This document shows positions 1 through 64,000 of a DNA stretch of 64,000 bases, piece after piece (position 1 is the first letter of the stretch; each line of letters starts with the position of its first letter). Made by a program: the position numbers and the translations under genes. The notes under the pieces were generated by a model, which saw only the letters and a list, made by a program, of their open reading frames with translations, had not been told where the DNA came from and did not search any database. This DNA is from Massilia alkalitolerans DSM 17462 (lineage in GTDB: Bacteria > Pseudomonadota > Gammaproteobacteria > Burkholderiales > Burkholderiaceae_D): positions 1 through 64,000 of the forward strand of contig NZ_ATYR01000031.1 in assembly GCF_000427785.1 (NCBI RefSeq). The letters are read 5' to 3'.

Positions 1-252
1 GAGCCTTCTGTGGGCAGCAAAGGCGACAGCTATGATAATGCCCTAGCCGAGACCATCAACGGGCTCTACAAGGCTGAGTTGATCCACCGCCGTGCTCCTT
101 GGAGAACACGTGAAGCCGTTGAACTGGCCACGCTGGAATGGGTTTCCTGGTTCAACCACCACCGCTTGCTGGAGCCGCTCGGTTATATACCGCCAGCGGA
201 AGCTGAGGCAAACTATTACAAGCAGTTGAGCAGTCAGGCTGTTCCGGCCTGA
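1..252 (+). CDS. IS3-family transposase OrfB, C-terminal fragment
   Basis: The frame is open from the first base and ends at TGA 250-252, so this is the last 83 codons of a longer gene cut by the window edge. It encodes the C-terminal part of the rve/DDE integrase core: GDSYDNALAETINGLYK contains the catalytic glutamate (DNA-E-x-x-x), and WFNHHRLLEPLGYIPPAEAE is the typical IS3 OrfB tail. It would catalyse transposition together with OrfA. No defect is visible in the part present. Confidence 0.93.
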   Translation, partial: EPSVGSKGDSYDNALAETINGLYKAELIHRRAPWRTREAVELATLEWVSWFNHHRLLEPLGYIPPAEAEANYYKQLSSQAVPA

Positions 253-291
253 CTCACACTAACCGGCCTCCACGAAAGCCGGGGCGATTCA
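1..291 (+). mobile_element. IS3-family insertion sequence, right end only
   Basis: The window opens inside an IS3-family element. The transposase reading frame ends at 252. About 40 bases later the sequence CCGGGGCGATTCA (279-291) looks like the terminal inverted repeat of such elements. The left end and orfA are outside the window. Confidence 0.75.
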
Positions 292-318
292 GTATCAAGG
301 CCTGCCGCGTGTTTACAA

Positions 319-1353
319 TTACTTGCTACGGTAGTGTCCGCGAACGTACGTTCCATCACGACGTGTGTAACCGCTAACGTGTGTCGTCTTGGGCCTTAGT
401 GTTGCTGAGCTGATGTCGCCATAGCAGGACCCATTCTCAGCGCAAGTCGGCCCGGCTGCGACTGGTAACACGACTGTTTCGACTGCGTCAGGGCCCAGGG
501 CAGTTGGCGCCTTAGGTTTGGTTGACGCGCTCTTCGCCGTTTCAAAAGAAGCCTGTTGGCCACCTGTAATGTAGGTGTCGCGAGTGCGGGCGTGGGGCGA
601 GCTTGAACTACGTCCCGGCGCCGACGATAGTGACTCCGAAGTCCTGACCGTATGAACACAGCTGCTGTACCCCTTCTGGCAGTTATACGCATTTCGGCGT
701 GAAGCGGATTCCGTAACGGTCGTACGTTGGACGTCAGTGAGGATGCTCGCATCGCATCCAGAGTATCCGCTGTTGCAGCTGTGGAAATTGCGGGTACGAC
801 CTGACGCATCGACTTGTGCGCGCTGTGCTGCAGTCAAAAGCGCCGTATCGCACCCTGAGTAACCTCTATCGCAGCTGGCGAAATTTCGAGCCAGGGCCGA
901 GAGCTTAACTTTGTCATGCTGCTGCTGTGTCAGCAGTGTCAGGTCGCAGGATGAATATCCGCTATCGCAGCTCCGAAAGTTTCGGCTGTGCTGGGATTTG
1001 AGCACTTGTGTCTGCTGTGCTGTCGTTAGTAAAGATTCGTCACAGCTGCTGTAACCGCTATCGCAGCTCCGAAAGTTCCTAGCCAAGGCAGAACTGTGAA
1101 CCTGTGTTCGCTGAGACTTAGTCAGCAGGGCCAAGTCACAACTTGAGTATCCACTGTCGCAAGAACGGAAGTTTCGTGCGAGGGTTGATTGACGGACTCG
1201 CTCGAGTTGCGACCCGTTTAATAAAGATATATCGCAGCTTGAATACCCGGCCTCGCATGAGCGAAGGTTCTGGCTGACTTGTGACTCTTGAGCACCAGCT
1301 TGCGTCCATACAAGCAGAAGCAGGGAAAGCCAGAGTCGGATGAGGGTCGTCAT
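319..1353 (-). CDS. Secreted protein with seven cysteine-paired tandem repeats
   Basis: 344 residues with a clear signal peptide (about 1-21, cleavage near AGA-QE). Residues 29-250 are seven tandem repeats of about 32 residues. Each carries C-x6-C in the form SC-xxGYSSC-D, followed by a leucine-threonine-glutamine segment; the first cysteines are at 33, 65, 98, 129, 161, 193 and 225. The C-terminal 45 residues form a separate basic tail with one more cysteine pair (TCAENGSC) and YTRRDGTYVRGHYRSK. Function is unknown: a periplasmic or surface protein with per-repeat disulfides or metal sites is plausible. It is divergent from the copper cluster starting at 1575, and its repeats may be unstable in copy number. 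Confidence 0.85.
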   Translation of the reverse strand: MTTLIRLWLSLLLLVWTQAGAQESQVSQNLRSCEAGYSSCDISLLNGSQLERVRQSTLARNFRSCDSGYSSCDLALLTKSQRTQVHSSALARNFRSCDSGYSSCDESLLTTAQQTQVLKSQHSRNFRSCDSGYSSCDLTLLTQQQHDKVKLSALARNFASCDRGYSGCDTALLTAAQRAQVDASGRTRNFHSCNSGYSGCDASILTDVQRTTVTESASRRNAYNCQKGYSSCVHTVRTSESLSSAPGRSSSSPHARTRDTYITGGQQASFETAKSASTKPKAPTALGPDAVETVVLPVAAGPTCAENGSCYGDISSATLRPKTTHVSGYTRRDGTYVRGHYRSK

Positions 1354-1493
1354 GAAAATACCGTAATGTTGTGGTAGCGCAAAAGTATATATTTTCGTAG
1401 CGTATTGATACTGCCTTTTTTTGTAAATCTGGCAATGACACGGCGCCGGGGCTTGGCAGACGCAACTATTTGTTAAGTTCAGTGCGATTTCGC

Positions 1494-1524
1494 TTGACCT
1501 TCCTGTTGTGGGAAGGTGTATCTT
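1494..1524 (+). promoter_or_regulatory. CueR-type (MerR-family) copper promoter
   Basis: A -35 box TTGACC (1494-1499) and -10 box TATCTT (1519-1524) are separated by 19 bp, the overlong spacer used by MerR-family activators. The spacer holds a perfect inverted repeat ACCTTCC-N7-GGAAGGT (1497-1517), the known CueR operator type. It should drive the copper gene run starting at 1575. No cueR gene is present in this window. Confidence 0.9.
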
Positions 1525-1574
1525 GGATTTGTGTCACCTTGACGGTGAAAGAGCTCGTGCTACACTTTCGACCA

Positions 1575-2009
1575 ATGAATCGAACCCTGAAAACCTACGT
1601 ACTATGGCTGCTAATCGCCGTGATGCCTTTCCAGGCATTTGCAGCGAATGTGCTGCGGGCGTGCGGTTCAAGTCATCAGAGTATGAGCATGGTCGCCAGC
1701 GCGATGGACCACGGTAACGTATCAGATATTTCTGACGGTGCAGGCATGGACCAACCGTCCGGCCAGGATGACCATTGCCCAGAGATGGCGTCGTCTAGCA
1801 AACAGAGCAGCGATACGTCCACAAGCATCAAGCATGGGTCGTGCAGTGCTTGTGCTGCTTGCTCTGTTGGGGCCTTCGCTCCCCCTCAGCTGTTGACCTT
1901 CAAACCTTCCTTCAGTAACGCTGAGGTCTATGAGACCTTCGGCTCTACATTTGTCGGCGGATTCATCCCCGACAGTCTCGAACGTCCCCCCCGGCCCTTC
2001 GCCGTTTAA
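1575..2009 (+). CDS. Small exported Cys/His/Met-rich protein (CzcI/CopL-like), first gene of copper cluster
   Basis: 144 residues from ATG at 1575, chosen because it begins a good signal peptide (MNRTLKTYVLWLLIAVMP...AFA); an upstream in-frame start would lie across the promoter. The mature part has a cysteine near the N-terminus, Met/His-containing stretches (SHQSMSM, MDHG), a CSACAACS cluster and a C-terminal ERPPRPFAV tail. The layout resembles the CzcI/CopL-type small periplasmic proteins that open metal-efflux operons. It sits directly behind the CueR-type promoter. A periplasmic copper-binding or accessory role is inferred from context; family assignment is tentative. Confidence 0.7.
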   Translation: MNRTLKTYVLWLLIAVMPFQAFAANVLRACGSSHQSMSMVASAMDHGNVSDISDGAGMDQPSGQDDHCPEMASSSKQSSDTSTSIKHGSCSACAACSVGAFAPPQLLTFKPSFSNAEVYETFGSTFVGGFIPDSLERPPRPFAV

Positions 2010-2106
2010 TCGTTTTCGGTAGCAACGACGCGCGTACTCGCTCGTATTTCGTTGTGCTTTTGTCGCGCGATACTACTGCGCGCCTACTTTCGATTTTGGG
2101 ACAACT

Positions 2107-2802
2107 ATGTTTTCAAAGCGTTTTGTTGCCGCTACCGCGGCAGCCGTAACTTCGCTCGTGTCCTTTGCGAGCGAGCCTCCAGTTTCTCTTAAGGTCGCTG
2201 ACCCAGCTGCCCAAGTTCCGCAAACGTCGTACACCTCGGTTTTGTCGACATACACCCCAGTGAGGGAGAGTAACGTCTCACCTGACAAAGTATGGCGAGA
2301 GGCTAACGCTACAGTTGCAAGCGAGGGCATGCATGGGGAAGCTCATGGGGCCGAATCTCCGGCGCCGCAAGATGCTAGCGGCCACTCTGGGCACACGATG
2401 CCGGCCCAAGGTGTAAATCCAAGCGCTAGCCCGAGCCGCGCAACACCAGCTGCACCCGCTGGCCAGGCGTCCCATGCCGGTCATCAAATGCCAGCTCCAA
2501 CAGCCTCTCCAGCGACGTCTAATGGCCAACCTGCCGCTGCAGCGCATACGGGCCATCAAATGGCGCCAACTCCAAAGCCAGACCCACACGCAGGTCATCA
2601 GATGGCACCAGCTCCAAAGCCCGACTCGCATGCTGGGCATCAGATGGCACCAGCTCCAAAGCCCGACCCGCATGCTGGGCACCAGATGGGCCAGCCGAAG
2701 AAGCCAGCCAATGCGGCTAGCGCAGCACCTGCGAGTGGAGCAATGAATGACGCTGCGCATGGGCAGCATCAGCAACCTCAAGAAAAAGGAACCAGGAAAT
2801 GA
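2107..2802 (+). CDS. Periplasmic copper-binding protein with HAGHQM repeats
   Basis: 231 residues with an N-terminal signal peptide (MFSKRFVAATAAAVTSLV). The second half is low-complexity Pro/Ala with repeated His-Met units: SGHTM, HAGHQMPAP, HTGHQMAP, then HAGHQMAPAPKPD-type copies in tandem, ending GAMNDAAHGQHQ. Such HxxHxM units bind Cu(I)/Cu(II) in periplasmic sequestering proteins. The near-identical units are repeated at DNA level (about 2580-2700). Its stop overlaps the start of the next gene (ATGA at 2799-2802), so the two are translationally coupled. The role as a copper buffer for the downstream efflux and oxidase proteins is inference. Confidence 0.8.
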   Translation: MFSKRFVAATAAAVTSLVSFASEPPVSLKVADPAAQVPQTSYTSVLSTYTPVRESNVSPDKVWREANATVASEGMHGEAHGAESPAPQDASGHSGHTMPAQGVNPSASPSRATPAAPAGQASHAGHQMPAPTASPATSNGQPAAAAHTGHQMAPTPKPDPHAGHQMAPAPKPDSHAGHQMAPAPKPDPHAGHQMGQPKKPANAASAAPASGAMNDAAHGQHQQPQEKGTRK

Positions 2803-4217
2803 GGCCTCTGAATATCACACCTGCTTTGAAGACTTCTGGCCTCCTTCTAGCGATATCAGTTTTGGCCGGGTGCTCGACGCTGTCTAGCGACGGCGGAGCA
2901 AGTGACGTCTCAACGTTGACGAAACCGCGGACCGGCTTCGGAGTCTCGGCAGAGCGCAACGACAAAGATGCGCAGACTAGCACTACTGAAGTCTCGAAGC
3001 TGTTGTCGCCGCCGCTGACACCGGACAGCGCTGTACAGATTGCCCTGCTCAACAACCGCGGCTTCCAGGCGTCACTGGCGGAGCTGGGCGTATCGGAAGC
3101 CGACTTCGTTCAAGCCGGCCGGCTGCGTAACCCTGGTTTCTCGTTTAGCAAGATGCGGGGCGTCGACACTACTGAAATCGGACGTAGCGTCATGTTCGAT
3201 TTGATTGGCCTCCTGACTCTTCCAGTTCGAAGCACTATCGAACGCGGCCGGTTTGAACAAGCGAAGCTGGTCGCAGCGTCAGAAGCCGTCCGCTTAGCTA
3301 GCGAAACTCGCCGGGCTTACTTCAACGCTGTAGCGGCTGCTCAGGCAGAGAAATTCATGAGCCAAGTAGTAATTTCAGCCGAGGCTGGAGCTCAACTGGC
3401 GCAAGAGCAGGCGAAGGTTGGTAACTCTAGCAAACTGGACAGGGCACGCCAGCAGGCGTTTTATGCCGAAGCAACGACGCAGTACGCCCGTACCCGCCAC
3501 GCTGCGACGGCTGCACGTGAACAACTCGTGCGGTTACTCGGCCTCTGGGGTTCAAACATCAACTTCAAAATTCCTGACCGCTTGCCGGACCTGCCGCAAA
3601 AGCCGAATGAGCCTGGTGCGCTTGAGGCAATGGCGATGGAGCAGAGGCTCGACATTCAGTTTGCCAAACGAGATGTCGAAGCTACTGCTCGGTCGCTGGG
3701 CCTGACCAACGCGACGGGCTTCATCAATGTCCTTGACGCTGGATATGCCAATAAGAGTACGACGGGCGCACCTCGCGAAAACGGCTACGACATATCACTG
3801 GAGCTGCCCATTTTTGACTGGGGCGGGGCACGACGGGCTCGTGCCAAGGCTACCTACATGATGTCTCTCAACCGCACCGCTGACACTGCCATTCGAGCGC
3901 GCTCGGAAGTGCGCGAAGCGTATTCGGCGTACCGGACTACTTACGACGTCGCCAAGCACTATCGCGACGAAGTCGTCCCGTTGAGAAAGCAAATTTCGGA
4001 CGAAGTTCTTCTCCGCTACAACGGCATGCTTGCCAGCGTGTTCGAGCTTCTGGCCGATGCACGCGACCAGGTGATGAGCGTGAACGGCGCCATTGAAGCG
4101 CAGCGCGATTTTTGGATTGCAGAGACCGACATGCAAGCAGCTATCAATGGCGGCGGCGGGGCTGTTTCGCAAGCAGTGACGGCAAGTTCAAGTTCTGCGC
4201 CAGCAGCACAACATTAA
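2799..4217 (+). CDS. Outer-membrane efflux lipoprotein (TolC/OMF family)
   Basis: 472 residues with a lipoprotein signal (lipobox LAGC, Cys near residue 25). The rest has the alpha-helical, Ala/Gln/Arg-rich character of outer membrane factor (OEP) proteins with two related halves. It would form the outer-membrane channel of a copper efflux path, although no CusA/CusB-type RND or adaptor is encoded next to it here. It could pair with czcBA-like components or act with the periplasmic binding proteins around it. It is coupled by 4 bp overlap to the His-Met repeat gene upstream and followed 13 bp later by the multicopper oxidase. Confidence 0.88.
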   Translation: MRPLNITPALKTSGLLLAISVLAGCSTLSSDGGASDVSTLTKPRTGFGVSAERNDKDAQTSTTEVSKLLSPPLTPDSAVQIALLNNRGFQASLAELGVSEADFVQAGRLRNPGFSFSKMRGVDTTEIGRSVMFDLIGLLTLPVRSTIERGRFEQAKLVAASEAVRLASETRRAYFNAVAAAQAEKFMSQVVISAEAGAQLAQEQAKVGNSSKLDRARQQAFYAEATTQYARTRHAATAAREQLVRLLGLWGSNINFKIPDRLPDLPQKPNEPGALEAMAMEQRLDIQFAKRDVEATARSLGLTNATGFINVLDAGYANKSTTGAPRENGYDISLELPIFDWGGARRARAKATYMMSLNRTADTAIRARSEVREAYSAYRTTYDVAKHYRDEVVPLRKQISDEVLLRYNGMLASVFELLADARDQVMSVNGAIEAQRDFWIAETDMQAAINGGGGAVSQAVTASSSSAPAAQH

Positions 4218-4230
4218 TTGGAGAGTTGAG

Positions 4231-5622
4231 ATGGTTTCACGTAGAGATTTATTCACCGGTGCAGCAGCCTTGGTCGGGGCCGGGGTAGTCAGCCGTGTTG
4301 GCGCAGCGTCCCTCCCAGAAGCGGTAATCATTCAAAGTGCTTCCACACAGGTGCCGCCGCCTCCACCAAACGGGCGCCCGTACAACCCAGTGGTGACGCT
4401 CAACGGTTGGTCGCTCCCCTGGCGTATGAATAACGGGGTAAAGGAATTTCACTTGGTTGCTGAGCCCGTCGTACGTGAATTCGCACCGGGCATGAAAGCG
4501 AACCTCTGGGGTTACAACGGCGCTTCACCAGGGCCAACCATTGAGGTAGTTGAAGGCGACCGTGTTCGAATTTTCGTGACGAACAGGCTCCCTGAGCATA
4601 CCAGTGTGCACTGGCATGGTCAGCGCCTGCCTAACGGCATGGATGGCGTTGCCGGATTGACGCAAAAGCCAATCCAGCCCGGTAAGACGATGGTCTATGA
4701 GTTTGAAGCGAAACGCCCGGGCACCTTCATGTATCACCCGCATGCGGACGAAATGGTGCAAATGGCTATGGGGATGATGGGATTTTGGGTAACTCATCCG
4801 AAGAATCCCAACTTCATGAAAGTCGACCGCGACTACGTATTCCTCCTCGGTAGCTACGACATCGAGCCTGGTAGCTTTGTGCCAAAGACATCGACGATGT
4901 TGAACTTCAATTTATTTACGTTTAACAGCCGAGTGTTTCCGGGAATCGATTCAATGGTCGCGCGCCAGGGCGAGCGCGTGCGCATTCGTTTTGGCAACTT
5001 GACGATGACCAATCACCCGATTCACCTGCACGGCCACGAATTCGAAGTAACTGGCACGGACGGCGGCTGGACTCGACCGGAATCGCGTTGGCCAGAAGTG
5101 ACTGTCGACGTCGGCGTGGGTCAGATGCGCGCTATCGAGTTTGTCGCAAGTGACCTGGGCGACTGGGCATTCCACTGCCATAAATCTCACCACACCATGA
5201 ATGCAATGGGACATGACGTTCCCAACATGATTGGCGTATCTCAGAGCGACGTCGCGAAGAAGATTAGCTCAATCATTCCGGACTACATGGCCATGGGCTC
5301 GACAGGTGGAGCGATGGGTGAGATGGAGATGCCGCTGCCAGAGAACACCCTTCCGATGATGGGGGGACAAGGACCCTTTGGCGGAGTTGAAATGGGCGGC
5401 ATGTTCACTGTGATGAAGGTTCGTAAAGACCAGAAGCGAGGCGATTACAGCGACCCGGGTTGGTACAAGCACCCTGCTGGAACTCTAGCGTATGAATGGA
5501 ATGGTGCCCCGCCTGAAGCTACCAGGAACACCTCAGCCGGCGGGCAGTCTATGCCTGCAGGTAAGCCTGCTCAGAATGTGGAATTTAACGTCCGTAAACC
5601 ATCGGGCCATTCGGGGCATTGA
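4231..5622 (+). CDS. Multicopper oxidase (CopA/CueO-like, Tat-exported)
   Basis: 463 residues. The N-terminus has a twin-arginine signal (SRRDLF followed by a hydrophobic stretch and VGAAS). All four copper-ligand motifs are visible: TSVHWHG, MYHPHAD, HPIHLHGHEF and FHCHKSHHTMNAM, the last giving the type 1 copper Cys-His-Met set. A Met-rich segment (MGEMEMPLPENTLPMMGG) near residues 365-385 resembles the methionine-rich loops of cuprous oxidases. It should oxidise Cu(I) to Cu(II) in the periplasm. It is shorter than classical CopA (about 600 aa). It follows the OMF gene with a ribosome site GGAGAG before ATG 4231. Confidence 0.93.
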   Translation: MVSRRDLFTGAAALVGAGVVSRVGAASLPEAVIIQSASTQVPPPPPNGRPYNPVVTLNGWSLPWRMNNGVKEFHLVAEPVVREFAPGMKANLWGYNGASPGPTIEVVEGDRVRIFVTNRLPEHTSVHWHGQRLPNGMDGVAGLTQKPIQPGKTMVYEFEAKRPGTFMYHPHADEMVQMAMGMMGFWVTHPKNPNFMKVDRDYVFLLGSYDIEPGSFVPKTSTMLNFNLFTFNSRVFPGIDSMVARQGERVRIRFGNLTMTNHPIHLHGHEFEVTGTDGGWTRPESRWPEVTVDVGVGQMRAIEFVASDLGDWAFHCHKSHHTMNAMGHDVPNMIGVSQSDVAKKISSIIPDYMAMGSTGGAMGEMEMPLPENTLPMMGGQGPFGGVEMGGMFTVMKVRKDQKRGDYSDPGWYKHPAGTLAYEWNGAPPEATRNTSAGGQSMPAGKPAQNVEFNVRKPSGHSGH

Positions 5623-5717
5623 CCTCAAGCGAAGTGACTGAGTTTGAGCGTAGTGAATCGTGTGTAACTGGCAGTTCGAAATGGGCTGCTAAACCTAAAT
5701 CAAAGAAGAGATATCGA

Positions 5718-6065
5718 ATGAAAATCGCAAAAATCGTTGCCAATGTCGCCGCCACAGTTGCTCTCCTCGCTTTCAACAGTGCGATGGCGCAGTCTCACGA
5801 CCATGGAAATCACGCGCCCGCGGCAGTCGCAGGTCAAGAACTGGCACTGTCGGAAGGCGAAGTCAAGAAAGTCGATAAAGACACCGGGCGTTTGACTATC
5901 AAGCACGGTCCACTTGAGAACCTTGGTATGTCCGGGATGACTATGGTGTTCGGTGTAAAGGACGTTTCAGCACTCGATACGCTCAAGGCCGGCGACAAGA
6001 TTAAGTTCGTCGCTGAAAGGCTTGATGGGCGCTTGGTGGTGACCCAGTTGGTGCTTCAAAAATAA
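5718..6065 (+). CDS. CusF/CopK-type periplasmic copper-binding protein
   Basis: 115 residues from ATG 5718, which is preceded by an AAGAAGAG ribosome site and begins a signal peptide (cleavage near AMA-QS). The mature protein starts with HDHGNHAP and contains the CusF-fold pattern: EVKKVDKDTGRLTIKHGP, then NLGMSGMTMVF, the His plus two Met ligands of CusF. CusF proteins carry Cu(I)/Ag(I) to tripartite efflux pumps. An in-frame upstream start at 5619 is rejected because it would overlap the oxidase stop and lacks a signal peptide. Confidence 0.9.
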   Translation: MKIAKIVANVAATVALLAFNSAMAQSHDHGNHAPAAVAGQELALSEGEVKKVDKDTGRLTIKHGPLENLGMSGMTMVFGVKDVSALDTLKAGDKIKFVAERLDGRLVVTQLVLQK

Positions 6066-6159
6066 GTGAGGGAGGTAGGAGGCGTCTGTGTCTGAATCAG
6101 CATCGGCGCTAGGTGTATGTAATCGGGTGAGTACTCTTGCAACCAACCAAGGAGTAAAT

Positions 6160-6774
6160 ATGAAAATCTCGAAAATCGCACTAGCCGCAATCGCCGTGAT
6201 TGCGCTGTCTGCTAACGCGGCACCTCAGCATCAAAGCGGCGCACACGGTGCCGCTGGGCATGACATGACAAACATGCAGTCGATGCACAAGAGCTCGCCG
6301 AACGCGGCTAAGGCGCCGTATGAACTGCAGTTCCTGGACACCATGGCGATGCACCATCAGATGGCTATGCACATGGCCAGCCTGGTCGAAACTCGTTCTG
6401 CTAGCGAACACCTCAAGGGTATGGCTAAGAAGATGATGGCCGAGCAGGAGAAAGAGATTGCGCAGCTCAAGGGTTGGAAAGAGCAGTGGTATGCCGGCAA
6501 ACCAGATGCAGTAAACATGAAGATGCCAGGCATGTCCGAGTCGATGAAGGGAATGACAGGCGACAAGCTAACGTCGGCGAAGGGCGAGCAGTTTGACCGT
6601 ATGTTTGTGGACATGATGAGTCAGCACCACAAAGGCGCAATCAAGATGGCGCAGACCGCGGCACCAAAGCTCGAGCACGCCGAAGTTAAAGAGTTCGCAA
6701 ACAAGCTCGTCGAGATGCAGAAGAAAGAAGTGGCACACATGGCAGAAATGAAGAAATCTTCGGCGAAGAAATAA
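6160..6774 (+). CDS. DUF305 family periplasmic protein, His/Met-rich
   Basis: 204 residues from ATG 6160 (ribosome site AAGGAG 8 bases upstream, signal peptide MKISKIALAAIAVIALSANA). DUF305 proteins have ferritin-like helical folds with two repeats of the type FxxxMxxHHxxA; here they are FLDTMAMHHQMAMHMASLV and FVDMMSQHHKGAIKMA. Additional Met-His content (HDMTNMQSMH) suits copper binding. DUF305 genes often sit in copper/silver clusters; the exact biochemical role is not settled. It lies in the run of exported copper genes 1575-8583. Confidence 0.88.
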   Translation: MKISKIALAAIAVIALSANAAPQHQSGAHGAAGHDMTNMQSMHKSSPNAAKAPYELQFLDTMAMHHQMAMHMASLVETRSASEHLKGMAKKMMAEQEKEIAQLKGWKEQWYAGKPDAVNMKMPGMSESMKGMTGDKLTSAKGEQFDRMFVDMMSQHHKGAIKMAQTAAPKLEHAEVKEFANKLVEMQKKEVAHMAEMKKSSAKK

Positions 6775-6862
6775 GACGCTGCAGCTGAGCGAAGAGCCGA
6801 CAAGCCTGTCAGCGATGAATGGCTTGTCGGGTCGTCCCCTACAACTACCAACCTATAAATCT

Positions 6863-7291
6863 ATGCGTAAAACACTGTTTGCCATTGCTATCTCGGCCGC
6901 ATCGCTTCAGGCATTCGCAGCAACGCCGCTTGAAACGTTAACTGCGTTTCATGCGGCACTGTCCGCCGGAAAGGCTGACGCAGCAACCGTTTTCCTCTCC
7001 CCAACCATCAACATTTTCGAGTCCGGTTACGTCGAGCGCTCCCGCGATGAGTACGCTGGTCACCATCTTCCTGGCGACATCGCGTTTGCCAAGGCCACAA
7101 GTCAAACGGTCGTGCGACAGAACGAAAGAGTTGAGGGAAATATCGCCATCGTCACACGTGAAACGGAAACAAAAGGCAAGTTCAAAGGGACCGATGTTCA
7201 CTCGTTTGGCACCGAGACTGCCGTATTGGAAAAGCAGGGTGACAAGTGGGTCATCACGCACGTTCACTGGTCTTCCCGTAAAGCCAAATAA
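6863..7291 (+). CDS. Exported NTF2/SnoaL-like protein
   Basis: 142 residues from ATG 6863, chosen because it begins a signal peptide (MRKTLFAIAISAASLQAFA). The mature part has the NTF2-like (DUF4440/SnoaL) pattern: TPLETLTAFHAALSAGKADA at the start and DKWVITHVHWSSR at the end, about 120 residues as usual for the fold. The fold is used for small-molecule binding or non-catalytic roles, and no metal-ligand cluster stands out. Its position between DUF305 and copC suggests a periplasmic accessory role in copper tolerance, which is inference. Confidence 0.75.
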   Translation: MRKTLFAIAISAASLQAFAATPLETLTAFHAALSAGKADAATVFLSPTINIFESGYVERSRDEYAGHHLPGDIAFAKATSQTVVRQNERVEGNIAIVTRETETKGKFKGTDVHSFGTETAVLEKQGDKWVITHVHWSSRKAK

Positions 7292-7314
7292 CCAATCACC
7301 TACATAGAGGCAAT

Positions 7315-7683
7315 ATGAAAACCCTTCAAAAAATCGTAGCAGCCTGCGTTTTTACAGCAGCCACCATTGCGGCCCCATTTGCCATGGCGCACGCGAAACT
7401 CAGTACCTCGAACCCGACGCCAGGGGCGGTCTTAGAGACAGCTCCTGCCGAAATTACCCTGACTTTTAATGAAAAAGTCGAGCAGGCGTTTAATACTGTG
7501 ACGTTGACTTATACGGATGGGAAGGTCATCGCAACCGACAAGGCGAAGGTCGACGTCAGCAACCCCAAAATTGTGCGACTTCAAACCAAGGGTCTGTCCA
7601 CCGGTACTTACACCGTTAAATGGGCTGTCGCCGGAAACGATGGTCACCGTCGTACGGGAACTTTCTCGTTCTCGGTGAAATAA
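7315..7683 (+). CDS. copC: CopC copper chaperone
   Basis: 122 residues. The signal peptide is cleaved at AMA-HAKL, exposing the N-terminal histidine that serves as a copper ligand in CopC. The body is the cupredoxin-like CopC beta barrel (SNPTPGAVLETAPAEITLTF...NDGHRRTGTFSFSV) with the conserved Asp/His near the C-terminus. The methionine-rich loop of two-site CopC proteins is missing, which suggests a one-site Cu(II) binder. It is followed immediately by copD (stop TAA 7681-7683, ATG 7684), the usual pair for copper handling at the inner membrane. Confidence 0.93.
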   Translation: MKTLQKIVAACVFTAATIAAPFAMAHAKLSTSNPTPGAVLETAPAEITLTFNEKVEQAFNTVTLTYTDGKVIATDKAKVDVSNPKIVRLQTKGLSTGTYTVKWAVAGNDGHRRTGTFSFSVK

Positions 7684-8583
7684 ATGGATAGTGTCCTGGG
7701 TCTACAGGTTGGGTCAGCCATTTTCCTGAACGTTGCGTTCGCTTGGCTTGTAGGTTCATGGCTCGCACGCCGCTGGATGTTGGCAGCCGGTGTTTCGAAA
7801 CCGGACACCGAACGCCTGCTAGGTTCAGCTGACATCTTTGCTGGAACACTGGGAGTGTTGGCAGGCTGCGCGGGTCTATGGGCTTCCGCCGCAGTCATGG
7901 GTGGTGTGAGCCTGGCGGAAGCTAAGGACCTCGTGTGGCAGATGTTGACCATGACGAGTATCGGACGAGCTGGCTATATTTCGCTTAGTGCTCTAGCGCT
8001 CGCACTCGCGATTCGCGCCTATCGTTCAACGGCCGCATGGCGTGAGTGGGCAGTGCTTGCGGCATTAGGCGTCTTTGCGTTTGTACGCGCATCGATGGGC
8101 CACGCTGGAGAGAACGGTTACTGGACTATTCCTTTTGCAGCTGAGGTAGTTCATCTAACTGCTATGGGAGCATGGACCGGCCTTGTGTTTGTCTCAGCTT
8201 GGAAGGCGATGGGAGCCGACGCGCTCCAAGACGATTCGAATCGGATGGGTGGATATCTCGAGGCGATGTCGGTAGCGGCCACTGTTGCAGTCATCGCGAT
8301 TTTTGCCACGGGATTATTTAACTCATGGCACAGGGTTGGCACCGTGGACAACCTTCTTGGCGGCACCCTCTATACGACGGCGCTTTTGGTAAAGGTCGCT
8401 CTAGTTGCAGTGGCTTTGCTACTGGGCGGGTACAACAAATTTTTCGGACTGGCCCTTGCGCGGAACTCAGCGCATGGTCTTGCGCGCGTGAAGTTGGCAC
8501 TAACGATAGAAAGCATTGTTTTACTTGCTGTGTTGTTCGCTGCGGCTGTTTTGACTGCGCAACAGCCGCCAGCTGCCATGTGA
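7684..8583 (+). CDS. copD: CopD inner-membrane copper protein
   Basis: 299 residues, strongly hydrophobic with about eight transmembrane segments, of the CopD/PcoD family. Membrane histidines typical of the family are visible (GHAGENGYW, VVHLTAMGAWTGLVF, NSWHRVG). CopD acts with CopC and is linked to copper transport across the inner membrane. It begins at the base after the copC stop, so the two are co-translated, and it ends this transcription block. The next copper gene has its own CueR-type promoter. Confidence 0.92.
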   Translation: MDSVLGLQVGSAIFLNVAFAWLVGSWLARRWMLAAGVSKPDTERLLGSADIFAGTLGVLAGCAGLWASAAVMGGVSLAEAKDLVWQMLTMTSIGRAGYISLSALALALAIRAYRSTAAWREWAVLAALGVFAFVRASMGHAGENGYWTIPFAAEVVHLTAMGAWTGLVFVSAWKAMGADALQDDSNRMGGYLEAMSVAATVAVIAIFATGLFNSWHRVGTVDNLLGGTLYTTALLVKVALVAVALLLGGYNKFFGLALARNSAHGLARVKLALTIESIVLLAVLFAAAVLTAQQPPAAM

Positions 8584-8638
8584 GTGCTAACCGTCCAAAT
8601 ATTGCATATTTCTGAGGTATTTGCCAGCTTAAGAATGC

Positions 8639-8669
8639 TTGACCTTCCCATTTTTGGAAGGTCCAAAGT
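8639..8669 (+). promoter_or_regulatory. Second CueR-type copper promoter
   Basis: A -35 box TTGACC (8639-8644), 19-bp spacer and -10 box CAAAGT (8664-8669). The spacer region holds the perfect inverted repeat ACCTTCC-N7-GGAAGGT (8642-8662), the same arms as at 1497-1517. It precedes the copper ATPase by about 100 bp, so both copper blocks should respond to the same MerR-family copper sensor. Confidence 0.9.
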
Positions 8670-8769
8670 GCACTGTGAATGAGCTATCACGCGTAGATAC
8701 GCAACTCTGCCGCACACCTTCTAGTAGTGCTGCAGCTTCGGACGACATCACGAACATTGAGAGGCGACC

Positions 8770-11190
8770 ATGGCTGAGCGTAAAGCGACACACGACCATA
8801 TGGCGGGAAACGGCCACCACCACGCGCATAGTGCGGAGTCCACGCGCCTTCCAGACCAGGCATCGGACTCAAAGCCATTTGTTGACCCTGTATGCGGGAT
8901 GAAGGTTGGACAGAACCCCGAGCGTGAGATTTCGTTTGAGGGCGAGGTATATCACTTCTGCAGCGCAAAATGCATGGTTAAGTTTAGGGCCGCTCCAGAG
9001 AGCTATTTAGCCCCAAAGAACTCAGCCGAGGTGCGCCTACAGGAAGCACCGGCAGGGACAATTTTTATCTGTCCGATGCATCCTGAGATTCGACAGCCTG
9101 CGCCGGGAAATTGCCCGATTTGCGGTATGGCGTTAGAGCCTGAGCTCCCGTCGTTGGAAGATGAAGAAAATCCAGAGCTGGTCGACTTTCGCCTGCGCTT
9201 CTGGTGGACGCTACCACTGACAGCAGTTGTCTTTGCGCTGGCAATGTTCGGCCATATGCTTTTCCCGGCAGGCGTAGCGGGACAGAACTGGATTGAGTTA
9301 GCGCTAAGCACACCGGTAGTTCTCTGGGCCGGCTGGCCATTCTTTGTGCGATGGTTCCAATCCCTCATACGCATGCGCCCGAATATGTGGACGCTCATTG
9401 GCTCAGGGGTCATGGCTGCGTATGGCTACAGCGTCGTTGCCACTTTAGCCCCAAGCGCTTTCCCAGTTAGTTTCGCGAGCCACGGTCGTATCGGTGTGTA
9501 CTTCGAGGCGGCGGCAGTTATCGTTTCGCTGACGCTCCTTGGCCAAATCCTCGAACTCCGTGCGCGCTCACAAACTTCTGCTGCCATCAAATCGTTGCTG
9601 GGTCTGGCTCCCAAGACCGCAAGACGCATTGCTTCGGACGGAAGCGAGGAAGACGTTCCACTTACCCATGTACACGTTGGGGATTCCCTCCGGGTTCGTC
9701 CAGGTGAGAAAGTCCCGGTAGACGGAGTGGTGTTGGAAGGGGCGAGCGCGGTCGACGAGTCGATGCTGACAGGCGAACCCGTGCCCGTAACAAAAAGACC
9801 TGGCGACCGGCTGATAGGCGCAACTATCAACACAAGCGGAAGCCTTGTAATGACCGCGGAGAAGGTCGGGTCAGAAACGATGCTGTCGCAGATTGTCCAG
9901 ATGGTTTCGCAGGCTCAGCGGTCTCGCGCGCCAATGCAGCGCCTGGCTGACTCGGTTGCCGGATACTTCGTTGTCGTCGTGGCAGCAATCGCGGTTATGA
10001 CCTTTGTGGTCTGGGGGCTGTTTGGTCCCGAACCAAGCTGGGTTTTTGGATTCGTCAATGCGGTAGCAGTGCTCATCATCGCCTGCCCATGCGCGCTCGG
10101 CTTGGCCACCCCGATGTCAATCATGGCCGCGACCGGCCGTGCGGCAACGCAGGGTGTTCTCTTCCGCGATGCTGCAGCTATCGAAGACCTTCGGAAAGTG
10201 GATACCCTCATTGTAGACAAGACGGGAACGCTAACGGAAGGGAGGCCGGCGTTTAACACCGTTGTCGCGGCGCAAGGATACGACGATGAGTACGTCCTGC
10301 AGCTCGCCGCGAGCCTCGACCAAGGCAGCGAACATCCGCTAGCTCACGCTATCGTGGCTGAGGCAAAGAGCAGAGGGATTTCGCTCTCGAAGCCTGAGTC
10401 CTTTGAGTCAGCCAGCGGTATCGGGGTGACAGGCGTCGTAGAGGGAAAACGTGTTGCTCTAGGCAATACGGCACTGATAGAGTCTTTGGGCGTAGCTTGG
10501 GCCGGCCTTACAGGACATGCTGAGACTCTAAGAGCCGAGGGTGCCAGCGTAATGTATTTGGCCGAGGACGGCACGCTCGTAGGAATCTTGGCGGTATCCG
10601 ACCCCATCAAAGCGACAACGACAGAGGCGCTGACAAATCTGCGTAACGATGGGATTACTGTCGTGATGGCTACCGGGGATGGAATCACAACGGCGCGCTC
10701 GGTTGCCTCGAAACTCGGGATAGACGAGTTCCATGGCGAAGTAAAGCCTCAAGACAAGCTGGCTTTGGTAGACAAGCTGCAGAAGCAGGGGCGGGTGGTT
10801 GCAATGGCTGGCGACGGCATCAATGATGCGCCGGCGCTCGCCAAAGCAAATGTCGGTGTAGCCATGGGTACGGGGACGGATGTGGCTATCAACAGTGCCC
10901 ACGTCACCCTCGTGAAGGGAGACCTACGCGGCATTGCAGTCGCTCGCTCCATCTCTGTACAGACAGTGCGAAACATGTGGCAAAACCTCGGCTTTGCCTT
11001 TGTCTACAACGCGCTCGGAGTTCCACTGGCAGCTGGAGTGCTCTATCCCTTCACTGGACAGCTGCTGTCGCCGATGATTGCCGCTCTCGCCATGAGTCTT
11101 AGCTCGGTCTCAGTAATCACTAACGCTTTGCGTCTTCGAGGACAGGTGGCTCCGGCGAGTACCCGCGCCATGAACTCACATCAAGGATAG
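8770..11190 (+). CDS. Copper-exporting P1B-type ATPase with YHS and heavy-metal-binding N-terminal domains
   Basis: 806 residues. The N-terminus is His-rich (GNGHHHAHS), then a YHS domain ([19 protein letters not shown]; about 38-80), then a [20 protein letters not shown] metal-binding zinc-ribbon-like domain (about 98-118). It then has eight transmembrane helices with the CPC ion-path motif ([12 protein letters not shown]), the actuator TGEP, phosphorylation site [15 protein letters not shown] and [11 protein letters not shown]. This is the CopA/SilP/CopF class that pumps Cu(I) or Ag(I) out of the cytoplasm. It lies behind a CueR-type promoter and is followed 7 bp later by the ATP-grasp gene. 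Confidence 0.95.
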
Positions 11191-11197
11191 GACGCAC

Positions 11198-12589
11198 ATG
11201 CGACACTCAGACATCGTTAGCGAGAACCAAGTGAGCGCCTCTTGCTTGTCCAAGTTGCAAGCAGAGCAGCTCAACAGTTCCTGCTTCTGCAGCAGCCTGG
11301 ACAAGTCTGTCTTGAAGGCGGCACTGTCTGGTGAAGTGCACGACGACACGCTTTTTGAGTTGATAGAGGAACGATGTCCGTTCCTGTTCTCGGCACGGCC
11401 AGTGTTTATTTCACAGACCCAAGCAGACAGAATCAAGGAGGTAGTTGCGGCGCTTGAGTCAGTCATCAGGCTTCCCGCATACAGGGAGCTCATACTGGCC
11501 GATGCGCCAGACATCGCCAGGATAGGCACCTGCGGTGTACAGGGCGTATTTTTCGGATACGACTTCCACCCTGACGGCGAGAACCTCGGCCTCATTGAAA
11601 TCAACACGAACGCCGGAGGCGCATTGCTTAACGCCGTTATGGCGAAAGCGCATCGAACCTGCTGCCTGGACGATACGCAACTGGCACAGGCGGTTTTTTC
11701 GGGCGCTACGTTCGAGGACCAGATAGTTCAGATGTTCAAGTCGGAATGGGCCGCTGCAAGACCAGCCGCGCCTCTACGAACCATTGCGATAGTAGACACG
11801 CAACCTCATCAACAATACCTCTATCCGGAGTTTCTTCTCTTTCAACGACTGTTCGCCAGGAACGACATCAATGCCGTCATCGCAGACCCTGGTGAACTTG
11901 CGTTCAGAAACGGAGCACTGTGGTGTGGTGAGCTGAAGATTGACCTGGTCTACAACCGACTTACTGACTTCATGCTTGAAGCGCCCGAGTCGCGCCCTTT
12001 GCATGACGCCTACTGCGAGGATGCCGTCGTACTCACCCCGCATCCTCAAGCTCACGCTCTCTACGCAAACAAGCGAAATCTCACCATTCTGAGCGATGCC
12101 ACAGCACTGGAAGCTCTCGGTGTGCCCCAAGCGACGATTGAGATATTGGTTGCTAACGTGCCGTCCACGGAGAGCGTATCGACAAGTAACGCTGAACGAT
12201 TGTGGAACGAGCGCCGCAACCTGTTTTTCAAGCCTGTCGCCGGGTATGGAGGAAAAGCTGCTTACCGGGGCGACAAGGTCACAAAGCGGGTTTGGCAGGA
12301 AATATTGGCAGGCGAGTATATCGCCCAGCGGGTTGTTGCTCCGGGCATGCGAGTCTCCGGCACGGCACATAGTCCCGAAACGTTGAAGTTTGACTTACGC
12401 AGTTACGTTTACGACAGCAAGGTTCAGTGGACCGCAGCGCGCGTCTACCAAGGCCAAACTACGAACTTCAGAACCCCGGGCGGCGGCTTTGCGCCTGTCT
12501 ATACTCTGGCTGACAAAGACTTGGCCGCGGAGTTGCTTGAGATTAGAGCAGCTGTGAGTGAGAGCTGCTGCGCTAGTGACTGTAAGTGA
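11198..12589 (+). CDS. ATP-grasp family protein with Cys-rich termini
   Basis: 463 residues, no signal peptide or membrane segment. The C-terminal half reads as an ATP-grasp fold: LFFKPVAGYGGKAAYRG (nucleotide-binding lysine and glycine loop), then KFDLRSYVYDSKVQWTAARV and TTNFRTPGGGFAPVY. The N-terminal half has a pre-ATP-grasp look (GLIEINTNAGGALLNAV). Both ends carry clustered cysteines: NSSCFCSS near residue 30 and SESCCASDCK at the terminus. It starts 7 bp after the copper ATPase, so it is in the same transcript. ATP-grasp enzymes ligate carboxylates to amines or thiols; substrate unknown. A copper-related peptide or thiol ligase is a guess from context. Confidence 0.7.
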   Translation: MRHSDIVSENQVSASCLSKLQAEQLNSSCFCSSLDKSVLKAALSGEVHDDTLFELIEERCPFLFSARPVFISQTQADRIKEVVAALESVIRLPAYRELILADAPDIARIGTCGVQGVFFGYDFHPDGENLGLIEINTNAGGALLNAVMAKAHRTCCLDDTQLAQAVFSGATFEDQIVQMFKSEWAAARPAAPLRTIAIVDTQPHQQYLYPEFLLFQRLFARNDINAVIADPGELAFRNGALWCGELKIDLVYNRLTDFMLEAPESRPLHDAYCEDAVVLTPHPQAHALYANKRNLTILSDATALEALGVPQATIEILVANVPSTESVSTSNAERLWNERRNLFFKPVAGYGGKAAYRGDKVTKRVWQEILAGEYIAQRVVAPGMRVSGTAHSPETLKFDLRSYVYDSKVQWTAARVYQGQTTNFRTPGGGFAPVYTLADKDLAAELLEIRAAVSESCCASDCK

Positions 12590-12727
12590 CCAGGCGCAGC
12601 GCTGATGAGCAATGGACGAATAGCTGACTGGGACGTCATTAAGGCAGGGCAGAAGTCTTACCTTACGCTTTAAAAGCACATGAGTTCACACGTGCCCCAG
12701 TGAAAATCTACACGAGCGCGGGTTACT

Positions 12728-13021
12728 TCACTTGATAAGGAATTCTTCCTTATTTCTGCCGCTGAGCCAACGAGGCGCGCGGCCACGGCCTGTCCAGGTT
12801 GCTCCAGAATCTGGGTCGCGGTACTTGGCTTGAACCGTTCCCTTCTTCTCCGCCGACTTTGTCTTCTTGTTTGATTCGGCGAAGTCTAAGGGCGAAAGTT
12901 TATGTGCATCCATGAGCTCACGAACTTTGCGACGAGCTTCAACGAGTTCATCTTGGCGTGCTTGCTCGGCGAGCGCCTGCAATTTTGCGATTTGTTCCTG
13001 ATATTCTTGATAGGTAGGCAT
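12728..13021 (-). CDS. H-NS-family nucleoid protein
   Basis: 97 residues from ATG at 13021 (an upstream in-frame ATG at 13054 adds 11 residues without family character). An N-terminal coiled-coil oligomerisation region (YQEQIAKLQALAEQARQDEL) is followed by the H-NS C-terminal DNA-binding motif: YRDPDSGATWTGRGRAPRWL matches the YRxPxxxxTWxGxGRxPxWL consensus, including the GRGRAP AT-hook-like core. Such proteins silence AT-rich foreign DNA, and island-borne copies are common. It is a single gene, convergent with the copper block upstream. Confidence 0.93.
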   Translation of the reverse strand: MPTYQEYQEQIAKLQALAEQARQDELVEARRKVRELMDAHKLSPLDFAESNKKTKSAEKKGTVQAKYRDPDSGATWTGRGRAPRWLSGRNKEEFLIK

Positions 13022-13213
13022 AGAGGACCTTTGGTGGTATGTAATAGTCAGCAATTTACCACGCCGGAGCTTTAGCGAAGTAAACCCTTGCCGTCGCCAG
13101 TCGCACCGCTTGCGATGAGTTAAGCCGAGTGTTCCTCATTGTTCTCAGGCTTCGAAAAAGCCTACACGCCAGTTCAACTGGCACGAGGTGCTTTGGCACT
13201 GGCAAAGTCCTGC

Positions 13214-14209
13214 TTATGAACGATAGTTCAACTCAATTGTCGAATGAACTATCTCCTCGTGTATCGAAAGCTGCTCGCGCACTCTTTCCGCAGTAAGGGT
13301 TGGGTCACGCGTGACCACGCTCAATGCGCAAGAGTAGCCTTGCCGGCCGACTCGCCACACGTGGAGGTCGACAATCCTAGTATCGCTATTTCCTGCGTTC
13401 GCTTCGACTACCTCACGAATCTCTTCGACCACTGGGGCGTCCATCTCGCGGTCGAGCAGAACCTTACCGGACTCTTTCATGAGGTTCTTAGCCCAAATCG
13501 CAACTAGGACGGCGCCCACGATACCCATTGCTGGGTCCAGCCAGGCCCATCCAAACATCCAACCGCCCACAAGCGCGGCAATCGCGAGTACCGAGGTGGC
13601 GGCGTCAGCGACAACGTGGATATACGCCGACTTCAGATTTAAGTCGTGGTGATTGCCATGGTCGTACGCGTCATGGTGGTCGCCGCCGTGATGGTGGTCA
13701 TGCTCTCCATGATGGTGGTGTGCGCCTCCCAAGATAACAGCACAGACGACATTCACGACAAGTCCAATGACCGCAATGATGATTGCTTCGCGATAGTGAA
13801 TTGGCGCCGGCGAAAAAATTCGCTCGACTGAGCTGACCGCCATCAAGACAGCGATGCCAATCAGAGAGACCGCGCTAGTATACCCGGCCAAGATTTCAAT
13901 CTTCCAGGTTCCAAACGCGAATCGAGGGTCATTCGCGTATTTGCGGGCAGCTGAGTACGCGAAAGCACTAAGCCCGATTGCGAGGGCATGCGAGCTCATG
14001 TGCCACCCGTCCGCAAGCAGTGCCATCGAATTTAGCCACCAGCCAGCGACGATTTCGATAACCATCATCACTGCAGTAATCCACATGACTATTCGCGTTC
14101 CGCGCTCACCCGCCTGGCTACCCTTGTCGAAATTATGTGTGTGAACCCATGGGGAGAGGTCGTCGTTCTGCAGGCTAATCTTCATGGCGTTTGTGTGCTG
14201 ACCAGTCAT
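13214..14209 (-). CDS. dmeF: DmeF-type cation diffusion facilitator
   Basis: 331 residues with six predicted transmembrane helices. The CDF signature (LLADGWHMSSHALAIGLSAF) holds the His/Asp metal site of helix 2. A long His loop (GGAHHHHGEHDHHHGGDHH, about residues 160-185) lies between helices 4 and 5, typical of DmeF Co/Ni exporters. It should export Co(II)/Ni(II) in exchange for protons. Its ATG overlaps the stop of the upstream DUF1289 gene (ATGA at 14206-14209), placing it third in the dmeR operon. An internal ATG (MKISLQ) is an alternative start. Confidence 0.92.
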   Translation of the reverse strand: MTGQHTNAMKISLQNDDLSPWVHTHNFDKGSQAGERGTRIVMWITAVMMVIEIVAGWWLNSMALLADGWHMSSHALAIGLSAFAYSAARKYANDPRFAFGTWKIEILAGYTSAVSLIGIAVLMAVSSVERIFSPAPIHYREAIIIAVIGLVVNVVCAVILGGAHHHHGEHDHHHGGDHHDAYDHGNHHDLNLKSAYIHVVADAATSVLAIAALVGGWMFGWAWLDPAMGIVGAVLVAIWAKNLMKESGKVLLDREMDAPVVEEIREVVEANAGNSDTRIVDLHVWRVGRQGYSCALSVVTRDPTLTAERVREQLSIHEEIVHSTIELNYRS

Positions 14210-14382
14210 TTCCCTGTCAGCTTTTTCTCGCGTCTTCCGCGCTCATTGATAATTTGATGACGGGTGTGGTCCGTCATCTTTTTCCAGCCCTGCGCCTCAG
14301 GTCGCGTCCGTAGGCAGCCTGTACAGTAGCCTGTACGACCGTCGAACTTGCACAGGTCAACGCATGGTGATTTGACAGCCAT
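14206..14382 (-). CDS. DUF1289 small zinc-ribbon-like protein
   Basis: A 58-residue gene easily missed because of size. The sequence begins MAVKSPCVDLCKFDGRTGYC and continues TGCLRTRPEAQGW, the DUF1289 pattern of four cysteines (7, 11, 20, 23), C-x3-C-x8-C-x2-C, followed by a basic helical tail. It starts 7 bp after the dmeR stop, and its TGA overlaps the dmeF ATG, so it is coupled to both. DUF1289 proteins are probably small metal-binding proteins of unknown role. Placement inside a Ni/Co regulator-exporter operon is unusual and suggests a metal-related function. Confidence 0.88.
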   Translation of the reverse strand: MAVKSPCVDLCKFDGRTGYCTGCLRTRPEAQGWKKMTDHTRHQIINERGRREKKLTGK

Positions 14383-14389
14383 TGCTCGC

Positions 14390-14668
14390 TCACTTCAGGT
14401 ATGAGCGGACAACATCGATGAGCTCATCTGCACCTTGAGCGCGCTCCTCGTCACTCTGAATTGATGGGCTAGCTACATGTTCGCGGATGTGGTCTTCAAT
14501 GACCTCGGCCATTAAACCGTTCATCGCTCCCCGGGCGCCCGCTAACAGGTGCAGGACTTCTGTGCAACCGCTCTCAGATTCTAACGCTCGCTCGACGGCT
14601 TCGAGCTGGCCGCGGATGCGACGAACTCGGTTGACCAATTTTTCCTTCTGACGGCTTGTATGTGACAT
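14390..14668 (-). CDS. dmeR: RcnR/DmeR-family Ni/Co-responsive repressor
   Basis: 92 residues, all-helical FrmR/RcnR/CsoR family. The four RcnR metal ligands are in register: His3 (MSHTSR), Cys35 (SGCTEVLH), His60 and His64 (EDHIREHV). This set is diagnostic of nickel/cobalt sensing rather than Cu(I) (CsoR) or formaldehyde (FrmR). Ribosome site GGGGGTG lies just before the ATG. It is first in an operon with a DUF1289 gene and dmeF, and should be released from DNA by Co or Ni, allowing export. Confidence 0.92.
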   Translation of the reverse strand: MSHTSRQKEKLVNRVRRIRGQLEAVERALESESGCTEVLHLLAGARGAMNGLMAEVIEDHIREHVASPSIQSDEERAQGADELIDVVRSYLK

Positions 14669-14712
14669 TTCACCCCCTAAGCTTAAATGATAGCATAGGG
14701 GGGTAGGGTATG
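14669..14712 (-). promoter_or_regulatory. Promoter/operator of the dmeR operon
   Basis: Upstream of dmeR, a G/C tract flanked by AT-rich arms (ATAGCATAGGGGGGTAGGG on the + strand, 14690-14708) resembles the TACT-G6-AGTA-like operators bound by RcnR/DmeR proteins. On the minus strand it abuts -10-like sequences TATGCT/TATCAT. A second G5 run (14671-14675 region) doubles as the ribosome site. Confidence 0.55.
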
Positions 14713-14748
14713 TCCCCGCATCTTGGCGCGAGGTCTTCGACGCCTAAA

Positions 14749-15684
14749 CTAATGCGTATGTCCGGCATGCGGGTCGTTAGATAGCTTGTCTGAGAAGTGA
14801 AACTGTTCGTCTATTTGATGACACGGCGTCAGTTCACCCTGTACGGTGATATGCGCAATACCGAATTTCTCGAACATGACCTGCCTTACCGTGTGTTGAA
14901 TTGTTGCCGGCAATACTTCATCGTGGTGTACAAGGTGAACAGTCATGCTAGTTTTCCCGCTGCTGATGGCCCAGACGTGCAAGTCATGGAAGCTAATGAC
15001 GCCTGGAACTGCACTCAACGCAGCGCCCAAATCGTCGATATCGATTTCTTCAGGAACACCCTCCAGCAAGATGTTTACGCTCGCCCTTAGGAGGGCCCAT
15101 GTGCGGGGTAGAACCCATATTCCGATAGCAACCGCGACCGCAGAGTCAACCCATGTCCAGCCTGTGTATCGGATGACCAGTGCGCCGCCGATGACGCCGG
15201 CCGACCCTAACAGGTCACTCCAAACCTCTAGGTACGCCCCTTTCATGTTGAGGTTCTTATCTTTGCCAGACTTCAGAATGCTGATACTGACTATGTTTGC
15301 GACCAGGCCTACCGCTGCATACGCTAGCATGCTGATGGATTGAATTTCAGGAGGATTACCTAAGCGCTGATAGGCCTCGTAAAGGATATAGATGGCCACC
15401 CCAAACAGCATCAACGCGTTGAACGCTGCCGCCAGAATTTCAAACCGGTAGTAGCCGAAGCTGCGTTTTCGGTCGGCGGCCCGCTGGCCTATGCGAATTG
15501 CAACAAGCGCAATTGCGAGCGCCGCAGCATCAGTCAACATGTGGGCTGCATCAGATATAAGCGCCAGACTCCCCGTGACGATACCTCCGACTGTTTCAGC
15601 AACCAAAACGCTACTCGTTAAACCAAGGGCTATCCACAATGCCCGTTCACTACTACCCGACGCGTGGTCGTGTTCAGCACTCAT
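14749..15684 (-). CDS. czcD: CzcD cation diffusion facilitator
   Basis: 311 residues, six transmembrane helices, with a short His-poor loop, unlike dmeF nearby. The helix-2 metal site is SDAAHMLTDAAALA and the helix-5 site VWSDLLGSAGV (paired His/Asp). Short His motifs flank both ends (EHDHASG, DPHAGHTH). CzcD exports Zn/Cd/Co by proton antiport and modulates the Czc system. It is the last gene of the czcICBAD order on this strand, 57 bp after czcA with a hairpin in between. Confidence 0.93.
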   Translation of the reverse strand: MSAEHDHASGSSERALWIALGLTSSVLVAETVGGIVTGSLALISDAAHMLTDAAALAIALVAIRIGQRAADRKRSFGYYRFEILAAAFNALMLFGVAIYILYEAYQRLGNPPEIQSISMLAYAAVGLVANIVSISILKSGKDKNLNMKGAYLEVWSDLLGSAGVIGGALVIRYTGWTWVDSAVAVAIGIWVLPRTWALLRASVNILLEGVPEEIDIDDLGAALSAVPGVISFHDLHVWAISSGKTSMTVHLVHHDEVLPATIQHTVRQVMFEKFGIAHITVQGELTPCHQIDEQFHFSDKLSNDPHAGHTH

Positions 15685-15707
15685 AAAGCCTCCAATGTTC
15701 GTGAAGA

Positions 15708-15732
15708 GGGGCTCACAGCCACAATGAGCCCC
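15708..15732. terminator. Stem-loop between czcA and czcD
   Basis: Perfect 8-bp stem GGGGCTCA / TGAGCCCC with a 9-base loop. The T-rich run follows on the + strand (TTTGATTTTTT), not on the strand of the czc genes. It may therefore act as an RNA-stabilising or attenuating hairpin between czcA and czcD rather than a strong terminator for them. Confidence 0.5.
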
Positions 15733-15741
15733 TTTGATTTT

Positions 15742-18700
15742 TTAGGTTGTTACCAAGTGCTCGTTGCCTTTTGACGCCGCGATGTCGACATCTTCTTCTT
15801 TTCGATATGCGAAGCGGTACAGCAGAGGTAGGACAAGTAGCGTCAACGCAGTCGAGGAAAGAATTCCGCCTATAACAACTGTCGCTAAGGGGCGTTGTAC
15901 CTCGGCGCCTGTCCCTGTGGCGATAGCCATCGGTACGAAACCAAGTGATGCAACCATCGCTGTCATAAGGACAGGGCGGAGCCGCGTAAGAGCGCCGAGT
16001 CCAATTGCTTCGTCCAGAGACATGCCTTCTTCACGAAGGCTGCGAATGAACGAAATCATGACCAGGCCATTAAGCACTGCAACGCCTGACAAAGCGATGA
16101 AGCCGACTGCTGCGGAGATTGAGAAGGGGATTCCCCGAAGCCAGAGTGCAAGTACCCCCCCGGTAAGCGCAAAAGGAATGCCTGAAAACACAATCAGTCC
16201 GTCACGGAGATTGCCGAACATGGCGAAGAGCAGAGTGAACACTAGAAGCAGAGCTAGTGGAACCACCACCTTCAAACGGCCGGCAGCCGACTCCAGTTGC
16301 TCGAATTGCCCGCCCCATACTGTCCAGTACCCGGCCGGTATTGACACGGACTTTTCAATCGACGCTTGAGCTTCGGTCACGAACGAGCCAATGTCTCGTC
16401 CGCGAACGTTCGCAGACACGACAACGCGCCGCTTTCCGCTTTCTCGACTAATCTGGTTAGGCCCAGGGCCAACCTCCAGAGTTGCAACCTCACTTAATGG
16501 AATAAAACGTGGACCAGAGGTCGATTGCTCCGAGCCGGGTAGCGCTATTGGCAGACGTCTCATCGTCTCAAGGTCGTTTCTCGTACCCTCTGGGAGGCGC
16601 ACCACGATATCGAACTGACGGTCGCCTTCAAAGACGGTCCCTGCTTCAGTTCCGCCGACGGCAGTGGCTACCGCCTTCTGGACATCACTGATGTCTAGGC
16701 CATAGCGGGATGCTTTGCCTCGGTCGATATTGACCGTTAACGTAGGCAAGCCGCTAGCTTGCTCAACCTTTACATCAGTAGCGCCAGGAACCTTCGACAG
16801 GGCAGTGGACAGCCGAGCTCCGGTCGCGGTAAGCACCTCCATATCGTCACCGAACACTTTGACCGCGACATCGCTTCGCACCCCCGAAATCAGTTCGTTA
16901 AACCGGAGCTGGATAGGCTGAGAAAACTCGTACGCATTACCAGGCAGAGTCGCTGCCGTTGCTTGAATCGCCTCGAGCAACTCGTCACGGGACTTCTTGG
17001 GTTTAGGCCACTGTGACTCCGGCTTGAGCATCACGTATCCGTCGGACATGGTTGGTGGCATAGGGTCGGACGCCACCTCAGATGTTCCAGTACGGGCAAA
17101 CACGCGCTCAATTTCCGGATGCTTGGCTTTAAGTTCCCGTTCTAGCTGAGCTTGCATAGTGACTGTTTGGGACAAGCTAGTGCCTGGGATGCGGTTTGCG
17201 TTGATGGCAAAGTCGCCCTCGTTCAGGCTTGGCGCAAACTCGCTGCCAAGACGCGTCGCTAGGAGGCCCGAGAGTACGATGCTGACTACTGCGAAAGTAA
17301 TGACAACGGCACCGTTAGCCATGACCTTGCGAAGGAGCGGCTCGTAGAGTCGCGTGGCTTGGTGCATCAACCTGCTTTCCTTTTCCGCCACCGACTTACC
17401 AATGAACAGCGCTACGGCCGCGGGAACGAAAGTAATTGAAAGAATCATCGCCCCAAGCAGTGCGATGACGACAGTTATCGCCATCGGATGGAACATCCTG
17501 CCCTCGACACCGGAAAGCGCAAAGATAGGCAGGTAGACCACCATGATGATGAGCTGGCCGAAGAGTAGCGGCCGGCGCGCTTCGCGCGACGCAGCGAAAA
17601 CCTCTTCGAAGCGTTCGGCTCGAGTCAGAGGGCGGCCGAGCCGTCCCTGTGCTTCTGCAAGTTTTCGCACGCAGTTTTCGACGATAACCACCGCCCCGTC
17701 GATGATGATGCCGAAGTCTAGGGCGCCCAAGCTGAGCAAATTAGCGCTGACCTTGTACGTGACCATGCCTGTAAAGGTGAAGAGCATCGAAAGAGGTATG
17801 ACCATCGCAGCGATGATTGCAGCGCGGATGTTTCCCAGGAAGAGAAACAGCACTGCGACGACGAGCAACGCGCCTTCTACCAAGTTCTTCTTGACGGTAT
17901 TAATGGCCTTATCGACCAGCACCGTTCGGTCATAGACCGTTATTGCATTCACGCCCTTTGGAAGTGTTCGGTTAATTTCCTTCATCTTCAGGTCGACCGC
18001 CTGGGAAACAGCGCGGCTGTTCTGACCGATAAGCATGAAGACCGTTCCAAGCACCACCTCGCGCCCGTTGTCAGTCGCGGCGCCCGTACGAAGCTCTTGG
18101 CCAATACTTACTTCAGCCACATCCCGAACGCGAATCGGAATTCCCTGAGAGGTTCCAAGGGTGATACTTGCAATCTCATCAAGCGACCGTACCTGTCCCG
18201 GTGCGCGAACCAGAAGCTGTTCGCCGCGACGTTCGATATACCCGGCTCCCGCCGTGCTGTTGTTACGGTCTATCGCTTCCACAATGTCCTTCATCGTGAA
18301 ACCGTATGCGGCCAAGCGCTGCGGATTGGGGGCCACGTGGTACTCCTTCACGTATCCACCAATGGAATTGACCTCAGTGACACCAGGCACAACGCGAAGC
18401 TGCGGCTTGATAATCCAGTCTTGGACCTCCCGAAGGTCTGTCGGCGTGTACGGTGTCCCATCGGGCTTGCGTGCGTTCTCATCAGCCTCTACTGTCCAGA
18501 GGTAGATTTCTCCGAGCCCCGTCGAAATGGGGCCCATTTCCGGGGTGACGCCTGTTGGTAGGCGCTCCTTTGCCTCCTGCAGCTTTTCGTTCACGAGCTG
18601 CCGGGCAAAGTAGATGTCGGTCCCGTCTTTGAACGTCACCGTCACTTGCGAAAGTCCGTAACGAGAAATGGACCTTGTCTGCTCAAGATTCGGCAGACCA

Positions 18701-18921
18701 GCCATTACGTTCTCGATAGGATACGTTACCCGTTGCTCCGACTCGAGCGGCGAGAACCCGGGCGCCGCAGTGTTAATTTGGACCTGAACATTCGTGATGT
18801 CCGGGACGGCGTCTATAGGAAGACGTTGATAGTTGTAGACTCCAATCGCCGCCATACCGGCAACGATTAGAAGGACCAGCCATCGGTGCGCGATGGCGAA
18901 GCGGATTAGACGTTCGAACAT
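15742..18921 (-). CDS. czcA: CzcA heavy-metal RND efflux pump
   Basis: 1059 residues, the usual length for HME-RND proteins, with 12 transmembrane helices and two large periplasmic loops. The proton-relay motif of transmembrane helix 4 is present (ALDFGIIIDGAVVIVEN), matching the Zn/Co/Cd class (HME1). The C-terminus is short (EEDVDIAASKGNEHLVTT). With CzcB and CzcC it forms the tripartite pump that expels Zn, Co and Cd across both membranes. It is separated from czcB by 14 bp. The sequence appears intact. Confidence 0.96.
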   Translation of the reverse strand: MFERLIRFAIAHRWLVLLIVAGMAAIGVYNYQRLPIDAVPDITNVQVQINTAAPGFSPLESEQRVTYPIENVMAGLPNLEQTRSISRYGLSQVTVTFKDGTDIYFARQLVNEKLQEAKERLPTGVTPEMGPISTGLGEIYLWTVEADENARKPDGTPYTPTDLREVQDWIIKPQLRVVPGVTEVNSIGGYVKEYHVAPNPQRLAAYGFTMKDIVEAIDRNNSTAGAGYIERRGEQLLVRAPGQVRSLDEIASITLGTSQGIPIRVRDVAEVSIGQELRTGAATDNGREVVLGTVFMLIGQNSRAVSQAVDLKMKEINRTLPKGVNAITVYDRTVLVDKAINTVKKNLVEGALLVVAVLFLFLGNIRAAIIAAMVIPLSMLFTFTGMVTYKVSANLLSLGALDFGIIIDGAVVIVENCVRKLAEAQGRLGRPLTRAERFEEVFAASREARRPLLFGQLIIMVVYLPIFALSGVEGRMFHPMAITVVIALLGAMILSITFVPAAVALFIGKSVAEKESRLMHQATRLYEPLLRKVMANGAVVITFAVVSIVLSGLLATRLGSEFAPSLNEGDFAINANRIPGTSLSQTVTMQAQLERELKAKHPEIERVFARTGTSEVASDPMPPTMSDGYVMLKPESQWPKPKKSRDELLEAIQATAATLPGNAYEFSQPIQLRFNELISGVRSDVAVKVFGDDMEVLTATGARLSTALSKVPGATDVKVEQASGLPTLTVNIDRGKASRYGLDISDVQKAVATAVGGTEAGTVFEGDRQFDIVVRLPEGTRNDLETMRRLPIALPGSEQSTSGPRFIPLSEVATLEVGPGPNQISRESGKRRVVVSANVRGRDIGSFVTEAQASIEKSVSIPAGYWTVWGGQFEQLESAAGRLKVVVPLALLLVFTLLFAMFGNLRDGLIVFSGIPFALTGGVLALWLRGIPFSISAAVGFIALSGVAVLNGLVMISFIRSLREEGMSLDEAIGLGALTRLRPVLMTAMVASLGFVPMAIATGTGAEVQRPLATVVIGGILSSTALTLLVLPLLYRFAYRKEEDVDIAASKGNEHLVTT

Positions 18922-18935
18922 GAGTGTGCTCCGCC

Positions 18936-20177
18936 TTAGTGAGAATCTTCGTCGCTGGATTTACCCAGCTCCGCTTTGATTACAAAGCTGTTGGCGGCAG
19001 CGTACTCGGTGCCTGGGGCGAGACCCTTCGTGACCTCGACCGTCGCAGTATCTCTACGGCCAAGAGTCACGTGCTCCGCTCGGAAGCCTCCGGGCATACG
19101 GACAAATACCGTTGGCTTCTCTTCAACAGTTTGAAGCGCGGCCGCTGCAACCGTAACCGGCGCTTCCCGCTGATTTGACTGGAGCTGTACCTCGACGTTG
19201 ACGAACAGTCCTGGACGCCAGGATAGGGCGGGATTTGGAAGGACAACGCGGGCAGTGGCAGTACGAGTTTCAGCACCGAGCAGCGAGCCGACGTACGCAA
19301 TTTTCCCAACGGCCTCAGTTTCAAGCGCGCTTGCTCTGACTGTGACTTGCTCCCCAACACGCACGTTAACGAGGTCACTGGCCGGCACCGCGACATCTGC
19401 CCAGACGGTGGAAAGGTCGGCAATGGTAAAGAGGGATGAGTTCTCCTTGACAGACTGACCCAAGGAGACGGCCTTTTCTACGACTACACCGTGGAAGGGA
19501 GCCCGGAGCTCGTAGCTGTTCAACCCGCCTTTGGAATAGGCGCTGGAGCCGAGAGCGCGAAGCTTTTGCTCCGCGTTGCGATAGTCAATTTCTGCTTCCT
19601 GCATCGCTTGGCGGGCCTGCAGATAGTCCTGCTCTGGCGAGATTTTTTCTTCCCACAGTTTCTTCTCACGCGCGAGGGTCGTTTTGGCAAGCGATAGCCG
19701 CTTTTCGGCAGTGAGCAGTTGGCTACGCAGGTCCGAGAGTTCCACGCTTGCGATAACGGCCAGCACTTGCCCTTTTTTCACTGATTGGCCGATGTCCGCG
19801 TGTACAGCCTGTACGGTCCCCTCAAGGAGTGGGACAACCTGTGCCGTCCTGTCCTGGTTGAACTTAATCTCTCCCGGAAGAGAAAGCGTAGAACGTATCG
19901 TAGCTGGCGCGGCCTTCAATACCTTGATTCCTGATGCCGAGATTTGAGCGTCCGTGAGTTTGACGCTGTCGGAATGCGCCTCTTCGGCTTCATGGGAATC
20001 TTCGCCGGCCTCGCCTTCCGCCTTGCTCGCCATCTGTTTCTCTGCGTGCTCTGCCTCACCTGCCTCGGCAGCTGGAGCCCCTGGCTTGGTCAATATGATA
20101 AGGAGCGCCAGGACGACGCCTACGGCTAGGATGCCGACGATATACGCCAGCTGTTTCTTTGACATTTTGCTGTCCAT
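18936..20177 (-). CDS. czcB: CzcB periplasmic adaptor
   Basis: 413 residues. The N-terminal membrane anchor (AYIVGILAVGVVLALLII) is followed by an acidic Glu/His stretch (EAGEAEHAEKQ, EDSHEAEEAHSD), typical of metal-binding CzcB N-termini. Next come the split lipoyl/barrel-sandwich domain (VVPLLEGTVQAVHADIGQSV), a coiled-coil hairpin, and the beta-barrel and membrane-proximal domains. It bridges CzcA and CzcC and may pass zinc to the pump. A second ATG four codons in (20165) is also possible as start. Confidence 0.94.
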   Translation of the reverse strand: MDSKMSKKQLAYIVGILAVGVVLALLIILTKPGAPAAEAGEAEHAEKQMASKAEGEAGEDSHEAEEAHSDSVKLTDAQISASGIKVLKAAPATIRSTLSLPGEIKFNQDRTAQVVPLLEGTVQAVHADIGQSVKKGQVLAVIASVELSDLRSQLLTAEKRLSLAKTTLAREKKLWEEKISPEQDYLQARQAMQEAEIDYRNAEQKLRALGSSAYSKGGLNSYELRAPFHGVVVEKAVSLGQSVKENSSLFTIADLSTVWADVAVPASDLVNVRVGEQVTVRASALETEAVGKIAYVGSLLGAETRTATARVVLPNPALSWRPGLFVNVEVQLQSNQREAPVTVAAAALQTVEEKPTVFVRMPGGFRAEHVTLGRRDTATVEVTKGLAPGTEYAAANSFVIKAELGKSSDEDSH

Positions 20178-20186
20178 TTTCGTCTC

Positions 20187-21482
20187 TTAGTGTTCGATGT
20201 TCGGCGTGTCTACGCCGGTAATACGTGTGATGTCCGCGGCGGCACGATGCGATTCAGAGAAAGCACGCAGGTAATCCGCTTTCGATTGGATAAGAGTACG
20301 CTGAGCATCTAACACATCGAAATATGCGAACTTGCCAAACTCAAATCCCTTAACGGCTGCGTCATATGCGCTTTGGGCACCTGGAAGAATGTCGGAGGCG
20401 AGTGCCTGAGCCTCATGACGAGACACGCGCAGCCGTTCATACGCTTGGGCAAGGTCGGTGTAGGTCTTGGTCTCGGCAGCTTCGAACTCATCCTTTGCAA
20501 CATCTGTTCGACGCAGTGCTTCAAGGACGTTTCCACGATTCCTATCGAATAGCGGTAGAGGTACCGAGAGGCCAAAGACTGCCTGATTTCGACCCGGCTC
20601 AGCTGACCGCTTTACGCCAGCCGTAATGGCGACGTCAGGAATACGCCGACTCTGTTCAACTGCGACGAGGGCCTCGCGACGGGCCACCTCGACACGAGCG
20701 CGGACTACTCTAGGCAAGGACGAGAACTTAGCAGCTAGAACGTCCCAGCTTGGAAGCTCGGGAAGATTGGATACCGTACCAACGGCATGCTGGAATTGCG
20801 GAGAGCGGTTTTTCCAAGTAGAGGCCAAGGCAAGCCGCGCGTTGTTTAGTTCACTCTGCGCTTTAGAGACCTCGAGACGAACATACGATTGTGCGACACG
20901 GGCCCGGGTTTCCTCTACCGGTGAGGCTTTACCTGCTTGCACGCGTTTAGAGACCGCAGTCGTCACTTTGTCGGCAACGTCTTGCGATTCTTGGGAAAGT
21001 CGCAAACGCTCCTGGGCCGCTACCGTGTTCATGAATGCCGTAATGACGTCGGCCTGCACTGCAGCGCGCCTGACGCGAAGGTCAGCCAGTGCCGCGTCTT
21101 GGGCCCGTTCAGCTGCGTTCATACGACTAGCACGTCTCCCGCCCAGTTCAAGCGGTTGGCTGAGCTGAACAGTAGTTTCTCTGGTTTCGCGCCTGGTATC
21201 CTCGACTCTAATCTCAAGAGTTGGGTTGGGCAGGGTTCGGGCCTGCATGGTCGCCGCCTCTACGGCCAGGACCTCATGTTCGGCTGCGCGAAGTTCAGGG
21301 TTCGCCTGGAGTGCCAAGCGAAGCGCGGCTTGTAGAGATAACGGGTCAGAGGCTTCACGCGTTTGGCTGGCAACACTTGAAGGCATCGTATGCCCGAGCT
21401 GCGCAGCCGGGTGCGCCGTTATTTGGGCAAGAGCTGGACAGCTCAATGCCACCGCAAGAAGCGGAATGATTGGTCGATACAT
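20187..21482 (-). CDS. czcC: CzcC outer-membrane efflux protein
   Basis: 431 residues, signal peptide MYRPIIPLLAVALSCPALA, then two OEP repeats rich in Ala/Arg/Glu helices (LSLQAALRLALQANPELRAAEHEV...). This is the TolC-like channel of the Czc pump. It ends 9 bp before czcB. It differs from the copper-island OMF at 2799 in lacking a lipobox. Confidence 0.93.
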   Translation of the reverse strand: MYRPIIPLLAVALSCPALAQITAHPAAQLGHTMPSSVASQTREASDPLSLQAALRLALQANPELRAAEHEVLAVEAATMQARTLPNPTLEIRVEDTRRETRETTVQLSQPLELGGRRASRMNAAERAQDAALADLRVRRAAVQADVITAFMNTVAAQERLRLSQESQDVADKVTTAVSKRVQAGKASPVEETRARVAQSYVRLEVSKAQSELNNARLALASTWKNRSPQFQHAVGTVSNLPELPSWDVLAAKFSSLPRVVRARVEVARREALVAVEQSRRIPDVAITAGVKRSAEPGRNQAVFGLSVPLPLFDRNRGNVLEALRRTDVAKDEFEAAETKTYTDLAQAYERLRVSRHEAQALASDILPGAQSAYDAAVKGFEFGKFAYFDVLDAQRTLIQSKADYLRAFSESHRAAADITRITGVDTPNIEH

Positions 21483-21555
21483 CGAATTCTCCGAAATTTG
21501 GACGAAATTCGACGGGACCCCTTGTTAGGGACTAACGGAGGGAGTCTCGTCGCTG

Positions 21556-21900
21556 CTAGGCGACGAGATGCCAATCGGGCTTTGAGGGGCCCTCTGGGAT
21601 ATGTGATGAGTAGTTCAGCGTTCTGAGTGCTGCATGACGGCGCGCCTCAGGATTGGCAGGTTCGTCAGGGGTACTTGTGAAAAAGGCATGCGAGAAGAGG
21701 TGGCAATACTCGCAGTCTGCGTGTGCTTTCTCCATCTCTCCGTCGTCGTCGGCCGCGCCGAGCTTCTCCTCATGCTCGTGCGCATGGTGCCCAAAATGCA
21801 GAGTAGCTCCGGTCTCATGCTGGCAATACGAGGCAGCGGCTGACCAGGAATACTGGGCAGGCAGTACGAGCATCAACAGTATGAGGAGAAATCTTTTCAC
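21556..21900 (-). CDS. czcI: CzcI-type small exported protein
   Basis: 114 residues with signal peptide MKRFLLILLMLVLPAQYSWS. The mature part has the CzcI pattern: YCQHET, LHFGHHAHEHEEK, then HADCEYCHLFSHA, and a short C-terminal tail with PSKPDW. It is rich in His and Cys, so periplasmic metal binding is likely. CzcI genes open czcICBA operons and are thought to modulate their expression or metal delivery. It is 73 bp upstream of czcC. The gap to the ATPase gene upstream is 61 bp, so transcription could continue from it. Confidence 0.85.
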   Translation of the reverse strand: MKRFLLILLMLVLPAQYSWSAAASYCQHETGATLHFGHHAHEHEEKLGAADDDGEMEKAHADCEYCHLFSHAFFTSTPDEPANPEARRHAALRTLNYSSHIPEGPSKPDWHLVA

Positions 21901-21961
21901 GTTGCGGACGATAGCATAAGTATGGTTAAGACGAAGTGTGGGCTCACAATATCGGCGTGGT

Positions 21962-24376
21962 CTATGACGGTGCTCTGCTAGATTTCAGTAGGCGCAGTCC
22001 GTTGAAAACGACCAATAAGCTTGCCCCGACATCAGCGAACACGGCCATCCACAATGTCGCAGAACCAGTTAGCGCAAGAGCAAAAAAGACGCTTTTGATG
22101 CCGAGCGCAAGCACTATGTTCTGAATCAGAATCGCATGGGTTGAGCGGCTGAGGGATACAAATGTAGCGAGCTTTGTCAGGTCGTCATTCATGAGCGCGA
22201 CGTCAGCGGTCTCAATGGCGGTATCGCTGCCAGCAGCACCCATGGCAAACCCGATATCTGCCTTGGCCAACGCTGGAGCATCGTTGATGCCGTCGCCGAG
22301 CATGCCGACCATGCCGAATTGTCTCTGAAGTCCTTCCACTTCTTGTAGCTTCTGCTCTGGAAGAAGCTGCGCGAGAACCGTGCTAATTCCCGTAAGCTTT
22401 GCCACATGCTGTGCCGTTCGCTCGTTATCGCCAGTGAGCATTACAGTGGTAACGCCCATCTGCTTTAACCGGCCGATGGCCAGTGTAGCTTCCGGGCGAA
22501 CTGAGTCAGCCACTGCAATCACCCCCAGAACTGAGGCGACATTGGCCAAAAGGACTGTCGTCTGCCCTTGCTCCTCAAGTGTGGCAAGAACTTGCTCTAC
22601 TGCGGGAGTGAGGAGGCCCAGCTCCCTTATCAAGCGCTGGTTACCCAAGTGGTATGCCACTCCGCTGATGGTGCCCTGGACTCCACGTCCTGGCAGGGAT
22701 TCAAAGGACATTACGGGCATCGGTGCGCCACTTGACACGGAGGCAGCGACAATTGCACTCGCCAAGGGATGTGACGAATTTATGTCCAGACTACCGGCAA
22801 TACGCAGAACGTCTTCGCTTGATAGGGACGACATCGTAGCTACTTCGGTAACTTTCGGCCGGCCGGTCGTAAGGGTGCCCGTTTTGTCTACAGCAATAGC
22901 CCGAAGTCTGTAGCCGGTTTCAAGGAACTGGCCACCTTTCACCAAGATGCCCATCCTTGTTGCAGCAGTGAGGCCGCTCACGATAGTCACCGGCGTGGAG
23001 ATGACCAGGGCACAAGGGCAGGCGATGACCAAGAGCACTAGGGCCCTGTAGAGCCATGGGGCAAATTCTCCGCCAAATACCAAAGGCGGAACTAGCGCGA
23101 CCGACAACGCCAAGAGGACCACAGCAGGAGTGTAGTACCGTGCGAAGACGTCGACAAAACGCTGGGTCGGCGCCTGATTACTCTGCGTTTCCTCGATTAC
23201 TCGAACGATTTTGGCAAGGGTGCTGTTTCGGCTGTCCGACGTCGCCTTGACTTCCAGGACTCCTCGCTCATTGATGGTGCCGGCAAACACCTGGTCACCG
23301 GCTGCTTTGTCGACAGGTACGCTTTCGCCGGTAATAGGTGCCTGGTTTACCGAAGACTCGCCGGCCTGGACGATGCCATCGAGCGAGATGCGGTCACCAG
23401 GCTTCACTAGAAGGATATCGCCGACTTGTACCGCTTCGACAGGTACTTCGCGCAGTTCACCGGTAGGTGACCGAAGGTTGGCCACGTCAGGTGCTAGCTT
23501 AAGCAGACTATGGACGGCGTTTCTGGCCCTAGTGAGCGATAGGCCTTCGATTAGCTCGGCGACAGCGAAAAGGAAGACAACCATTGCGGCCTCTGGCCAC
23601 TGACCGATTACGACCGCGCCGATGACCGCGAGGCTCATCAGAAAATTAATATCAAGAGTCAGGGTTCGAAGTGCTATTAGCCCTTTCCTGAGAGTCGGTA
23701 TGCCACCTGTGGCGATGGAAATAAGGGCCAAGGCTATCACGAGGGGAGAGGAGTCCGTGTGCGTTGTCCAGGCGAACGCTTCCGCAGCGGCTGCGGTGAA
23801 TCCAGAGACTGCTAACAAGAATTTTTGACTCGTCGTGAGGCCCGCCGACGCGCCATCGTTACCAGGAGTCGCCGCAGTTTCGTCCACTAGCTCCGCATTC
23901 ATTCCGACCGACCGTAAGGCAGTGGCAAGGGTGTCTGTGCTTTTGAGCTCATGGTGGACTGTAAGCGTTCTACTCATGAGGTTAAAGTTCAGTCGAAGAA
24001 CGCCCTTTATCGGCTCCACCTTGTTACGGATGAGCCGCTCTTCAGTAGGGCAGTCCATGTTGGAAATACGGTAGCGCGTTACGTCTGCCCCTGCAGGCGC
24101 CATAGTCACTCCACCAGGGGGCGGAGCGCTACTCGCTTTTGCACAACATGCTGCTGCCGAGCTCTCGGGACGTTCTTCCGCAACCCGGGCAATATTCGCC
24201 GTTGGCGGCAACTCGCCTCGTCGGTTTGGACTCGTGCTATCGCACGCGCAGCATGATGGCGTCTGACCCGTTGGGTTAGCGTGCATTTCTGTTTGCACAG
24301 GTATTGGTGAGTCCAACGCTTCGGGAGCGTCGGCAAGGGCTTGTGAACAGCAAGATTTGCTACTTTCGGGGTTCAT
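21962..24376 (-). CDS. cadA: Cd/Zn/Pb-exporting P1B-type ATPase (CadA/ZntA)
   Basis: 804 residues. The N-terminus is Cys-rich (KSCCSQA, PSCCACDS, AAACCAKASS), then an HMA domain with YRISNMDCPTEERLI (CPTEE metal site), then eight transmembrane helices with IACPCALVISTP, actuator TGES, DKTGTLTTGRP, SSHPLASAI and [11 protein letters not shown]. It pumps divalent soft metals (Zn, Cd, Pb) from the cytoplasm. It is divergent from cadR with a MerR-type promoter in the 78-bp gap. The extra N-terminal cysteines beyond the HMA domain may bind Pb or Cd. Confidence 0.94.
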   Translation of the reverse strand: MNPESSKSCCSQALADAPEALDSPIPVQTEMHANPTGQTPSCCACDSTSPNRRGELPPTANIARVAEERPESSAAACCAKASSAPPPGGVTMAPAGADVTRYRISNMDCPTEERLIRNKVEPIKGVLRLNFNLMSRTLTVHHELKSTDTLATALRSVGMNAELVDETAATPGNDGASAGLTTSQKFLLAVSGFTAAAAEAFAWTTHTDSSPLVIALALISIATGGIPTLRKGLIALRTLTLDINFLMSLAVIGAVVIGQWPEAAMVVFLFAVAELIEGLSLTRARNAVHSLLKLAPDVANLRSPTGELREVPVEAVQVGDILLVKPGDRISLDGIVQAGESSVNQAPITGESVPVDKAAGDQVFAGTINERGVLEVKATSDSRNSTLAKIVRVIEETQSNQAPTQRFVDVFARYYTPAVVLLALSVALVPPLVFGGEFAPWLYRALVLLVIACPCALVISTPVTIVSGLTAATRMGILVKGGQFLETGYRLRAIAVDKTGTLTTGRPKVTEVATMSSLSSEDVLRIAGSLDINSSHPLASAIVAASVSSGAPMPVMSFESLPGRGVQGTISGVAYHLGNQRLIRELGLLTPAVEQVLATLEEQGQTTVLLANVASVLGVIAVADSVRPEATLAIGRLKQMGVTTVMLTGDNERTAQHVAKLTGISTVLAQLLPEQKLQEVEGLQRQFGMVGMLGDGINDAPALAKADIGFAMGAAGSDTAIETADVALMNDDLTKLATFVSLSRSTHAILIQNIVLALGIKSVFFALALTGSATLWMAVFADVGASLLVVFNGLRLLKSSRAPS

Positions 24377-24406
24377 ATCAGCACCTTCAAAATCTAGTAT
24401 GCTTGC

Positions 24407-24437
24407 ATTAGAAACCCTGTAGCCCCTACGGGGTCAA
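24407..24437 (-). promoter_or_regulatory. CadR-type promoter/operator of the cadA gene
   Basis: On the minus strand, -35 TTGACC (24432-24437), a 19-bp spacer and -10 TCTAAT (24407-24412). The spacer contains the near-perfect inverted repeat ACCCTGTAG-CCC-CTACGGGGT (24414-24434, one mismatch), the operator type of CadR/PbrR. Distortion of the 19-bp spacer by metal-bound CadR should activate cadA. Confidence 0.9.
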
Positions 24438-24454
24438 GCAATTTTGGAGGACGT

Positions 24455-24862
24455 ATGCGCATCGGAGAATTAGCTAAACAAACTGGATGCGATGTCGAGA
24501 CCGTTCGATACTACGAAAAGGTAGGGCTACTGCCAGACCCGTCACGTACCGACTCCGGTTATCGGCAGTACCTCCCGGCCCACCTGGAGCGGCTTCAGTT
24601 CATCCGTCATTGCCGGTCTTTACAGATGGGACTCCCTGATATCCGCGTGCTCCTAGAGCTCCAGGCGCAGCCGACCAGCGGATGCAAGGGCGTAAATGAC
24701 TTGCTTGACCATCACATTGAACTTATCCGGGTTCAAATGCAAAAGCTCCAGAGCCTGGAGCAGCAATTGATGAGGTTGCGCCACCAATGCGAAGAGCCGC
24801 ATCTGGTGCAAGAGTGCGGCATCTTGCAGAATATGAGCGAGAGTGCTTCGAGCAATGGTTGA
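24455..24862 (+). CDS. cadR: CadR/PbrR-type MerR-family metal regulator
   Basis: 135 residues. N-terminal winged helix (MRIGELAKQTGCDVETVRYY, then EKVGLLPDPSR), dimerisation helix, and metal-binding cysteines Cys77 (TSGCKG), Cys112 (HQCEE) and Cys121 (QECGI). The three-cysteine set points to Cd/Pb sensing rather than zinc (ZntR) or copper (CueR). Ribosome site GGAGG lies 5 bases before the ATG. It is divergent from cadA with a shared operator. Confidence 0.94.
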   Translation: MRIGELAKQTGCDVETVRYYEKVGLLPDPSRTDSGYRQYLPAHLERLQFIRHCRSLQMGLPDIRVLLELQAQPTSGCKGVNDLLDHHIELIRVQMQKLQSLEQQLMRLRHQCEEPHLVQECGILQNMSESASSNG

Positions 24863-25080
24863 TTGCAAGTCAGCACGTGGAGGCCGGCACTATCGACCCG
24901 CGGGTCGATACGTTGTTCGCGATGGCTCGTTTTCTTGGCCAAGAACAGCTTTTAGTGCCATCCTGGTTGCGACCTGAGGTCATCGGCTACATACAATCTG
25001 CGGGCAGACTGCTTGGTCAGCAGCTTAGTCTGGGTGCGCCCGTTGTTCATAGTTGACAAACTACGGGTAAGTCGACGGCA

Positions 25081-25209
25081 TTAAAGAAATTTGGCAGCAA
25101 GGAGGACTGCGCTGAGTGTTACACCACCGACAAGAGTAAAGGTGCTCAAAACGTCGATGATTTTGTTGCGACCCTTCGTCGTTTCTATATATCGGAGTAG
25201 TTTTTTCAT
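25081..25209 (-). CDS. Predicted 42-residue single-pass membrane peptide
   Basis: ATG at 25209 with AGGTG ribosome site 7 bases upstream, stop TAA at 25081-25083. The product is a basic N-terminus (MKKLLRYIETTKGRNKII) followed by one hydrophobic helix (TFTLVGGVTLSAVLLAAKFL) reaching the C-terminus. The layout (KR-rich head, membrane tail) is typical of small membrane peptides. No homologue is recognised. It could be an accessory to the metal exporters, a toxin-like peptide or a chance frame. The ribosome site and composition make chance less likely. Confidence 0.5.
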   Translation of the reverse strand: MKKLLRYIETTKGRNKIIDVLSTFTLVGGVTLSAVLLAAKFL

Positions 25210-25453
25210 TTAACACACCTGTAAGTAAACTCGCTTCCAAGTATTATGCGACACCGGCAACGGTATCAGCTAACAGGCAGTGAAATCGCGCAACTTTGGG
25301 CAGGCGAGTCGGTGTAAATTCTTCGTGAAGCTTCACCGAGCTGGCGAAGTAACGCCGCGTACGACAAGCCAGGTTTGAGTCCATTGCCGACACAGAGGTA
25401 GGAAAGGTTTGCGCGCAGCTCGCGCACCTCCCGGTAGTTGACTAACGCTCGAT

Positions 25454-25476
25454 TTGTGCAACAGCTTGTTGCACAA
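25454..25476. promoter_or_regulatory. 23-bp palindrome upstream of the CoiA-like gene
   Basis: Perfect 10-bp arms TTGTGCAACA / TGTTGCACAA around a 3-base centre, about 100 bp before ATG 25578. Size and symmetry suit a dimeric repressor operator. No matching regulator is recognised in the window. Confidence 0.5.
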
Positions 25477-25577
25477 TTGCCGAGGTACCGGGCTACAGTG
25501 AGCTGCCTTCTCGCCGTGAGACCTCTTATGACCTGAAATCGGTACGTCATACCAGGGAACGCGCCTGCGGAACAGTT

Positions 25578-27098
25578 ATGGTGAACGTAAAAGCAAGCAA
25601 CTCCGATTCGACTCAAACAGGTTTTGGACTTCGAAATGGCCGGATGTACGCGCCGGCCGACGTCGATGCCGGTCTTGCTTGTCGATGCAATTGCGTGGGT
25701 TGCGGCGCCATCCTGGTGGCAAAGAAGGGAACGAAGAAGCGTTGGCACTTTGCACACCACAATGTCGAAATCGGTGACTCTTGTGCAGAGTCCGCCATTC
25801 ACGCAGCTGCAAAACAAGTCCTGCTTGAGCAAAATTGGCTGCGCTTGCCAGGTGCGTACGTTGTTGTGTCCAGCCAGGCGATTTCTGGTTTGACATTACA
25901 AGAGTCGAGCACGCTCTCGGAAGAACGTGCAGTTCGCTTCGAGCGTACTAGTGCTGAAGTATGGACAGACGGTATTCGTCCCGATGTCATCGGATACAGA
26001 GGTGACCGTAAGCTTCTGGTTGAAATGTACTTCCGTCATCAAGTCGACGATGACAAGCGGCGTAAGCTTGCGCAGCTTAAGTTACCTGCCATCGAGGTAG
26101 ACCTCTCAGACTTAGACGTCTCGACGGGATTCGACGCTGTTGAAGAGCGAGTGCTCCGCGAAACAGCCTATAAATCGTGGCTGTATCTTCCCGGTGAGGA
26201 TGAAGAGCGGCAGCGTTTGGGGGCACTCCTGGCCTCTCGAATAGAACAAGCCAACAGCGAACATCGTGCGAAACAAGCTGCTGAGCAGGAGCGACAAGCA
26301 GCCCGACAGCGAAAGCTTGACGATGAGCGTCGCCGGCGGGAGGCCGCTACCCGTCGCTATCGCGAGACTTCGCTTGAGGACAAGGAACGTGATTTGCGCA
26401 AACGTTTGGGAATTGTAGGGCGCTGGCCCTACTACCTACGCAAAGAGAGCGACGGCGCCAGTCCAATCGCTGAGCCAGCGATGATTTGGCAGGCGGCGCT
26501 CTTTAGCCGCTTCATTTTTCGGAAAGCGAACAATGGTTTCGAGCTCAAGCAGACTTCTGTTGTGCAGTGGGTATGCGAACGATTTGACATCGGCAACAAC
26601 TCCGCCGCTGTTGTACACGCTGAGGTCCGCCGCTACCTCGGCTACCTCAGTGCCTGTGGCTTTCTGAAAAAGCTTCCGTACAACCCATACGAAAGCCAAG
26701 GCTATAACGTCGTTCATGGCGAACTGGAGCCACCTGCACGGGCGGAGCGCCCAGCGGTGGGGTTGAAAAATCACCCCGTCGTATTAGCTGCCGCCACGAG
26801 ACTGACGTTAGACACCGCGACAGCTTCAGAACGACCGCTCGCGGAACGCTGGATATGGCGGGCGAGCTGGCCGAAATGGGATGAGGTTGCTGATGAAACA
26901 GCGAGTATCCTGGCAGACTCGGCACATGCCCCTTACTTGAGCGCGCTACTCAGTAGCATTTCTCAGTTCAGTCGACCAGACAATCCACTTGAATGTGGCG
27001 AAATCCTCGAAGAGTGGGGCGTGCCTAAGGATGAAGTGATGTCAATGCTACAGAAGATTGGTTTAGTGTTGAGAGTTGCAGCACGGCTTCCGCGTTAA
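25578..27098 (+). CDS. CoiA-like nuclease-domain protein
   Basis: 506 residues. The N-terminal segment has a CxCxxC zinc-knuckle (CRCNCVGCGAILVAKKG) followed by KRWHFAHH, the signature of the CoiA N-terminal domain. Then come PDVIGYRGDRKLLVEMYFRHQV and a basic coiled-coil region (about 215-275, Arg/Gln/Glu-rich). PDV...LLVEMYF fits the PD-(D/E)XK-type nuclease core of CoiA-like proteins (D, E, with the usual lysine position altered). CoiA itself promotes DNA processing in competence; island copies are of unknown role. The C-terminal 200 residues are not recognised. Confidence 0.65.
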   Translation: MVNVKASNSDSTQTGFGLRNGRMYAPADVDAGLACRCNCVGCGAILVAKKGTKKRWHFAHHNVEIGDSCAESAIHAAAKQVLLEQNWLRLPGAYVVVSSQAISGLTLQESSTLSEERAVRFERTSAEVWTDGIRPDVIGYRGDRKLLVEMYFRHQVDDDKRRKLAQLKLPAIEVDLSDLDVSTGFDAVEERVLRETAYKSWLYLPGEDEERQRLGALLASRIEQANSEHRAKQAAEQERQAARQRKLDDERRRREAATRRYRETSLEDKERDLRKRLGIVGRWPYYLRKESDGASPIAEPAMIWQAALFSRFIFRKANNGFELKQTSVVQWVCERFDIGNNSAAVVHAEVRRYLGYLSACGFLKKLPYNPYESQGYNVVHGELEPPARAERPAVGLKNHPVVLAAATRLTLDTATASERPLAERWIWRASWPKWDEVADETASILADSAHAPYLSALLSSISQFSRPDNPLECGEILEEWGVPKDEVMSMLQKIGLVLRVAARLPR

Positions 27099-27327
27099 GG
27101 CAGCCACCTGCGTGATTGCCTAGTCGTCGAAATTTACGCTGATTGCTCGAACCAGGTGCTCTAAAATCCCTGCGGAGGTGGCGGTCTGGACCTGGGCCCG
27201 GACAGCTAAAATTTTTCGACTGCGTTTTTCGCTTTGTAAGTAACTGAAAACAATCATGTTTTCTCTGAGTATGACGAAAATGACGGGACAGGGGTAGTAA
27301 AATTAATGAATTACGCAGTGTGACATC

Positions 27328-28851
27328 ATGACGACCATTTCAAATTTCCTGGAGCGGCACGGCCCGTCTCGTTCATCGGTCGTCGCACAGTGGCTAGTTG
27401 ATGAGCTCAAACTCAAGCCCGAGGCGGCACGCAAACGCCTGTCAAGACTGCGCGCGCCTTTGCACCGTTTCCCCATACATTTGCTTCCCAAGGGCGAGAG
27501 CTTCATCTATCACGTCGACGACCGGAAAACTGAGCGGTTCTGGACGCGATTTTTGGATGCAATGCGAGCGAGCAAATCGGGATTTGGAGCAACGCTGGAC
27601 GCCCTGACGGCTCGAGGTGGCATGGTGCTCACCAGCGAATTTGCAGTCATCGGCGGCACCTCCGGAATGGGTACCCGCGGGCAGCTGATGGCCAACAGCA
27701 TGGCTGAGCGCCTCATCAAGGCGGGAGCTATTGCTCAGTTCGCAGGAAGCGGTAACGAAACGTTTTATGGCTTCGCCCAGCAAGCCCTGGGTTCATCGGA
27801 CCGTAACGGCCACCATGCACGACAGCTTACAGAAACCATTGTTCTCAATGCCGTGCGTGAGTGGATTCGAAAACTAGGGCTCGCGTCGTACAACTCCATC
27901 GCGATTAGAACCGAGGAAACCAGGCAGCCGGTATGCGGCTTCTTGTTCGACCTGGCGGGTCCTAGCTACCTGCTACCCGTTCGCTCAGGAGGAAAGCAAC
28001 CCGGGTTTGTGGTTGCGGACGTGTTTTCCGCAGCTATCCTGGACGAACATCAAATCCACTATTTCCTGAGAAAAGTCGCCCTGGTAAACGCTATGCTCAA
28101 GCGTAGTGGAAGCGGGGTATTCGCATTCTTGATAGCGGACGGCTTTACCGGGGCTGCGTACACTGCGGGCCATGCGGCCGGTGTGTCACTTGCCACCCCG
28201 AAGGAATTGTTCGGCCTGCGTGCCGGCAATGCCCTTCAAACGCTCGCGCAAACGCTCAGGAACACGGCTGCGTTTGCCGCCAGTGCGCCTCCGGAACGTA
28301 TTGCGAAACTGATTGACGACCTGAGCGATATCGAGGGCACGGCCGGCAACCTGCGAGGTGTGTTGTTCGAGCTCCTGTGCGCCTACCTCATACGACGGGA
28401 CGCCCAGTCCATCAACATGGGCGTAAAGGCTACGGACATAGGAACAGGAAAAGTTGCTGACATCGACATCTTGAAATTCACCAATCAACAGTCGGACTGC
28501 GTTGCTATTGAGTGCAAAGGCAAAGAGCCAGGTGGCACACTGTCGCTCGAGGAAGCACAAGAGTGGGTCCGCAGGCTGCCTACGTTCCTCTCGCACATCA
28601 GGGCAGGAAACCGCGAAGCCGCAGTATCGTTCGAGCTGTGGACATCAGGCGAAATCGAGCCCGATGCATTGGCCTATCTAACGCGAGAGCAGGCTCATCG
28701 AACCAAAACCCCTATCAGCTGGCGCGCTGGAAGAGATATTCTCACACTCGCTACGAAGGGGAGAGAGAAGGCCATCGCTGACGCGCTGAAGCAGCACTTC
28801 TTCCATCATCCCCTGGCGAAAGTGCCTCCGCCTCCGCCCCCGGCGCCGTGA
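27328..28851 (+). CDS. Winged-helix plus PD-(D/E)XK nuclease-like orphan protein
   Basis: 507 residues, no signal peptide. The N-terminal 60 residues look like a winged helix (SSVVAQWLVDELKLKPEAAR, KRLSRLRAPLHRFP). A central region is unrecognised. Near residues 340-400 a restriction-endonuclease-like core is visible: GVLFELLCAYLIRR, VADIDILKF and VAIECKGKEPG, the E-D-ExK pattern of PD-(D/E)XK enzymes. The C-terminus is proline-rich (KVPPPPPPAP). It is a single gene between a CoiA-like gene and the tRNA-Thr. A defence or DNA-processing role is plausible but unproven. Confidence 0.65.
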   Translation: MTTISNFLERHGPSRSSVVAQWLVDELKLKPEAARKRLSRLRAPLHRFPIHLLPKGESFIYHVDDRKTERFWTRFLDAMRASKSGFGATLDALTARGGMVLTSEFAVIGGTSGMGTRGQLMANSMAERLIKAGAIAQFAGSGNETFYGFAQQALGSSDRNGHHARQLTETIVLNAVREWIRKLGLASYNSIAIRTEETRQPVCGFLFDLAGPSYLLPVRSGGKQPGFVVADVFSAAILDEHQIHYFLRKVALVNAMLKRSGSGVFAFLIADGFTGAAYTAGHAAGVSLATPKELFGLRAGNALQTLAQTLRNTAAFAASAPPERIAKLIDDLSDIEGTAGNLRGVLFELLCAYLIRRDAQSINMGVKATDIGTGKVADIDILKFTNQQSDCVAIECKGKEPGGTLSLEEAQEWVRRLPTFLSHIRAGNREAAVSFELWTSGEIEPDALAYLTREQAHRTKTPISWRAGRDILTLATKGREKAIADALKQHFFHHPLAKVPPPPPPAP

Positions 28852-29119
28852 GTAGGGCTGAGGAGGGCAGTCCAGCTGGGTGTGCGTATCGGGGCGCTTT
28901 GAGAAGTTTCCTGCTCAGCACATCTAGTTGTTGGAAGCCTTCACTGCAACAGACGGTCTGTAAGTAGGATGTTTGCGAAATCGGGAGCAGATACTCATAT
29001 CCGGATTGAGAGACAGAGAAAGCGCTCAATAACCCACGGCGGTGGTGGGAGTTTTATGTAACCGAAGCGCTAGTGACAGGCGATGGTCACTACATGGTGA
29101 TTTGACGTGAAGCAAAACA

Positions 29120-29400
29120 TGGTGCCGAGTGTCTGGATTGAACAGACGACCTACCGCTTACCTTACCACTACGGCTTTCGCCGCCTTTCGTTTGTGGTCT
29201 GGACTATCCCTTAGCCATAGCAACACCTTAGGCCCCCTCCGTCTAGTCTCTACACCTTCCTGCATAAGCAAGCTTGGCTCGGGATTGGCATAGCCAAAAT
29301 GGCTTTAGCGTTCCCCGAATTTGAAGGGTTCTACTCCTGCCGTTTCCAGCAGGGCACTCGTATGTTCAAGGCGGTTGCTCTACCACTGAGCTAACCCGGC
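29120..29400 (-). tRNA. tRNA-Thr(UGU) split by a group I intron
   Basis: 5' exon 29400-29368 (33 nt) and 3' exon 29161-29120 (42 nt, CCA encoded). Spliced, it folds as a full cloverleaf: acceptor GCCGGGT/ACTCGGC (one G-U), D-arm GCTC-AGTGGTA-GAGC, anticodon stem ACCGC/GCGGT, loop CTTGTAA with anticodon TGT, T-arm GTCTG-TTCAATC-CAGAC. The intron lies between U34 and G35. A -10-like TATACT is at 29411-29416 on the same strand. It lies 60 bp behind the gin operon. Confidence 0.95.
29162..29367 (-). ncRNA. Group I intron (IC3-like, 206 nt) in the tRNA-Thr anticodon loop
   Basis: The 5' exon ends in U and the intron ends in G, as group I splicing requires. P1 is three pairs between exon CUU and guide GAG (29359-29357) with the U-G wobble at the splice site. 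P2: CCTGC/GCAGG. P5-like pairing TTCGGG (29319-29314)/CCCGAG (29283-29278). P7, the guanosine site: GACTA (29248-29244)/TAGTC (29206-29202). P9 hairpin CGGC-GAAA-GCCG (29183-29172). Core strings CAAATTCGG, GAGCCAAGCTT, AAGGTGTAGAGACTAGACGG and ATAGTCCAG match my recollection of the Azoarcus tRNA-Ile intron (about 205 nt), and less closely the cyanobacterial tRNA-Leu intron. No homing endonuclease is inside. Confidence 0.95.
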
Positions 29401-29462
29401 ACTGTCTTCTAGTATACTCTATTGTCCACGACAACAGGAAGCACTTGGGCTTGGCGTGTGCA

Positions 29463-29948
29463 TCATTCACTCTTCTTGCTAGGCGAGCGCTGCCTGGACG
29501 TCTTCAAGTCAATCACTGCTGCTCGTTCGGACGGCATAGCAACGGGACGTACGGCCTCACCAATCGCTTTGTAGTCATGCCAGAAGCGCTCCAACGCGTT
29601 CAATCCGCCTGCTGTCATTACGGCCCGAATACACGCTGCGTGTGACGCTATCAAAGCTTTGACCTGGATGCCGAGCATGTCGTTGGCGTCCTTCGCTTGA
29701 GCCAGCTTGTCGCTCAAAGACTGTGACTGTACGAAGTGAGGGTTAAGCGCACTGCGAAGCTGCGTTTGGCGGTCCTGATAGTTCGTTATCATCTCCATAC
29801 GGTCGGGGTCTCTGGTAAAGGCCGACGCGTTGCGCAGGCTAGCATGGTGGCGAGAAACCTCTCGTGCAGTGATGTCAATATCTGCAGCTAACAAGGCATC
29901 TAACACCCTCGACAGTTCAAGGTTCGACGAGTCAAGCTTCGGCTTCAT
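29463..29948 (-). CDS. ginD: GinD-like small protein of GInt recombination operon
   Basis: 161 residues, helical and basic, no recognised enzyme motif (LDSSNLELSRVLDALLAADI..., ending KTSRQRSPSKKSE). Its start overlaps the ginC stop (ATGA 29945-29948). In GInt islands the fourth gene of the gin operon encodes a small putative DNA-binding protein required with the three recombinases for integration and excision; position, size and coupling fit. Assignment rests on operon context more than on its own sequence. The tRNA-Thr starts 63 bp downstream. Confidence 0.7.
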   Translation of the reverse strand: MKPKLDSSNLELSRVLDALLAADIDITAREVSRHHASLRNASAFTRDPDRMEMITNYQDRQTQLRSALNPHFVQSQSLSDKLAQAKDANDMLGIQVKALIASHAACIRAVMTAGGLNALERFWHDYKAIGEAVRPVAMPSERAAVIDLKTSRQRSPSKKSE

Positions 29949-31840
29949 TTGAATAGGTCCTTCGCAGGCTTTGAGTGGTCAGGGCCATCGTTGAACAAGG
30001 GTACATTTGGCTGCGCAGCCAAGGCGATGTCAATACCGGAAATCAAACGCTCAGCATGTGCAACTTGGTTCTTGCGCCCTGTCGAAGTGAGAGGCTTGGC
30101 TGCCGCAGTGTCCCTCATCACTCGAAGATTGGCTCGAAGTGATTCCAACGAGATTCGATGCTCCTTCATACCGCTCGGAAGGTAGTGGCGACAGTTATCA
30201 AAACACTTGAGGTGCCGAACACATGGGTTTACAGCAAAGCTCGTTATACAAAAGCCATAGGGTGTTGCGTGAAACCCGTCACTATTTTGCGCCAAATACA
30301 TGAAAGCGGCCTCATCACCACTCTCGCTTTGTATCTTCTTGAACGCCACAGCTATGGGACTTCCGCCGAACAAATCGGACAAAACCATCTTCGCAACGGT
30401 CTCCTGCGGCGTTCCCGGCACGATGAGCTTGGCCGCTTTTTCTGGAATTTCAACATCTTTTAAACGCTCAGCCAGACTCCGGTGGTCGTACACGTAGCTC
30501 TGTGCTACCGACTGGCGGCCGAAATGCTGAGTGATAACAGTGTCCGGTACACCCTGTCGGAAGAGCTCAGTATTCATCAAATGACGTAAAGAATGCGACA
30601 GGACGAAGAGGTTGGATTTGTTTGGGAGAGTACTGTATTTAGTGAAAATTGTGTCTTTCCCTTTATCGGTGCTCAAGAAAGCTGCAAAAGAAGATTGTGC
30701 GGCAATTTCAATTTTTTCAGTCTCAGGAATGACGCCTGGTAGTTCACCGCGACCACCATGAATTACCAGGAACAGGAAATCAGCTAAAGAAAGCTCCTCT
30801 CCCGAAGCAGTTTTATATATACGCTTTGAACCTGAGCGGGTCTTCAGCGCATCCCTAAGTGGCTGCGTTGCTTCCAGAATGCCCGATACCGTTGACGCTA
30901 CGAGCTCTTCGAAGCGCGCGGGGACCCACTGAAAATCCTCAACTAGGACTTTAGAGCCCTTCTTTCGCCTTTTTTCTCCAAAATATTTGAGCCTCAGAGA
31001 ACGGCTGATGCCTCCAACCTCACCAGCCGCCTTCCCGGTAACGATATCAACATGGTCCTCCCACTGTAAGCAGTCGGCAGGAAGCAAAATTATCTCGTTT
31101 AACCTCAAGCCAGTTAGGGTCACGAGGCGAGCAATCCCAAATCGAATTTTATGTTGATGTCCAATCGGCGCTTCTTGGAACACGATTCGCACCATTTCGT
31201 GTAACGCATCGACATCCGGAAGCTTTTCCTCACCTTTTCTTGCGCCTAGCATAGTGCTCAAAAAAGCATTGACTTCTTTTTTGTCTCGATAAACGAGAGG
31301 CACATGTGCGGAAAGCAAATTCGAGTTAATGACGTTAGCAAGAACTGCTATGCTGGCAGTAACCTTATCGTTTTTTGGAACCAGCTCTAAATATCTGTTT
31401 AAGTCTTCAGAATTGAGTTGCCATGGAAATTTGTTCGTACTTGAAAAAAAATTCCTCAGCAAAGAGAACTCATTCCGAACATTTCTTGGAATTATTCCTT
31501 CTGAGGCCCGTTGCGCCACTAGTGCTTTCAAAAAGTCTTGAATTGCTTCGCTTAATACCAAGTCAGGCGGTAACAAAACCTCCGGCCATCCGGCGGAAAG
31601 CGCTTTTTCACGCACTTCATTGTTGATAGCGAAACTGTTCAGGCGAGCAGCATGGCGCTCGTTATTCGACGTTAATTCTCGCAGGTCCCAACTATCACAA
31701 GCCCTAACGTTTCCGTTCTCATCATGAATAATTTCCCATGACAAACCTTTTTCGGCGACAAGTTTCCGCCCTTGCTCTATAAAGCGTTGATAACCTGCCG
31801 GAGCTCGCGAGTTAATAGTTTGACTTGAAGCTTTTCTCAT
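29945..31840 (-). CDS. ginC: Tyrosine recombinase GinC
   Basis: 631 residues. The catalytic domain (about 200-480) shows the first arginine in TLTGLRLNEIILLPADCL, the His-x-x-Arg box in LSHSLRHLMNTELF, a histidine in ITQHFGRQS and the nucleophile region QSYVYDHRS. A cysteine cluster follows (GFCITSFAVNPCVRHLKCF then DNCRHYLPSG), probably a zinc-binding C-terminal domain. This is the largest of the three recombinases, as in GInt operons. ATGA overlaps on both sides couple it to ginB and ginD. Confidence 0.85.
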   Translation of the reverse strand: MRKASSQTINSRAPAGYQRFIEQGRKLVAEKGLSWEIIHDENGNVRACDSWDLRELTSNNERHAARLNSFAINNEVREKALSAGWPEVLLPPDLVLSEAIQDFLKALVAQRASEGIIPRNVRNEFSLLRNFFSSTNKFPWQLNSEDLNRYLELVPKNDKVTASIAVLANVINSNLLSAHVPLVYRDKKEVNAFLSTMLGARKGEEKLPDVDALHEMVRIVFQEAPIGHQHKIRFGIARLVTLTGLRLNEIILLPADCLQWEDHVDIVTGKAAGEVGGISRSLRLKYFGEKRRKKGSKVLVEDFQWVPARFEELVASTVSGILEATQPLRDALKTRSGSKRIYKTASGEELSLADFLFLVIHGGRGELPGVIPETEKIEIAAQSSFAAFLSTDKGKDTIFTKYSTLPNKSNLFVLSHSLRHLMNTELFRQGVPDTVITQHFGRQSVAQSYVYDHRSLAERLKDVEIPEKAAKLIVPGTPQETVAKMVLSDLFGGSPIAVAFKKIQSESGDEAAFMYLAQNSDGFHATPYGFCITSFAVNPCVRHLKCFDNCRHYLPSGMKEHRISLESLRANLRVMRDTAAAKPLTSTGRKNQVAHAERLISGIDIALAAQPNVPLFNDGPDHSKPAKDLFK

Positions 31841-33372
31841 GCTGGAGTCGCATTTTGTTGTGAAATGACGAGTGCTTTTTGGGCCCCGGCTATAGCAGTA
31901 TTCAACTGCAAGTAAGCTGGATTTTCCTTGTTACCACCAGCTCTGATGAAGACGATTACCTGCTCTCGCATTCCTGCAATTGCCTCTTTATGCACGTTAG
32001 GGTCGAGCACAGGCATATATTTTTTGCAGTTGTAACAGGACATAACCGGGTCGTAGACACAGGACCCTTGTCCGCTAGCGCATAATCCAATCCCCGCAAT
32101 TAACCTGTCGCCAACAATTCCAGCAATCTGCTTGTCTTCATGTGCTGCTTCCAACTGTTCTCTTGTGACGTATTCTCCAGTAGCAATCGACTCAATTGTA
32201 GAGTAAAGTTTGGATGTCCCTAAAGCCTTGTTGATAAAATGGGCCTGTTTTCTGGTTGACCGGATATAGGGAGTCGCAGAGTTCGGATGTGATTGCCCCA
32301 AGTAATTACTGATATCGTGGCGACCGTGACCGGCATCGGCTAAAGTCTGTCCGCCAGTATGTCGCAATTTGTAGTAGTTGTACTGGATTGAAATTCCAAA
32401 TTGCTTGCCTACTTTCTTTGTGTATCTCCAAAGTTTTTCACTGTCTGTCGTTGCAAACAATCTAGTGCGACCGGCAGCGGCCGCCGCGTCTAATAATTTG
32501 AAGACTAATGGAGCCCATTCTGGCTTAAGCTGCCTGGAAATTTCTTTGATTTCTCCCGTGTTCTTCTTTTTGGCCTCATGAAATGAGATAATGCAGGCAA
32601 CTTGACCCTCGCTCTCATCAAGAAGCTGGACGTGATTCGTCATAAGAGTCAGTATTTGGACCGGACGAATCCCGTGCTGGAATCCTAGAGCTAGAGCTGC
32701 TAACCCTTCGATTTGCCATTCAAGCAGGTCGTCGGCGCCGCCTTTTTCGTCCAATAAGCGTACGATGTCAGCCTGGCTAGAAGGCTCTAGCAGCTTTGAG
32801 CGTTTTGCAAGCTTGTCCTTCTGAGCCGCTACAGTACCGTTCGCCCTGGTGCTAAGTCCTTTTACTAAATTTTTATGCGTGACGTCCCAAGGACCGAGCG
32901 AGTGTTTAGCTGCCAGCTTCAAGATGGATTTTCCAGCTTTAGCAAGGTCAATGGTAAGTATTTTTGCGTCCCAGAATAATTTGATGACTGCCGGGTCCGT
33001 CTGCAGCATTTCAACATACACGTTCCAGTGCCGCAGCAGGGTGGAGGCGAACTTGTAGAACGATGACGGTGCAGCCTGTACTTGCGTTAAGAGAACAAGT
33101 TTCTGCTGAAATATACCAAGTTCGCCGGATAAGAAATTAAATTTTCTTTTCACCCCTTGAACGGATACTGTCCACGTAGGCTCACCCAATACGACGGTCC
33201 ATGATGCAAGCGTATCTTCGTCAGCGGGAATCGGTTCACCAGATGAGACGTTAGCTAACCCATCCGTGTATTTGTCACGGAGTGTGAACGTTCGCGGCAC
33301 GTTGGGCCAATCCCAATGTAATGGATTGGTGTTTAGTGTACTGCCGCCGCTAAGTAGATTATCAAGACTCAT
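31837..33372 (-). CDS. ginB: Tyrosine recombinase GinB
   Basis: 511 residues. Catalytic features: arginine in GFQHGIRPVQILTL, the RHTGG box in YYKLRHTGGQTLAD, histidine in NYLGQSHPNSA and tyrosine in TPYIRSTRK. The C-terminus has a cysteine cluster (LCASGQGSCVYDPVMSCYNC) like that of ginC, suggesting a shared zinc-binding module. In GInt elements the three recombinases work together on the island ends. It overlaps ginA and ginC by four bases. Confidence 0.85.
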   Translation of the reverse strand: MSLDNLLSGGSTLNTNPLHWDWPNVPRTFTLRDKYTDGLANVSSGEPIPADEDTLASWTVVLGEPTWTVSVQGVKRKFNFLSGELGIFQQKLVLLTQVQAAPSSFYKFASTLLRHWNVYVEMLQTDPAVIKLFWDAKILTIDLAKAGKSILKLAAKHSLGPWDVTHKNLVKGLSTRANGTVAAQKDKLAKRSKLLEPSSQADIVRLLDEKGGADDLLEWQIEGLAALALGFQHGIRPVQILTLMTNHVQLLDESEGQVACIISFHEAKKKNTGEIKEISRQLKPEWAPLVFKLLDAAAAAGRTRLFATTDSEKLWRYTKKVGKQFGISIQYNYYKLRHTGGQTLADAGHGRHDISNYLGQSHPNSATPYIRSTRKQAHFINKALGTSKLYSTIESIATGEYVTREQLEAAHEDKQIAGIVGDRLIAGIGLCASGQGSCVYDPVMSCYNCKKYMPVLDPNVHKEAIAGMREQVIVFIRAGGNKENPAYLQLNTAIAGAQKALVISQQNATPA

Positions 33373-34601
33373 TTCATTCCCCGGAAAGTCTCAAGCATTG
33401 CGTCGAAAGTCTTCGCTACTGAGTTCTTGACGTCATCCTGAATGGCGGCGCGCGCATAGGTATCGGGCATATTCGAATTTACGTCCCAGCCAAAGAAAAC
33501 CCTCATTCTGGCCAACGTTCTATCCTTATCTACGTCCGACAGAAACATTACATACCTGACGCATGCACAGGTATGCCTGAGGTCGTGCGAAGAAATGACC
33601 TTTTTGTTTGTTCGTTGGCGAAACTGTTTCAGTGCTTCAGGATTAATCGCAAGCGAAAATTTGCGCAATACTTTGCCCACCGACTCGGCAGAAAGTGGAT
33701 TGCCAGTGTTCGATGTAATCAAAAAACGGTGTTCCCTGCTGTCCACGCGATATTCTGAAATATAGCGTTCTATTAACAGCGCTAACTCTTCTGAAATAGG
33801 CACGTGTCGGTGTGATGCATGTGTTTTAATGCTAGGTCGCGTGGCGCGGGTATCGACATAAGTATCGTCCTCTTCAGGGGTATCGGTAACATTGAGCCAA
33901 TACTGAATTTCACCCGTCTCCATGTTCAGTTCTTGCTTGAGTGAGTCGAGAGTGAGTAACAATGTTTCGCCCCTTCTTAGACCACAGAGCAGCATAAGGA
34001 GAACGAGCAGCCAATTTCTGACCTGAACGGCAGGCGTTGCGTAGGGATTTCTCTCGGCGCCAGGCTCGGCTATCGCAAGCAAATCCCTGAGGGAGGCGTC
34101 AGGTAGCGCCCGGGTAAATTTCACCCTACCTTTGGTTGAGACGCGAATAGCGCCTGGCTGCGGAATTACCTTTTGGAGGGAACGCCATTGCTGGTCACCT
34201 ACGGCCCAGTGATTAGCGAAGAAATGGAAGAAGCTGCTTACAGAGTCCCAGCACGCAACGTCTGTAGTGGTTTTGGGGACCTTTGTCGTGAGCGCGACGA
34301 AGAAGTCATCGAAAATGCTGCGTAATCGGTTCGCCTCTTTGTCGCCAAATGCATTGTCGAGAGCGTGATGACCGAACTTCTTATCACAGTAGAGATAGAA
34401 GCGGTCGAGGTGGCGAAGGCGCTGGGTCAGAGTATTTTCAGCCCAATTCTGGCCTTCGTATAGCGACCAAACGGTCGACCAGTACCGCGGTCGAGGAAGG
34501 GGCGACGACTCTGTGACGACGTGACTAGGCAGCGCGTCTGTGCGGACGATTGGCATAGGGCTAGGCAACCAAGACGGAGTTGGCCAAGCGATGGCATGCA
34601 T
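33369..34601 (-). CDS. ginA: Tyrosine recombinase GinA
   Basis: 410 residues, a complete phage-integrase-type protein: SAM-like N-terminal core-binding region (about 50-140), then catalytic arginine in LLCGLRRGETLLL, the HDLRHTCACVRY box (His-x-x-Arg), and tyrosine in NMPDTYARAA. It is the first gene of the gin operon, closest to the island boundary. Initiation is at ATG 34601; another in-frame ATG (MPIVRTD) lies 15 codons in. About 380 bp separate it from the broken tRNA-Thr, whose promoter points toward it. Confidence 0.87.
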   Translation of the reverse strand: MHAIAWPTPSWLPSPMPIVRTDALPSHVVTESSPLPRPRYWSTVWSLYEGQNWAENTLTQRLRHLDRFYLYCDKKFGHHALDNAFGDKEANRLRSIFDDFFVALTTKVPKTTTDVACWDSVSSFFHFFANHWAVGDQQWRSLQKVIPQPGAIRVSTKGRVKFTRALPDASLRDLLAIAEPGAERNPYATPAVQVRNWLLVLLMLLCGLRRGETLLLTLDSLKQELNMETGEIQYWLNVTDTPEEDDTYVDTRATRPSIKTHASHRHVPISEELALLIERYISEYRVDSREHRFLITSNTGNPLSAESVGKVLRKFSLAINPEALKQFRQRTNKKVISSHDLRHTCACVRYVMFLSDVDKDRTLARMRVFFGWDVNSNMPDTYARAAIQDDVKNSVAKTFDAMLETFRGMK

Positions 34602-34981
34602 TGTCCGGGTAAGAGAGGGGTTCGAAGCTCGCTAAGGGAAAACGCACTCGTTTCGACGCTTGGAGCTGCCTGCTACCCAAGCAAGACATGCAAGATGCGG
34701 CTCGCTCAAAGGCTTTAACAGTTGCGCGAGGCACTGGCGTGAAGCAGCAAGCTACCAGGAGCCTAGGGCCACAGACGCTTAAGCGGTTGAAGAAGGGGAG
34801 ATGGGAAGCGATGGCAGGCCATCGCAACGAAGAAGAGTCGAGCTCCTGATTTGAACAGCACTTCGACGTACCCATACCCGCATCCTCGCTAGATGAGTCC
34901 CATGAGATATTCTCATAGGACAACTAGGACGATGCTAGCCCAGGCCGGAAGCAAACGCAACAGGCTTGGGAGGTACGTATT
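34602..34981. other. Island end between ginA and the broken tRNA-Thr
   Basis: 380 bases without a gene. A 9-bp inverted repeat TGATTTGAA occurs at 34848-34856 (+) and 34980-34988 (-), each followed by CGTACC; such paired elements could be recombinase-binding sites. On the minus strand near 34860-34836, TTCAAAT between partial stem arms resembles a tRNA T-arm followed by a degraded acceptor strand. Nothing else is recognised. Confidence 0.45.
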
Positions 34982-35016
34982 CAAATCAACTGCTCTACCT
35001 GATGAGCTAAGTCGGC
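34982..35016 (-). pseudogene. 5' half of a disrupted tRNA-Thr (probable island target site)
   Basis: Reading from 35016 leftward: acceptor strand GCCGACT, TA, D-arm GCTC-ATCAGGTA-GAGC, A, anticodon 5' stem GTTGA and loop TTTG. Up to there it matches the first 35 bases of a tRNA-Thr(UGU). The next bases (AATACGTACC) do not give the required TCAAC stem, T-arm or acceptor partner AGTCGGC. It lies directly behind sspB, in the GC-rich backbone side of the junction, and has its own promoter. It is interpreted as the native tRNA gene broken after U34/G35 by the island. Confidence 0.8.
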
Positions 35017-35033
35017 TTAATCTTGGAACAACG

Positions 35034-35059
35034 ATTATACGCTATTTGATGCGTGTCAA
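35034..35059 (-). promoter_or_regulatory. Promoter of the disrupted tRNA-Thr
   Basis: TATAAT (minus strand, 35034-35039) lies 17 bp before the tRNA first base. TTGACA (35054-35059) is perfect but only 14 bp upstream of the -10 and falls inside the end of sspB, so the true -35 is uncertain. The promoter now fires into the island end and the gin operon. Confidence 0.65.
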
Positions 35060-35524
35060 CGTTGGACGCCCACCCTTCTTGGGCGGCTCGTCGTCATCGC
35101 TCGGCGTGGAAGCGGTTTCAGCCGCCGGCGTCTCCGCCCCCTTGGCCGGCACCGCCGACAGCGACGGCGCAGAAGCTTCCTCGGCAGACGCGGGCGCCAT
35201 CTCGGACGCCGTCACGTTCACCTCGAAGGCCATGCCCTGGCCATTCTCGTTCGCGTAAATCGCCAGCACGTTCTGCACCGGAATGTACAGCTCGCGCGAG
35301 ACGCCATTGAAGCGCGCCCGGAAGTGGATCGCGTCATTGTCCATCTTCAGGCCCGAGGTGGCGCCGTAGCTGATGTTCAGGATGATCTCGCCTTTGCGGA
35401 CGTATTCCATCGGCACCGTGGTGGCGGCGTCGACCTTGACCGCGAGGTAGGGCGTGTAGCCGCTGTCCGTGCACCACTCGTAGATGGCGCGCAGCAGGTA
35501 GGGCTTGGTGGAGATCTCTGACAT
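35042..35524 (-). CDS. sspB: ClpXP protease specificity-enhancing factor SspB
   Basis: 160 residues from ATG 35524 (MSEISTKPYLLRAIYEWC), the canonical SspB start; longer in-frame starts run into the upstream intergenic region. The conserved beta-rich adaptor domain is residues 1-110 (TPYLAVKVD, YISY-type GEIILNISYGATS, FNGVSRELYIPVQNVLAIYA). A disordered Ala/Glu tail ends in the ClpX-binding segment PKKGGRPTLTRIK. SspB hands ssrA-tagged proteins to ClpXP. It is usually co-located with sspA, which lies directly upstream. Confidence 0.95.
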   Translation of the reverse strand: MSEISTKPYLLRAIYEWCTDSGYTPYLAVKVDAATTVPMEYVRKGEIILNISYGATSGLKMDNDAIHFRARFNGVSRELYIPVQNVLAIYANENGQGMAFEVNVTASEMAPASAEEASAPSLSAVPAKGAETPAAETASTPSDDDEPPKKGGRPTLTRIK

Positions 35525-35665
35525 GGATGTGATAAAAAAAGCTATACCTGACCGCGCCAGTTTACCGGATTCGCCTGGGCGGCGTCCGAAACCGGCGCGT
35601 ATCGAATCGAGATGCGGAATCGAGTGACGATTGATGCGGGCGCGCAAACACGCCCGCAGCCAACA

Positions 35666-36277
35666 TCAGCGGCGCATCACCTTCTCGGACGGCGTCAGCG
35701 CCTCGATGTAGGCCGGACGCGAGAAGATGCGCTCGGCGTACTTCATCAGCGGGGCCGCGGTCTTCGACAGCTCGATGCCGTAGTGGTCCAGGCGCCAGAG
35801 CAGCGGGGCGATCGCGACGTCCAGCATCGAGAACTCGTCGCCCAGCATGTACTTGTTCTTCAGGAACAGCGGGGCCAGCGTGGTCAGGCGGTCGCGGATT
35901 TCCGAACGGGCCTTGTCGTGGCTCTTGTCGTTCGTCTTGTTGCGCTCGCTTTCCAGCGTGTGCACGTGGACGAACAGTTCCTTCTCGAAGTTGAACAGCA
36001 TCAGGCGGGCACGGGCGCGCATCAGCGGGTCGGCCGGCATCAGCTGCGGGTGCGGGAAGCGCTCGTCGATGTACTCGTTGATGATGTTCGACTCATACAG
36101 GATCAGTTCGCGCTCGACCAGGATCGGCACCTGGCCGTAGGGGTTCATGGTCGAGATGTCTTCCGGCTTGTTGAACAGGTCGACGTCGCGCACCTCGAAG
36201 TCCATGCCCTTTTCGAACAGGACCAGGCGGCAGCGTTGGGAGAACGGGCACGTAGTGCCGGAGTAGAGAACCATCAT
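35666..36277 (-). CDS. sspA: Stringent starvation protein A
   Basis: 203 residues with a glutathione S-transferase-like fold: thioredoxin-like N-domain (MMVLYSGTTCPFSQRCRLVL, PYGQVPILVE, IINEYIDERFPHP) and all-helical C-domain. SspA binds RNA polymerase rather than acting as a GST, and adjusts transcription in starvation and stress. The next codon is also ATG, so the start is ambiguous by one residue. It is downstream of petC and followed by sspB, the typical betaproteobacterial order. Confidence 0.95.
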   Translation of the reverse strand: MMVLYSGTTCPFSQRCRLVLFEKGMDFEVRDVDLFNKPEDISTMNPYGQVPILVERELILYESNIINEYIDERFPHPQLMPADPLMRARARLMLFNFEKELFVHVHTLESERNKTNDKSHDKARSEIRDRLTTLAPLFLKNKYMLGDEFSMLDVAIAPLLWRLDHYGIELSKTAAPLMKYAERIFSRPAYIEALTPSEKVMRR

Positions 36278-36302
36278 GGTTTATAGTTCCTTAAGAAACA
36301 AT

Positions 36303-36329
36303 GGGGTGAAGCGCCTAGCGATTCACCCC
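36303..36329. terminator. Hairpin between petC and sspA
   Basis: GGGGTGA / TTCACCCC arms (36303-36309 and 36322-36329) with a 12-base loop. The A-run on one side and weak T-run on the other leave direction uncertain. It may end or attenuate the pet transcript ahead of sspA. Confidence 0.45.
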
Positions 36330-36376
36330 GAAAAATGATTGCCCGTATTATAGCCAACCGGGCAATGAAAGCGAAT

Positions 36377-37138
36377 TTACTTCACTTCTTTCCAGTAGGA
36401 TTTGTTTAAAAGCCAAGCTAGGAAGGCAAATCCTGTCATGAACAGCAACACGATAACCCCCAACTTCTTGCGCGTGTCTTGCGCTGGCTCAGCCATCCAC
36501 ACCAGGTAGGCAACCAGATCGGCGGTGGCGGTGTCGAACTCCTGCTGGGTCATCGTGCCCGGTTGTACCGCTTCGAAACCGACGAACTTGTGCAGGGTCT
36601 TGCCGGCTTCGTGCGGGTCAGGCACGTCCTGGAACTTCGCCTGGCGCACGCCCTGCTCCTGCCACATCACGTGCGGCATGGCCACGTTCGGCACCACCAT
36701 GTTGTTCCAGCCGGTCGGGCGGGCGTCGTCCTTGTAGAAGGTGCGCAGGTAGGTGTACAGGTAGTCCGCGCCGGTGCCCGAAGGCGAGGCTTTCGCGCGC
36801 GCCATCACCGACAAATCCGGCGGCACGGCGCCGAACCAGGTCTTGGCGTCGTCCGGGCGCATGGCCGTGGTCATCATGCCGCCAACCTTGTCTTGTGAAA
36901 ACAACAGATTGTTCTTGATCTGCTCTTCGGTCAGGCCAATATCGCGCAGGCGGTTGTAGCGCATGGCGGATGCCGAGTGGCAGTTCAGGCAGTGGTTCAC
37001 GAACAGCTTGGCGCCGTTCTGCAGCGAGGCCAGGTCGCTGCGCTCCGGTGCCGGCTCGAGCGGGAAGCCGCCTTCCGCGGCGAATGCCAGTCCCGGCACC
37101 AGGGCCAGGACCGCGATCAGTTTCTTCGCAAATTTCAT
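36377..37138 (-). CDS. petC: Cytochrome c1 of the bc1 complex
   Basis: 253 residues. Signal peptide MKFAKKLIAVLALVPGLAFA, covalent haem site CLNCH near residue 51, axial Met region (PNVAMPHVM), and a C-terminal membrane anchor (GVIVLLFMTGFAFLAWLL). It passes electrons from the Rieske protein to cytochrome c in the periplasm. It is third in the petABC operon, 22 bp after petB. Confidence 0.97.
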   Translation of the reverse strand: MKFAKKLIAVLALVPGLAFAAEGGFPLEPAPERSDLASLQNGAKLFVNHCLNCHSASAMRYNRLRDIGLTEEQIKNNLLFSQDKVGGMMTTAMRPDDAKTWFGAVPPDLSVMARAKASPSGTGADYLYTYLRTFYKDDARPTGWNNMVVPNVAMPHVMWQEQGVRQAKFQDVPDPHEAGKTLHKFVGFEAVQPGTMTQQEFDTATADLVAYLVWMAEPAQDTRKKLGVIVLLFMTGFAFLAWLLNKSYWKEVK

Positions 37139-37160
37139 GTGTCTGTCCTTTGGTCCGTGA

Positions 37161-38576
37161 TTAGTGTGCCGAATAGGTCAGGCGATTCGGGACCGGCTTG
37201 AACCGGCCCATCGTGCTCCACCACGGCATCAACAGGAAGAACGCAAAGTACAGCAGGGTCGCCACTTGCGAGATGATGGTGTAGGCCGGCGTCGGCAGCT
37301 GGGTGCCCAGGTAGCCCAGGGCCACGAAGCACAGCCCGAACAGGATGTACACGTACTTGTGCCAGTCCGGACGGTAGCGGATCGAGCGCGCCGGCGAGTG
37401 GTCGAGCCACGGCAGGAAGGCGATGATCACCACCGACGAACCGAACAGCACCACGCCCCAGAACTTCGCATCCAGCACCTGCGGCAGCATGCCGACGATC
37501 AGGACCAGGCCGATCACGGCCACGGCGATCTTGGTCTTGTAGGCCAGGCGCGACTTGAGCCAGATGAACACGACATAGGCGGCGATCGCGGCCATCAGCA
37601 CGTACATGAAGTCGGCGGTGGTGGCGCGCAGCACCGAGTAGAACGGGGTGAAGTACCAGGTCGGCGCGATGTGCGGCGGGGTCTTCATCGGGTCGGCCGG
37701 CAGGAAGTTGTTGTACTCCAGGAAGTAGCCGCCCATTTCAGGCGCGAAGAACACGACCGCCGAGAAGATGGTCAGGAACACCGCCACGCCGAAGAAGTCC
37801 TTGGTCGAGTAGTAGGGGTGCGACGGGATGCCGTCCACCGGGTGGCCGTCCGGACCGAGGTTGTCCTTGATCTCGATGCCGTCCGGGTTGTTCGAGCCGA
37901 CTTCGTGCAGCGCGATCAGGTGCGCTGCCACCAGGCCCAGGATCACCAGCGGCAGGGCGATGACGTGGAAGGCGAAGAAGCGGTTCAGGGTGGCGTCCGA
38001 CACGACGTAGTCGCCGCGGATCCACAGCGACAGGTCCGGGCCGATCACGGGGATCGCGCCAAACAGGTTGACGATCACCTGGGCGCCCCAGTACGACATC
38101 TGGCCCCACGGCAGCAGGTAGCCGAAGAAGGCTTCGGCCATCAGGCACAGGAAGATGCCGAAGCCGAACAGCCAGATCAGCTCGCGCGGCTTGCGGTAGG
38201 AGCCGTACATCAGGCCGCGCGCCATGTGCAGGTAGACCACGATGAAGAACATCGAGGCGCCGGTGGAGTGCATGTAGCGCACCAGCCAGCCCCAGGGCAC
38301 TTCGCGCATGATGTATTCGACCGAGCCGAAGGCCAGGTTGGCGTCCGGCTTGTAGTGCATGGTCAGGAAGATGCCGGTGACGATCTGCAGCACCAGCACC
38401 AGCATGGCGAGCGAACCGAACAGGTACCAGACGTTGAAGTTCTTGGGGGCGTAGTACTTGCCCCACTGGTCGTTCCACAGCTTCGACAGCGGGAAGCGGT
38501 CGTCGACCCAGGCCAGGGCTTTGGCGCCTGCGCCCGCGTTGGCCGGGACTTGGGTTTCTTTGAATGGGCCGCCCAT
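37161..38576 (-). CDS. petB: Cytochrome b of the bc1 complex
   Basis: 471 residues with full-length N-terminal (haem-binding, four helices) and C-terminal cytochrome b parts. Visible are RYMHSTGASMFFIVVYLHM (haem histidine helix), LLPWGQMSYWGA, FFAFHVIALPLVI and the Q_o-site segment PPHIAPTWYFTPFYSVLRA. It holds both b haems and the quinol sites. Starts at ATG 38576, one base after the petA stop. Confidence 0.97.
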   Translation of the reverse strand: MGGPFKETQVPANAGAGAKALAWVDDRFPLSKLWNDQWGKYYAPKNFNVWYLFGSLAMLVLVLQIVTGIFLTMHYKPDANLAFGSVEYIMREVPWGWLVRYMHSTGASMFFIVVYLHMARGLMYGSYRKPRELIWLFGFGIFLCLMAEAFFGYLLPWGQMSYWGAQVIVNLFGAIPVIGPDLSLWIRGDYVVSDATLNRFFAFHVIALPLVILGLVAAHLIALHEVGSNNPDGIEIKDNLGPDGHPVDGIPSHPYYSTKDFFGVAVFLTIFSAVVFFAPEMGGYFLEYNNFLPADPMKTPPHIAPTWYFTPFYSVLRATTADFMYVLMAAIAAYVVFIWLKSRLAYKTKIAVAVIGLVLIVGMLPQVLDAKFWGVVLFGSSVVIIAFLPWLDHSPARSIRYRPDWHKYVYILFGLCFVALGYLGTQLPTPAYTIISQVATLLYFAFFLLMPWWSTMGRFKPVPNRLTYSAH

Positions 38577-38577
38577 G

Positions 38578-39192
38578 TTATGCCTCGCCTTTCTCGTCTT
38601 TGCCGATGATCAGCTTGTTATCGGAGAGGTACATGTACGGCGGGACGTCCATGTTGGTCGGCGCCGGCTTGTTGCGGAAGACGCGCGCCGACAGGTCGAA
38701 GGTCGAGCCGTGGCAGGGGCACAGGAAGCCGCCCGGCCAGTTGTCGGGCAAGTTCGGCTGGGGGCCGGACGCGAGGCGCGAGGACGGCGAGCAGCCGAGG
38801 TGGGAACAGATGCCGACCGTGACCAGCACTTCCTTGTGGTCTTCGCGCGCGCGCCAGGGGTTCCTGGCGTATTCCGGCGTCGGCAGCTGGTATTCTTTTT
38901 CGGAGTTCGGGTCGGCCAGTTCGGCCGTGTCCTTCTCGAGGGTGGCCATCATCTCGGGGGTGCGGCGCAGGATCCAGACTGGCTTGCCGCGCCACTCCAC
39001 CACCTTCATATCGCCTGGCTTGACGTCGGAGATGTCGACCTCGACCGGGGCGCCGGCGGCTTTCGCCCGCTCCGACGGCTGGAAGGTACTCACAAGAACT
39101 CCCGCCGTGGACACCCCGACGACGCCGCCTGCAGCGCATGTCGCGACGAGCAGTCCGCGTCGGCCTGAATCGACCTGCTTTTCATTACTCAT
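38578..39192 (-). CDS. petA: Rieske iron-sulfur subunit of the bc1 complex
   Basis: 204 residues. Twin-arginine-like N-terminus with a single membrane anchor (DSGRRGLLVATCAAGGVVG), then the Rieske domain with both cluster motifs CSHLGC and CPCHGS. It takes electrons from quinol and delivers them to cytochrome c1. It is the first gene of the petABC operon. The divergent gap to mscL is 229 bp and should contain both promoters. Confidence 0.97.
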   Translation of the reverse strand: MSNEKQVDSGRRGLLVATCAAGGVVGVSTAGVLVSTFQPSERAKAAGAPVEVDISDVKPGDMKVVEWRGKPVWILRRTPEMMATLEKDTAELADPNSEKEYQLPTPEYARNPWRAREDHKEVLVTVGICSHLGCSPSSRLASGPQPNLPDNWPGGFLCPCHGSTFDLSARVFRNKPAPTNMDVPPYMYLSDNKLIIGKDEKGEA

Positions 39193-39421
39193 ACCAACCC
39201 CACTCCGTGAAAATACGAATCTTAAGAATCAATAAAGAGCTTCCAGCAACACAAAATTATATGTGAACGGCAATACCGATTGGAAAAAAATTATCAAGCG
39301 GACACATACGTGCGGAATTGACCCTCCTGTTTAGACCACAAACCTGTGTGTGCATCCGCAGCATTTGCGCTTGGGGTATCATGAAATCGCATGACTCAAT
39401 AACAACCTAAGGGGAACAAAC

Positions 39422-39835
39422 ATGTCAATGATGGGAGAGTTCAAAACCTTCGCCATGCGTGGCAACGTCGTCGATCTTGCGGTCGGCGTGATCATCGGCG
39501 GCGCCTTCGGCCGCATCGTCGATTCGCTGGTCAAGGATGTCATCATGCCGCCGATCAGTATGTTGTTTGGCGGCCTCGATTTCTCGAATTACTACCTGCC
39601 CCTGAATGGCCAGAGTACCGCGCTGCCGCTGGCCGAGGCGCAAAAGGCCGGTGCCGTGCTCGCCTACGGCAACTTCCTCACCATTCTGCTGAACTTCATC
39701 CTGCTCGCCTTTGTCATCTTCCAGATGGTGCGCGTCGTGAACCGCCTGCGCGGCCCGGTCGAGGCGCCGACGGCGGCGGAGAAGGAAGAGATCCTGCTGC
39801 TGCGCGACATCCGCGACTCCCTGAAGAAGCCCTGA
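39422..39835 (+). CDS. mscL: Large-conductance mechanosensitive channel MscL
   Basis: 137 residues, typical length. The N-terminal amphipathic helix and first membrane helix ([39 protein letters not shown]) are highly conserved, the second helix is [20 protein letters not shown], and the C-terminal bundle is LLRDIRDSL. It opens under membrane tension as an osmotic safety valve. Ribosome site AAGGGGA lies 8 bases before the ATG. Confidence 0.96.
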
Positions 39836-39857
39836 GAAAGCATTGAGAAAGCAAGCC

Positions 39858-41069
39858 ATGAACGACAGCGTCCATGAACTCAAGCCGCCCGGCACGCGCC
39901 CGCGGCGCCAGCCGGGAGCGTTCAGGCGCTTCTGGCTGCTGTTCGCGCAGGCCGTCACGGTCGCGCTGGCGCTGTATTTCGTGGTCGCCGCGATGCGGCC
40001 GGACTGGCTCGAGCGCGCGCCCTCGCGGGTGGCGCTCGGCCCGGCCGGCCAGCAGGTGCCGGTGCTGCAGGGGGCCAGCGTGCCGGCCAGCGGCAGCTAC
40101 CGCGAGGCGGCCGGGCGCGCCATGCCGGCCGTCGTCAACATCCTCACCAGCAAGGCCACGCGCGAGACGCATCCGCTGCTGAAGGACCCCTTCTTCCGCC
40201 GCTTCTTCGGCGACCGGATGCCGCCCGACGAGCAGCTGGCCAGCCTCGGCTCGGGCGTGATCGTCAGCGGCGACGGCTACATCCTGACCAACAACCACGT
40301 GATCGAAGGCGCCGATGTCATCGAGGTCGGCCTGGCGGACGGGCGCAAGGCGGCGGCGCGTGTGGTCGGCACCGATCCGGAGACCGACCTGGCCGTGATC
40401 CGCATCAATGAGCGCAAGCTGCCCGTGATGGTGCTGGGCGATCCGGAAAGCGCGCGGGTGGGCGACGTGGTGCTGGCGATCGGCAATCCGTTCGGGGTCG
40501 GCCAGACCGTCACCCTCGGCATCATCTCTGCGCTGGGGCGCAACAACCTGCACATCAACCACTTCGAGAATTTCATCCAGACCGACGCCGCGATCAACTT
40601 CGGCAACTCGGGCGGGGCGCTGGTCGACACCAACGGCCAGCTGCTCGGCATCAATTCGGCCATCTACTCGCAGACCGGCGGCTCGGTGGGCATCGGCTTC
40701 GCCATCCCGGTCAGCACCGCCAAGATGGTGCTGGATTCGATCGTCAAGAACGGCCAGGTGGTGCGCGGCTGGATCGGCATCGAATCGCAGGACATCACGC
40801 CGGAACTGGCCGAAAGCTTCGGCCTGGGGCGCTCGAGCGGCGCCATCATCGCAGGCGTGGTGCGCGGCGGCCCGGCCGACCGCGCCGGCATGCGTCCCGG
40901 GGACATCCTGGTCGCGGTCGGCGGCAAGAACGTGGCCAACACCAGCGAGATGCTCAACCTGATCGCCCAGCTCGAGCCGGGCGAGAAGGCGCCGCTGCGC
41001 ATCCTGCGCAAGAACCGCGAGTCCACGCTCGACGTCACCGTCGGCAAGCGCCCGCGCCAGCCCCAGTAA
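39858..41069 (+). CDS. DegS/AlgW-like HtrA serine protease (one PDZ domain)
   Basis: 403 residues from ATG 39858. An N-terminal membrane anchor (FWLLFAQAVTVALALYFVVAA) is followed by a trypsin-like domain with His (TNNHVIEGAD), Asp (DPETDLAVIRI) and Ser (NFGNSGGALVD), then a single PDZ domain (GWIGIESQDITPELAE onward). The single PDZ and membrane anchor match DegS/AlgW-type regulatory proteases of envelope stress rather than two-PDZ DegP. A TTG five codons upstream is a weaker start. It follows mscL by 22 bp. Confidence 0.92.
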   Translation: MNDSVHELKPPGTRPRRQPGAFRRFWLLFAQAVTVALALYFVVAAMRPDWLERAPSRVALGPAGQQVPVLQGASVPASGSYREAAGRAMPAVVNILTSKATRETHPLLKDPFFRRFFGDRMPPDEQLASLGSGVIVSGDGYILTNNHVIEGADVIEVGLADGRKAAARVVGTDPETDLAVIRINERKLPVMVLGDPESARVGDVVLAIGNPFGVGQTVTLGIISALGRNNLHINHFENFIQTDAAINFGNSGGALVDTNGQLLGINSAIYSQTGGSVGIGFAIPVSTAKMVLDSIVKNGQVVRGWIGIESQDITPELAESFGLGRSSGAIIAGVVRGGPADRAGMRPGDILVAVGGKNVANTSEMLNLIAQLEPGEKAPLRILRKNRESTLDVTVGKRPRQPQ

Positions 41070-41087
41070 CTCTTTTCGGACCTTTTC

Positions 41088-41789
41088 ATGCACCTGCGTG
41101 ACCTGACGCAATTCTTAAGCGAGCTCAGCGAGAACAACAACCGTCCCTGGTTCCTCTGGAACAAACCACGCTACGACATCCTGCGGGCCGAATTCCTGCA
41201 AGTAGTCACCGAATTGATCGGAGAGCTGGGCGCTTTCGACAGGCAGGTAGCCGGCTGCGATCCCAAGAAGGCGCTGTTCCGCATCCACCGCGACGTGCGC
41301 TTCGCCAAGGACAAGCGGCCCTACAAAACCCATTTCTCGGCCGGCATCGCGCCGCTCAACAAGCGCCGCCCGAGTGCGGCGGGCGGGCCGACCTATTACT
41401 TCCACATCGAGGCCAACGGCAACCTGCTGTTCGGCGCGGGCGAATACCTGCCGCCGGCGCACCGCCTGAAGGCGATCCGCCAGCACGTGGTCAACGATGC
41501 GACAGGCTTCAGCAAAATGTTGAAGAATAAGCATCTCCGCGCGACCTACGGCGACCTGCAGTTCGAAGACGTCCTGCAGCGGCCTCCGAAAGGCGTCGAC
41601 CCGAACCACCCGCTGGTCGAGTACCTGAAGCTGAAGAGCTATTTCGTCTGGGTCGAGGTGCCGCTGCTGCTCAACTCACCCGAGTTGCTGGTGCCGCAGC
41701 TGGCGAGCGGAATGAAGGACGCGTTCCCGCTGGTGACCTGGTTACGTAGCGTACCGGAGACGCGGGAAGAAGAGGAACCAAGCGAATAA
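41088..41789 (+). CDS. DUF2461 family protein
   Basis: 233 residues matching the DUF2461 (TIGR02453) pattern: LTQFLSELSENNNRPWFLWNK at the start, FRIHRDVRFAKDKRPYKTHF, and YYFHIEANGNLLFGAGEY. The family is conserved and cytosolic, with unknown function. Intact, and 19 bp behind the protease gene. Confidence 0.9.
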   Translation: MHLRDLTQFLSELSENNNRPWFLWNKPRYDILRAEFLQVVTELIGELGAFDRQVAGCDPKKALFRIHRDVRFAKDKRPYKTHFSAGIAPLNKRRPSAAGGPTYYFHIEANGNLLFGAGEYLPPAHRLKAIRQHVVNDATGFSKMLKNKHLRATYGDLQFEDVLQRPPKGVDPNHPLVEYLKLKSYFVWVEVPLLLNSPELLVPQLASGMKDAFPLVTWLRSVPETREEEEPSE

Positions 41790-41799
41790 GGAGGGCGAC

Positions 41800-42174
41800 A
41801 TGGCCTTGCAACACGCAGTTTCGGGCGAGCGCATCGTATTACAGCGCGGCGACGACGACATCGCCCATTTCACGTCGATTGCGCTCATCAAGACCGAGCA
41901 CATGGAACTGATCCGGCTGGTGCTGCCGAAGGAAAAGCCGATGCCCGCGCACCGGGTCGAGGGCGAGATGACCCTGGTGTGCCTGGAAGGCGAAATCGCC
42001 TTCGACGCGCACGGGCGCACCACGATCCTGCGGCCGAACGAGATGGTCTACCTGGCGGGCGGCGAGCCGCATGCGATCCGCGCCAACAAGGATGCGGTGG
42101 CCTTGTTGACCATCCTGCTGGGGCCGGTGCGGACGGGTGGGCCGACCAACGATCCGCGCGGCTCGGGAAACTGA
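41800..42174 (+). CDS. Cupin-domain protein
   Basis: 124 residues, single-domain cupin. The two cupin motifs are visible: a first with PMPAHRVEGEMTLVCLEGEI (His/Glu metal positions partly altered) and a second with VYLAGGEPHAIRANKDA. Function is unassigned. It lies 10 bp after the DUF2461 gene, probably the same transcript, and converges with gpsA across a repeat-containing gap. Confidence 0.85.
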   Translation: MALQHAVSGERIVLQRGDDDIAHFTSIALIKTEHMELIRLVLPKEKPMPAHRVEGEMTLVCLEGEIAFDAHGRTTILRPNEMVYLAGGEPHAIRANKDAVALLTILLGPVRTGGPTNDPRGSGN

Positions 42175-42216
42175 GGTTCGCTGCGCTCTGATGAGCTGGC
42201 GTAACGCGACGGACTT

Positions 42217-42320
42217 GGGTCCCCGCCTTCGCGGGGACGACCTTGGGTTTGTTTGCGGGACACCGGCTTCGTTAAAGCCTTCGTCCTAAAACCGTCGTTC
42301 CCGCGTAGGCGGGAACCCAA
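42217..42320. repeat. Pair of inverted REP-like palindromes
   Basis: GGGTCCCCGCCTTCGCGGGG (42217 onward) and CGTTCCCGCGTAGGCGGGAAC (42296-42316, inverted relative to the first) are GC-rich hairpins in head-to-head array between convergent genes. The same kind of pair occurs at 49111-49223, so this is a dispersed family. Confidence 0.85.
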
Positions 42321-42342
42321 TTTTGCCTGACCAGCCACCAAC

Positions 42343-43380
42343 TCACGCCAACTCATCCCTCGGATCGCGCGCCAGCAAGCGCTGCGCCATCTCCGTCGCA
42401 TTCACGCCGTCGAACAGCACCGCGGCCACCGCCTCGGTAATCGGCATCTCCACGCCCAGCCTGCGCGACAGTTCGCGCACCGCCTTCGCGCACGGCACGC
42501 CTTCCGCCACGTGGCCCAGTTCGGCCACGATGGTGTCCAGCTGCTTGCCCTGCGCCAGCGCCAGCCCCACGCGCCGGTTGCGCGACAGGTCGCCGGTGCA
42601 GGTGAGGATCAGGTCGCCCATGCCGGTCAGCCCCATGAAGGTGCCGGCCTGCGCGCCCAGGTGCACGCCCAGGCGGGTGATCTCGGCCAGCCCGCGGGTG
42701 ATCAATGCCGCGCGCGCGTTCAGGCCCAGTCCCAGGCCGTCCGAGGCGCCGGTGGCGATCGCCATCACGTTCTTGACCGCGCCGCCCACTTCCACGCCGA
42801 CCATGTCGTCGCAGGCGTAGACACGCATGTTGTCGGCGTGCGCCGCCGCGACCACGCGCTCGCGCAGCGGCGCCGAGGTCGAGGCCACGGTCAGGGCGCA
42901 GGGCAGGGCGCGCGCCACTTCCTGGGCAAAGGAGGGACCGGACAGCGCCGCTGCCGGCACGCTGTCGCCCAGCACCTCGGCCGCCACCTGGTGCGGCAGC
43001 AGGCCGGTGCCGGCTTCGAAGCCCTTGCACAGCCAGACTACGTTCGGAATGGCACGGCCCTTCAGCTGCCCCAGCAGGGGACGCAGGCCGGCCACCGGGC
43101 AGGCCAGGATCAGCAGCGGTGCTTCGTCAGCCGAGGCGCCGGCCACGTGGGCCAGCGCGGCCTCGAAGTCGGCGCTCACGCGCAAGGAGGAAGGCAGCGG
43201 GTAGCCGGGCAGGTAGTGCAGGTTCTCGCGCGCTGCCTGGGTTTCGGCCATCTGTTCGGGATTGCGGCCCCACAGCAGCACGTCGTGGCGGGCGGCCAGG
43301 GCGATGGCCACGGCCGTGCCCCAGGCGCCGGCGCCCAGGACGGTGATCTTGGAAGGAGTTTTCTGTTGTTGCATGCGCAT
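42343..43380 (-). CDS. gpsA: Glycerol-3-phosphate dehydrogenase (NAD(P)+)
   Basis: 345 residues. N-terminal Rossmann motif [16 protein letters not shown], active-site lysine region [12 protein letters not shown], and substrate segment [14 protein letters not shown]. It reduces dihydroxyacetone phosphate to sn-glycerol-3-phosphate for phospholipid synthesis. A second ATG two codons in is possible. Clustered downstream of secB-grxC on this strand, as in other betaproteobacteria. Confidence 0.96.
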
Positions 43381-43399
43381 TAGCTAAAACTGCGGGGCA

Positions 43400-43840
43400 T
43401 CACAGGCCCCAGACGTCGTTCGCACGGACATAGCCGTCGATGCCGTCACGGTGGCGGATCCGGATCCAGGTGAGGGCGGTCGGGTCGACCAGTTCGAGCA
43501 GGACACCCCTGTCGGCCGTCATCAGGACCTTGCTGGTCTCGTCGGGGCCGGCGAAGACCTTGGCTCCGGGCGTGCGAACCACGAGGTTGCGGCGCGGGCT
43601 CAGGCCCTTGGCTTCGGTCCAGGCCAGGTCGCCGTTGGCGTCGCGGACCTTGACCCACTCGGCGTAGCTCGACACTACCTGCAGCGGCATGCCGCGCGGG
43701 GCGATGTACATCCTGGCGCCCTTGGTGCTCGGGGTGTCGTACAGGATCACCGCGGCCGCGCCCACGCTCTTGAAGTCGAAGGCGAATGCGGACGGTGCCG
43801 CCAGCAGGAGCACGCTTGCAAGGAGACGGGATGGAATCAT
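43400..43840 (-). CDS. Exported SH3-domain protein
   Basis: 146 residues with signal peptide MIPSRLLASVLLLAAPSAFA, then two bacterial SH3-like repeats (about 25-85 and 88-146: VVSSYAEWVKVRDANGDLAW, and VFAGPDETSKVLM...GYVRANDVWGL). Such SH3b proteins bind peptidoglycan or act in the cell envelope. It lies between secB and gpsA on the same strand. Confidence 0.88.
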   Translation of the reverse strand: MIPSRLLASVLLLAAPSAFAFDFKSVGAAAVILYDTPSTKGARMYIAPRGMPLQVVSSYAEWVKVRDANGDLAWTEAKGLSPRRNLVVRTPGAKVFAGPDETSKVLMTADRGVLLELVDPTALTWIRIRHRDGIDGYVRANDVWGL

Positions 43841-43918
43841 GGCGGGCCGAAGGACGAAGTGACCGGGGCGCCGGAGGCACGGACACCGCGTCGAGCGGCG
43901 CCCGTGGATGGGAACAAC

Positions 43919-44377
43919 TTATTGTGCCGGGGTGGTAGCGGCCTGGGCCATTGCCTGCTGGCGCTGCTGGTAGAAGGCTTCGAAGTTGATCTCGGCCAGG
44001 TGCACCGGCGGGAAGCCTGCACGGCTGATCACGTCAGCGATGTTGGCGCGCAGGTACGGGTAGACGATGTTCGGGCAGCCGATGCCCAGCAGCGGATCCA
44101 TCTGGTCAGCCGGGATGTTGCGGGCTTCGAAGATGCCTGCCTGCTTGCCTTCGACCAGGAAAGCGACCTTGTCCTTCAGCTTGGCGGTGACGGTGATGGT
44201 CACGGTCGATTCGTAGATGCCTTCGGCGATCGACTCGGCGCCGACGTCCAGCGACACTTCGATGGTCGGGGCTTCCTGCTCGAGGAAGATCGACGGGGAA
44301 TTCGGTTGTTCCAGCGACATGTCTTTCAGGTAGACGCGTTGGATTTGGAATACTGGTTGCAGGTTTTCGTCGGACAT
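43919..44377 (-). CDS. secB: Protein-export chaperone SecB
   Basis: 152 residues, full-length SecB ([59 protein letters not shown]). It holds preproteins unfolded for SecA. Encoded after grxC in the grx-secB-gpsA order found in many proteobacteria. Confidence 0.97.
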
Positions 44378-44508
44378 GGAACGCTTTCGTTTTAAATGAT
44401 GGTGGACGGACGCGCCGTCCCGGTACTTTGGTCAAACGCGAGGGCAATTGTATCAAAATCAATTCTGATGCAATACCCCCAGCGCCACGGACCCCAAAGC
44501 CCGTCAAA

Positions 44509-44778
44509 TCAAGCTTGCTGGCCCTTCAGCAGCGGATCAAGGCGGCCGGCCTGCTCGAGTGCGTACAGGTCGTCGAAGCCGCCGACGTGGGTGTCGCCCA
44601 CGTAGATTTGCGGCACGGTGCGGCGGCCGGTGCGCTGCATCATGATCTGGCGCTGCTCCGGATCGAGGTCGATGCGGATGCGTTCGATGTCGGTCACGCC
44701 CTTGGCTTCGAGCAGGCGCTCGGCGCGGACGCAGTAGGGGCAGCTGGCAGTGTGGTAGAGAACGACGTGTGCGGTCAT
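44509..44778 (-). CDS. grxC: Glutaredoxin 3
   Basis: 89 residues with active site SCPYCVRA (dithiol CPYC), cis-Pro region RRTVPQIYVG and GGFDDLYAL. It reduces protein disulfides with glutathione. Same strand as secB and the rhodanese. Confidence 0.96.
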   Translation of the reverse strand: MTAHVVLYHTASCPYCVRAERLLEAKGVTDIERIRIDLDPEQRQIMMQRTGRRTVPQIYVGDTHVGGFDDLYALEQAGRLDPLLKGQQA

Positions 44779-44798
44779 GATGCTTCCTTTCCCATAAA

Positions 44799-45200
44799 TT
44801 ATTTAGTCACCGGCAAGCCGGCCGCGATCCATGCCGCCTGGCCGCCTTCGAGCGCATGCGCGTCCTCGAAGCCGGCCGCCTGCAGCTGGCGCGCCGCCTT
44901 GTCGGCGCGGGCGCCGGTCTGGCAGACGACGATCACGGTGCGGTTCTTCGACTTCTCCAGCTCGCCGATCCGCTTGTCCAAGTCTGCCAGCGGGATGTGT
45001 TTCGCGTCGCGCAGGTGGCTGGCGGCATATTCCTCGGCAGTCCTCACGTCGAGCACGAGGCTCTTGCCGCGGTTGATCATCTGCGTGGCCTGCAGCGGGG
45101 TGACGCGCTTGCCGCGCGGGCCCAGGGCCGGCCAGAGCAGGGCGCCGCCGGAAATCACGGCGATCGCTACGATGAAGATATTATCGAGAATGAAATTCAC
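44799..45200 (-). CDS. Membrane-anchored rhodanese
   Basis: 133 residues from GTG 45200, chosen because it gives a proper N-terminal anchor (NFILDNIFIVAIAVISGGAL) and has a purine-rich ribosome site; an upstream ATG at 45233 adds 11 poorly fitting residues. The rhodanese domain has LDVRTAEEYAASHL and active loop VVCQTGARADKA with the catalytic cysteine. Sulfur transfer at the membrane is the likely role. First in the run toward grxC and secB. Confidence 0.88.
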   Translation of the reverse strand: MNFILDNIFIVAIAVISGGALLWPALGPRGKRVTPLQATQMINRGKSLVLDVRTAEEYAASHLRDAKHIPLADLDKRIGELEKSKNRTVIVVCQTGARADKAARQLQAAGFEDAHALEGGQAAWIAAGLPVTK

Positions 45201-45410
45201 AAGGGTTCCGTTGGTTGTACTGAATCGGGGCATTATAAAATAGATGTCGGACCGGATTTTAATTAGGCCCTCGAGATACCGTCACGAGCGGCAGCGATGG
45301 CGGTCGAGAAGCGCAGCTGTACGAAGAGTACAGCGAGCATCGCAGGCCGCCAGCGCAACGCGCAGCAGGTATATCGAGGGGCGTTTGCACTTTTAGCGAG
45401 AAGAGTATTT

Positions 45411-46157
45411 ATGTACAAAATCGTATTCATGCGCCACGGCGAATCCACCTGGAACCTGGAAAACCGCTTCACCGGCTGGACCGACGTCGACCTGACCGAG
45501 AAGGGCATCAACGAGGCCAGGAGCGCCGGCCGCGTGCTCAAGGAAGCCGGTTTCACCTTCGACGTGGCCTACACCTCGGTGCTCAAGCGTGCGATCCGCA
45601 CCCTGTGGCTGGCGATGGACGAGATGGACATGATGTACCTGCCGGTGAAGAACGACTGGCGCCTGAACGAGCGCCACTATGGCGCCCTGCAGGGCCTGGA
45701 CAAGGGCGAGACCGCCGCCAAGTTCGGCGACGAACAGGTGCTGGTCTGGCGCCGCAGCTACGACACCCCGCCGCCGGCACTGGAAGAAAACGATCCACGT
45801 ACCTCCTTCAATGACCCGCGCTACGCGGCCCTGGCGAAAGAGCAGATCCCGCTGACCGAATGCCTGAAGGACACCGTGGCCCGCGTGATGCCGTGCTGGG
45901 ACGAGGAAATCGCCCCGGCCATCCGCGCCGGCAAGAACATCCTGATCTCGGCCCACGGCAACAGCCTGCGCGCCATCATCAAGATGCTGGACAACATCAG
46001 CGACACCGACATCGTCGGCCTGAACATCCCGAACGGCCAGCCGCTGGTGTATGAACTGGATGCGGACCTGAAGCCGATCAAGCACTACTACCTGGGCGAC
46101 CAGGAAGCGATCGCCGCCGCCGTGGCGGCCGTGGCCAGCCAAGGGAAGGCGAAATAA
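45411..46157 (+). CDS. gpmA: 2,3-bisphosphoglycerate-dependent phosphoglycerate mutase
   Basis: 248 residues from ATG 45411; the open frame upstream lacks family sequence. The phosphohistidine motif [18 protein letters not shown] is at residues 6-23 and the second histidine is in [12 protein letters not shown]. It interconverts 3- and 2-phosphoglycerate in glycolysis. Divergent from the rhodanese gene. Confidence 0.97.
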
Positions 46158-46160
46158 GTC

Positions 46161-47582
46161 TTGCGTTTGCCATTCACGAAGTTCGCCGGCAGTGCGCTCC
46201 TGGGCGCGCTGCTGGCCGTCGCGTTGCTTGAACCCGCCTTTGCCCAACGCCAGACTGAACGCAGCCGCCAGAAGGTGACTGCGGAGAAGCAGCGCACCGG
46301 TATCCAGCAGAAGCTGGAAGCGATCAAGCGCGACATCGCCCGCACCGAGGACGCGCGGGCCGACGCCGCCGACGAGCTGGCGGCGTCCGAGGCCGCCATC
46401 TCCGACGCCAACCGCGCGCTGCGCGACCTGGCCGAGGAACAGGACGCGACCAGCACGCGCCTGAATGAGCTGTCGAACCAGGGCGAGCGATTGCAGCAAA
46501 CAATTGTTAATCAAAAGAAACAATTGTCACAACTGCTGCGCGAACACTACGTGGCCGGCAACGAAGACCGGATCAAGCTCCTTCTGTCTGGCGACAACCC
46601 GAACCGCATCAATCGCGACCTGCAGATGATGGCCTATGTGTCGCAGGCCCAGGCAAAACTGCTGGACTCGCTGCGCGCCAACCTGGCCGAAGTCGAGGCA
46701 AACCGCGACAAGGTCGAGAACGCCCAGCTGGAACTGCAGGAAATCGCCGGCGAGCAGCAGGAACAGAAAGCAACGCTGGAAAAGGAAAAGGCCAAGCGCG
46801 CCGGCCTGCTGCAGAACCTGTCGACCAAGCTGGCCGACCAGCGCAAGCAGGCCGACCGCCTGCAGCGCGACGAACAGCGCATGACCGAGCTGGTGGACCG
46901 CCTGTCGCGCCTGATCCGCGAGCAGGCCGAGGCCGAACGCCGCCGCCAGGCCGCCCTGGCCGCGGCCAAGGCCAAGGCCGAAGCGGAAGCGAAGGCGCGC
47001 GCCCTGGCCCGCGCCAAGGCCGCCGCCGAGCGGGCCGAGCGCGAGCGCATCGCGCGCCAGAGCGGCAAGCCGGCGCCCAAGCCGGAGCCCGAGCCGCCGC
47101 CGCCGCGGGTGGCCGAGCAGAAGCCGCTTGAAACCCGGCCGAGCGAGGTGGAGCGGGAGGTTCCGCTGGCGCCGCCGGCGCCGGCCGGCGCCTTCGCCGC
47201 CCTCAAGGGACGCCTGACGGCCCCGATCAGCGGCAATATCCGCGCCCGCTTCGGCGCCCGTCGTACCGAAAGCCTGACATGGAAAGGCATGTTCTTCACC
47301 GCGCCGGAAGGCGCCGAAGTGCGCGCCGTCGGACCGGGGCGGGTGGTGCACGCCGAATGGATGCGCGGCTGGGGCAACATGATCATCATCGACCACGGCG
47401 GCGAATACCTGTCGACCTACGGCTTCACCTCGGCGGTGCTGAAGCGCCCCGGCGACATGGTGCGCGCCGGCGAGGTGATCGCGAGCGCGGGCAATACCGG
47501 CGGTATCGAGGAATCGGGGCTATACTTTGAGCTCAGGCATCGCGGCAAGGCCTTCGATCCTTCAGGCTGGATCAAATTCTAG
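46161..47582 (+). CDS. envC: Murein hydrolase activator EnvC
   Basis: 473 residues, starting at TTG 46161 just after the gpmA stop. Signal peptide, then two long coiled-coil regions (about 20-290), then a C-terminal LytM/M23 domain. The metal-binding residues of active M23 enzymes are partly missing (VVHAEWMRGWGNMIIIDHGG; LYFELRHRG in place of the usual HxH), typical of EnvC, which activates amidases instead of cutting. It acts in septal cell-wall splitting. Confidence 0.93.
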   Translation: MRLPFTKFAGSALLGALLAVALLEPAFAQRQTERSRQKVTAEKQRTGIQQKLEAIKRDIARTEDARADAADELAASEAAISDANRALRDLAEEQDATSTRLNELSNQGERLQQTIVNQKKQLSQLLREHYVAGNEDRIKLLLSGDNPNRINRDLQMMAYVSQAQAKLLDSLRANLAEVEANRDKVENAQLELQEIAGEQQEQKATLEKEKAKRAGLLQNLSTKLADQRKQADRLQRDEQRMTELVDRLSRLIREQAEAERRRQAALAAAKAKAEAEAKARALARAKAAAERAERERIARQSGKPAPKPEPEPPPPRVAEQKPLETRPSEVEREVPLAPPAPAGAFAALKGRLTAPISGNIRARFGARRTESLTWKGMFFTAPEGAEVRAVGPGRVVHAEWMRGWGNMIIIDHGGEYLSTYGFTSAVLKRPGDMVRAGEVIASAGNTGGIEESGLYFELRHRGKAFDPSGWIKF

Positions 47583-47601
47583 GAACAGAGGTGGATAAGC
47601 G

Positions 47602-49083
47602 ATGGGCAAAGCAAAGAATATCGGGCTGATCGGACTGGGCATGGTGGCCGGCGTGGCCGCCTCCTTCCAGTTCTCCGCCCACGCGCAAAAAGACGTCGGC
47701 TCGCCGCTGCCGCTCGACGAGCTGCGCCAGCTGGCCGACGTCTACGGCCTGATCAAGACCGACTACGTCGAGCCGGTCTCCGACAAGAAGCTCCTGTCCG
47801 AAGCCATCGGCGGCATGGTCGCCTCGCTCGACCCGCACTCCGTCTACCTGGACCAGAAGGCCTACAAGGAGATGAAGGAAGCGGTGCAGGGCAAGTTCGT
47901 CGGCGTCGGCATCGAGGTCGCCAGCGAAGACGGCTACGTCAAGGTGGTCGCCCCCATCGAGGACACCCCCGCGCACAAGGCCGGCATCAAGTCCGGCGAC
48001 CTGATCACCCGCATCGACAACGTCCCGGTGCGCAACATGTCGCTCGACGAAGCGATCAAGCGCATGCGCGGCAAGGCCGGCAGCAAGGTCACGCTCACCA
48101 TCGCGCGCCGCGGCGAGGACCGGCCCTGGGTGGTGCCGGTGCAACGCCAGGAAATCGTGGTGCAGAGCGTCAAGGCCAAGATGATCGAGCCGGGCTATGC
48201 CTGGCTGCGCGTCAGCCAGTTCCAGGAAAACACCGTCGAGGAACTGGCCAAGAAAGCCAAGGCCCTGTACGCCGAGAACCCCGAGATCAAGGGCCTGGTG
48301 CTCGACCTGCGCAACGACCCGGGCGGCCTGCTGCCGGGCGCGATCGGCGTGTCGGCGGCCTTCCTGCCGCAGCCGGAGCAGCTGATCGTCTCGACCAAGG
48401 GCCAGCTGCCGGACTCCAACCAGCAGTTCTACGGCCGCCGCGAATTCTATTCCCAGCGCGGCGCCGACCCGCTGGCCGGCCTGCCCGCCGGCCTGAAGAC
48501 CGTGCCGATGGTGGTGCTGGTCAACGGCGGCTCCGCCTCGGCCTCCGAGATCGTGGCCGGCGCCCTGCAGGACTACAAGCGCGCCATCATCATGGGCAGC
48601 CAGACCTTCGGCAAGGGCTCGGTGCAGACCCTGCGCCAGCTCTCGCCCGACACCGCCGTCAAGCTGACCACGGCGCGCTACTACACCCCGAAGGGCCGCC
48701 CGATCCAGGCCACCGGCATCGTGCCCGACATGCGCGTGGACGAGACCCCCGAGGGCGACGCGCTGGCCGTGCTGCGCGTGCGCGAGGCCGACCTGCAGCG
48801 CCACCTGGCCAGCGAAGGCGAGGCTGGGAAGACCCAGGCCGCCAAGGACCAGAAAGAGGCGCTCGACGCCCAGCAGCGCGCGATCGCCCAGCTGAAAGAC
48901 CGCAAGCCGCTCGACTACGGCAGCAAGGACGATTTCCAGCTGGCACAGGCGATCAACCACTTCAAGGGGCAGAAAGTCGTACTGGCCAAGTCCGAGCCGG
49001 AAGCCGAGAAGCCGGCGGCGCCGAAGACCCTGCCGGGGACGGAGCAGAAGCCGCCGGAGATCAAGGCGCCTGCCAAGAAATGA
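47602..49083 (+). CDS. CtpA-type carboxy-terminal processing protease (S41)
   Basis: 493 residues. N-terminal signal or anchor, PDZ domain (about 85-165: YVKVVAPIEDTPAHKAGIKS), S41 catalytic domain with the nucleophile serine in NGGSASASEIVAGAL and the general-base lysine in FGKGSVQTLRQL. The C-terminal tail is Pro/Glu/Lys-rich and probably disordered. It degrades or trims periplasmic proteins. It is the second gene behind envC, a common pair. Confidence 0.94.
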   Translation: MGKAKNIGLIGLGMVAGVAASFQFSAHAQKDVGSPLPLDELRQLADVYGLIKTDYVEPVSDKKLLSEAIGGMVASLDPHSVYLDQKAYKEMKEAVQGKFVGVGIEVASEDGYVKVVAPIEDTPAHKAGIKSGDLITRIDNVPVRNMSLDEAIKRMRGKAGSKVTLTIARRGEDRPWVVPVQRQEIVVQSVKAKMIEPGYAWLRVSQFQENTVEELAKKAKALYAENPEIKGLVLDLRNDPGGLLPGAIGVSAAFLPQPEQLIVSTKGQLPDSNQQFYGRREFYSQRGADPLAGLPAGLKTVPMVVLVNGGSASASEIVAGALQDYKRAIIMGSQTFGKGSVQTLRQLSPDTAVKLTTARYYTPKGRPIQATGIVPDMRVDETPEGDALAVLRVREADLQRHLASEGEAGKTQAAKDQKEALDAQQRAIAQLKDRKPLDYGSKDDFQLAQAINHFKGQKVVLAKSEPEAEKPAAPKTLPGTEQKPPEIKAPAKK

Positions 49084-49110
49084 TCGGCGTTTCTCTCTGA
49101 TCTACGGAAT

Positions 49111-49223
49111 TGGGTCCCCGCCTGCGCGGGGACGACGTTGTTTTGGTGCGGTGGATGATTGTTAGCGCAGTTCTTTAGCCACAAGCCGTAAAACCGTCAT
49201 CCCCGCGAAGGCGGGGATCCAAG
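49111..49223. repeat. Second pair of inverted REP-like palindromes
   Basis: GGGTCCCCGCCTGCGCGGGG (49112 onward) and CATCCCCGCGAAGGCGGGGAT (49198-49218) are the same hairpin type as at 42217-42320. They lie just before the ThiF-like gene. Confidence 0.85.
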
Positions 49224-49251
49224 TTGACTTTTGTCGCACACCCCACGCACG

Positions 49252-50046
49252 ATGAACGACGCCCAACTCCTGCGCTACTCGCGCCACATCCTGCTCGACG
49301 AGATCGGCATCGAGGGCCAGCAGCGCCTGCTCGATGCGCACGTGCTGATCATCGGCGCAGGCGGCCTCGGTTCGCCCGCCGCGCTCTACCTCGCGTCCGG
49401 CGGCATCGGCCGCATCACCCTGGTCGACGACGACGAAGTCGACCTGACCAACCTGCAGCGCCAGGTCATGCACACCACCGCCCGGATCGGTCAGCCCAAG
49501 GTCGATTCCGGCCGCGCAGCCATGCTGGCAATCAACCCCGAGGTCGAGGTCAGCGCGCTGCGCGAACGCGTGGGCGGCGCGCGCCTTGCGGAACTCGTCC
49601 GTGCGGCGACGGTCGTACTCGACTGCAGCGACAACTTCGCCACCCGCCACGCCGTCAACCGTGCCTGTGTCGAAGCGCGCAAGCCGCTGGTCTCCGGCGC
49701 CGTGATCCGTTTCGACGGCCAGTTGTCGGTCTTCGACACGCGCCGGCCGGAGGCCCCGTGCTACGCCTGCCTGTTCCCCGAAGACAGTCATTTCGAGGAC
49801 GTGGCCTGCAGCACCATGGGCGTGTTCGCGCCGCTGGTCGGCGTGGTCGGCGCCATGCAGGCCGCCGAGGCCATGAAACTGGTGGCCGGCATCGGCGAGC
49901 CGCTGGCCGGCCGCCTGCTGCTGCTCGACGGCCGCGCCATGGAATGGACCGCGCTGAAGGTGGCGCGCCAGCCGGCCTGCCCCGTCTGTTGCGTCCGTTC
50001 CGAGGAGAATGAGTACAAAAACAAGACTGCTTTAAGACAGAATTAA
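49252..50046 (+). CDS. ThiF/MoeB/HesA-family adenylyltransferase
   Basis: 264 residues from ATG 49252; the TTG at 49231 is less likely. E1-like fold: QLLRYSRHILLDEIGIEGQQ, nucleotide loop IIGAGGLGSPAALYLASGG, R-finger region LQRQVMH, catalytic region VACSTMGVF with the adenylation-site cysteine, and zinc pairs CYAC and CPVC. It activates the C-terminus of a ubiquitin-like sulfur carrier (ThiS or MoaD); which one cannot be told from sequence alone. Confidence 0.93.
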   Translation: MNDAQLLRYSRHILLDEIGIEGQQRLLDAHVLIIGAGGLGSPAALYLASGGIGRITLVDDDEVDLTNLQRQVMHTTARIGQPKVDSGRAAMLAINPEVEVSALRERVGGARLAELVRAATVVLDCSDNFATRHAVNRACVEARKPLVSGAVIRFDGQLSVFDTRRPEAPCYACLFPEDSHFEDVACSTMGVFAPLVGVVGAMQAAEAMKLVAGIGEPLAGRLLLLDGRAMEWTALKVARQPACPVCCVRSEENEYKNKTALRQN

Positions 50047-50149
50047 ACTTGCTCTTCGGCTTACAATTTCTCCAGTGCACGCGGTAGCTCCTGCTGGCGT
50101 GTAGGCTTATACTGTCAGCCTCCAACCGACATACTTACAAAGAGCATCC

Positions 50150-50593
50150 ATGCACATTGATTCGCAACGCAAGCAGCGCCGCGCACGTGGCTTCACCCTG
50201 GTCGAGATCATGGTGGTCGTCGTGATCATCGGCATTCTCGGCGCCCTGGTCGTGCCGAAACTGCTGGGCCGCACCGGGGAAGCGCGCGTGACCGCCGCCA
50301 AGACCGACATCGCCACCATGTCGCAGGCGCTCAAGCTCTACAAGCTGGACAACCAGCGCTACCCGAGCACCGAACAGGGCTTGCAGGCCCTGGTCACCAA
50401 GCCCACCTCGGGCCCGGCCGCGAACGGCTGGAAAGACGGCGGCTACATGGAAAAGCTGCCGAAAGACCCGTGGGGTAATTCTTACCAGTACCTGTCGCCA
50501 GGCATCCATGGCGAAGTGGACATCTTCTCGCTGGGCGCCGATGGCCAGCCCGGCGGTACCGGTGAGGATGCCGACGTCGGTTCCTGGGAATAA
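50150..50593 (+). CDS. gspG: Type II secretion major pseudopilin GspG
   Basis: 147 residues. Short basic leader and prepilin peptidase site at RGFTLVEIMVVVVIIG (cleavage before Phe, Glu at +5). The body contains the T2SG signature KLYKLDNQRYPSTEQGLQAL and DPWGNSYQYLSPG. It forms the pseudopilus shaft. It is first in a twelve-gene secretion operon. Confidence 0.97.
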   Translation: MHIDSQRKQRRARGFTLVEIMVVVVIIGILGALVVPKLLGRTGEARVTAAKTDIATMSQALKLYKLDNQRYPSTEQGLQALVTKPTSGPAANGWKDGGYMEKLPKDPWGNSYQYLSPGIHGEVDIFSLGADGQPGGTGEDADVGSWE

Positions 50594-50601
50594 GGTCTCC
50601 A

Positions 50602-51090
50602 ATGCGGGCCCTGGGCGCCCCGGCTCGCCGCCCGGCGAGCGCCGGCTTCACCCTGGTGGAGCTGCTGGTCGTGATGGTCATCATCGGCATCACGCTGGGC
50701 CTGGCTTCGCTCAACGCCATCCCCTCGCCGCGCCAGAACCTGCAGCAGGAGGCCCAGCGCCTGGCCCTGCTGCTGCAGCTGGCGCGTGACGAAGCCATCG
50801 TGCGCAACCGCCAGGTGGCCTTCGAGGCCAACGGCGAGCGCTACCGCTTCGTGGTGCGCAACGACACCGGCTGGGAGCCGGTTACCCGCGACGACCTGCT
50901 GCGCGAACGCACTTTCCGCGGCGCCCCCCTGCAACTGGTGCTGGAACCGAGCATGAGCAGCGACCCCAGCACCGTGCGCATCACTTTCGGACGCGAGCCG
51001 GTCGACAAGCCCTTCGTGCTGACCCTCGCCACTGCCGGCAACGCGGTCGCGATCCGTGCCGACGGCATCGGCCACTTTACCGTCGAATGA
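50602..51090 (+). CDS. gspH: Type II secretion minor pseudopilin GspH
   Basis: 162 residues with prepilin leader SAGFTLVELLVVMVIIG and a GspH-like globular part (RDEAIVRNRQVAFEANGERY). It caps or regulates the pseudopilus. It overlaps gspI by four bases (ATGA). Confidence 0.92.
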   Translation: MRALGAPARRPASAGFTLVELLVVMVIIGITLGLASLNAIPSPRQNLQQEAQRLALLLQLARDEAIVRNRQVAFEANGERYRFVVRNDTGWEPVTRDDLLRERTFRGAPLQLVLEPSMSSDPSTVRITFGREPVDKPFVLTLATAGNAVAIRADGIGHFTVE

Positions 51091-51473
51091 AGGCGACAGC
51101 GATGCGCGCACGCGGATTCACCCTGCTCGAAGTGCTGGTGGCCCTGGTCATCGTCGGCACCGCGCTCGGCGCCGGCCTGCGCGCCGTGGGCAGCCTGACC
51201 GCCAACAGCGACGGCCTGCGCGCCGCCATGATGGCCACCTGGTCGGCCGAAAACCGGTTGGTGCAGATCCGCCTCGGCCGCGAATGGCCTGAGGTCGGCA
51301 AGCGCAACTTTCCCTGCCCGCAAGGCGAGCTCAACTTGATCTGCGAAGAGCAAGTCCTGACCAGCCCGAACCCGCAGTTGCGCCGGATCGAAGTCTCGGT
51401 GTATGACGCCGAACGTCCGACGCGCCGTATCGTCAAACTGGTTCAGCTCGTGTTGAGGCCCTCGCGGACATGA
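51087..51473 (+). CDS. gspI: Type II secretion minor pseudopilin GspI
   Basis: 128 residues, prepilin site RGFTLLEVLVALVIVG, and the GspI-type segment WSAENRLVQIRLGREWPEVG. It is part of the pseudopilus tip with GspJ and GspK. Overlaps both neighbours. Confidence 0.92.
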   Translation: MKATAMRARGFTLLEVLVALVIVGTALGAGLRAVGSLTANSDGLRAAMMATWSAENRLVQIRLGREWPEVGKRNFPCPQGELNLICEEQVLTSPNPQLRRIEVSVYDAERPTRRIVKLVQLVLRPSRT

Positions 51474-52105
51474 CACCCGGCATCCCACAACGCTCCCGCC
51501 GCCGCCACGGCTTCACCCTGGTCGAACTGCTGGTGGCGATCAGCATCCTTGCCATCCTGGCCGTGCTCGGCTGGCGCGGGCTGGACGGCATCGTGCGCGC
51601 CCGCATCGCCCTGACGCAAGAGATGGAAACCACGCGCGGCATGCAGCTGGCCTTCGCCCAGATGCAGAGCGACTGCGAGCACCTGGCCGGCCGCGAGATC
51701 ATCGGCCGCCGCCCCAACCTGGTCTGGGAAGAAGGGCGCTTCATGTTGGTGCGCAAGGTCTACAACGAAAACGAACCCTCGCAGCTGGTCGTCGTGTCCT
51801 ATCGCCTGGTGGACGGCAAGCTGATCCGGCGCGAATCGCGCGGCACCCGCGACCTGGCCCAGCTCGAGGTGCTGTGGCAGGCGGCCGCCAGCGACGCGCC
51901 CTCGGCAGCGTCGACGCCGGTGGCGCTGCAAAGCGGCCTGGTCAGCATGAGCATCATGGCCTGGCAGGGCAACCAGTGGCGCACCGAAGCGCTCCCTGCC
52001 GCCGACGGCGCCCAGGCCGAAGACCCCAGCGGCCTGCAGGTCGGCCTGGTGGTGCAAGGCCGGGATGTGCCGATGGTCAAGTTCTTCCTGCTGGGAGGCA
52101 CCTGA
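51470..52105 (+). CDS. gspJ: Type II secretion minor pseudopilin GspJ
   Basis: 211 residues with leader HGFTLVELLVAISILAIL and GspJ features (RGLDGIVRARIAL, MQSDCEHLAGRE). Tip complex component. Its stop TGA (52103-52105) overlaps the gspK ATG by one base. Confidence 0.92.
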   Translation: MTPGIPQRSRRRHGFTLVELLVAISILAILAVLGWRGLDGIVRARIALTQEMETTRGMQLAFAQMQSDCEHLAGREIIGRRPNLVWEEGRFMLVRKVYNENEPSQLVVVSYRLVDGKLIRRESRGTRDLAQLEVLWQAAASDAPSAASTPVALQSGLVSMSIMAWQGNQWRTEALPAADGAQAEDPSGLQVGLVVQGRDVPMVKFFLLGGT

Positions 52106-53139
52106 TGCGCCGGCCGCCACCCAGCTTGCGCCAGCGCGGCGTCGCGGTCGTCACGGCCCTGCTGCTGACCACGCTGGCCATCTCGATCGTCGCCAGCCTG
52201 TTCTGGCAGCAGCAGGTGCAGGTGCGCTCGATGGAAAACCAGCGCCTGCACCTGCAGACCAAGTGGATCCTGCGCGGCGCCCTCGACTGGGCCAGCCTGG
52301 TGCTGCGCCAGGACGCCTACACCTCGCAGTACACCTCGCTCGACCAGGTCTGGGCCACCCCGCTGGCAGAGACCCGGCTCGACCAGTACATCGAGCGCGA
52401 ACGGGTCGAAGGGGAAAACTTCGACGCGACCCTGTCCGGTAATATTATTGACGCAACGTCGCGTTACAATCTCAGCAACCTGGCAAGGGATCGCCAGAAG
52501 GTGCCGGAACAAGTGGAGATCTTCCGCCGCCTGCTGGACAACCTGCGCCTCGACGCGCGCCTGGCGATCCGGATCGCGGACTTCGTCGCGCAGGGACAAC
52601 AGGTGGCGGCGCCGGTGGATCCCAACAATCCGGTTGTGCCGCCGCCGGAGAATCCTGTCCCGACGCCGACGCCGACGACGACGACGCTGCCGCCGGTGCC
52701 GCCGGCGAACGGCGTACCGATCCCGGTACAGCGGGTGGACGATCTGCTGGCGGTGCAGGGCGTCACGCCGGAGGTCATGGCCAAGCTGCGGCCCTTCCTG
52801 ATCGTGCTGCCCGGTACCGAGACGACGAAGTTGAACGTGAATACCGTGCCGGCCGAGTTGCTGGCAGCGATCGTGCCGGGAATGTCGCTGTCCCGCGCCA
52901 GCAGTCTGGTCGAGCAGCGCAAGAGGGTGGCGCCATGGCGCGACCCGGCGGTTTTTGCCAGCCAGACAGGTGCCGACCCGCAGCTGACCGAGACCTGGGG
53001 CGTCAAGAGCGAATGGTTTATCGTACAGAGCCGTATCCGGCTCGACCGCGCAGCGCTAAACGCGGAGTCGCTGATCAGGCGTAATCCCGCGCCCATGGTC
53101 GGCGGCGGCACCCAAGTAATCTGGACCCGCCAGAACTAG
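52105..53139 (+). CDS. gspK: Type II secretion minor pseudopilin GspK
   Basis: 344 residues from ATG 52105; earlier in-frame starts are inside gspJ. Leader RGVAVVTALLLTTLAISIV lacks the usual Glu+5, as is normal for GspK. The large globular part contains FDATLSGNIIDATSRYNLSN and TKLNVNTVPAELLAAI. It carries a Pro/Thr-rich linker (PVPTPTPTTTTLPPVPP). It tops the pseudopilus tip. Confidence 0.92.
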   Translation: MRRPPPSLRQRGVAVVTALLLTTLAISIVASLFWQQQVQVRSMENQRLHLQTKWILRGALDWASLVLRQDAYTSQYTSLDQVWATPLAETRLDQYIERERVEGENFDATLSGNIIDATSRYNLSNLARDRQKVPEQVEIFRRLLDNLRLDARLAIRIADFVAQGQQVAAPVDPNNPVVPPPENPVPTPTPTTTTLPPVPPANGVPIPVQRVDDLLAVQGVTPEVMAKLRPFLIVLPGTETTKLNVNTVPAELLAAIVPGMSLSRASSLVEQRKRVAPWRDPAVFASQTGADPQLTETWGVKSEWFIVQSRIRLDRAALNAESLIRRNPAPMVGGGTQVIWTRQN

Positions 53140-53155
53140 AAGAAAGCGAGACAGT

Positions 53156-54400
53156 TTGACTACTCTTTATATCCGGCACCCGGCCCGCGCAGAAGGCGAG
53201 GGCGCGCTGTGCCGCTTTGCGGTGGTGCTTGATGCCGGCACCATCGCGCAACAGGGCGAAGGCCTGTTGCGCAACCTGGGCGACGTGGTCGCGGCCAGCC
53301 GCCGCGTGGTGCTGCTGCTGGCCGGCGCCGACGTCAGCCTGCTGCCGGTCCAGGCCCCGCCGCTCACCGGCGCGCGCCTGCGCGCGGCCCTGCCGGCCCT
53401 GGTCGAAGAACATATCCTGGGCGACCCGCTCGATTGCGTGCTGGTGGCCGGTCCCCCCTTGCCGGACGGCCGCCGCCCGGTCGGCGTGGTCCAGCGCGAC
53501 TGGTTCGAACCGCTGGTGAAGGCCCTGCTCGGCATGGGTGCGCGATCGGTCGCCGCCGTGCCGGCACAGCTGTGCCTGCCACTGCTGCCGGGCAGCGTCA
53601 GCGCCGCCATCGGCAACAACGAATTGCTGCTGCGCCAGGGTCAGTACGAAGGCCTGGGCCTGGCCCTGGACGGCAACCCGACGCTCGCGCTGCAGACCGC
53701 ACGCGCGCTGGCGGGCGACGCCCCCCTGGTGCTGTACGTGCCGCACGAACAGCTCGGCGAATACCAGGCCCTGCTGGCCGAAGCGGGTCCCGGCATCACG
53801 CTGGAAAGTGAAGCCTGGGAGCACTGGATCGCAGGCAGCAAAAGCAGCACCATGGACCTGGTGCCGGGCCTCGGCACCGCCGGCGTCGCCCAGCGCGACT
53901 GGAGCCGCTGGCGCTGGCCGATCCGTCTCGCGCTTGCCGCGATCGTGGTCAACATCATCGGCGTCAACATCGAGTGGCTGCGCCTGAAGCGCGAAGCCGA
54001 CGCGGTGCGCCAGGGCATGTCCCAGACCTTCCGCAGCGCCTACCCGGCCCAGCCGGTCATCGACCCGGTGGCGCAGATGCGCCAGAACATCGCGCGCGCC
54101 AAGGCCGCCAGCGGCCAGGTCAGCCCGGACGAGTTCGGCTGGATCGCTGGCCAGCTCGGCGAGGCGGTACGCGGCCTCGGACGTCCGCCCACGCTTGCGT
54201 CAATGGAGTTCCGCGAACGTACGCTCACCGTGCGCGTCAAACCTGACACCGTCGACCCCGCCACCACGGTGCAGCTGCGTTCGATCCTGGAAGCACGCAA
54301 CATGAGTCTGGAAGAAAGTGCACCGGCTACCTGGGTCATCCGCAGCACGGGTGCCGCAGGTGCGTCCGCGCAGGCAGCCACCACGGGAGCAGCACAATGA
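53156..54400 (+). CDS. gspL: Type II secretion inner-membrane protein GspL
   Basis: 414 residues, starting at TTG 53156. The cytoplasmic actin-like domain is about 1-240, one membrane helix (RLALAAIVVNIIGVNIEWL) near 265, then a small periplasmic ferredoxin-like domain. GspL recruits the ATPase GspE. Overlaps gspM by four bases. Confidence 0.92.
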   Translation: MTTLYIRHPARAEGEGALCRFAVVLDAGTIAQQGEGLLRNLGDVVAASRRVVLLLAGADVSLLPVQAPPLTGARLRAALPALVEEHILGDPLDCVLVAGPPLPDGRRPVGVVQRDWFEPLVKALLGMGARSVAAVPAQLCLPLLPGSVSAAIGNNELLLRQGQYEGLGLALDGNPTLALQTARALAGDAPLVLYVPHEQLGEYQALLAEAGPGITLESEAWEHWIAGSKSSTMDLVPGLGTAGVAQRDWSRWRWPIRLALAAIVVNIIGVNIEWLRLKREADAVRQGMSQTFRSAYPAQPVIDPVAQMRQNIARAKAASGQVSPDEFGWIAGQLGEAVRGLGRPPTLASMEFRERTLTVRVKPDTVDPATTVQLRSILEARNMSLEESAPATWVIRSTGAAGASAQAATTGAAQ

Positions 54401-54939
54401 AGGCAGCAGGAAACATCGGCGCGCAGTTCGGCGCGAAATTCAGCGCCCTGCGCGAGCGTGCGCTCACCTGGTGGCTGGGCCGTACCGACCAGGAGCGCAA
54501 GTTCCTGACCGTCGGCGGCGCCGTGGTGGGGGTGTCGCTGGTCTATGCGCTGCTGCTGGCGCCGGCCATCGAAGGGCGCGACAGCCTGAAACGCTCGCTG
54601 CCCGCGCTGCGCCAGCAGGCCGCCCAGCTGCAAACCATGGCCGCCGAAGCCCAGGCCCTGGCCGCCACGCCGGCGCCGTCGGTCGCGCCCATGAGCTCCG
54701 AGGCACTGAACGCCAGCATGGCCCAGCGCGGCCTCAAGGCAGGCTCGCTCACCATGACCGGCGAATACGCCAAGATCCAGTTCAACGGCGTGTCCTTCGC
54801 CAACCTGGTGTCCTGGCTCGATGCCCAGCGCCGCGAGAACCGCGTGCAGGTGCAGGACGCCACGTTTACCGCCTTGAGCGCGGTGGGACAGGTCGACGCC
54901 ACCCTCACGCTGCGCCAGGCCAGCGCGCCGGCCCAATGA
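54397..54939 (+). CDS. gspM: Type II secretion inner-membrane protein GspM
   Basis: 180 residues: N-terminal cytoplasmic segment (WLGRTDQERKFL), one membrane helix (VVGVSLVYALLLAPAI), and a periplasmic domain ending in the GspM fold (YAKIQFNGVSFANLVSWL). It partners GspL. Stop overlaps the gspN start. Confidence 0.92.
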   Translation: MKAAGNIGAQFGAKFSALRERALTWWLGRTDQERKFLTVGGAVVGVSLVYALLLAPAIEGRDSLKRSLPALRQQAAQLQTMAAEAQALAATPAPSVAPMSSEALNASMAQRGLKAGSLTMTGEYAKIQFNGVSFANLVSWLDAQRRENRVQVQDATFTALSAVGQVDATLTLRQASAPAQ

Positions 54940-55709
54940 GGCGCCTGCTGTTGTGGACAGTGCCGGTCGTGCTGGCCGTGCTCGTCACGGTGCTGGCCTT
55001 CCTGCCCGCTTCCTGGCTGGGGCCGATCGTGGAACAGCAGACCGGCGGTCGTTTGACTCTGGGGGATGCGCAAGGTACGCTCTGGAACGGCTCAGCTTTC
55101 GTAGGCGGAGCGCCGGGCGAGGGCGGGGCAGTGACGCCGCTGCTGCCGGGGCGCTTCGCATGGCGTTTGTCGCCGCTGGTGATGCTGGGCCAAGTCCACA
55201 TGGAACTAGAAAACCCGCAAGCACTGGCACGCCCGGTACGCATCGACGGCAGCTGGTCGCAGTGGCAGGTGAGCAGCGGCGAACTGCTGCTGCCGGCCGA
55301 GGGCCTGGCGGGGCTGGGTGCGCCGCTCAACACGCTGGCGCCGAGCGGCACCATCCGGCTGGTCTGGAATACGCTCGACCTGCTGCGCCAGCCCAATACG
55401 GTAGCGGTACAGGGCCGTACGGTATTGACCATGAGCGACATGGGTTCGCGCATGTCGCCCATCCGGCCGCTGGGCAGCTATGAAATGGCATTCGACTGGC
55501 GCGGCAGCCAGGCCGACCTGAACCTGCGCACCGTACGCGGTGCGCTCGTATTGACGGGCTCGGGTATGCTGCAAAATGGCCGCCTGCGCTTTTCCGGCCA
55601 GGCCTCGGCCGCCGAAGGATACGAACAGACGCTGGGTAATATGCTCAACCTGCTGGGCCAGCGCCGCATGGTGAACGGCAAAAACATAATCGCACTCGAG
55701 TTCAGATAA
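54936..55709 (+). CDS. gspN: Type II secretion protein GspN
   Basis: 257 residues from ATG 54936. N-terminal membrane helix (LLLWTVPVVLAVLVTVLAFL) followed by the repetitive beta-rich GspN domain (GDAQGTLWNGSAFV; GTIRLVWNTLDLLRQ). GspN is an accessory of uncertain role present in only some secretion clusters. Its stop shares the A of the gspD ATG at 55709. Confidence 0.9.
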   Translation: MRRLLLWTVPVVLAVLVTVLAFLPASWLGPIVEQQTGGRLTLGDAQGTLWNGSAFVGGAPGEGGAVTPLLPGRFAWRLSPLVMLGQVHMELENPQALARPVRIDGSWSQWQVSSGELLLPAEGLAGLGAPLNTLAPSGTIRLVWNTLDLLRQPNTVAVQGRTVLTMSDMGSRMSPIRPLGSYEMAFDWRGSQADLNLRTVRGALVLTGSGMLQNGRLRFSGQASAAEGYEQTLGNMLNLLGQRRMVNGKNIIALEFR

Positions 55710-58090
55710 TGACCAACAACATTCGCACCACCTTTGCTCGACCCCACCTCCGTCTGCCCATCGTGCCGAATATGCGCCGCGTCGCGGCCGGCGCCATGCT
55801 GTGCTGCTTCGCCGCGACCACGGCGGGAACATTCCTTCCAGCAGTTGCTCATGCCCAGGAAAGTGCGAACGCCGCGGCGCTGAGCTTCGTCAACGCCGAC
55901 ATCGAATCGGTGATCAAGGCGATCGGCCACTACACCGGCATGACCTTCATCATCGACCCGCGCGTCAAGGGCACGATCACGCTGGTGTCGGAAAAATCGC
56001 TGACCAAGACCCAGGCCTTCGGCCTCCTGACCTCGACCCTGCGCCTGCAGGGCTATGCCGTGGTCACCAGCGGCGACGGTTATGCCAAGGTGGTGCCGGA
56101 AGCCGAAGCCAAGGCCCAGTCCTCGCCGACCCAGGTCGGGGGCGTACGCGCCAGCAAGGCTACCGGCGACCAGATCGCCACCCAGGTGTTTTATCTCTCC
56201 TACGAGTCGGCGGCGAATCTCACCGCCGTGCTGCGTCCCCTGATTTCGCCGAACAATTCGATCATGGCGAACCCGGGCAACAACACCCTGGTCATCACCG
56301 ACTACGCCGACAACCTGCGCCGCCTGGCCAAGATCATCGCCGCGCTCGACGCGCCGGTGGCGGCCGACCTCGACGTGATCCCGATCCGCAACGCGATCGC
56401 CAGCGACATCGCCGCCCTGGTCACCCGCCTGATGGAACCGAGCGCCGGCGGCGATTCCGGCCGCGTCACCGTGCTGGCCGACCCGCGCACCAACTCGGTC
56501 GTGATCCGCGCCCCTTCGCAGGCACGCGCCAACCTGGCCAAGTCCCTGATCGCGCGCCTCGACCAGCAGACCTCGACGCAGGGCAATATTCACGTCGTCT
56601 ACCTGAAGAACGCCGACGCCAGCCGCGTGGCCCAGACCCTGCGCGCCGTGGTGTCGCAGGACGCTTCGGCGGTGCCGGTGCAGCAGCAGGGCACCACGGG
56701 CGGTTCCATCCAGGCGGGCTCCGCAGGAATGGGCGGCAGCAGCACCGGCCAGGGCGGACTCGGCAGCCAGCAGGGCCAGGGGGGCAGCCTCGCCACCTCC
56801 GGCACCGGCGGCACCTTCGGCCAGCAGAGCCAGCTCACCGCGGGCGGCGCCGGCGGCGGCCAGGGCTCGGGCTTCATCCAGGCCGATGCCTCGACCAACA
56901 GCCTGATCATCACCGCGCCGGACGCCGTGTACCGCAACCTGCGCAGCGTCATCGACCAGCTCGACGTGCGCCGCGCCCAGGTCTACATCGAGGCGCTGGT
57001 GGTCGAAGTGACCTCCAACAAGGCTTCGGAATTCGGTGTGCAGTGGATCGGCGCCTCGGGCGACAGCGACAGCAAGTACCGCGTCGGCGGCGTCCAGTCC
57101 TTCACCGGCGGCGCTCAGGGCAGCAACATCGTCAACCTGGCCGCGGCCGCGCGTACCGGCCTGTCCGGCACCTCGGTGCCGAGCATCCCGGGCGGCCTGA
57201 CCTTCGGCCTGTTCCGCCAGGTGGGCGGCGAGCTGGGCCTGGGGGCGGTGGCGCGCGCCCTTGAAAACGACGGCAATGCCAACATCTTGTCCACACCGAA
57301 CATGATCACCCTGGACAACGAGCTGGCAACGATCAAGGTCGGCCAGAACGTGCCGATCATCACCGGCTCGTACACGACCACCGCCGCGACCGGCGGCGGC
57401 AACCCGTTCCAGACCGTCGACCGCCGGGACGTCGGCCTGCTGCTCAAGGTGCGCCCGCAAATCTCGGAGGGGGGTACCATCAAGATGGCGATCCTCCACG
57501 AGAATTCGAGCGTCGACCCGGCCACCCGCAACGCGCCGCAGGGCCTGACCACCAACCAGCGCGCGATCGAAAGCAATGTGCTGGCCGACGACGGCCAGAT
57601 CATCGTGCTCGGCGGCCTCATCGAGGACACCGAGGGCGACGGTGAAGAGAAAGTACGCGGCCTGGGCGACATTCCGGTGCTGGGCAACCTGTTCAAATAC
57701 CGCAACCGCACCCGGGTCAAGACCAACCTGATGGTGTTCCTGCGTCCTGTCGTGGTGCGCAGCAAGGAAGCTTCCCATTCGCTGGCCATGGACCGTTACG
57801 AATACATGCGCGCCGTCGGCGCCTCGGGCCAGGCCAGCCAGGAAGACACGATCCTGATGCGCAATCTCGGCGCGCCGCAGCTGCCGCCCTTGACGGGTGG
57901 CCAGCCGCCCGTCGGCGGCACCATGGCCACCGCGCCGGTGCAGGCGGCGCCGGTCGTCGGCAGCGCCCCGGGCGCGGCCAGCGGCCAACCGACGCAGGAC
58001 CAAATGAGGCAAGGCCAGCCGCGCCAGCAGAACCAGCCGGCGACGCCGCAGTCCCAGTTTCGTCCGGTGACGCCATCGAACCAGAAATAA
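55709..58090 (+). CDS. gspD: Type II secretion secretin GspD
   Basis: 793 residues. Signal peptide, then N0 domain ([17 protein letters not shown]), N1-N3 modules ([38 protein letters not shown]), a Gly/Ser/Gln-rich insert within N3 (about 335-390), the secretin C-domain ([36 protein letters not shown]) and a long Gln/Pro tail. It forms the outer-membrane pore. No lipobox is present, so targeting may use a separate pilotin. Confidence 0.95.
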
Positions 58091-58097
58091 GCTGACC

Positions 58098-59519
58098 ATG
58101 AACAATCTGTTGCCTTTCGCCTTCGCCCGTGACCACGGCGTGCTGGCGCGCGGCGGTGACGAACCGGGCCAGGCCGTCGAGGTGCTGGTGTCCGGCGCCA
58201 CCGCGCCCAGCGCGATCGCGGAAGTCTCGCGCCGCTTCGGCCGCATCACCCTGCGCCGCCTCGATCGCGGCGAGCTCGACGACGCCATCGCCAAGGCCTA
58301 TGCCGGCGCCGGCGGCGACGCCTCGCAGGTGGTGGACGAGTTCGATGCCGACCTCGACCTGACCCGCCTGCTGCAGGACGTGCCCGCCATCGAAGACCTG
58401 CTGGAATCCTCGGACGACGCGCCGGTCATCCGCATGATCAACGCGCTCCTGACGCAATCGCTGCGCGAAGGCGCGTCCGATATCCACATCGAACCCTTCG
58501 AGCAGACCTCGGTCGTGCGCTTCCGCGTCGACGGCGCGCTGCGCGACATCGTGCGTCCCAAGAAGGCGATCCACGCCTCGCTGATCTCGCGTATCAAGAT
58601 CATGTCGCAGCTCGACATCGCCGAAAAGCGCCTGCCGCAGGACGGCCGCATCACCCTGCGCATCGGCGGCAAACCGGTCGACGTGCGCGTCTCGACCCTG
58701 CCGACCGGCCACGGCGAGCGCGCCGTGCTGCGTCTGCTGGACAAGGAAGCCGGCAGGCTCGACCTGAGCCACCTGGGCATGGCGCCGGACATGCTGCCGC
58801 AGTTCGACCGCCTGATCAACCAGCCGCACGGCATCGTGCTGGTCACCGGCCCGACCGGTTCGGGTAAAACCACCACGCTGTACGCCGCGCTGTCGCGCCT
58901 GAACGCGTCCACCACCAACATCATGACGGTGGAAGACCCGATCGAATACGACCTCAACGGCGTCGGCCAGACCCAGGTCAACGCGCGCATCGACATGAGC
59001 TTCGCCAAGGCCCTGCGCGCCATCCTGCGCCAGGACCCGGACGTGATCATGATCGGCGAGATCCGCGACCTGGAAACGGCGCAGATCGCGGTGCAGGCCT
59101 CGCTCACCGGCCACCTGGTGCTGGCCACCCTGCACACCAATGACGCGGCCTCGGCCGTGACCCGTCTGCTGGACATGGGCATCGAGCCGTTCCTGCTGTC
59201 CTCGTCCCTGCTGGGCGTGATGGCGCAGCGCCTGGTGCGCAAGCTGTGCACGCATTGCAAGGTCAGCGACGCCACCGGCTGGCATGCGGTGGGTTGCGAG
59301 CGTTGCGGCCACACCGGCTACCATGGCCGGGTCGGCGTCTACGAGCTGCTCGAAACCACCGAAGAGATCCGCGCCCAGATCCATAACCAGGCCTCCGAAG
59401 CCGAGATCCGCGTCACCGCCCAGAAGTCGGGCATGAAGATGATGCGCGAAGACGGCGAGCGCTGGCTGGCGGACGGCACCACCACACGCGCCGAGCTGGT
59501 GCGCGTGACCAAGGATTAA
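58098..59519 (+). CDS. gspE: Type II secretion ATPase GspE
   Basis: 473 residues. N1E domain (about 1-95), Walker [15 protein letters not shown], Asp box [11 protein letters not shown], Walker [17 protein letters not shown], His box [10 protein letters not shown] and the C-terminal zinc motif CTHC...CERCGHTGY. It powers pseudopilus assembly. It starts 8 bp after gspD. Confidence 0.96.
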
Positions 59520-59528
59520 GGGAAGCCC

Positions 59529-60749
59529 ATGCCGGCATTTCGCTACGAAGCCGTCGACGCCGGCGGCGCCACCAAGAAGGGCGTGGTCAACGCCGACAGC
59601 CCGCGCTCGGCGCGCGCCGACCTGCGCACCCAGGGCCTGACGCCGCTGTCGGTCGAGCAGATCGCGGCCCAGGTGGACGAAGCCGGCGTGGCGCGTTCGC
59701 GCGGCTTCGGCGAGCGCCTGTCGCAGGTCGAGCTGGCGCTGTTCACGCGCCAGCTGGCCAGCCTGCTCGAGGCCGGCCTGCCGCTGGAACAGGCCTTCAC
59801 CGCGCTGCTGGAACAGGCGGAACGCCCCTACGTGCGCGACCTGATCGCCTCGATCCGCTCCGAAGTCATCGGCGGCGTGGCCTTTTCCAGCGCGCTGTCG
59901 CGCCACCCGCGCGACTTCGCCGAGATCTACCGCGCCCTGGTGTCTTCCGGCGAGCAGATCGGCCAGCTCTCGCGCGTGCTGTCGCGCCTGGCCGACTACA
60001 TCGAGCGCCGCAACGCGCTGGTGCAGAAGGTGCGCCTGGCCTTTACCTATCCGGCCATCGTCACCGTGGTGGCCTTCGCCATCGTCATCTTCCTGCTCAC
60101 CTACGTGGTGCCGCAGATCGTCTCGGTGTTCGCCAACACCAAGCAGAAACTGCCTTTCCTCACCGTCATGATGCTGGCGATTTCCGACTTCGTGCGGGCC
60201 TACGGCATCTATGTCGGCATTCTGCTCATCGGCGCGTTCTGGCTGTGGCGGCGCGCGCTGCGCAATCCCGACCTCAAGCGGCGCTGGCATACCTGGCTGC
60301 TGAGTGCGCCGGTCTATGGAAAATTCGAGCGCAGCCTGAACACGGCGCGCTTCGCCAGCACGCTGGCGATCACCACCGGTTCCGGCGTGCCGATCCTGCG
60401 CGCCCTCGAGACCAGCCGCGACACCCTGTCGAACGTGGCGATGCGCGAACTGGTCGAACAGGCCACCGCCAGCGTGCGCGAAGGCGTGAGCCTGGCGCGC
60501 GCCCTGTCGGCGCAGAAGCACTTTCCGCCGATGCTGGTGCACATGATCCGCGCCGGCGAGATCACCGGCGAGCTGCCCAGCATGCTCGAACGCGCCGCCA
60601 ACTCGCAGCAGGCCGACCTCGAGCGCCGCACGCTCACCATCGCCGGCCTGCTGGAGCCGGTGCTGATCCTGGCCATGGGCCTGGTGGTGCTCCTGATCGT
60701 GCTGGCGGTGCTGATGCCGATCATCGAGATCAACCAACTGGTGCGCTGA
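59529..60749 (+). CDS. gspF: Type II secretion inner-membrane platform protein GspF
   Basis: 406 residues with two GspF domains (LFTRQLASLLEAGLPLEQAF and ARFASTLAITTGSGVPILRA) and three membrane helices. It is the platform that couples GspE to pseudopilin insertion. Intact, 10 bp after gspE. Confidence 0.96.
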   Translation: MPAFRYEAVDAGGATKKGVVNADSPRSARADLRTQGLTPLSVEQIAAQVDEAGVARSRGFGERLSQVELALFTRQLASLLEAGLPLEQAFTALLEQAERPYVRDLIASIRSEVIGGVAFSSALSRHPRDFAEIYRALVSSGEQIGQLSRVLSRLADYIERRNALVQKVRLAFTYPAIVTVVAFAIVIFLLTYVVPQIVSVFANTKQKLPFLTVMMLAISDFVRAYGIYVGILLIGAFWLWRRALRNPDLKRRWHTWLLSAPVYGKFERSLNTARFASTLAITTGSGVPILRALETSRDTLSNVAMRELVEQATASVREGVSLARALSAQKHFPPMLVHMIRAGEITGELPSMLERAANSQQADLERRTLTIAGLLEPVLILAMGLVVLLIVLAVLMPIIEINQLVR

Positions 60750-60771
60750 ATACAAGAACAAGAAGGAAACC

Positions 60772-61509
60772 ATGAACAAGCGTCTGCCTCTCCTCCTCAC
60801 CCTGCTCGCACTGATCCTGCTGGTCGCCTCGGTCGCCTACTGGTTCCTGCAGCTGTACAAGCCCGAGCAGCGTCCGCTGGCGCCGGCGCCGGCCATGGCC
60901 CAGGCCGAGCCGAACCCGGAAGCCGCCGCCTACCTGTTCGGCGGCCAGCCGACCGCGGTGGCGATCTCCAATTACCAGCTCACCGGCGTCGTCTCGGCCG
61001 GTAGCAACAGCGCCGTGATCCTGGTGGCCGAGGGTTCGCCGCCGAAGGCGGTGCGGATCGGCCGCGAGATCGTGCCGGGCGTGACGGTGGCCGAGGTGCA
61101 TCCGAAATACGTGATGCTGTCCGAAGGCGGCGTCATGAAACGCGTCGACCTGGCGCCCGACACGGGCGCCTCCAGCCAGCCCGGCATGGCGCCGCCGATG
61201 CCGCAGCCGGTGGCCGCTGCGCCGCCGCCCGGTGTCGAGCCACAGACCGCGCCGGGCGTCGTGGCCGCGCCGGGGAACATGCAGCAGCAACCGGGCGGCG
61301 GCGTCGCGCTGACCACCCCGGAACCCGCGCTGCCGAACCAGGAGGCGCCGCCGCCGCCCGATCCGACCATGACCCAGCCGCAGCAAGGGCAGCAGGGACA
61401 GCAGCAAGGACAGCAGGGCCAGAACCCGCCGCCGCCAAACCAGGTGCAGATGCCGCCCCCGACCCGGGCGGTGAACAGCCCGGTGGGGGAGCCGAACCCG
61501 ACCCAGTAA
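60772..61509 (+). CDS. gspC: Type II secretion protein GspC
   Basis: 245 residues. One N-terminal membrane helix (LLLTLLALILLVASVAYWFL), then the HR domain (YLFGGQPTAVAISNYQLTGV, ...VRIGREIVPGVTVAEVHPKYV) that contacts GspD. The last 110 residues are Pro/Gln-rich without a PDZ or coiled coil. GspC is here the last gene rather than the first, 22 bp after gspF. Confidence 0.9.
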   Translation: MNKRLPLLLTLLALILLVASVAYWFLQLYKPEQRPLAPAPAMAQAEPNPEAAAYLFGGQPTAVAISNYQLTGVVSAGSNSAVILVAEGSPPKAVRIGREIVPGVTVAEVHPKYVMLSEGGVMKRVDLAPDTGASSQPGMAPPMPQPVAAAPPPGVEPQTAPGVVAAPGNMQQQPGGGVALTTPEPALPNQEAPPPPDPTMTQPQQGQQGQQQGQQGQNPPPPNQVQMPPPTRAVNSPVGEPNPTQ

Positions 61510-61516
61510 GCCGGAA

Positions 61517-61541
61517 CGCCGCAAGCATGCGGTGTTTTTTT
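61517..61541 (+). terminator. Rho-independent terminator of the gsp operon
   Basis: Seven-pair stem CGCCGCA / TGCGGTG (one G-U) with a 4-base loop, followed by seven T (61535-61541), just after the gspC stop. Confidence 0.85.
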
Positions 61542-61544
61542 CGT

Positions 61545-61770
61545 CACTATCACCGCCGGCCGCCTGCTGGATACCCATCCCTCAAAACCCTGGATGCGGG
61601 CTACATCACCGTGCGCAACGCCGGCGCCTCGGACTGGAATGACGTCGGCCTGAGCCAGGCCATCGCCGCCGGCAAGGTGCTCGGCCCGCGCATCATCCCA
61701 GTCGCCTAGTCGTTCGGGCCGACCGGCAGCCACTGCGACAGCACCTACTTCCGTTCGTCCAGACTTATGC
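61545..61770 (+). pseudogene. Amidohydrolase fragment, degraded
   Basis: Pieces of an imidazolonepropionase-type amidohydrolase are recognisable. ITAGRLLD is in one frame near 61545. TLDAGYITVRNAGASDWNDV then LSQAIAAGKVLGPRIIPVA follows in another frame (to 61706). Then an in-frame TAG at 61707, after which the family pattern continues as GSHCDSTYF. The region between the first two blocks is deleted, and the gene is cut off by the TnpB element at about 61770. Confidence 0.75.
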
Positions 61771-61774
61771 AAAG

Positions 61775-62569
61775 TTATTCATCGTTAACTTTGGCGCTGG
61801 ATTCCTGCTTCGCCGGGGCTGGTTTCGTCTCGCGCTTGCGCGCTAGGCCAGCGCCTTCCCCTCCACAGGCCGATGCGGTGGAACTCACCGCCATGTTTTT
61901 CAGGTTCACTGCCGCATTCACGTCCCGGTCGTGGTACTCGCCACACTCCGGGCAGCACCAGTGCCGCACACCCATTCCCAGCTCCTTTACTACATGCCCG
62001 CAGCCGGAGCACTGTTTGCTACTGGGGAACCAGCGGTCGGCCACGATCACCTGGCCACCACGCCAGGCCGCCTTGTATTCGAGCTGGCGGCGGAACGCGT
62101 AAAAGCCCATGTCGGCAATGGCGCGAGACAGGCGCCGGTTGGCCAGCATCCCTTTCACGTTCAGGTCTTCAATGCCGATCGTGTGGAAGCGCCGCGTGAT
62201 GCTGGTGGTGAGCTGGTGCAGCCCGTCGCGCCGGATGCTGGCGATTCTGGCGTGGAGCCTTGCCAGTTTCATCTTTGCCTTGCCTCGATTATGCGAGCCC
62301 TTCACTTTGCGCGATAGGGCGCGTGAAAGCCGCTGTAGCCGTTGTAGCAAGGTGCGTAGTGCACGAGAGCCTGCGATTGCCTCTCCCGTTGACAGGGTTG
62401 CCAGCGATGACACGCCCAGGTCGATTCCAACCGCGTCTTGGTTTTCGGCTGACGGCAGGAACGGGTTCGGGATGTCGACGGTAATGCTGGCGTACCAATG
62501 GTTGGCGACGCGGGAAATCGTGGCCGAGACGATCCTGTCTTGAAAGCGCAGGGCTTCGCGCATGCGCAC
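61775..62569 (-). CDS. tnpB: IS200/IS605-family TnpB, N-terminally truncated
   Basis: 264 residues from the first ATG, against about 400 in full-length TnpB. The frame is open further upstream (DGKKFRIPKLGCVRMREAL) to about 62610, where an IS5-family end interrupts it. The catalytic RuvC triad is present: Asp in VGIDLGVSSLA, Glu in GIEDLNVKGML, Asp in DRDVNAAVNLKNMA. A zinc finger is also present (CSGCGH...CCPECG). TnpB is an RNA-guided DNA nuclease. The missing N-terminal wedge/recognition part makes activity unlikely. No tnpA is nearby. Confidence 0.9.
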   Translation of the reverse strand: MRMREALRFQDRIVSATISRVANHWYASITVDIPNPFLPSAENQDAVGIDLGVSSLATLSTGEAIAGSRALRTLLQRLQRLSRALSRKVKGSHNRGKAKMKLARLHARIASIRRDGLHQLTTSITRRFHTIGIEDLNVKGMLANRRLSRAIADMGFYAFRRQLEYKAAWRGGQVIVADRWFPSSKQCSGCGHVVKELGMGVRHWCCPECGEYHDRDVNAAVNLKNMAVSSTASACGGEGAGLARKRETKPAPAKQESSAKVNDE

Positions 62570-62610
62570 ACACCCGAGTTTCGGAATCCGGAATTTTTTA
62601 CCGTCGACTT

Positions 62611-63654
62611 GGCTTTGTTGCGTAAATCAGGTCTGCCCAGCGTAGATCCGGCAGGTCTGTTAGCCTGAACGCATGAAGCCTGCTCCACAGAAGTACCGCA
62701 CGACCAACTGGAAAACGTACAACGAAGCTCTCAAGGCACGTGGGTCACTGCTGATCTGGCTCGATCCGACGATGAAATGGCACGGCCAGCCGAGCGGCAA
62801 GCGCGGGCGCAGCCAGACGTTCAGCGACGAGGCGATCCAGTTCTGCCTGAGCATCAAGTGCCTGTTCAATTTGCCGCTGCGCCAGGCCATGGGCATGGCG
62901 CAGCGCCTTTTACACCTGGCGGGACTTGGCTGGCCAGTGCCCGACTACAGCACGGTGAGTCGGCGGCAGAAGACGCTGCAGGTGGCCATTGGCGCCGTGC
63001 CGACCACGACAGGCTTGCATCTGCTGGTGGACAGCAGGGGGATCAAGATGCTGGGCGAAGGCGAATGGAAGACGAAGAAGCATGGTGCAGATTACCGACG
63101 CCAGTGGCGCAAGGCGCACCTCGGGATCGATGCGTCCACACTGGAGATCCGTGCCATGGAAGTGACCGACAACAGCATCGGTGACGCCCCCGTCCTGCCG
63201 GCGCTGCTGGAGCAGATTCCAGCCGACGAGCGCATCGCCAGCGTCAATGGCGACGGCGCCTACGATACGAAGGACTGCCACGAAGCCATCGCCATGCGCT
63301 CCGCGCATGCCATCATTCCGACCCGCAAGAACGCCAAACCCTGGAATACGAACCCTGCGGTGCCGATGCACGCAACGAGATCCTCCATACGACGCGCCGG
63401 CTGGGCCGGGCGATCTGAAGAAGTGGAGCGGCTACCACCGGCGCAGCCTTGTCGAAACGAAGATGCGTTGTTTCAAACTGCTCGGCGAACGCGTCATGGC
63501 GCGTGACTTCGACCGTCAGGTCGCTGAATTGCAGGTGCGCGCTGCCGTGCTGAACCGCTTTACTCGGCTGGGTACCCCAGTTACGGTACCAGTGTTATAA
63601 AACTGATTACAAAAGGCGTCAGCTCGGCCTTCGCTCGATTTGCTCAACAAAGCC
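62611..63654. mobile_element. IS5-family insertion sequence
   Basis: Terminal inverted repeats GGCTTTGTTGCGTAAATC (62611 onward) and GATTTGCTCAACAAAGCC (63637-63654) bound a 1044-bp element with one transposase gene. The left end splits the tnpB frame. Flanking bases do not give an obvious target duplication, so one flank may be rearranged. Confidence 0.88.
62673..63600 (+). pseudogene. IS5-family transposase, broken by two frameshifts
   Basis: The frame from ATG 62673 reads as an IS5 transposase: DUF4096-like N-terminus, DDE residues in LLVDSRGIKM and SVNGDGAYDTKDCHEA. Near 63357 the expected continuation moves to another frame (GADARNEILHTTRRLGRAI). Near 63416 it shifts again to WSGYHRRSLVETKMRCFK and runs to TAA at 63600. 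Two indels therefore split the C-terminal part with the catalytic glutamate, so the element is probably not autonomous. Confidence 0.88.
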
Positions 63655-64000
63655 GGTTGACTTCGAAAGAACCAAAAAGGCGCTCGAGAGAAACAGGACT
63701 GCCACCAAGCTCTCGATCGTTGTTGAGTTCTGAAAGTGGCCATCGCGGAAAAATACCAGCGCACTACCTTTAATGCCCTTTGCCCAGAACATTGGGCGTT
63801 CTTGACCCGTATAGCTGATGGGCTGACAGCAGCGAATCAGCGGCTGGCGTTCTTAAACTCACTGCACTCAGCCTCGCCGCAAGGCGGCAAATATTGCAAC
63901 TTCCACCAACGTGCGCCTCATTGTCAGCGTATATTCAGCGCGCTCCTACGACAGTTCAGGCCGGTCGAGCCTGGCCAACAGGGTGATACAGGCAATGCTC
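63655..64000. other. Region right of the IS5 element
   Basis: 346 bases without a recognisable gene. Short open frames on both strands have no family character. A small GC hairpin (GCCTCGCCGCAAGGCGGC, near 63880) is the only visible structure. Confidence 0.4.

Follow-up and report, generated by a model that had tools for sequence, protein, structure and literature searches.

A tRNA-Thr(UGU) gene that is interrupted within its anticodon, and that lies directly beside an operon of recombinase genes, raises the question of what the insert is, whose gene it interrupts, and what purpose it might serve there. We addressed this question in the window (the whole 64,000-nucleotide stretch of Massilia alkalitolerans DSM 17462 that was analyzed), in which the gene and its parts are arranged as follows.

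29120..29400, minus strand: intron-split tRNA-Thr(UGU) gene (the replacement tRNA), with CCA encoded (ARAGORN, introns allowed)
29368..29400, minus strand: 5' exon, ending in ..CCGCCTT (U34)
29162..29367, minus strand: group I intron of 206 nt, with guide GAG, P1-P10 and a P3/P7/P8 core (RF00028 and covariation on 23 introns)
29120..29161, minus strand: 3' exon, with first letters GTAAGCGG (G35)
29411..29416, minus strand: TATACT, a -10-like box of the replacement tRNA, with a putative promoter role (spacer sequence)

The initial annotation had described a group I intron between the exons of a complete tRNA-Thr(UGU). Consistent with this, ARAGORN with introns allowed made a sole call in the window, a tRNA-Thr(tgt) at complement 29120-29400 with a 206-nt intron, which reproduces the proposed coordinates exactly, and the 75 nt of the joined exons, which include an encoded CCA, take the fold of a tRNA-Thr(UGU). 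When run without introns, ARAGORN reported no tRNA in the window, which is a caution for annotators, as an intron-blind scan of this stretch yields no tRNA-Thr(UGU). The covariance-model check proposed along with the annotation also came out in its favor: the Rfam model RF00028 (Intron_gpI) matched the insert at 29162-29367 over the full length of the model (40.8 bits, E = 6.5e-9 in a 701-nt stretch), and the intron was its single match up to E = 1 in the whole 6.1-Mb assembly, at E = 1.3e-8. The 40.8 bits lie below the RF00028 gathering score of 50, which is a curation cut-off rather than a biological criterion, and a default Rfam scan is therefore silent on this intron. Single-sequence folding of the intron was moderately better than that of shuffles (z = -2.08). 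Together with the covariation described below, these results confirm that a 206-nt group I intron, possibly of subgroup IC3, splits the window tRNA-Thr(UGU) between U34 and G35.

Relatives of the intron were collected with a DNA search pattern that combined the P7 core with the Thr 3' exon. In the genome_contigs collection (one genome per species, 84,980 species), the pattern gave 19 matches: 17 are tRNA-Thr(UGU) genes split by an intron, and two (L038 and L041) were discarded as chance; in viral contigs, it gave 10 matches, four in tRNA-Thr(UGU) and six in genes that we read as tRNA-Asn(GUU). With the window intron and that of a second species of the genus (G026, 92% identical), the set comprises 23 tRNA-Thr(UGU) introns of 200-229 nt (17 from genome_contigs, four viral, the window, and G026), and the intron tRNA-Thr(UGU) is thus known from 19 bacterial genomes, the window's included, and four viral contigs. 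Judging by record titles, the bacterial hosts are alpha- and betaproteobacteria, or unplaced proteobacterial MAGs.

On the alignment of these 23 introns, the named group I structure had 97.4% of its cells paired and two-sided changes in 26 of its 48 pairs, while 0 of 500 shuffles were as good and slid structures were 30-50% paired. P3, P4, P6, P7, and P8 each contain pairs that are changed on both sides, and P3, P4, P7, and P8 are paired in 100% of cells. All 23 introns (i) have a GAG guide that pairs with exon CUU, with a U.G at the 5' splice site, (ii) end in a terminal G, which belonged to the search pattern that recovered 21 of the 23, and (iii) form two P10 pairs beside the guide, between intron A-C and G-U of the 3' exon, one of which is a U.G in place of C-G in one intron. 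A third P10 pair is formed in 12 of 23. The Variovorax intron (L055:3956-4184) has a hairpin-like insertion of ∼24 nt in its P1 loop relative to the others.

The initial annotation had further proposed that the guide co-varied with a new host tRNA, away from that of an Ile-type intron. Such a change is unnecessary, because eight tRNA-Leu(UAA) introns (seven by script and L176 by eye) carry the identical GAG guide against the same exon CUU, and we discarded guide covariation as the mark of a host shift. The host-dependent part is P10: AC precedes the guide, for a 3' exon GU, in 22 of the 23 Thr introns, and TT precedes it, for a 3' exon AA, in five of the eight Leu introns. A tree of 38 introns (23 Thr, eight Leu, six Asn, and one Arg) recovered no single Thr clade and required five changes, with weak support, and blastn found the window intron ∼74% identical to plasmid tRNA-Leu(UAA) introns, in agreement with the possible IC3 assignment.

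Other tRNA introns were met alongside these. Matches to the intron occurred in 1277 of 72,556 plasmid records, mostly from Enterobacteriaceae and Acinetobacter, nearly all at 60-80% identity and at ∼74% among the matches listed. We rejected them as further Thr copies on the two of 1277 that were read, which we interpret as tRNA-Leu(UAA) (printed by ARAGORN as Stop(tta)): by this reading, L035 (CP142574.1) and L036 (NZ_OR492670.1) each hold, at ∼3984-4283 and near aac(3)-II genes, an unannotated tRNA-Leu(UAA) with a group I intron of 212-214 nt. In six viral loci (L058, L061, and L063-L066), the ARAGORN assignment of Thr(GGT) was rejected in favor of tRNA-Asn(GUU) split between U35 and U36, because the 5' exon CTGT and the 3' exon TAATC together form a typical Asn loop and the P1 pairing is also consistent; these are group I introns of 198-199 nt, and three of the loci (L063, L065, and L066) also contain a tRNA-Leu(UAA) with an intron. 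Five of the Thr-intron genomes have another tRNA group I intron (L172, L173, L174, L176, and L175), which resides in Leu(UAA) in four (233-298 nt) and in Arg(CCU) in Acetobacter.

As to whose gene the intron interrupts, it might simply be the strain's ordinary chromosomal gene, beside which an island merely landed; in several loci, the intron tRNA indeed lies near the native neighbor sspB. The remaining features of the window bear on this.

29463..29948, minus strand: ginD-like gene (161 aa), 62 bp upstream of the tRNA (four relatives aligned, 42-76% identical)
29945..31840, minus strand: ginC-like gene (631 aa), tyrosine-recombinase-like (PF00589 at 5.4e-6, just under cut-off; three relatives aligned)
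31837..33372, minus strand: ginB-like tyrosine recombinase gene (511 aa; PF00589 at 3.8e-5 and NF041502 at 3.5e-14, both under their cut-offs)
33369..34601, minus strand: ginA-like tyrosine recombinase gene (410 aa; PF00589 at 1.1e-11, above cut-off)
34982..35016, minus strand: 5' half (nt 1-35) of the native broken tRNA-Thr(UGU), 100% identical over 35 nt to a relative's intact gene
35042..35647, minus strand: sspB, the chromosomal neighbor of the native tRNA-Thr (PF04386 at 1.8e-38; same order elsewhere)
15742..24862, strand unassigned: probable cargo, namely an RND efflux triad, a heavy-metal P-type ATPase, and a MerR-type regulator (Pfam)

The native 5' half thus sits beyond the gin operon, after petC-sspA-sspB, and stops at 35 nt, which places the start of the island at ∼34981. 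The native 3' half was not found in the window; the same genome has it at position 28380 of contig C31 and a second copy at 36154, and the assembly is a draft in which C31 and the window contig (C23) are unjoined. The C31 stretch 28380-36215 (L121, L122, and L126 of the window genome, G000) contains these two tRNA-Thr 3' halves ∼7.8 kb apart, the first of them followed by a reading frame that, by eye, starts like a phage integrase, and this locus seems to have been struck earlier by another tRNA-targeting element.

A match to the sspB region is present in 61 of the 62 genomes of the genus, and loci were read for the 30 best-scoring of these 61. An intact intronless tRNA-Thr(UGU) is present at sspB in 28 of the 30, while two loci, those of the window genome and G026, are split, with the cut after the same base; the same two are the only ones of the 62 genus genomes with an intron tRNA. 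A gene that had always belonged to this chromosome would be hard to reconcile with (i) a separate broken native gene in the same genomes, (ii) an island situated exactly between the native halves in G026, Paraburkholderia, and Variovorax, and (iii) the lack of an intron in 28 of 28 intact genus loci read. That the intron tRNA is the ordinary chromosomal gene is therefore nearly refuted by the two native halves, and we consider it very improbable.

The intron tRNA had also been described as carried on a mobile island with gin-like genes, and this description holds, as a ginABCD-like operon adjoins the tRNA and the island splits the native tRNA-Thr(UGU). The operon (29463-34601) stands at one end of the island and comprises three genes for tyrosine recombinases or recombinase-like proteins and a small ginD, which overlap and follow the GInt order; the ginD-like protein has no match in Pfam, NCBIfam, or PHROGs. 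The ends of the islands are attL GATTTG|AATACG and attR GATTTG|TAATC, short repeats that are imperfect in Paraburkholderia and G026, with a crossover stretch of ∼6 nt that ends at U34 or G35, and the target tRNA is rebuilt at neither end. The efflux, ATPase, and MerR-type genes are probably island cargo; we infer their place inside the island, since the window shows no native 3' half.

The same arrangement recurs in other genomes. In G026, which is assembled in three contigs, both island ends lie on one contig and the island measures 8,987 bp; its ginC (L089, G026:C3) is split into two frames, and its recombinase operon therefore looks broken. The islands of Paraburkholderia CNPSo 3272 (5,930 bp) and Variovorax 679 (5,957 bp) each lie between both tRNA halves on one contig and contain ginABCD, the intron tRNA, a right arm with GCAAC repeats, and little more. 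In Pelomonas V22 and a Hydrogenophaga MAG, one contig bears sspB, the 5' half, and ginABCD, and another bears the intron tRNA, the right arm, and the 3' half. Upstream of its intron tRNA, Hydrogenophaga encodes a protein of 908 aa (L047:3279-6005) that has a TIR domain, matches TPR weakly, and is a possible defense cargo. In an Acidiphilium MAG, the intron tRNA occurs together with ginC-ginD, the left side falling outside the sequence available. Altogether, gin genes were found with seven of the 19 bacterial intron tRNAs, and the intron is hence not confined to gin-linked tRNA-Thr genes, a point that the initial annotation had proposed to check.

Among the other loci, that of Burkholderia WAC0059 comprises sspB, the right arm, a decayed 3' half, and the intron tRNA; the stretch read is free of gin genes, which would fit an island whose recombinases have been lost. 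An sspB match is followed after 62-372 nt by the intron tRNA in Thiomonas and three MAGs, and the stretches read there contain no gin gene; Thiobacillus has both halves in a different, mixed layout, which may involve another element; and in Zoogloea, Magnetospirillum, and Uliginosibacterium, neither sspB nor gin accompanies the intron tRNA over the stretches read. Ten of the 19 intron-tRNA genomes yielded a broken half, namely the window genome, G026, Paraburkholderia, Variovorax, Pelomonas, Hydrogenophaga, Burkholderia, Thiobacillus, MAG ZJ4 (3' half on a separate contig), and Acetobacter. In the other nine, a similarity search of the stretches read, plus one further search, found no broken halves, and strongly diverged ones could escape such a search.

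By standard decoding rules, reading of ACA codons requires Thr(UGU). An exact pattern for an intronless Thr(UGU) found none in 18 of the 19 intron-tRNA genomes, which are mostly drafts; the exception is Zoogloea, which has a second, intronless Thr(UGU), and the intron-free control relatives have one intronless Thr(UGU) each (4 of 4). The 62 typed tRNA genes of the window genome include Thr(GGU) twice, Thr(CGU) once, and no other Thr(UGU); they include neither Ile(GAU) nor Ala(UGC), and the draft's tRNA list is therefore incomplete. The 18 genomes without an intronless copy suggest that splicing of the intron is probably essential for growth, and, with no second tRNA-Thr(UGU) found to stand in, the replacement tRNA itself would almost have to be spliced.

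The opposite view, that the intron is a dead relic in a silent tRNA gene and that ACA is read by other means, could draw on the RF00028 score under the curated cut-off and on the few ACA codons in the chromosomal genes counted beside the island. It conflicts with the covariation and the invariant splice-site features (23 of 23 introns), with the position of this gene as the sole Thr(UGU) found in 18 of 19 genomes, and with the -10-like box upstream of the tRNA in all five islands read (a TATACT or TATAAT box is similarly placed in the four islands other than the window's), and we regard it as extremely unlikely.

Comparison of several genomes makes it highly probable, in our estimation, that the native tRNA-Thr(UGU) was broken by the island and replaced by a splicing tRNA. 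We propose that a GInt-like island uses its own three-integrase operon to integrate into the single tRNA-Thr(UGU) gene of its host, within the anticodon loop, which would leave the two dead tRNA halves that are seen in the sequence. The island would also supply a complete replacement tRNA-Thr(UGU) with a promoter-like box, so that ACA would still be readable; the gene is present, and its expression is presumed. The intron RNA, in the structure indicated by covariation, would fold and pair its GAG guide with exon CUU, and would then probably splice itself out, joining the exons to a normal tRNA. Since the intron lies at the edge of the short crossover sequence, the replacement gene would no longer be a whole attachment site in DNA, and would become an ordinary tRNA again in RNA. 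In what is the least certain step, the intron may thus hide the replacement from the island's own recombinases. The recombinase genes could subsequently decay, and the intron tRNA would stay because it is the only copy.

The last part of this proposal assigns to the intron the role of a shield: the replacement anticodon would be split in DNA and whole in mature RNA, and an essential gene would be invisible to the element's recombinases. We hold this most interesting reading tentatively, at somewhat less than an even chance. Its force differs among the islands. Over 30 nt around the crossover, the spliced replacement is identical to the target in Pelomonas (30/30) and nearly so in Variovorax and Hydrogenophaga (28/30 each), and an intronless replacement should therefore be almost as good a target there. 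In the window island and in Paraburkholderia, the two match at 19/30 nt; the replacement might therefore be safe without an intron, and the masking argument is weaker for these two.

A second type of element presents a similar picture. In Acetobacter lambici, a lone tyrosine integrase (PF00589) is flanked on one side by the intron tRNA and on the other by a 5' half that looks native and breaks off within the anticodon loop, and a predicted provirus in IMG/VR has a 99% identical integrase with an adjoining intron tRNA. The integrase has no match in the 'phages' collection. The 3' half of this element was not found, and the pairing of a broken native tRNA with an intron tRNA is therefore probable, not proven, in Acetobacter. 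Taken jointly with the role of a shield, and with the same reserve, it is conceivable that shielding arose with at least two unrelated elements, the GInt-like islands and the single-integrase, prophage-like Acetobacter element.

The main rival keeps the same island and the same rescue, and makes the intron a passenger that was captured together with the tRNA from an intron-bearing lineage, has no masking role, and persists because precise loss is rare; we consider this a real possibility, though one also short of even. It would readily accommodate the intron tRNA-Thr(UGU) near sspB, with no gin in the stretch read, in Thiomonas and the three MAGs, its further occurrence, apart from the Acetobacter provirus, in three viral contigs (28-218 kb), and the 11/30 nt at which the replacement already differs from its target in two islands. 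It leaves less well explained why every gin-island replacement seen, in several host families, has the intron at the crossover, and why the Acetobacter type of element shows the same pairing. The first of these points is to be read with the manner of sampling, as the islands were located through the intron, and intron-free replacements would escape.

Searches with GinC only (E of 1e-100 or better) gave eight genomes, a small number that includes two search centers (G000 and G063): four have the intron tRNA, none has an intronless replacement, and in the other four (G235, G615, G1043, and G833) there is no tRNA in the stretch read. G235 and G1043 have alike scores and may hold the same element. 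Moreover, no tRNA gene was found near the GinC relative in 23 other genomes or plasmids scanned (4 + 12 + 2 genomes and five of 22 matching plasmids), with one spurious call set aside; the stretches are short, and the split-contig Pelomonas would likewise appear tRNA-less there. Such islands therefore probably do not carry a tRNA as a rule. Viral contigs searched with GinC contained no relative.

If the intron is indeed a shield, which we consider tentative as stated, this would help to explain how group I introns enter and persist in new tRNA genes. The locus joins three subjects: introns in anticodon loops, tRNA genes on mobile elements, and the way in which elements that target essential genes spare both the host and themselves. 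It offers a small intron a directly testable function, and it shows that a host's essential tRNA gene may be permanently replaceable by an element's copy. What we consider new is (i) the Thr host, (ii) a GInt-like island that repays its damage with a tRNA, and (iii) an intron on the recombination site of that tRNA. In the literature covered (titles and abstract openings of the 12-25 best-ranked papers per search, with subscription journals little represented), there was no report of a group I intron in a bacterial tRNA-Thr, of GInts in tRNA genes, or of the combination of an island, a rescue tRNA, and an intron.

Group I introns in bacterial tRNAs are known from other hosts (review PMC3984707), and tRNAscan-SE 2.0 is described as not designed for detecting them (PMC8450103). 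The present introns resemble those in being small, in residing in the anticodon loop, in having the same core, and in sharing the GAG guide of the Leu(UAA) introns; they differ in the Thr(UGU) host, in the split after U34, and in being part of an integrative element. For cyanobacterial tRNA-Arg, Gly, and Lys, 'group I introns' of 22, 38, and 49 nt have been claimed as well (PMC5733544); in our judgement, these inserts are much too small to accommodate the core.

The islands resemble the GInt genomic islands (Bardaji et al. 2017, PMC5385486) in the ginABCD order at one end, the tyrosine-recombinase domains, the short imperfect end repeats, and the cargo after ginD, a likeness that we judged by layout, domains, and ends. 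They differ in their target: those named in that paper include an ABC transporter gene, ssb, and intergenic places, and the words tRNA and intron are absent from its main text. The SE elements, which a 2023 survey compared with GInts, RITs, and Tn554 (PMC10214605), similarly have several recombinases, a small accessory protein, and a 6-bp footprint; according to that survey, their proteins form separate clusters, and its main text contains neither 'tRNA' nor 'intron'.

The closest parallel for the exchange of tRNAs is tRNA-dependent lysogeny, in which tyrosine-integrase actinobacteriophages disrupt a tRNA gene and supply its replacement (Guerrero-Bustamante and Hatfull, mBio 2024, PMC10865867). 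As described there, an essential tRNA gene is likewise broken via a short core and never rebuilt, and the lack of another host copy, on which such integration turns, was found here in 18 of 19 genomes (by exact pattern, mostly in drafts). The word 'intron' occurs once in that paper, within a reference title. Those elements are temperate actinobacteriophages with one integrase, whereas the element described here is a genomic island with three integrases and with an intron at the crossover of its replacement tRNA.
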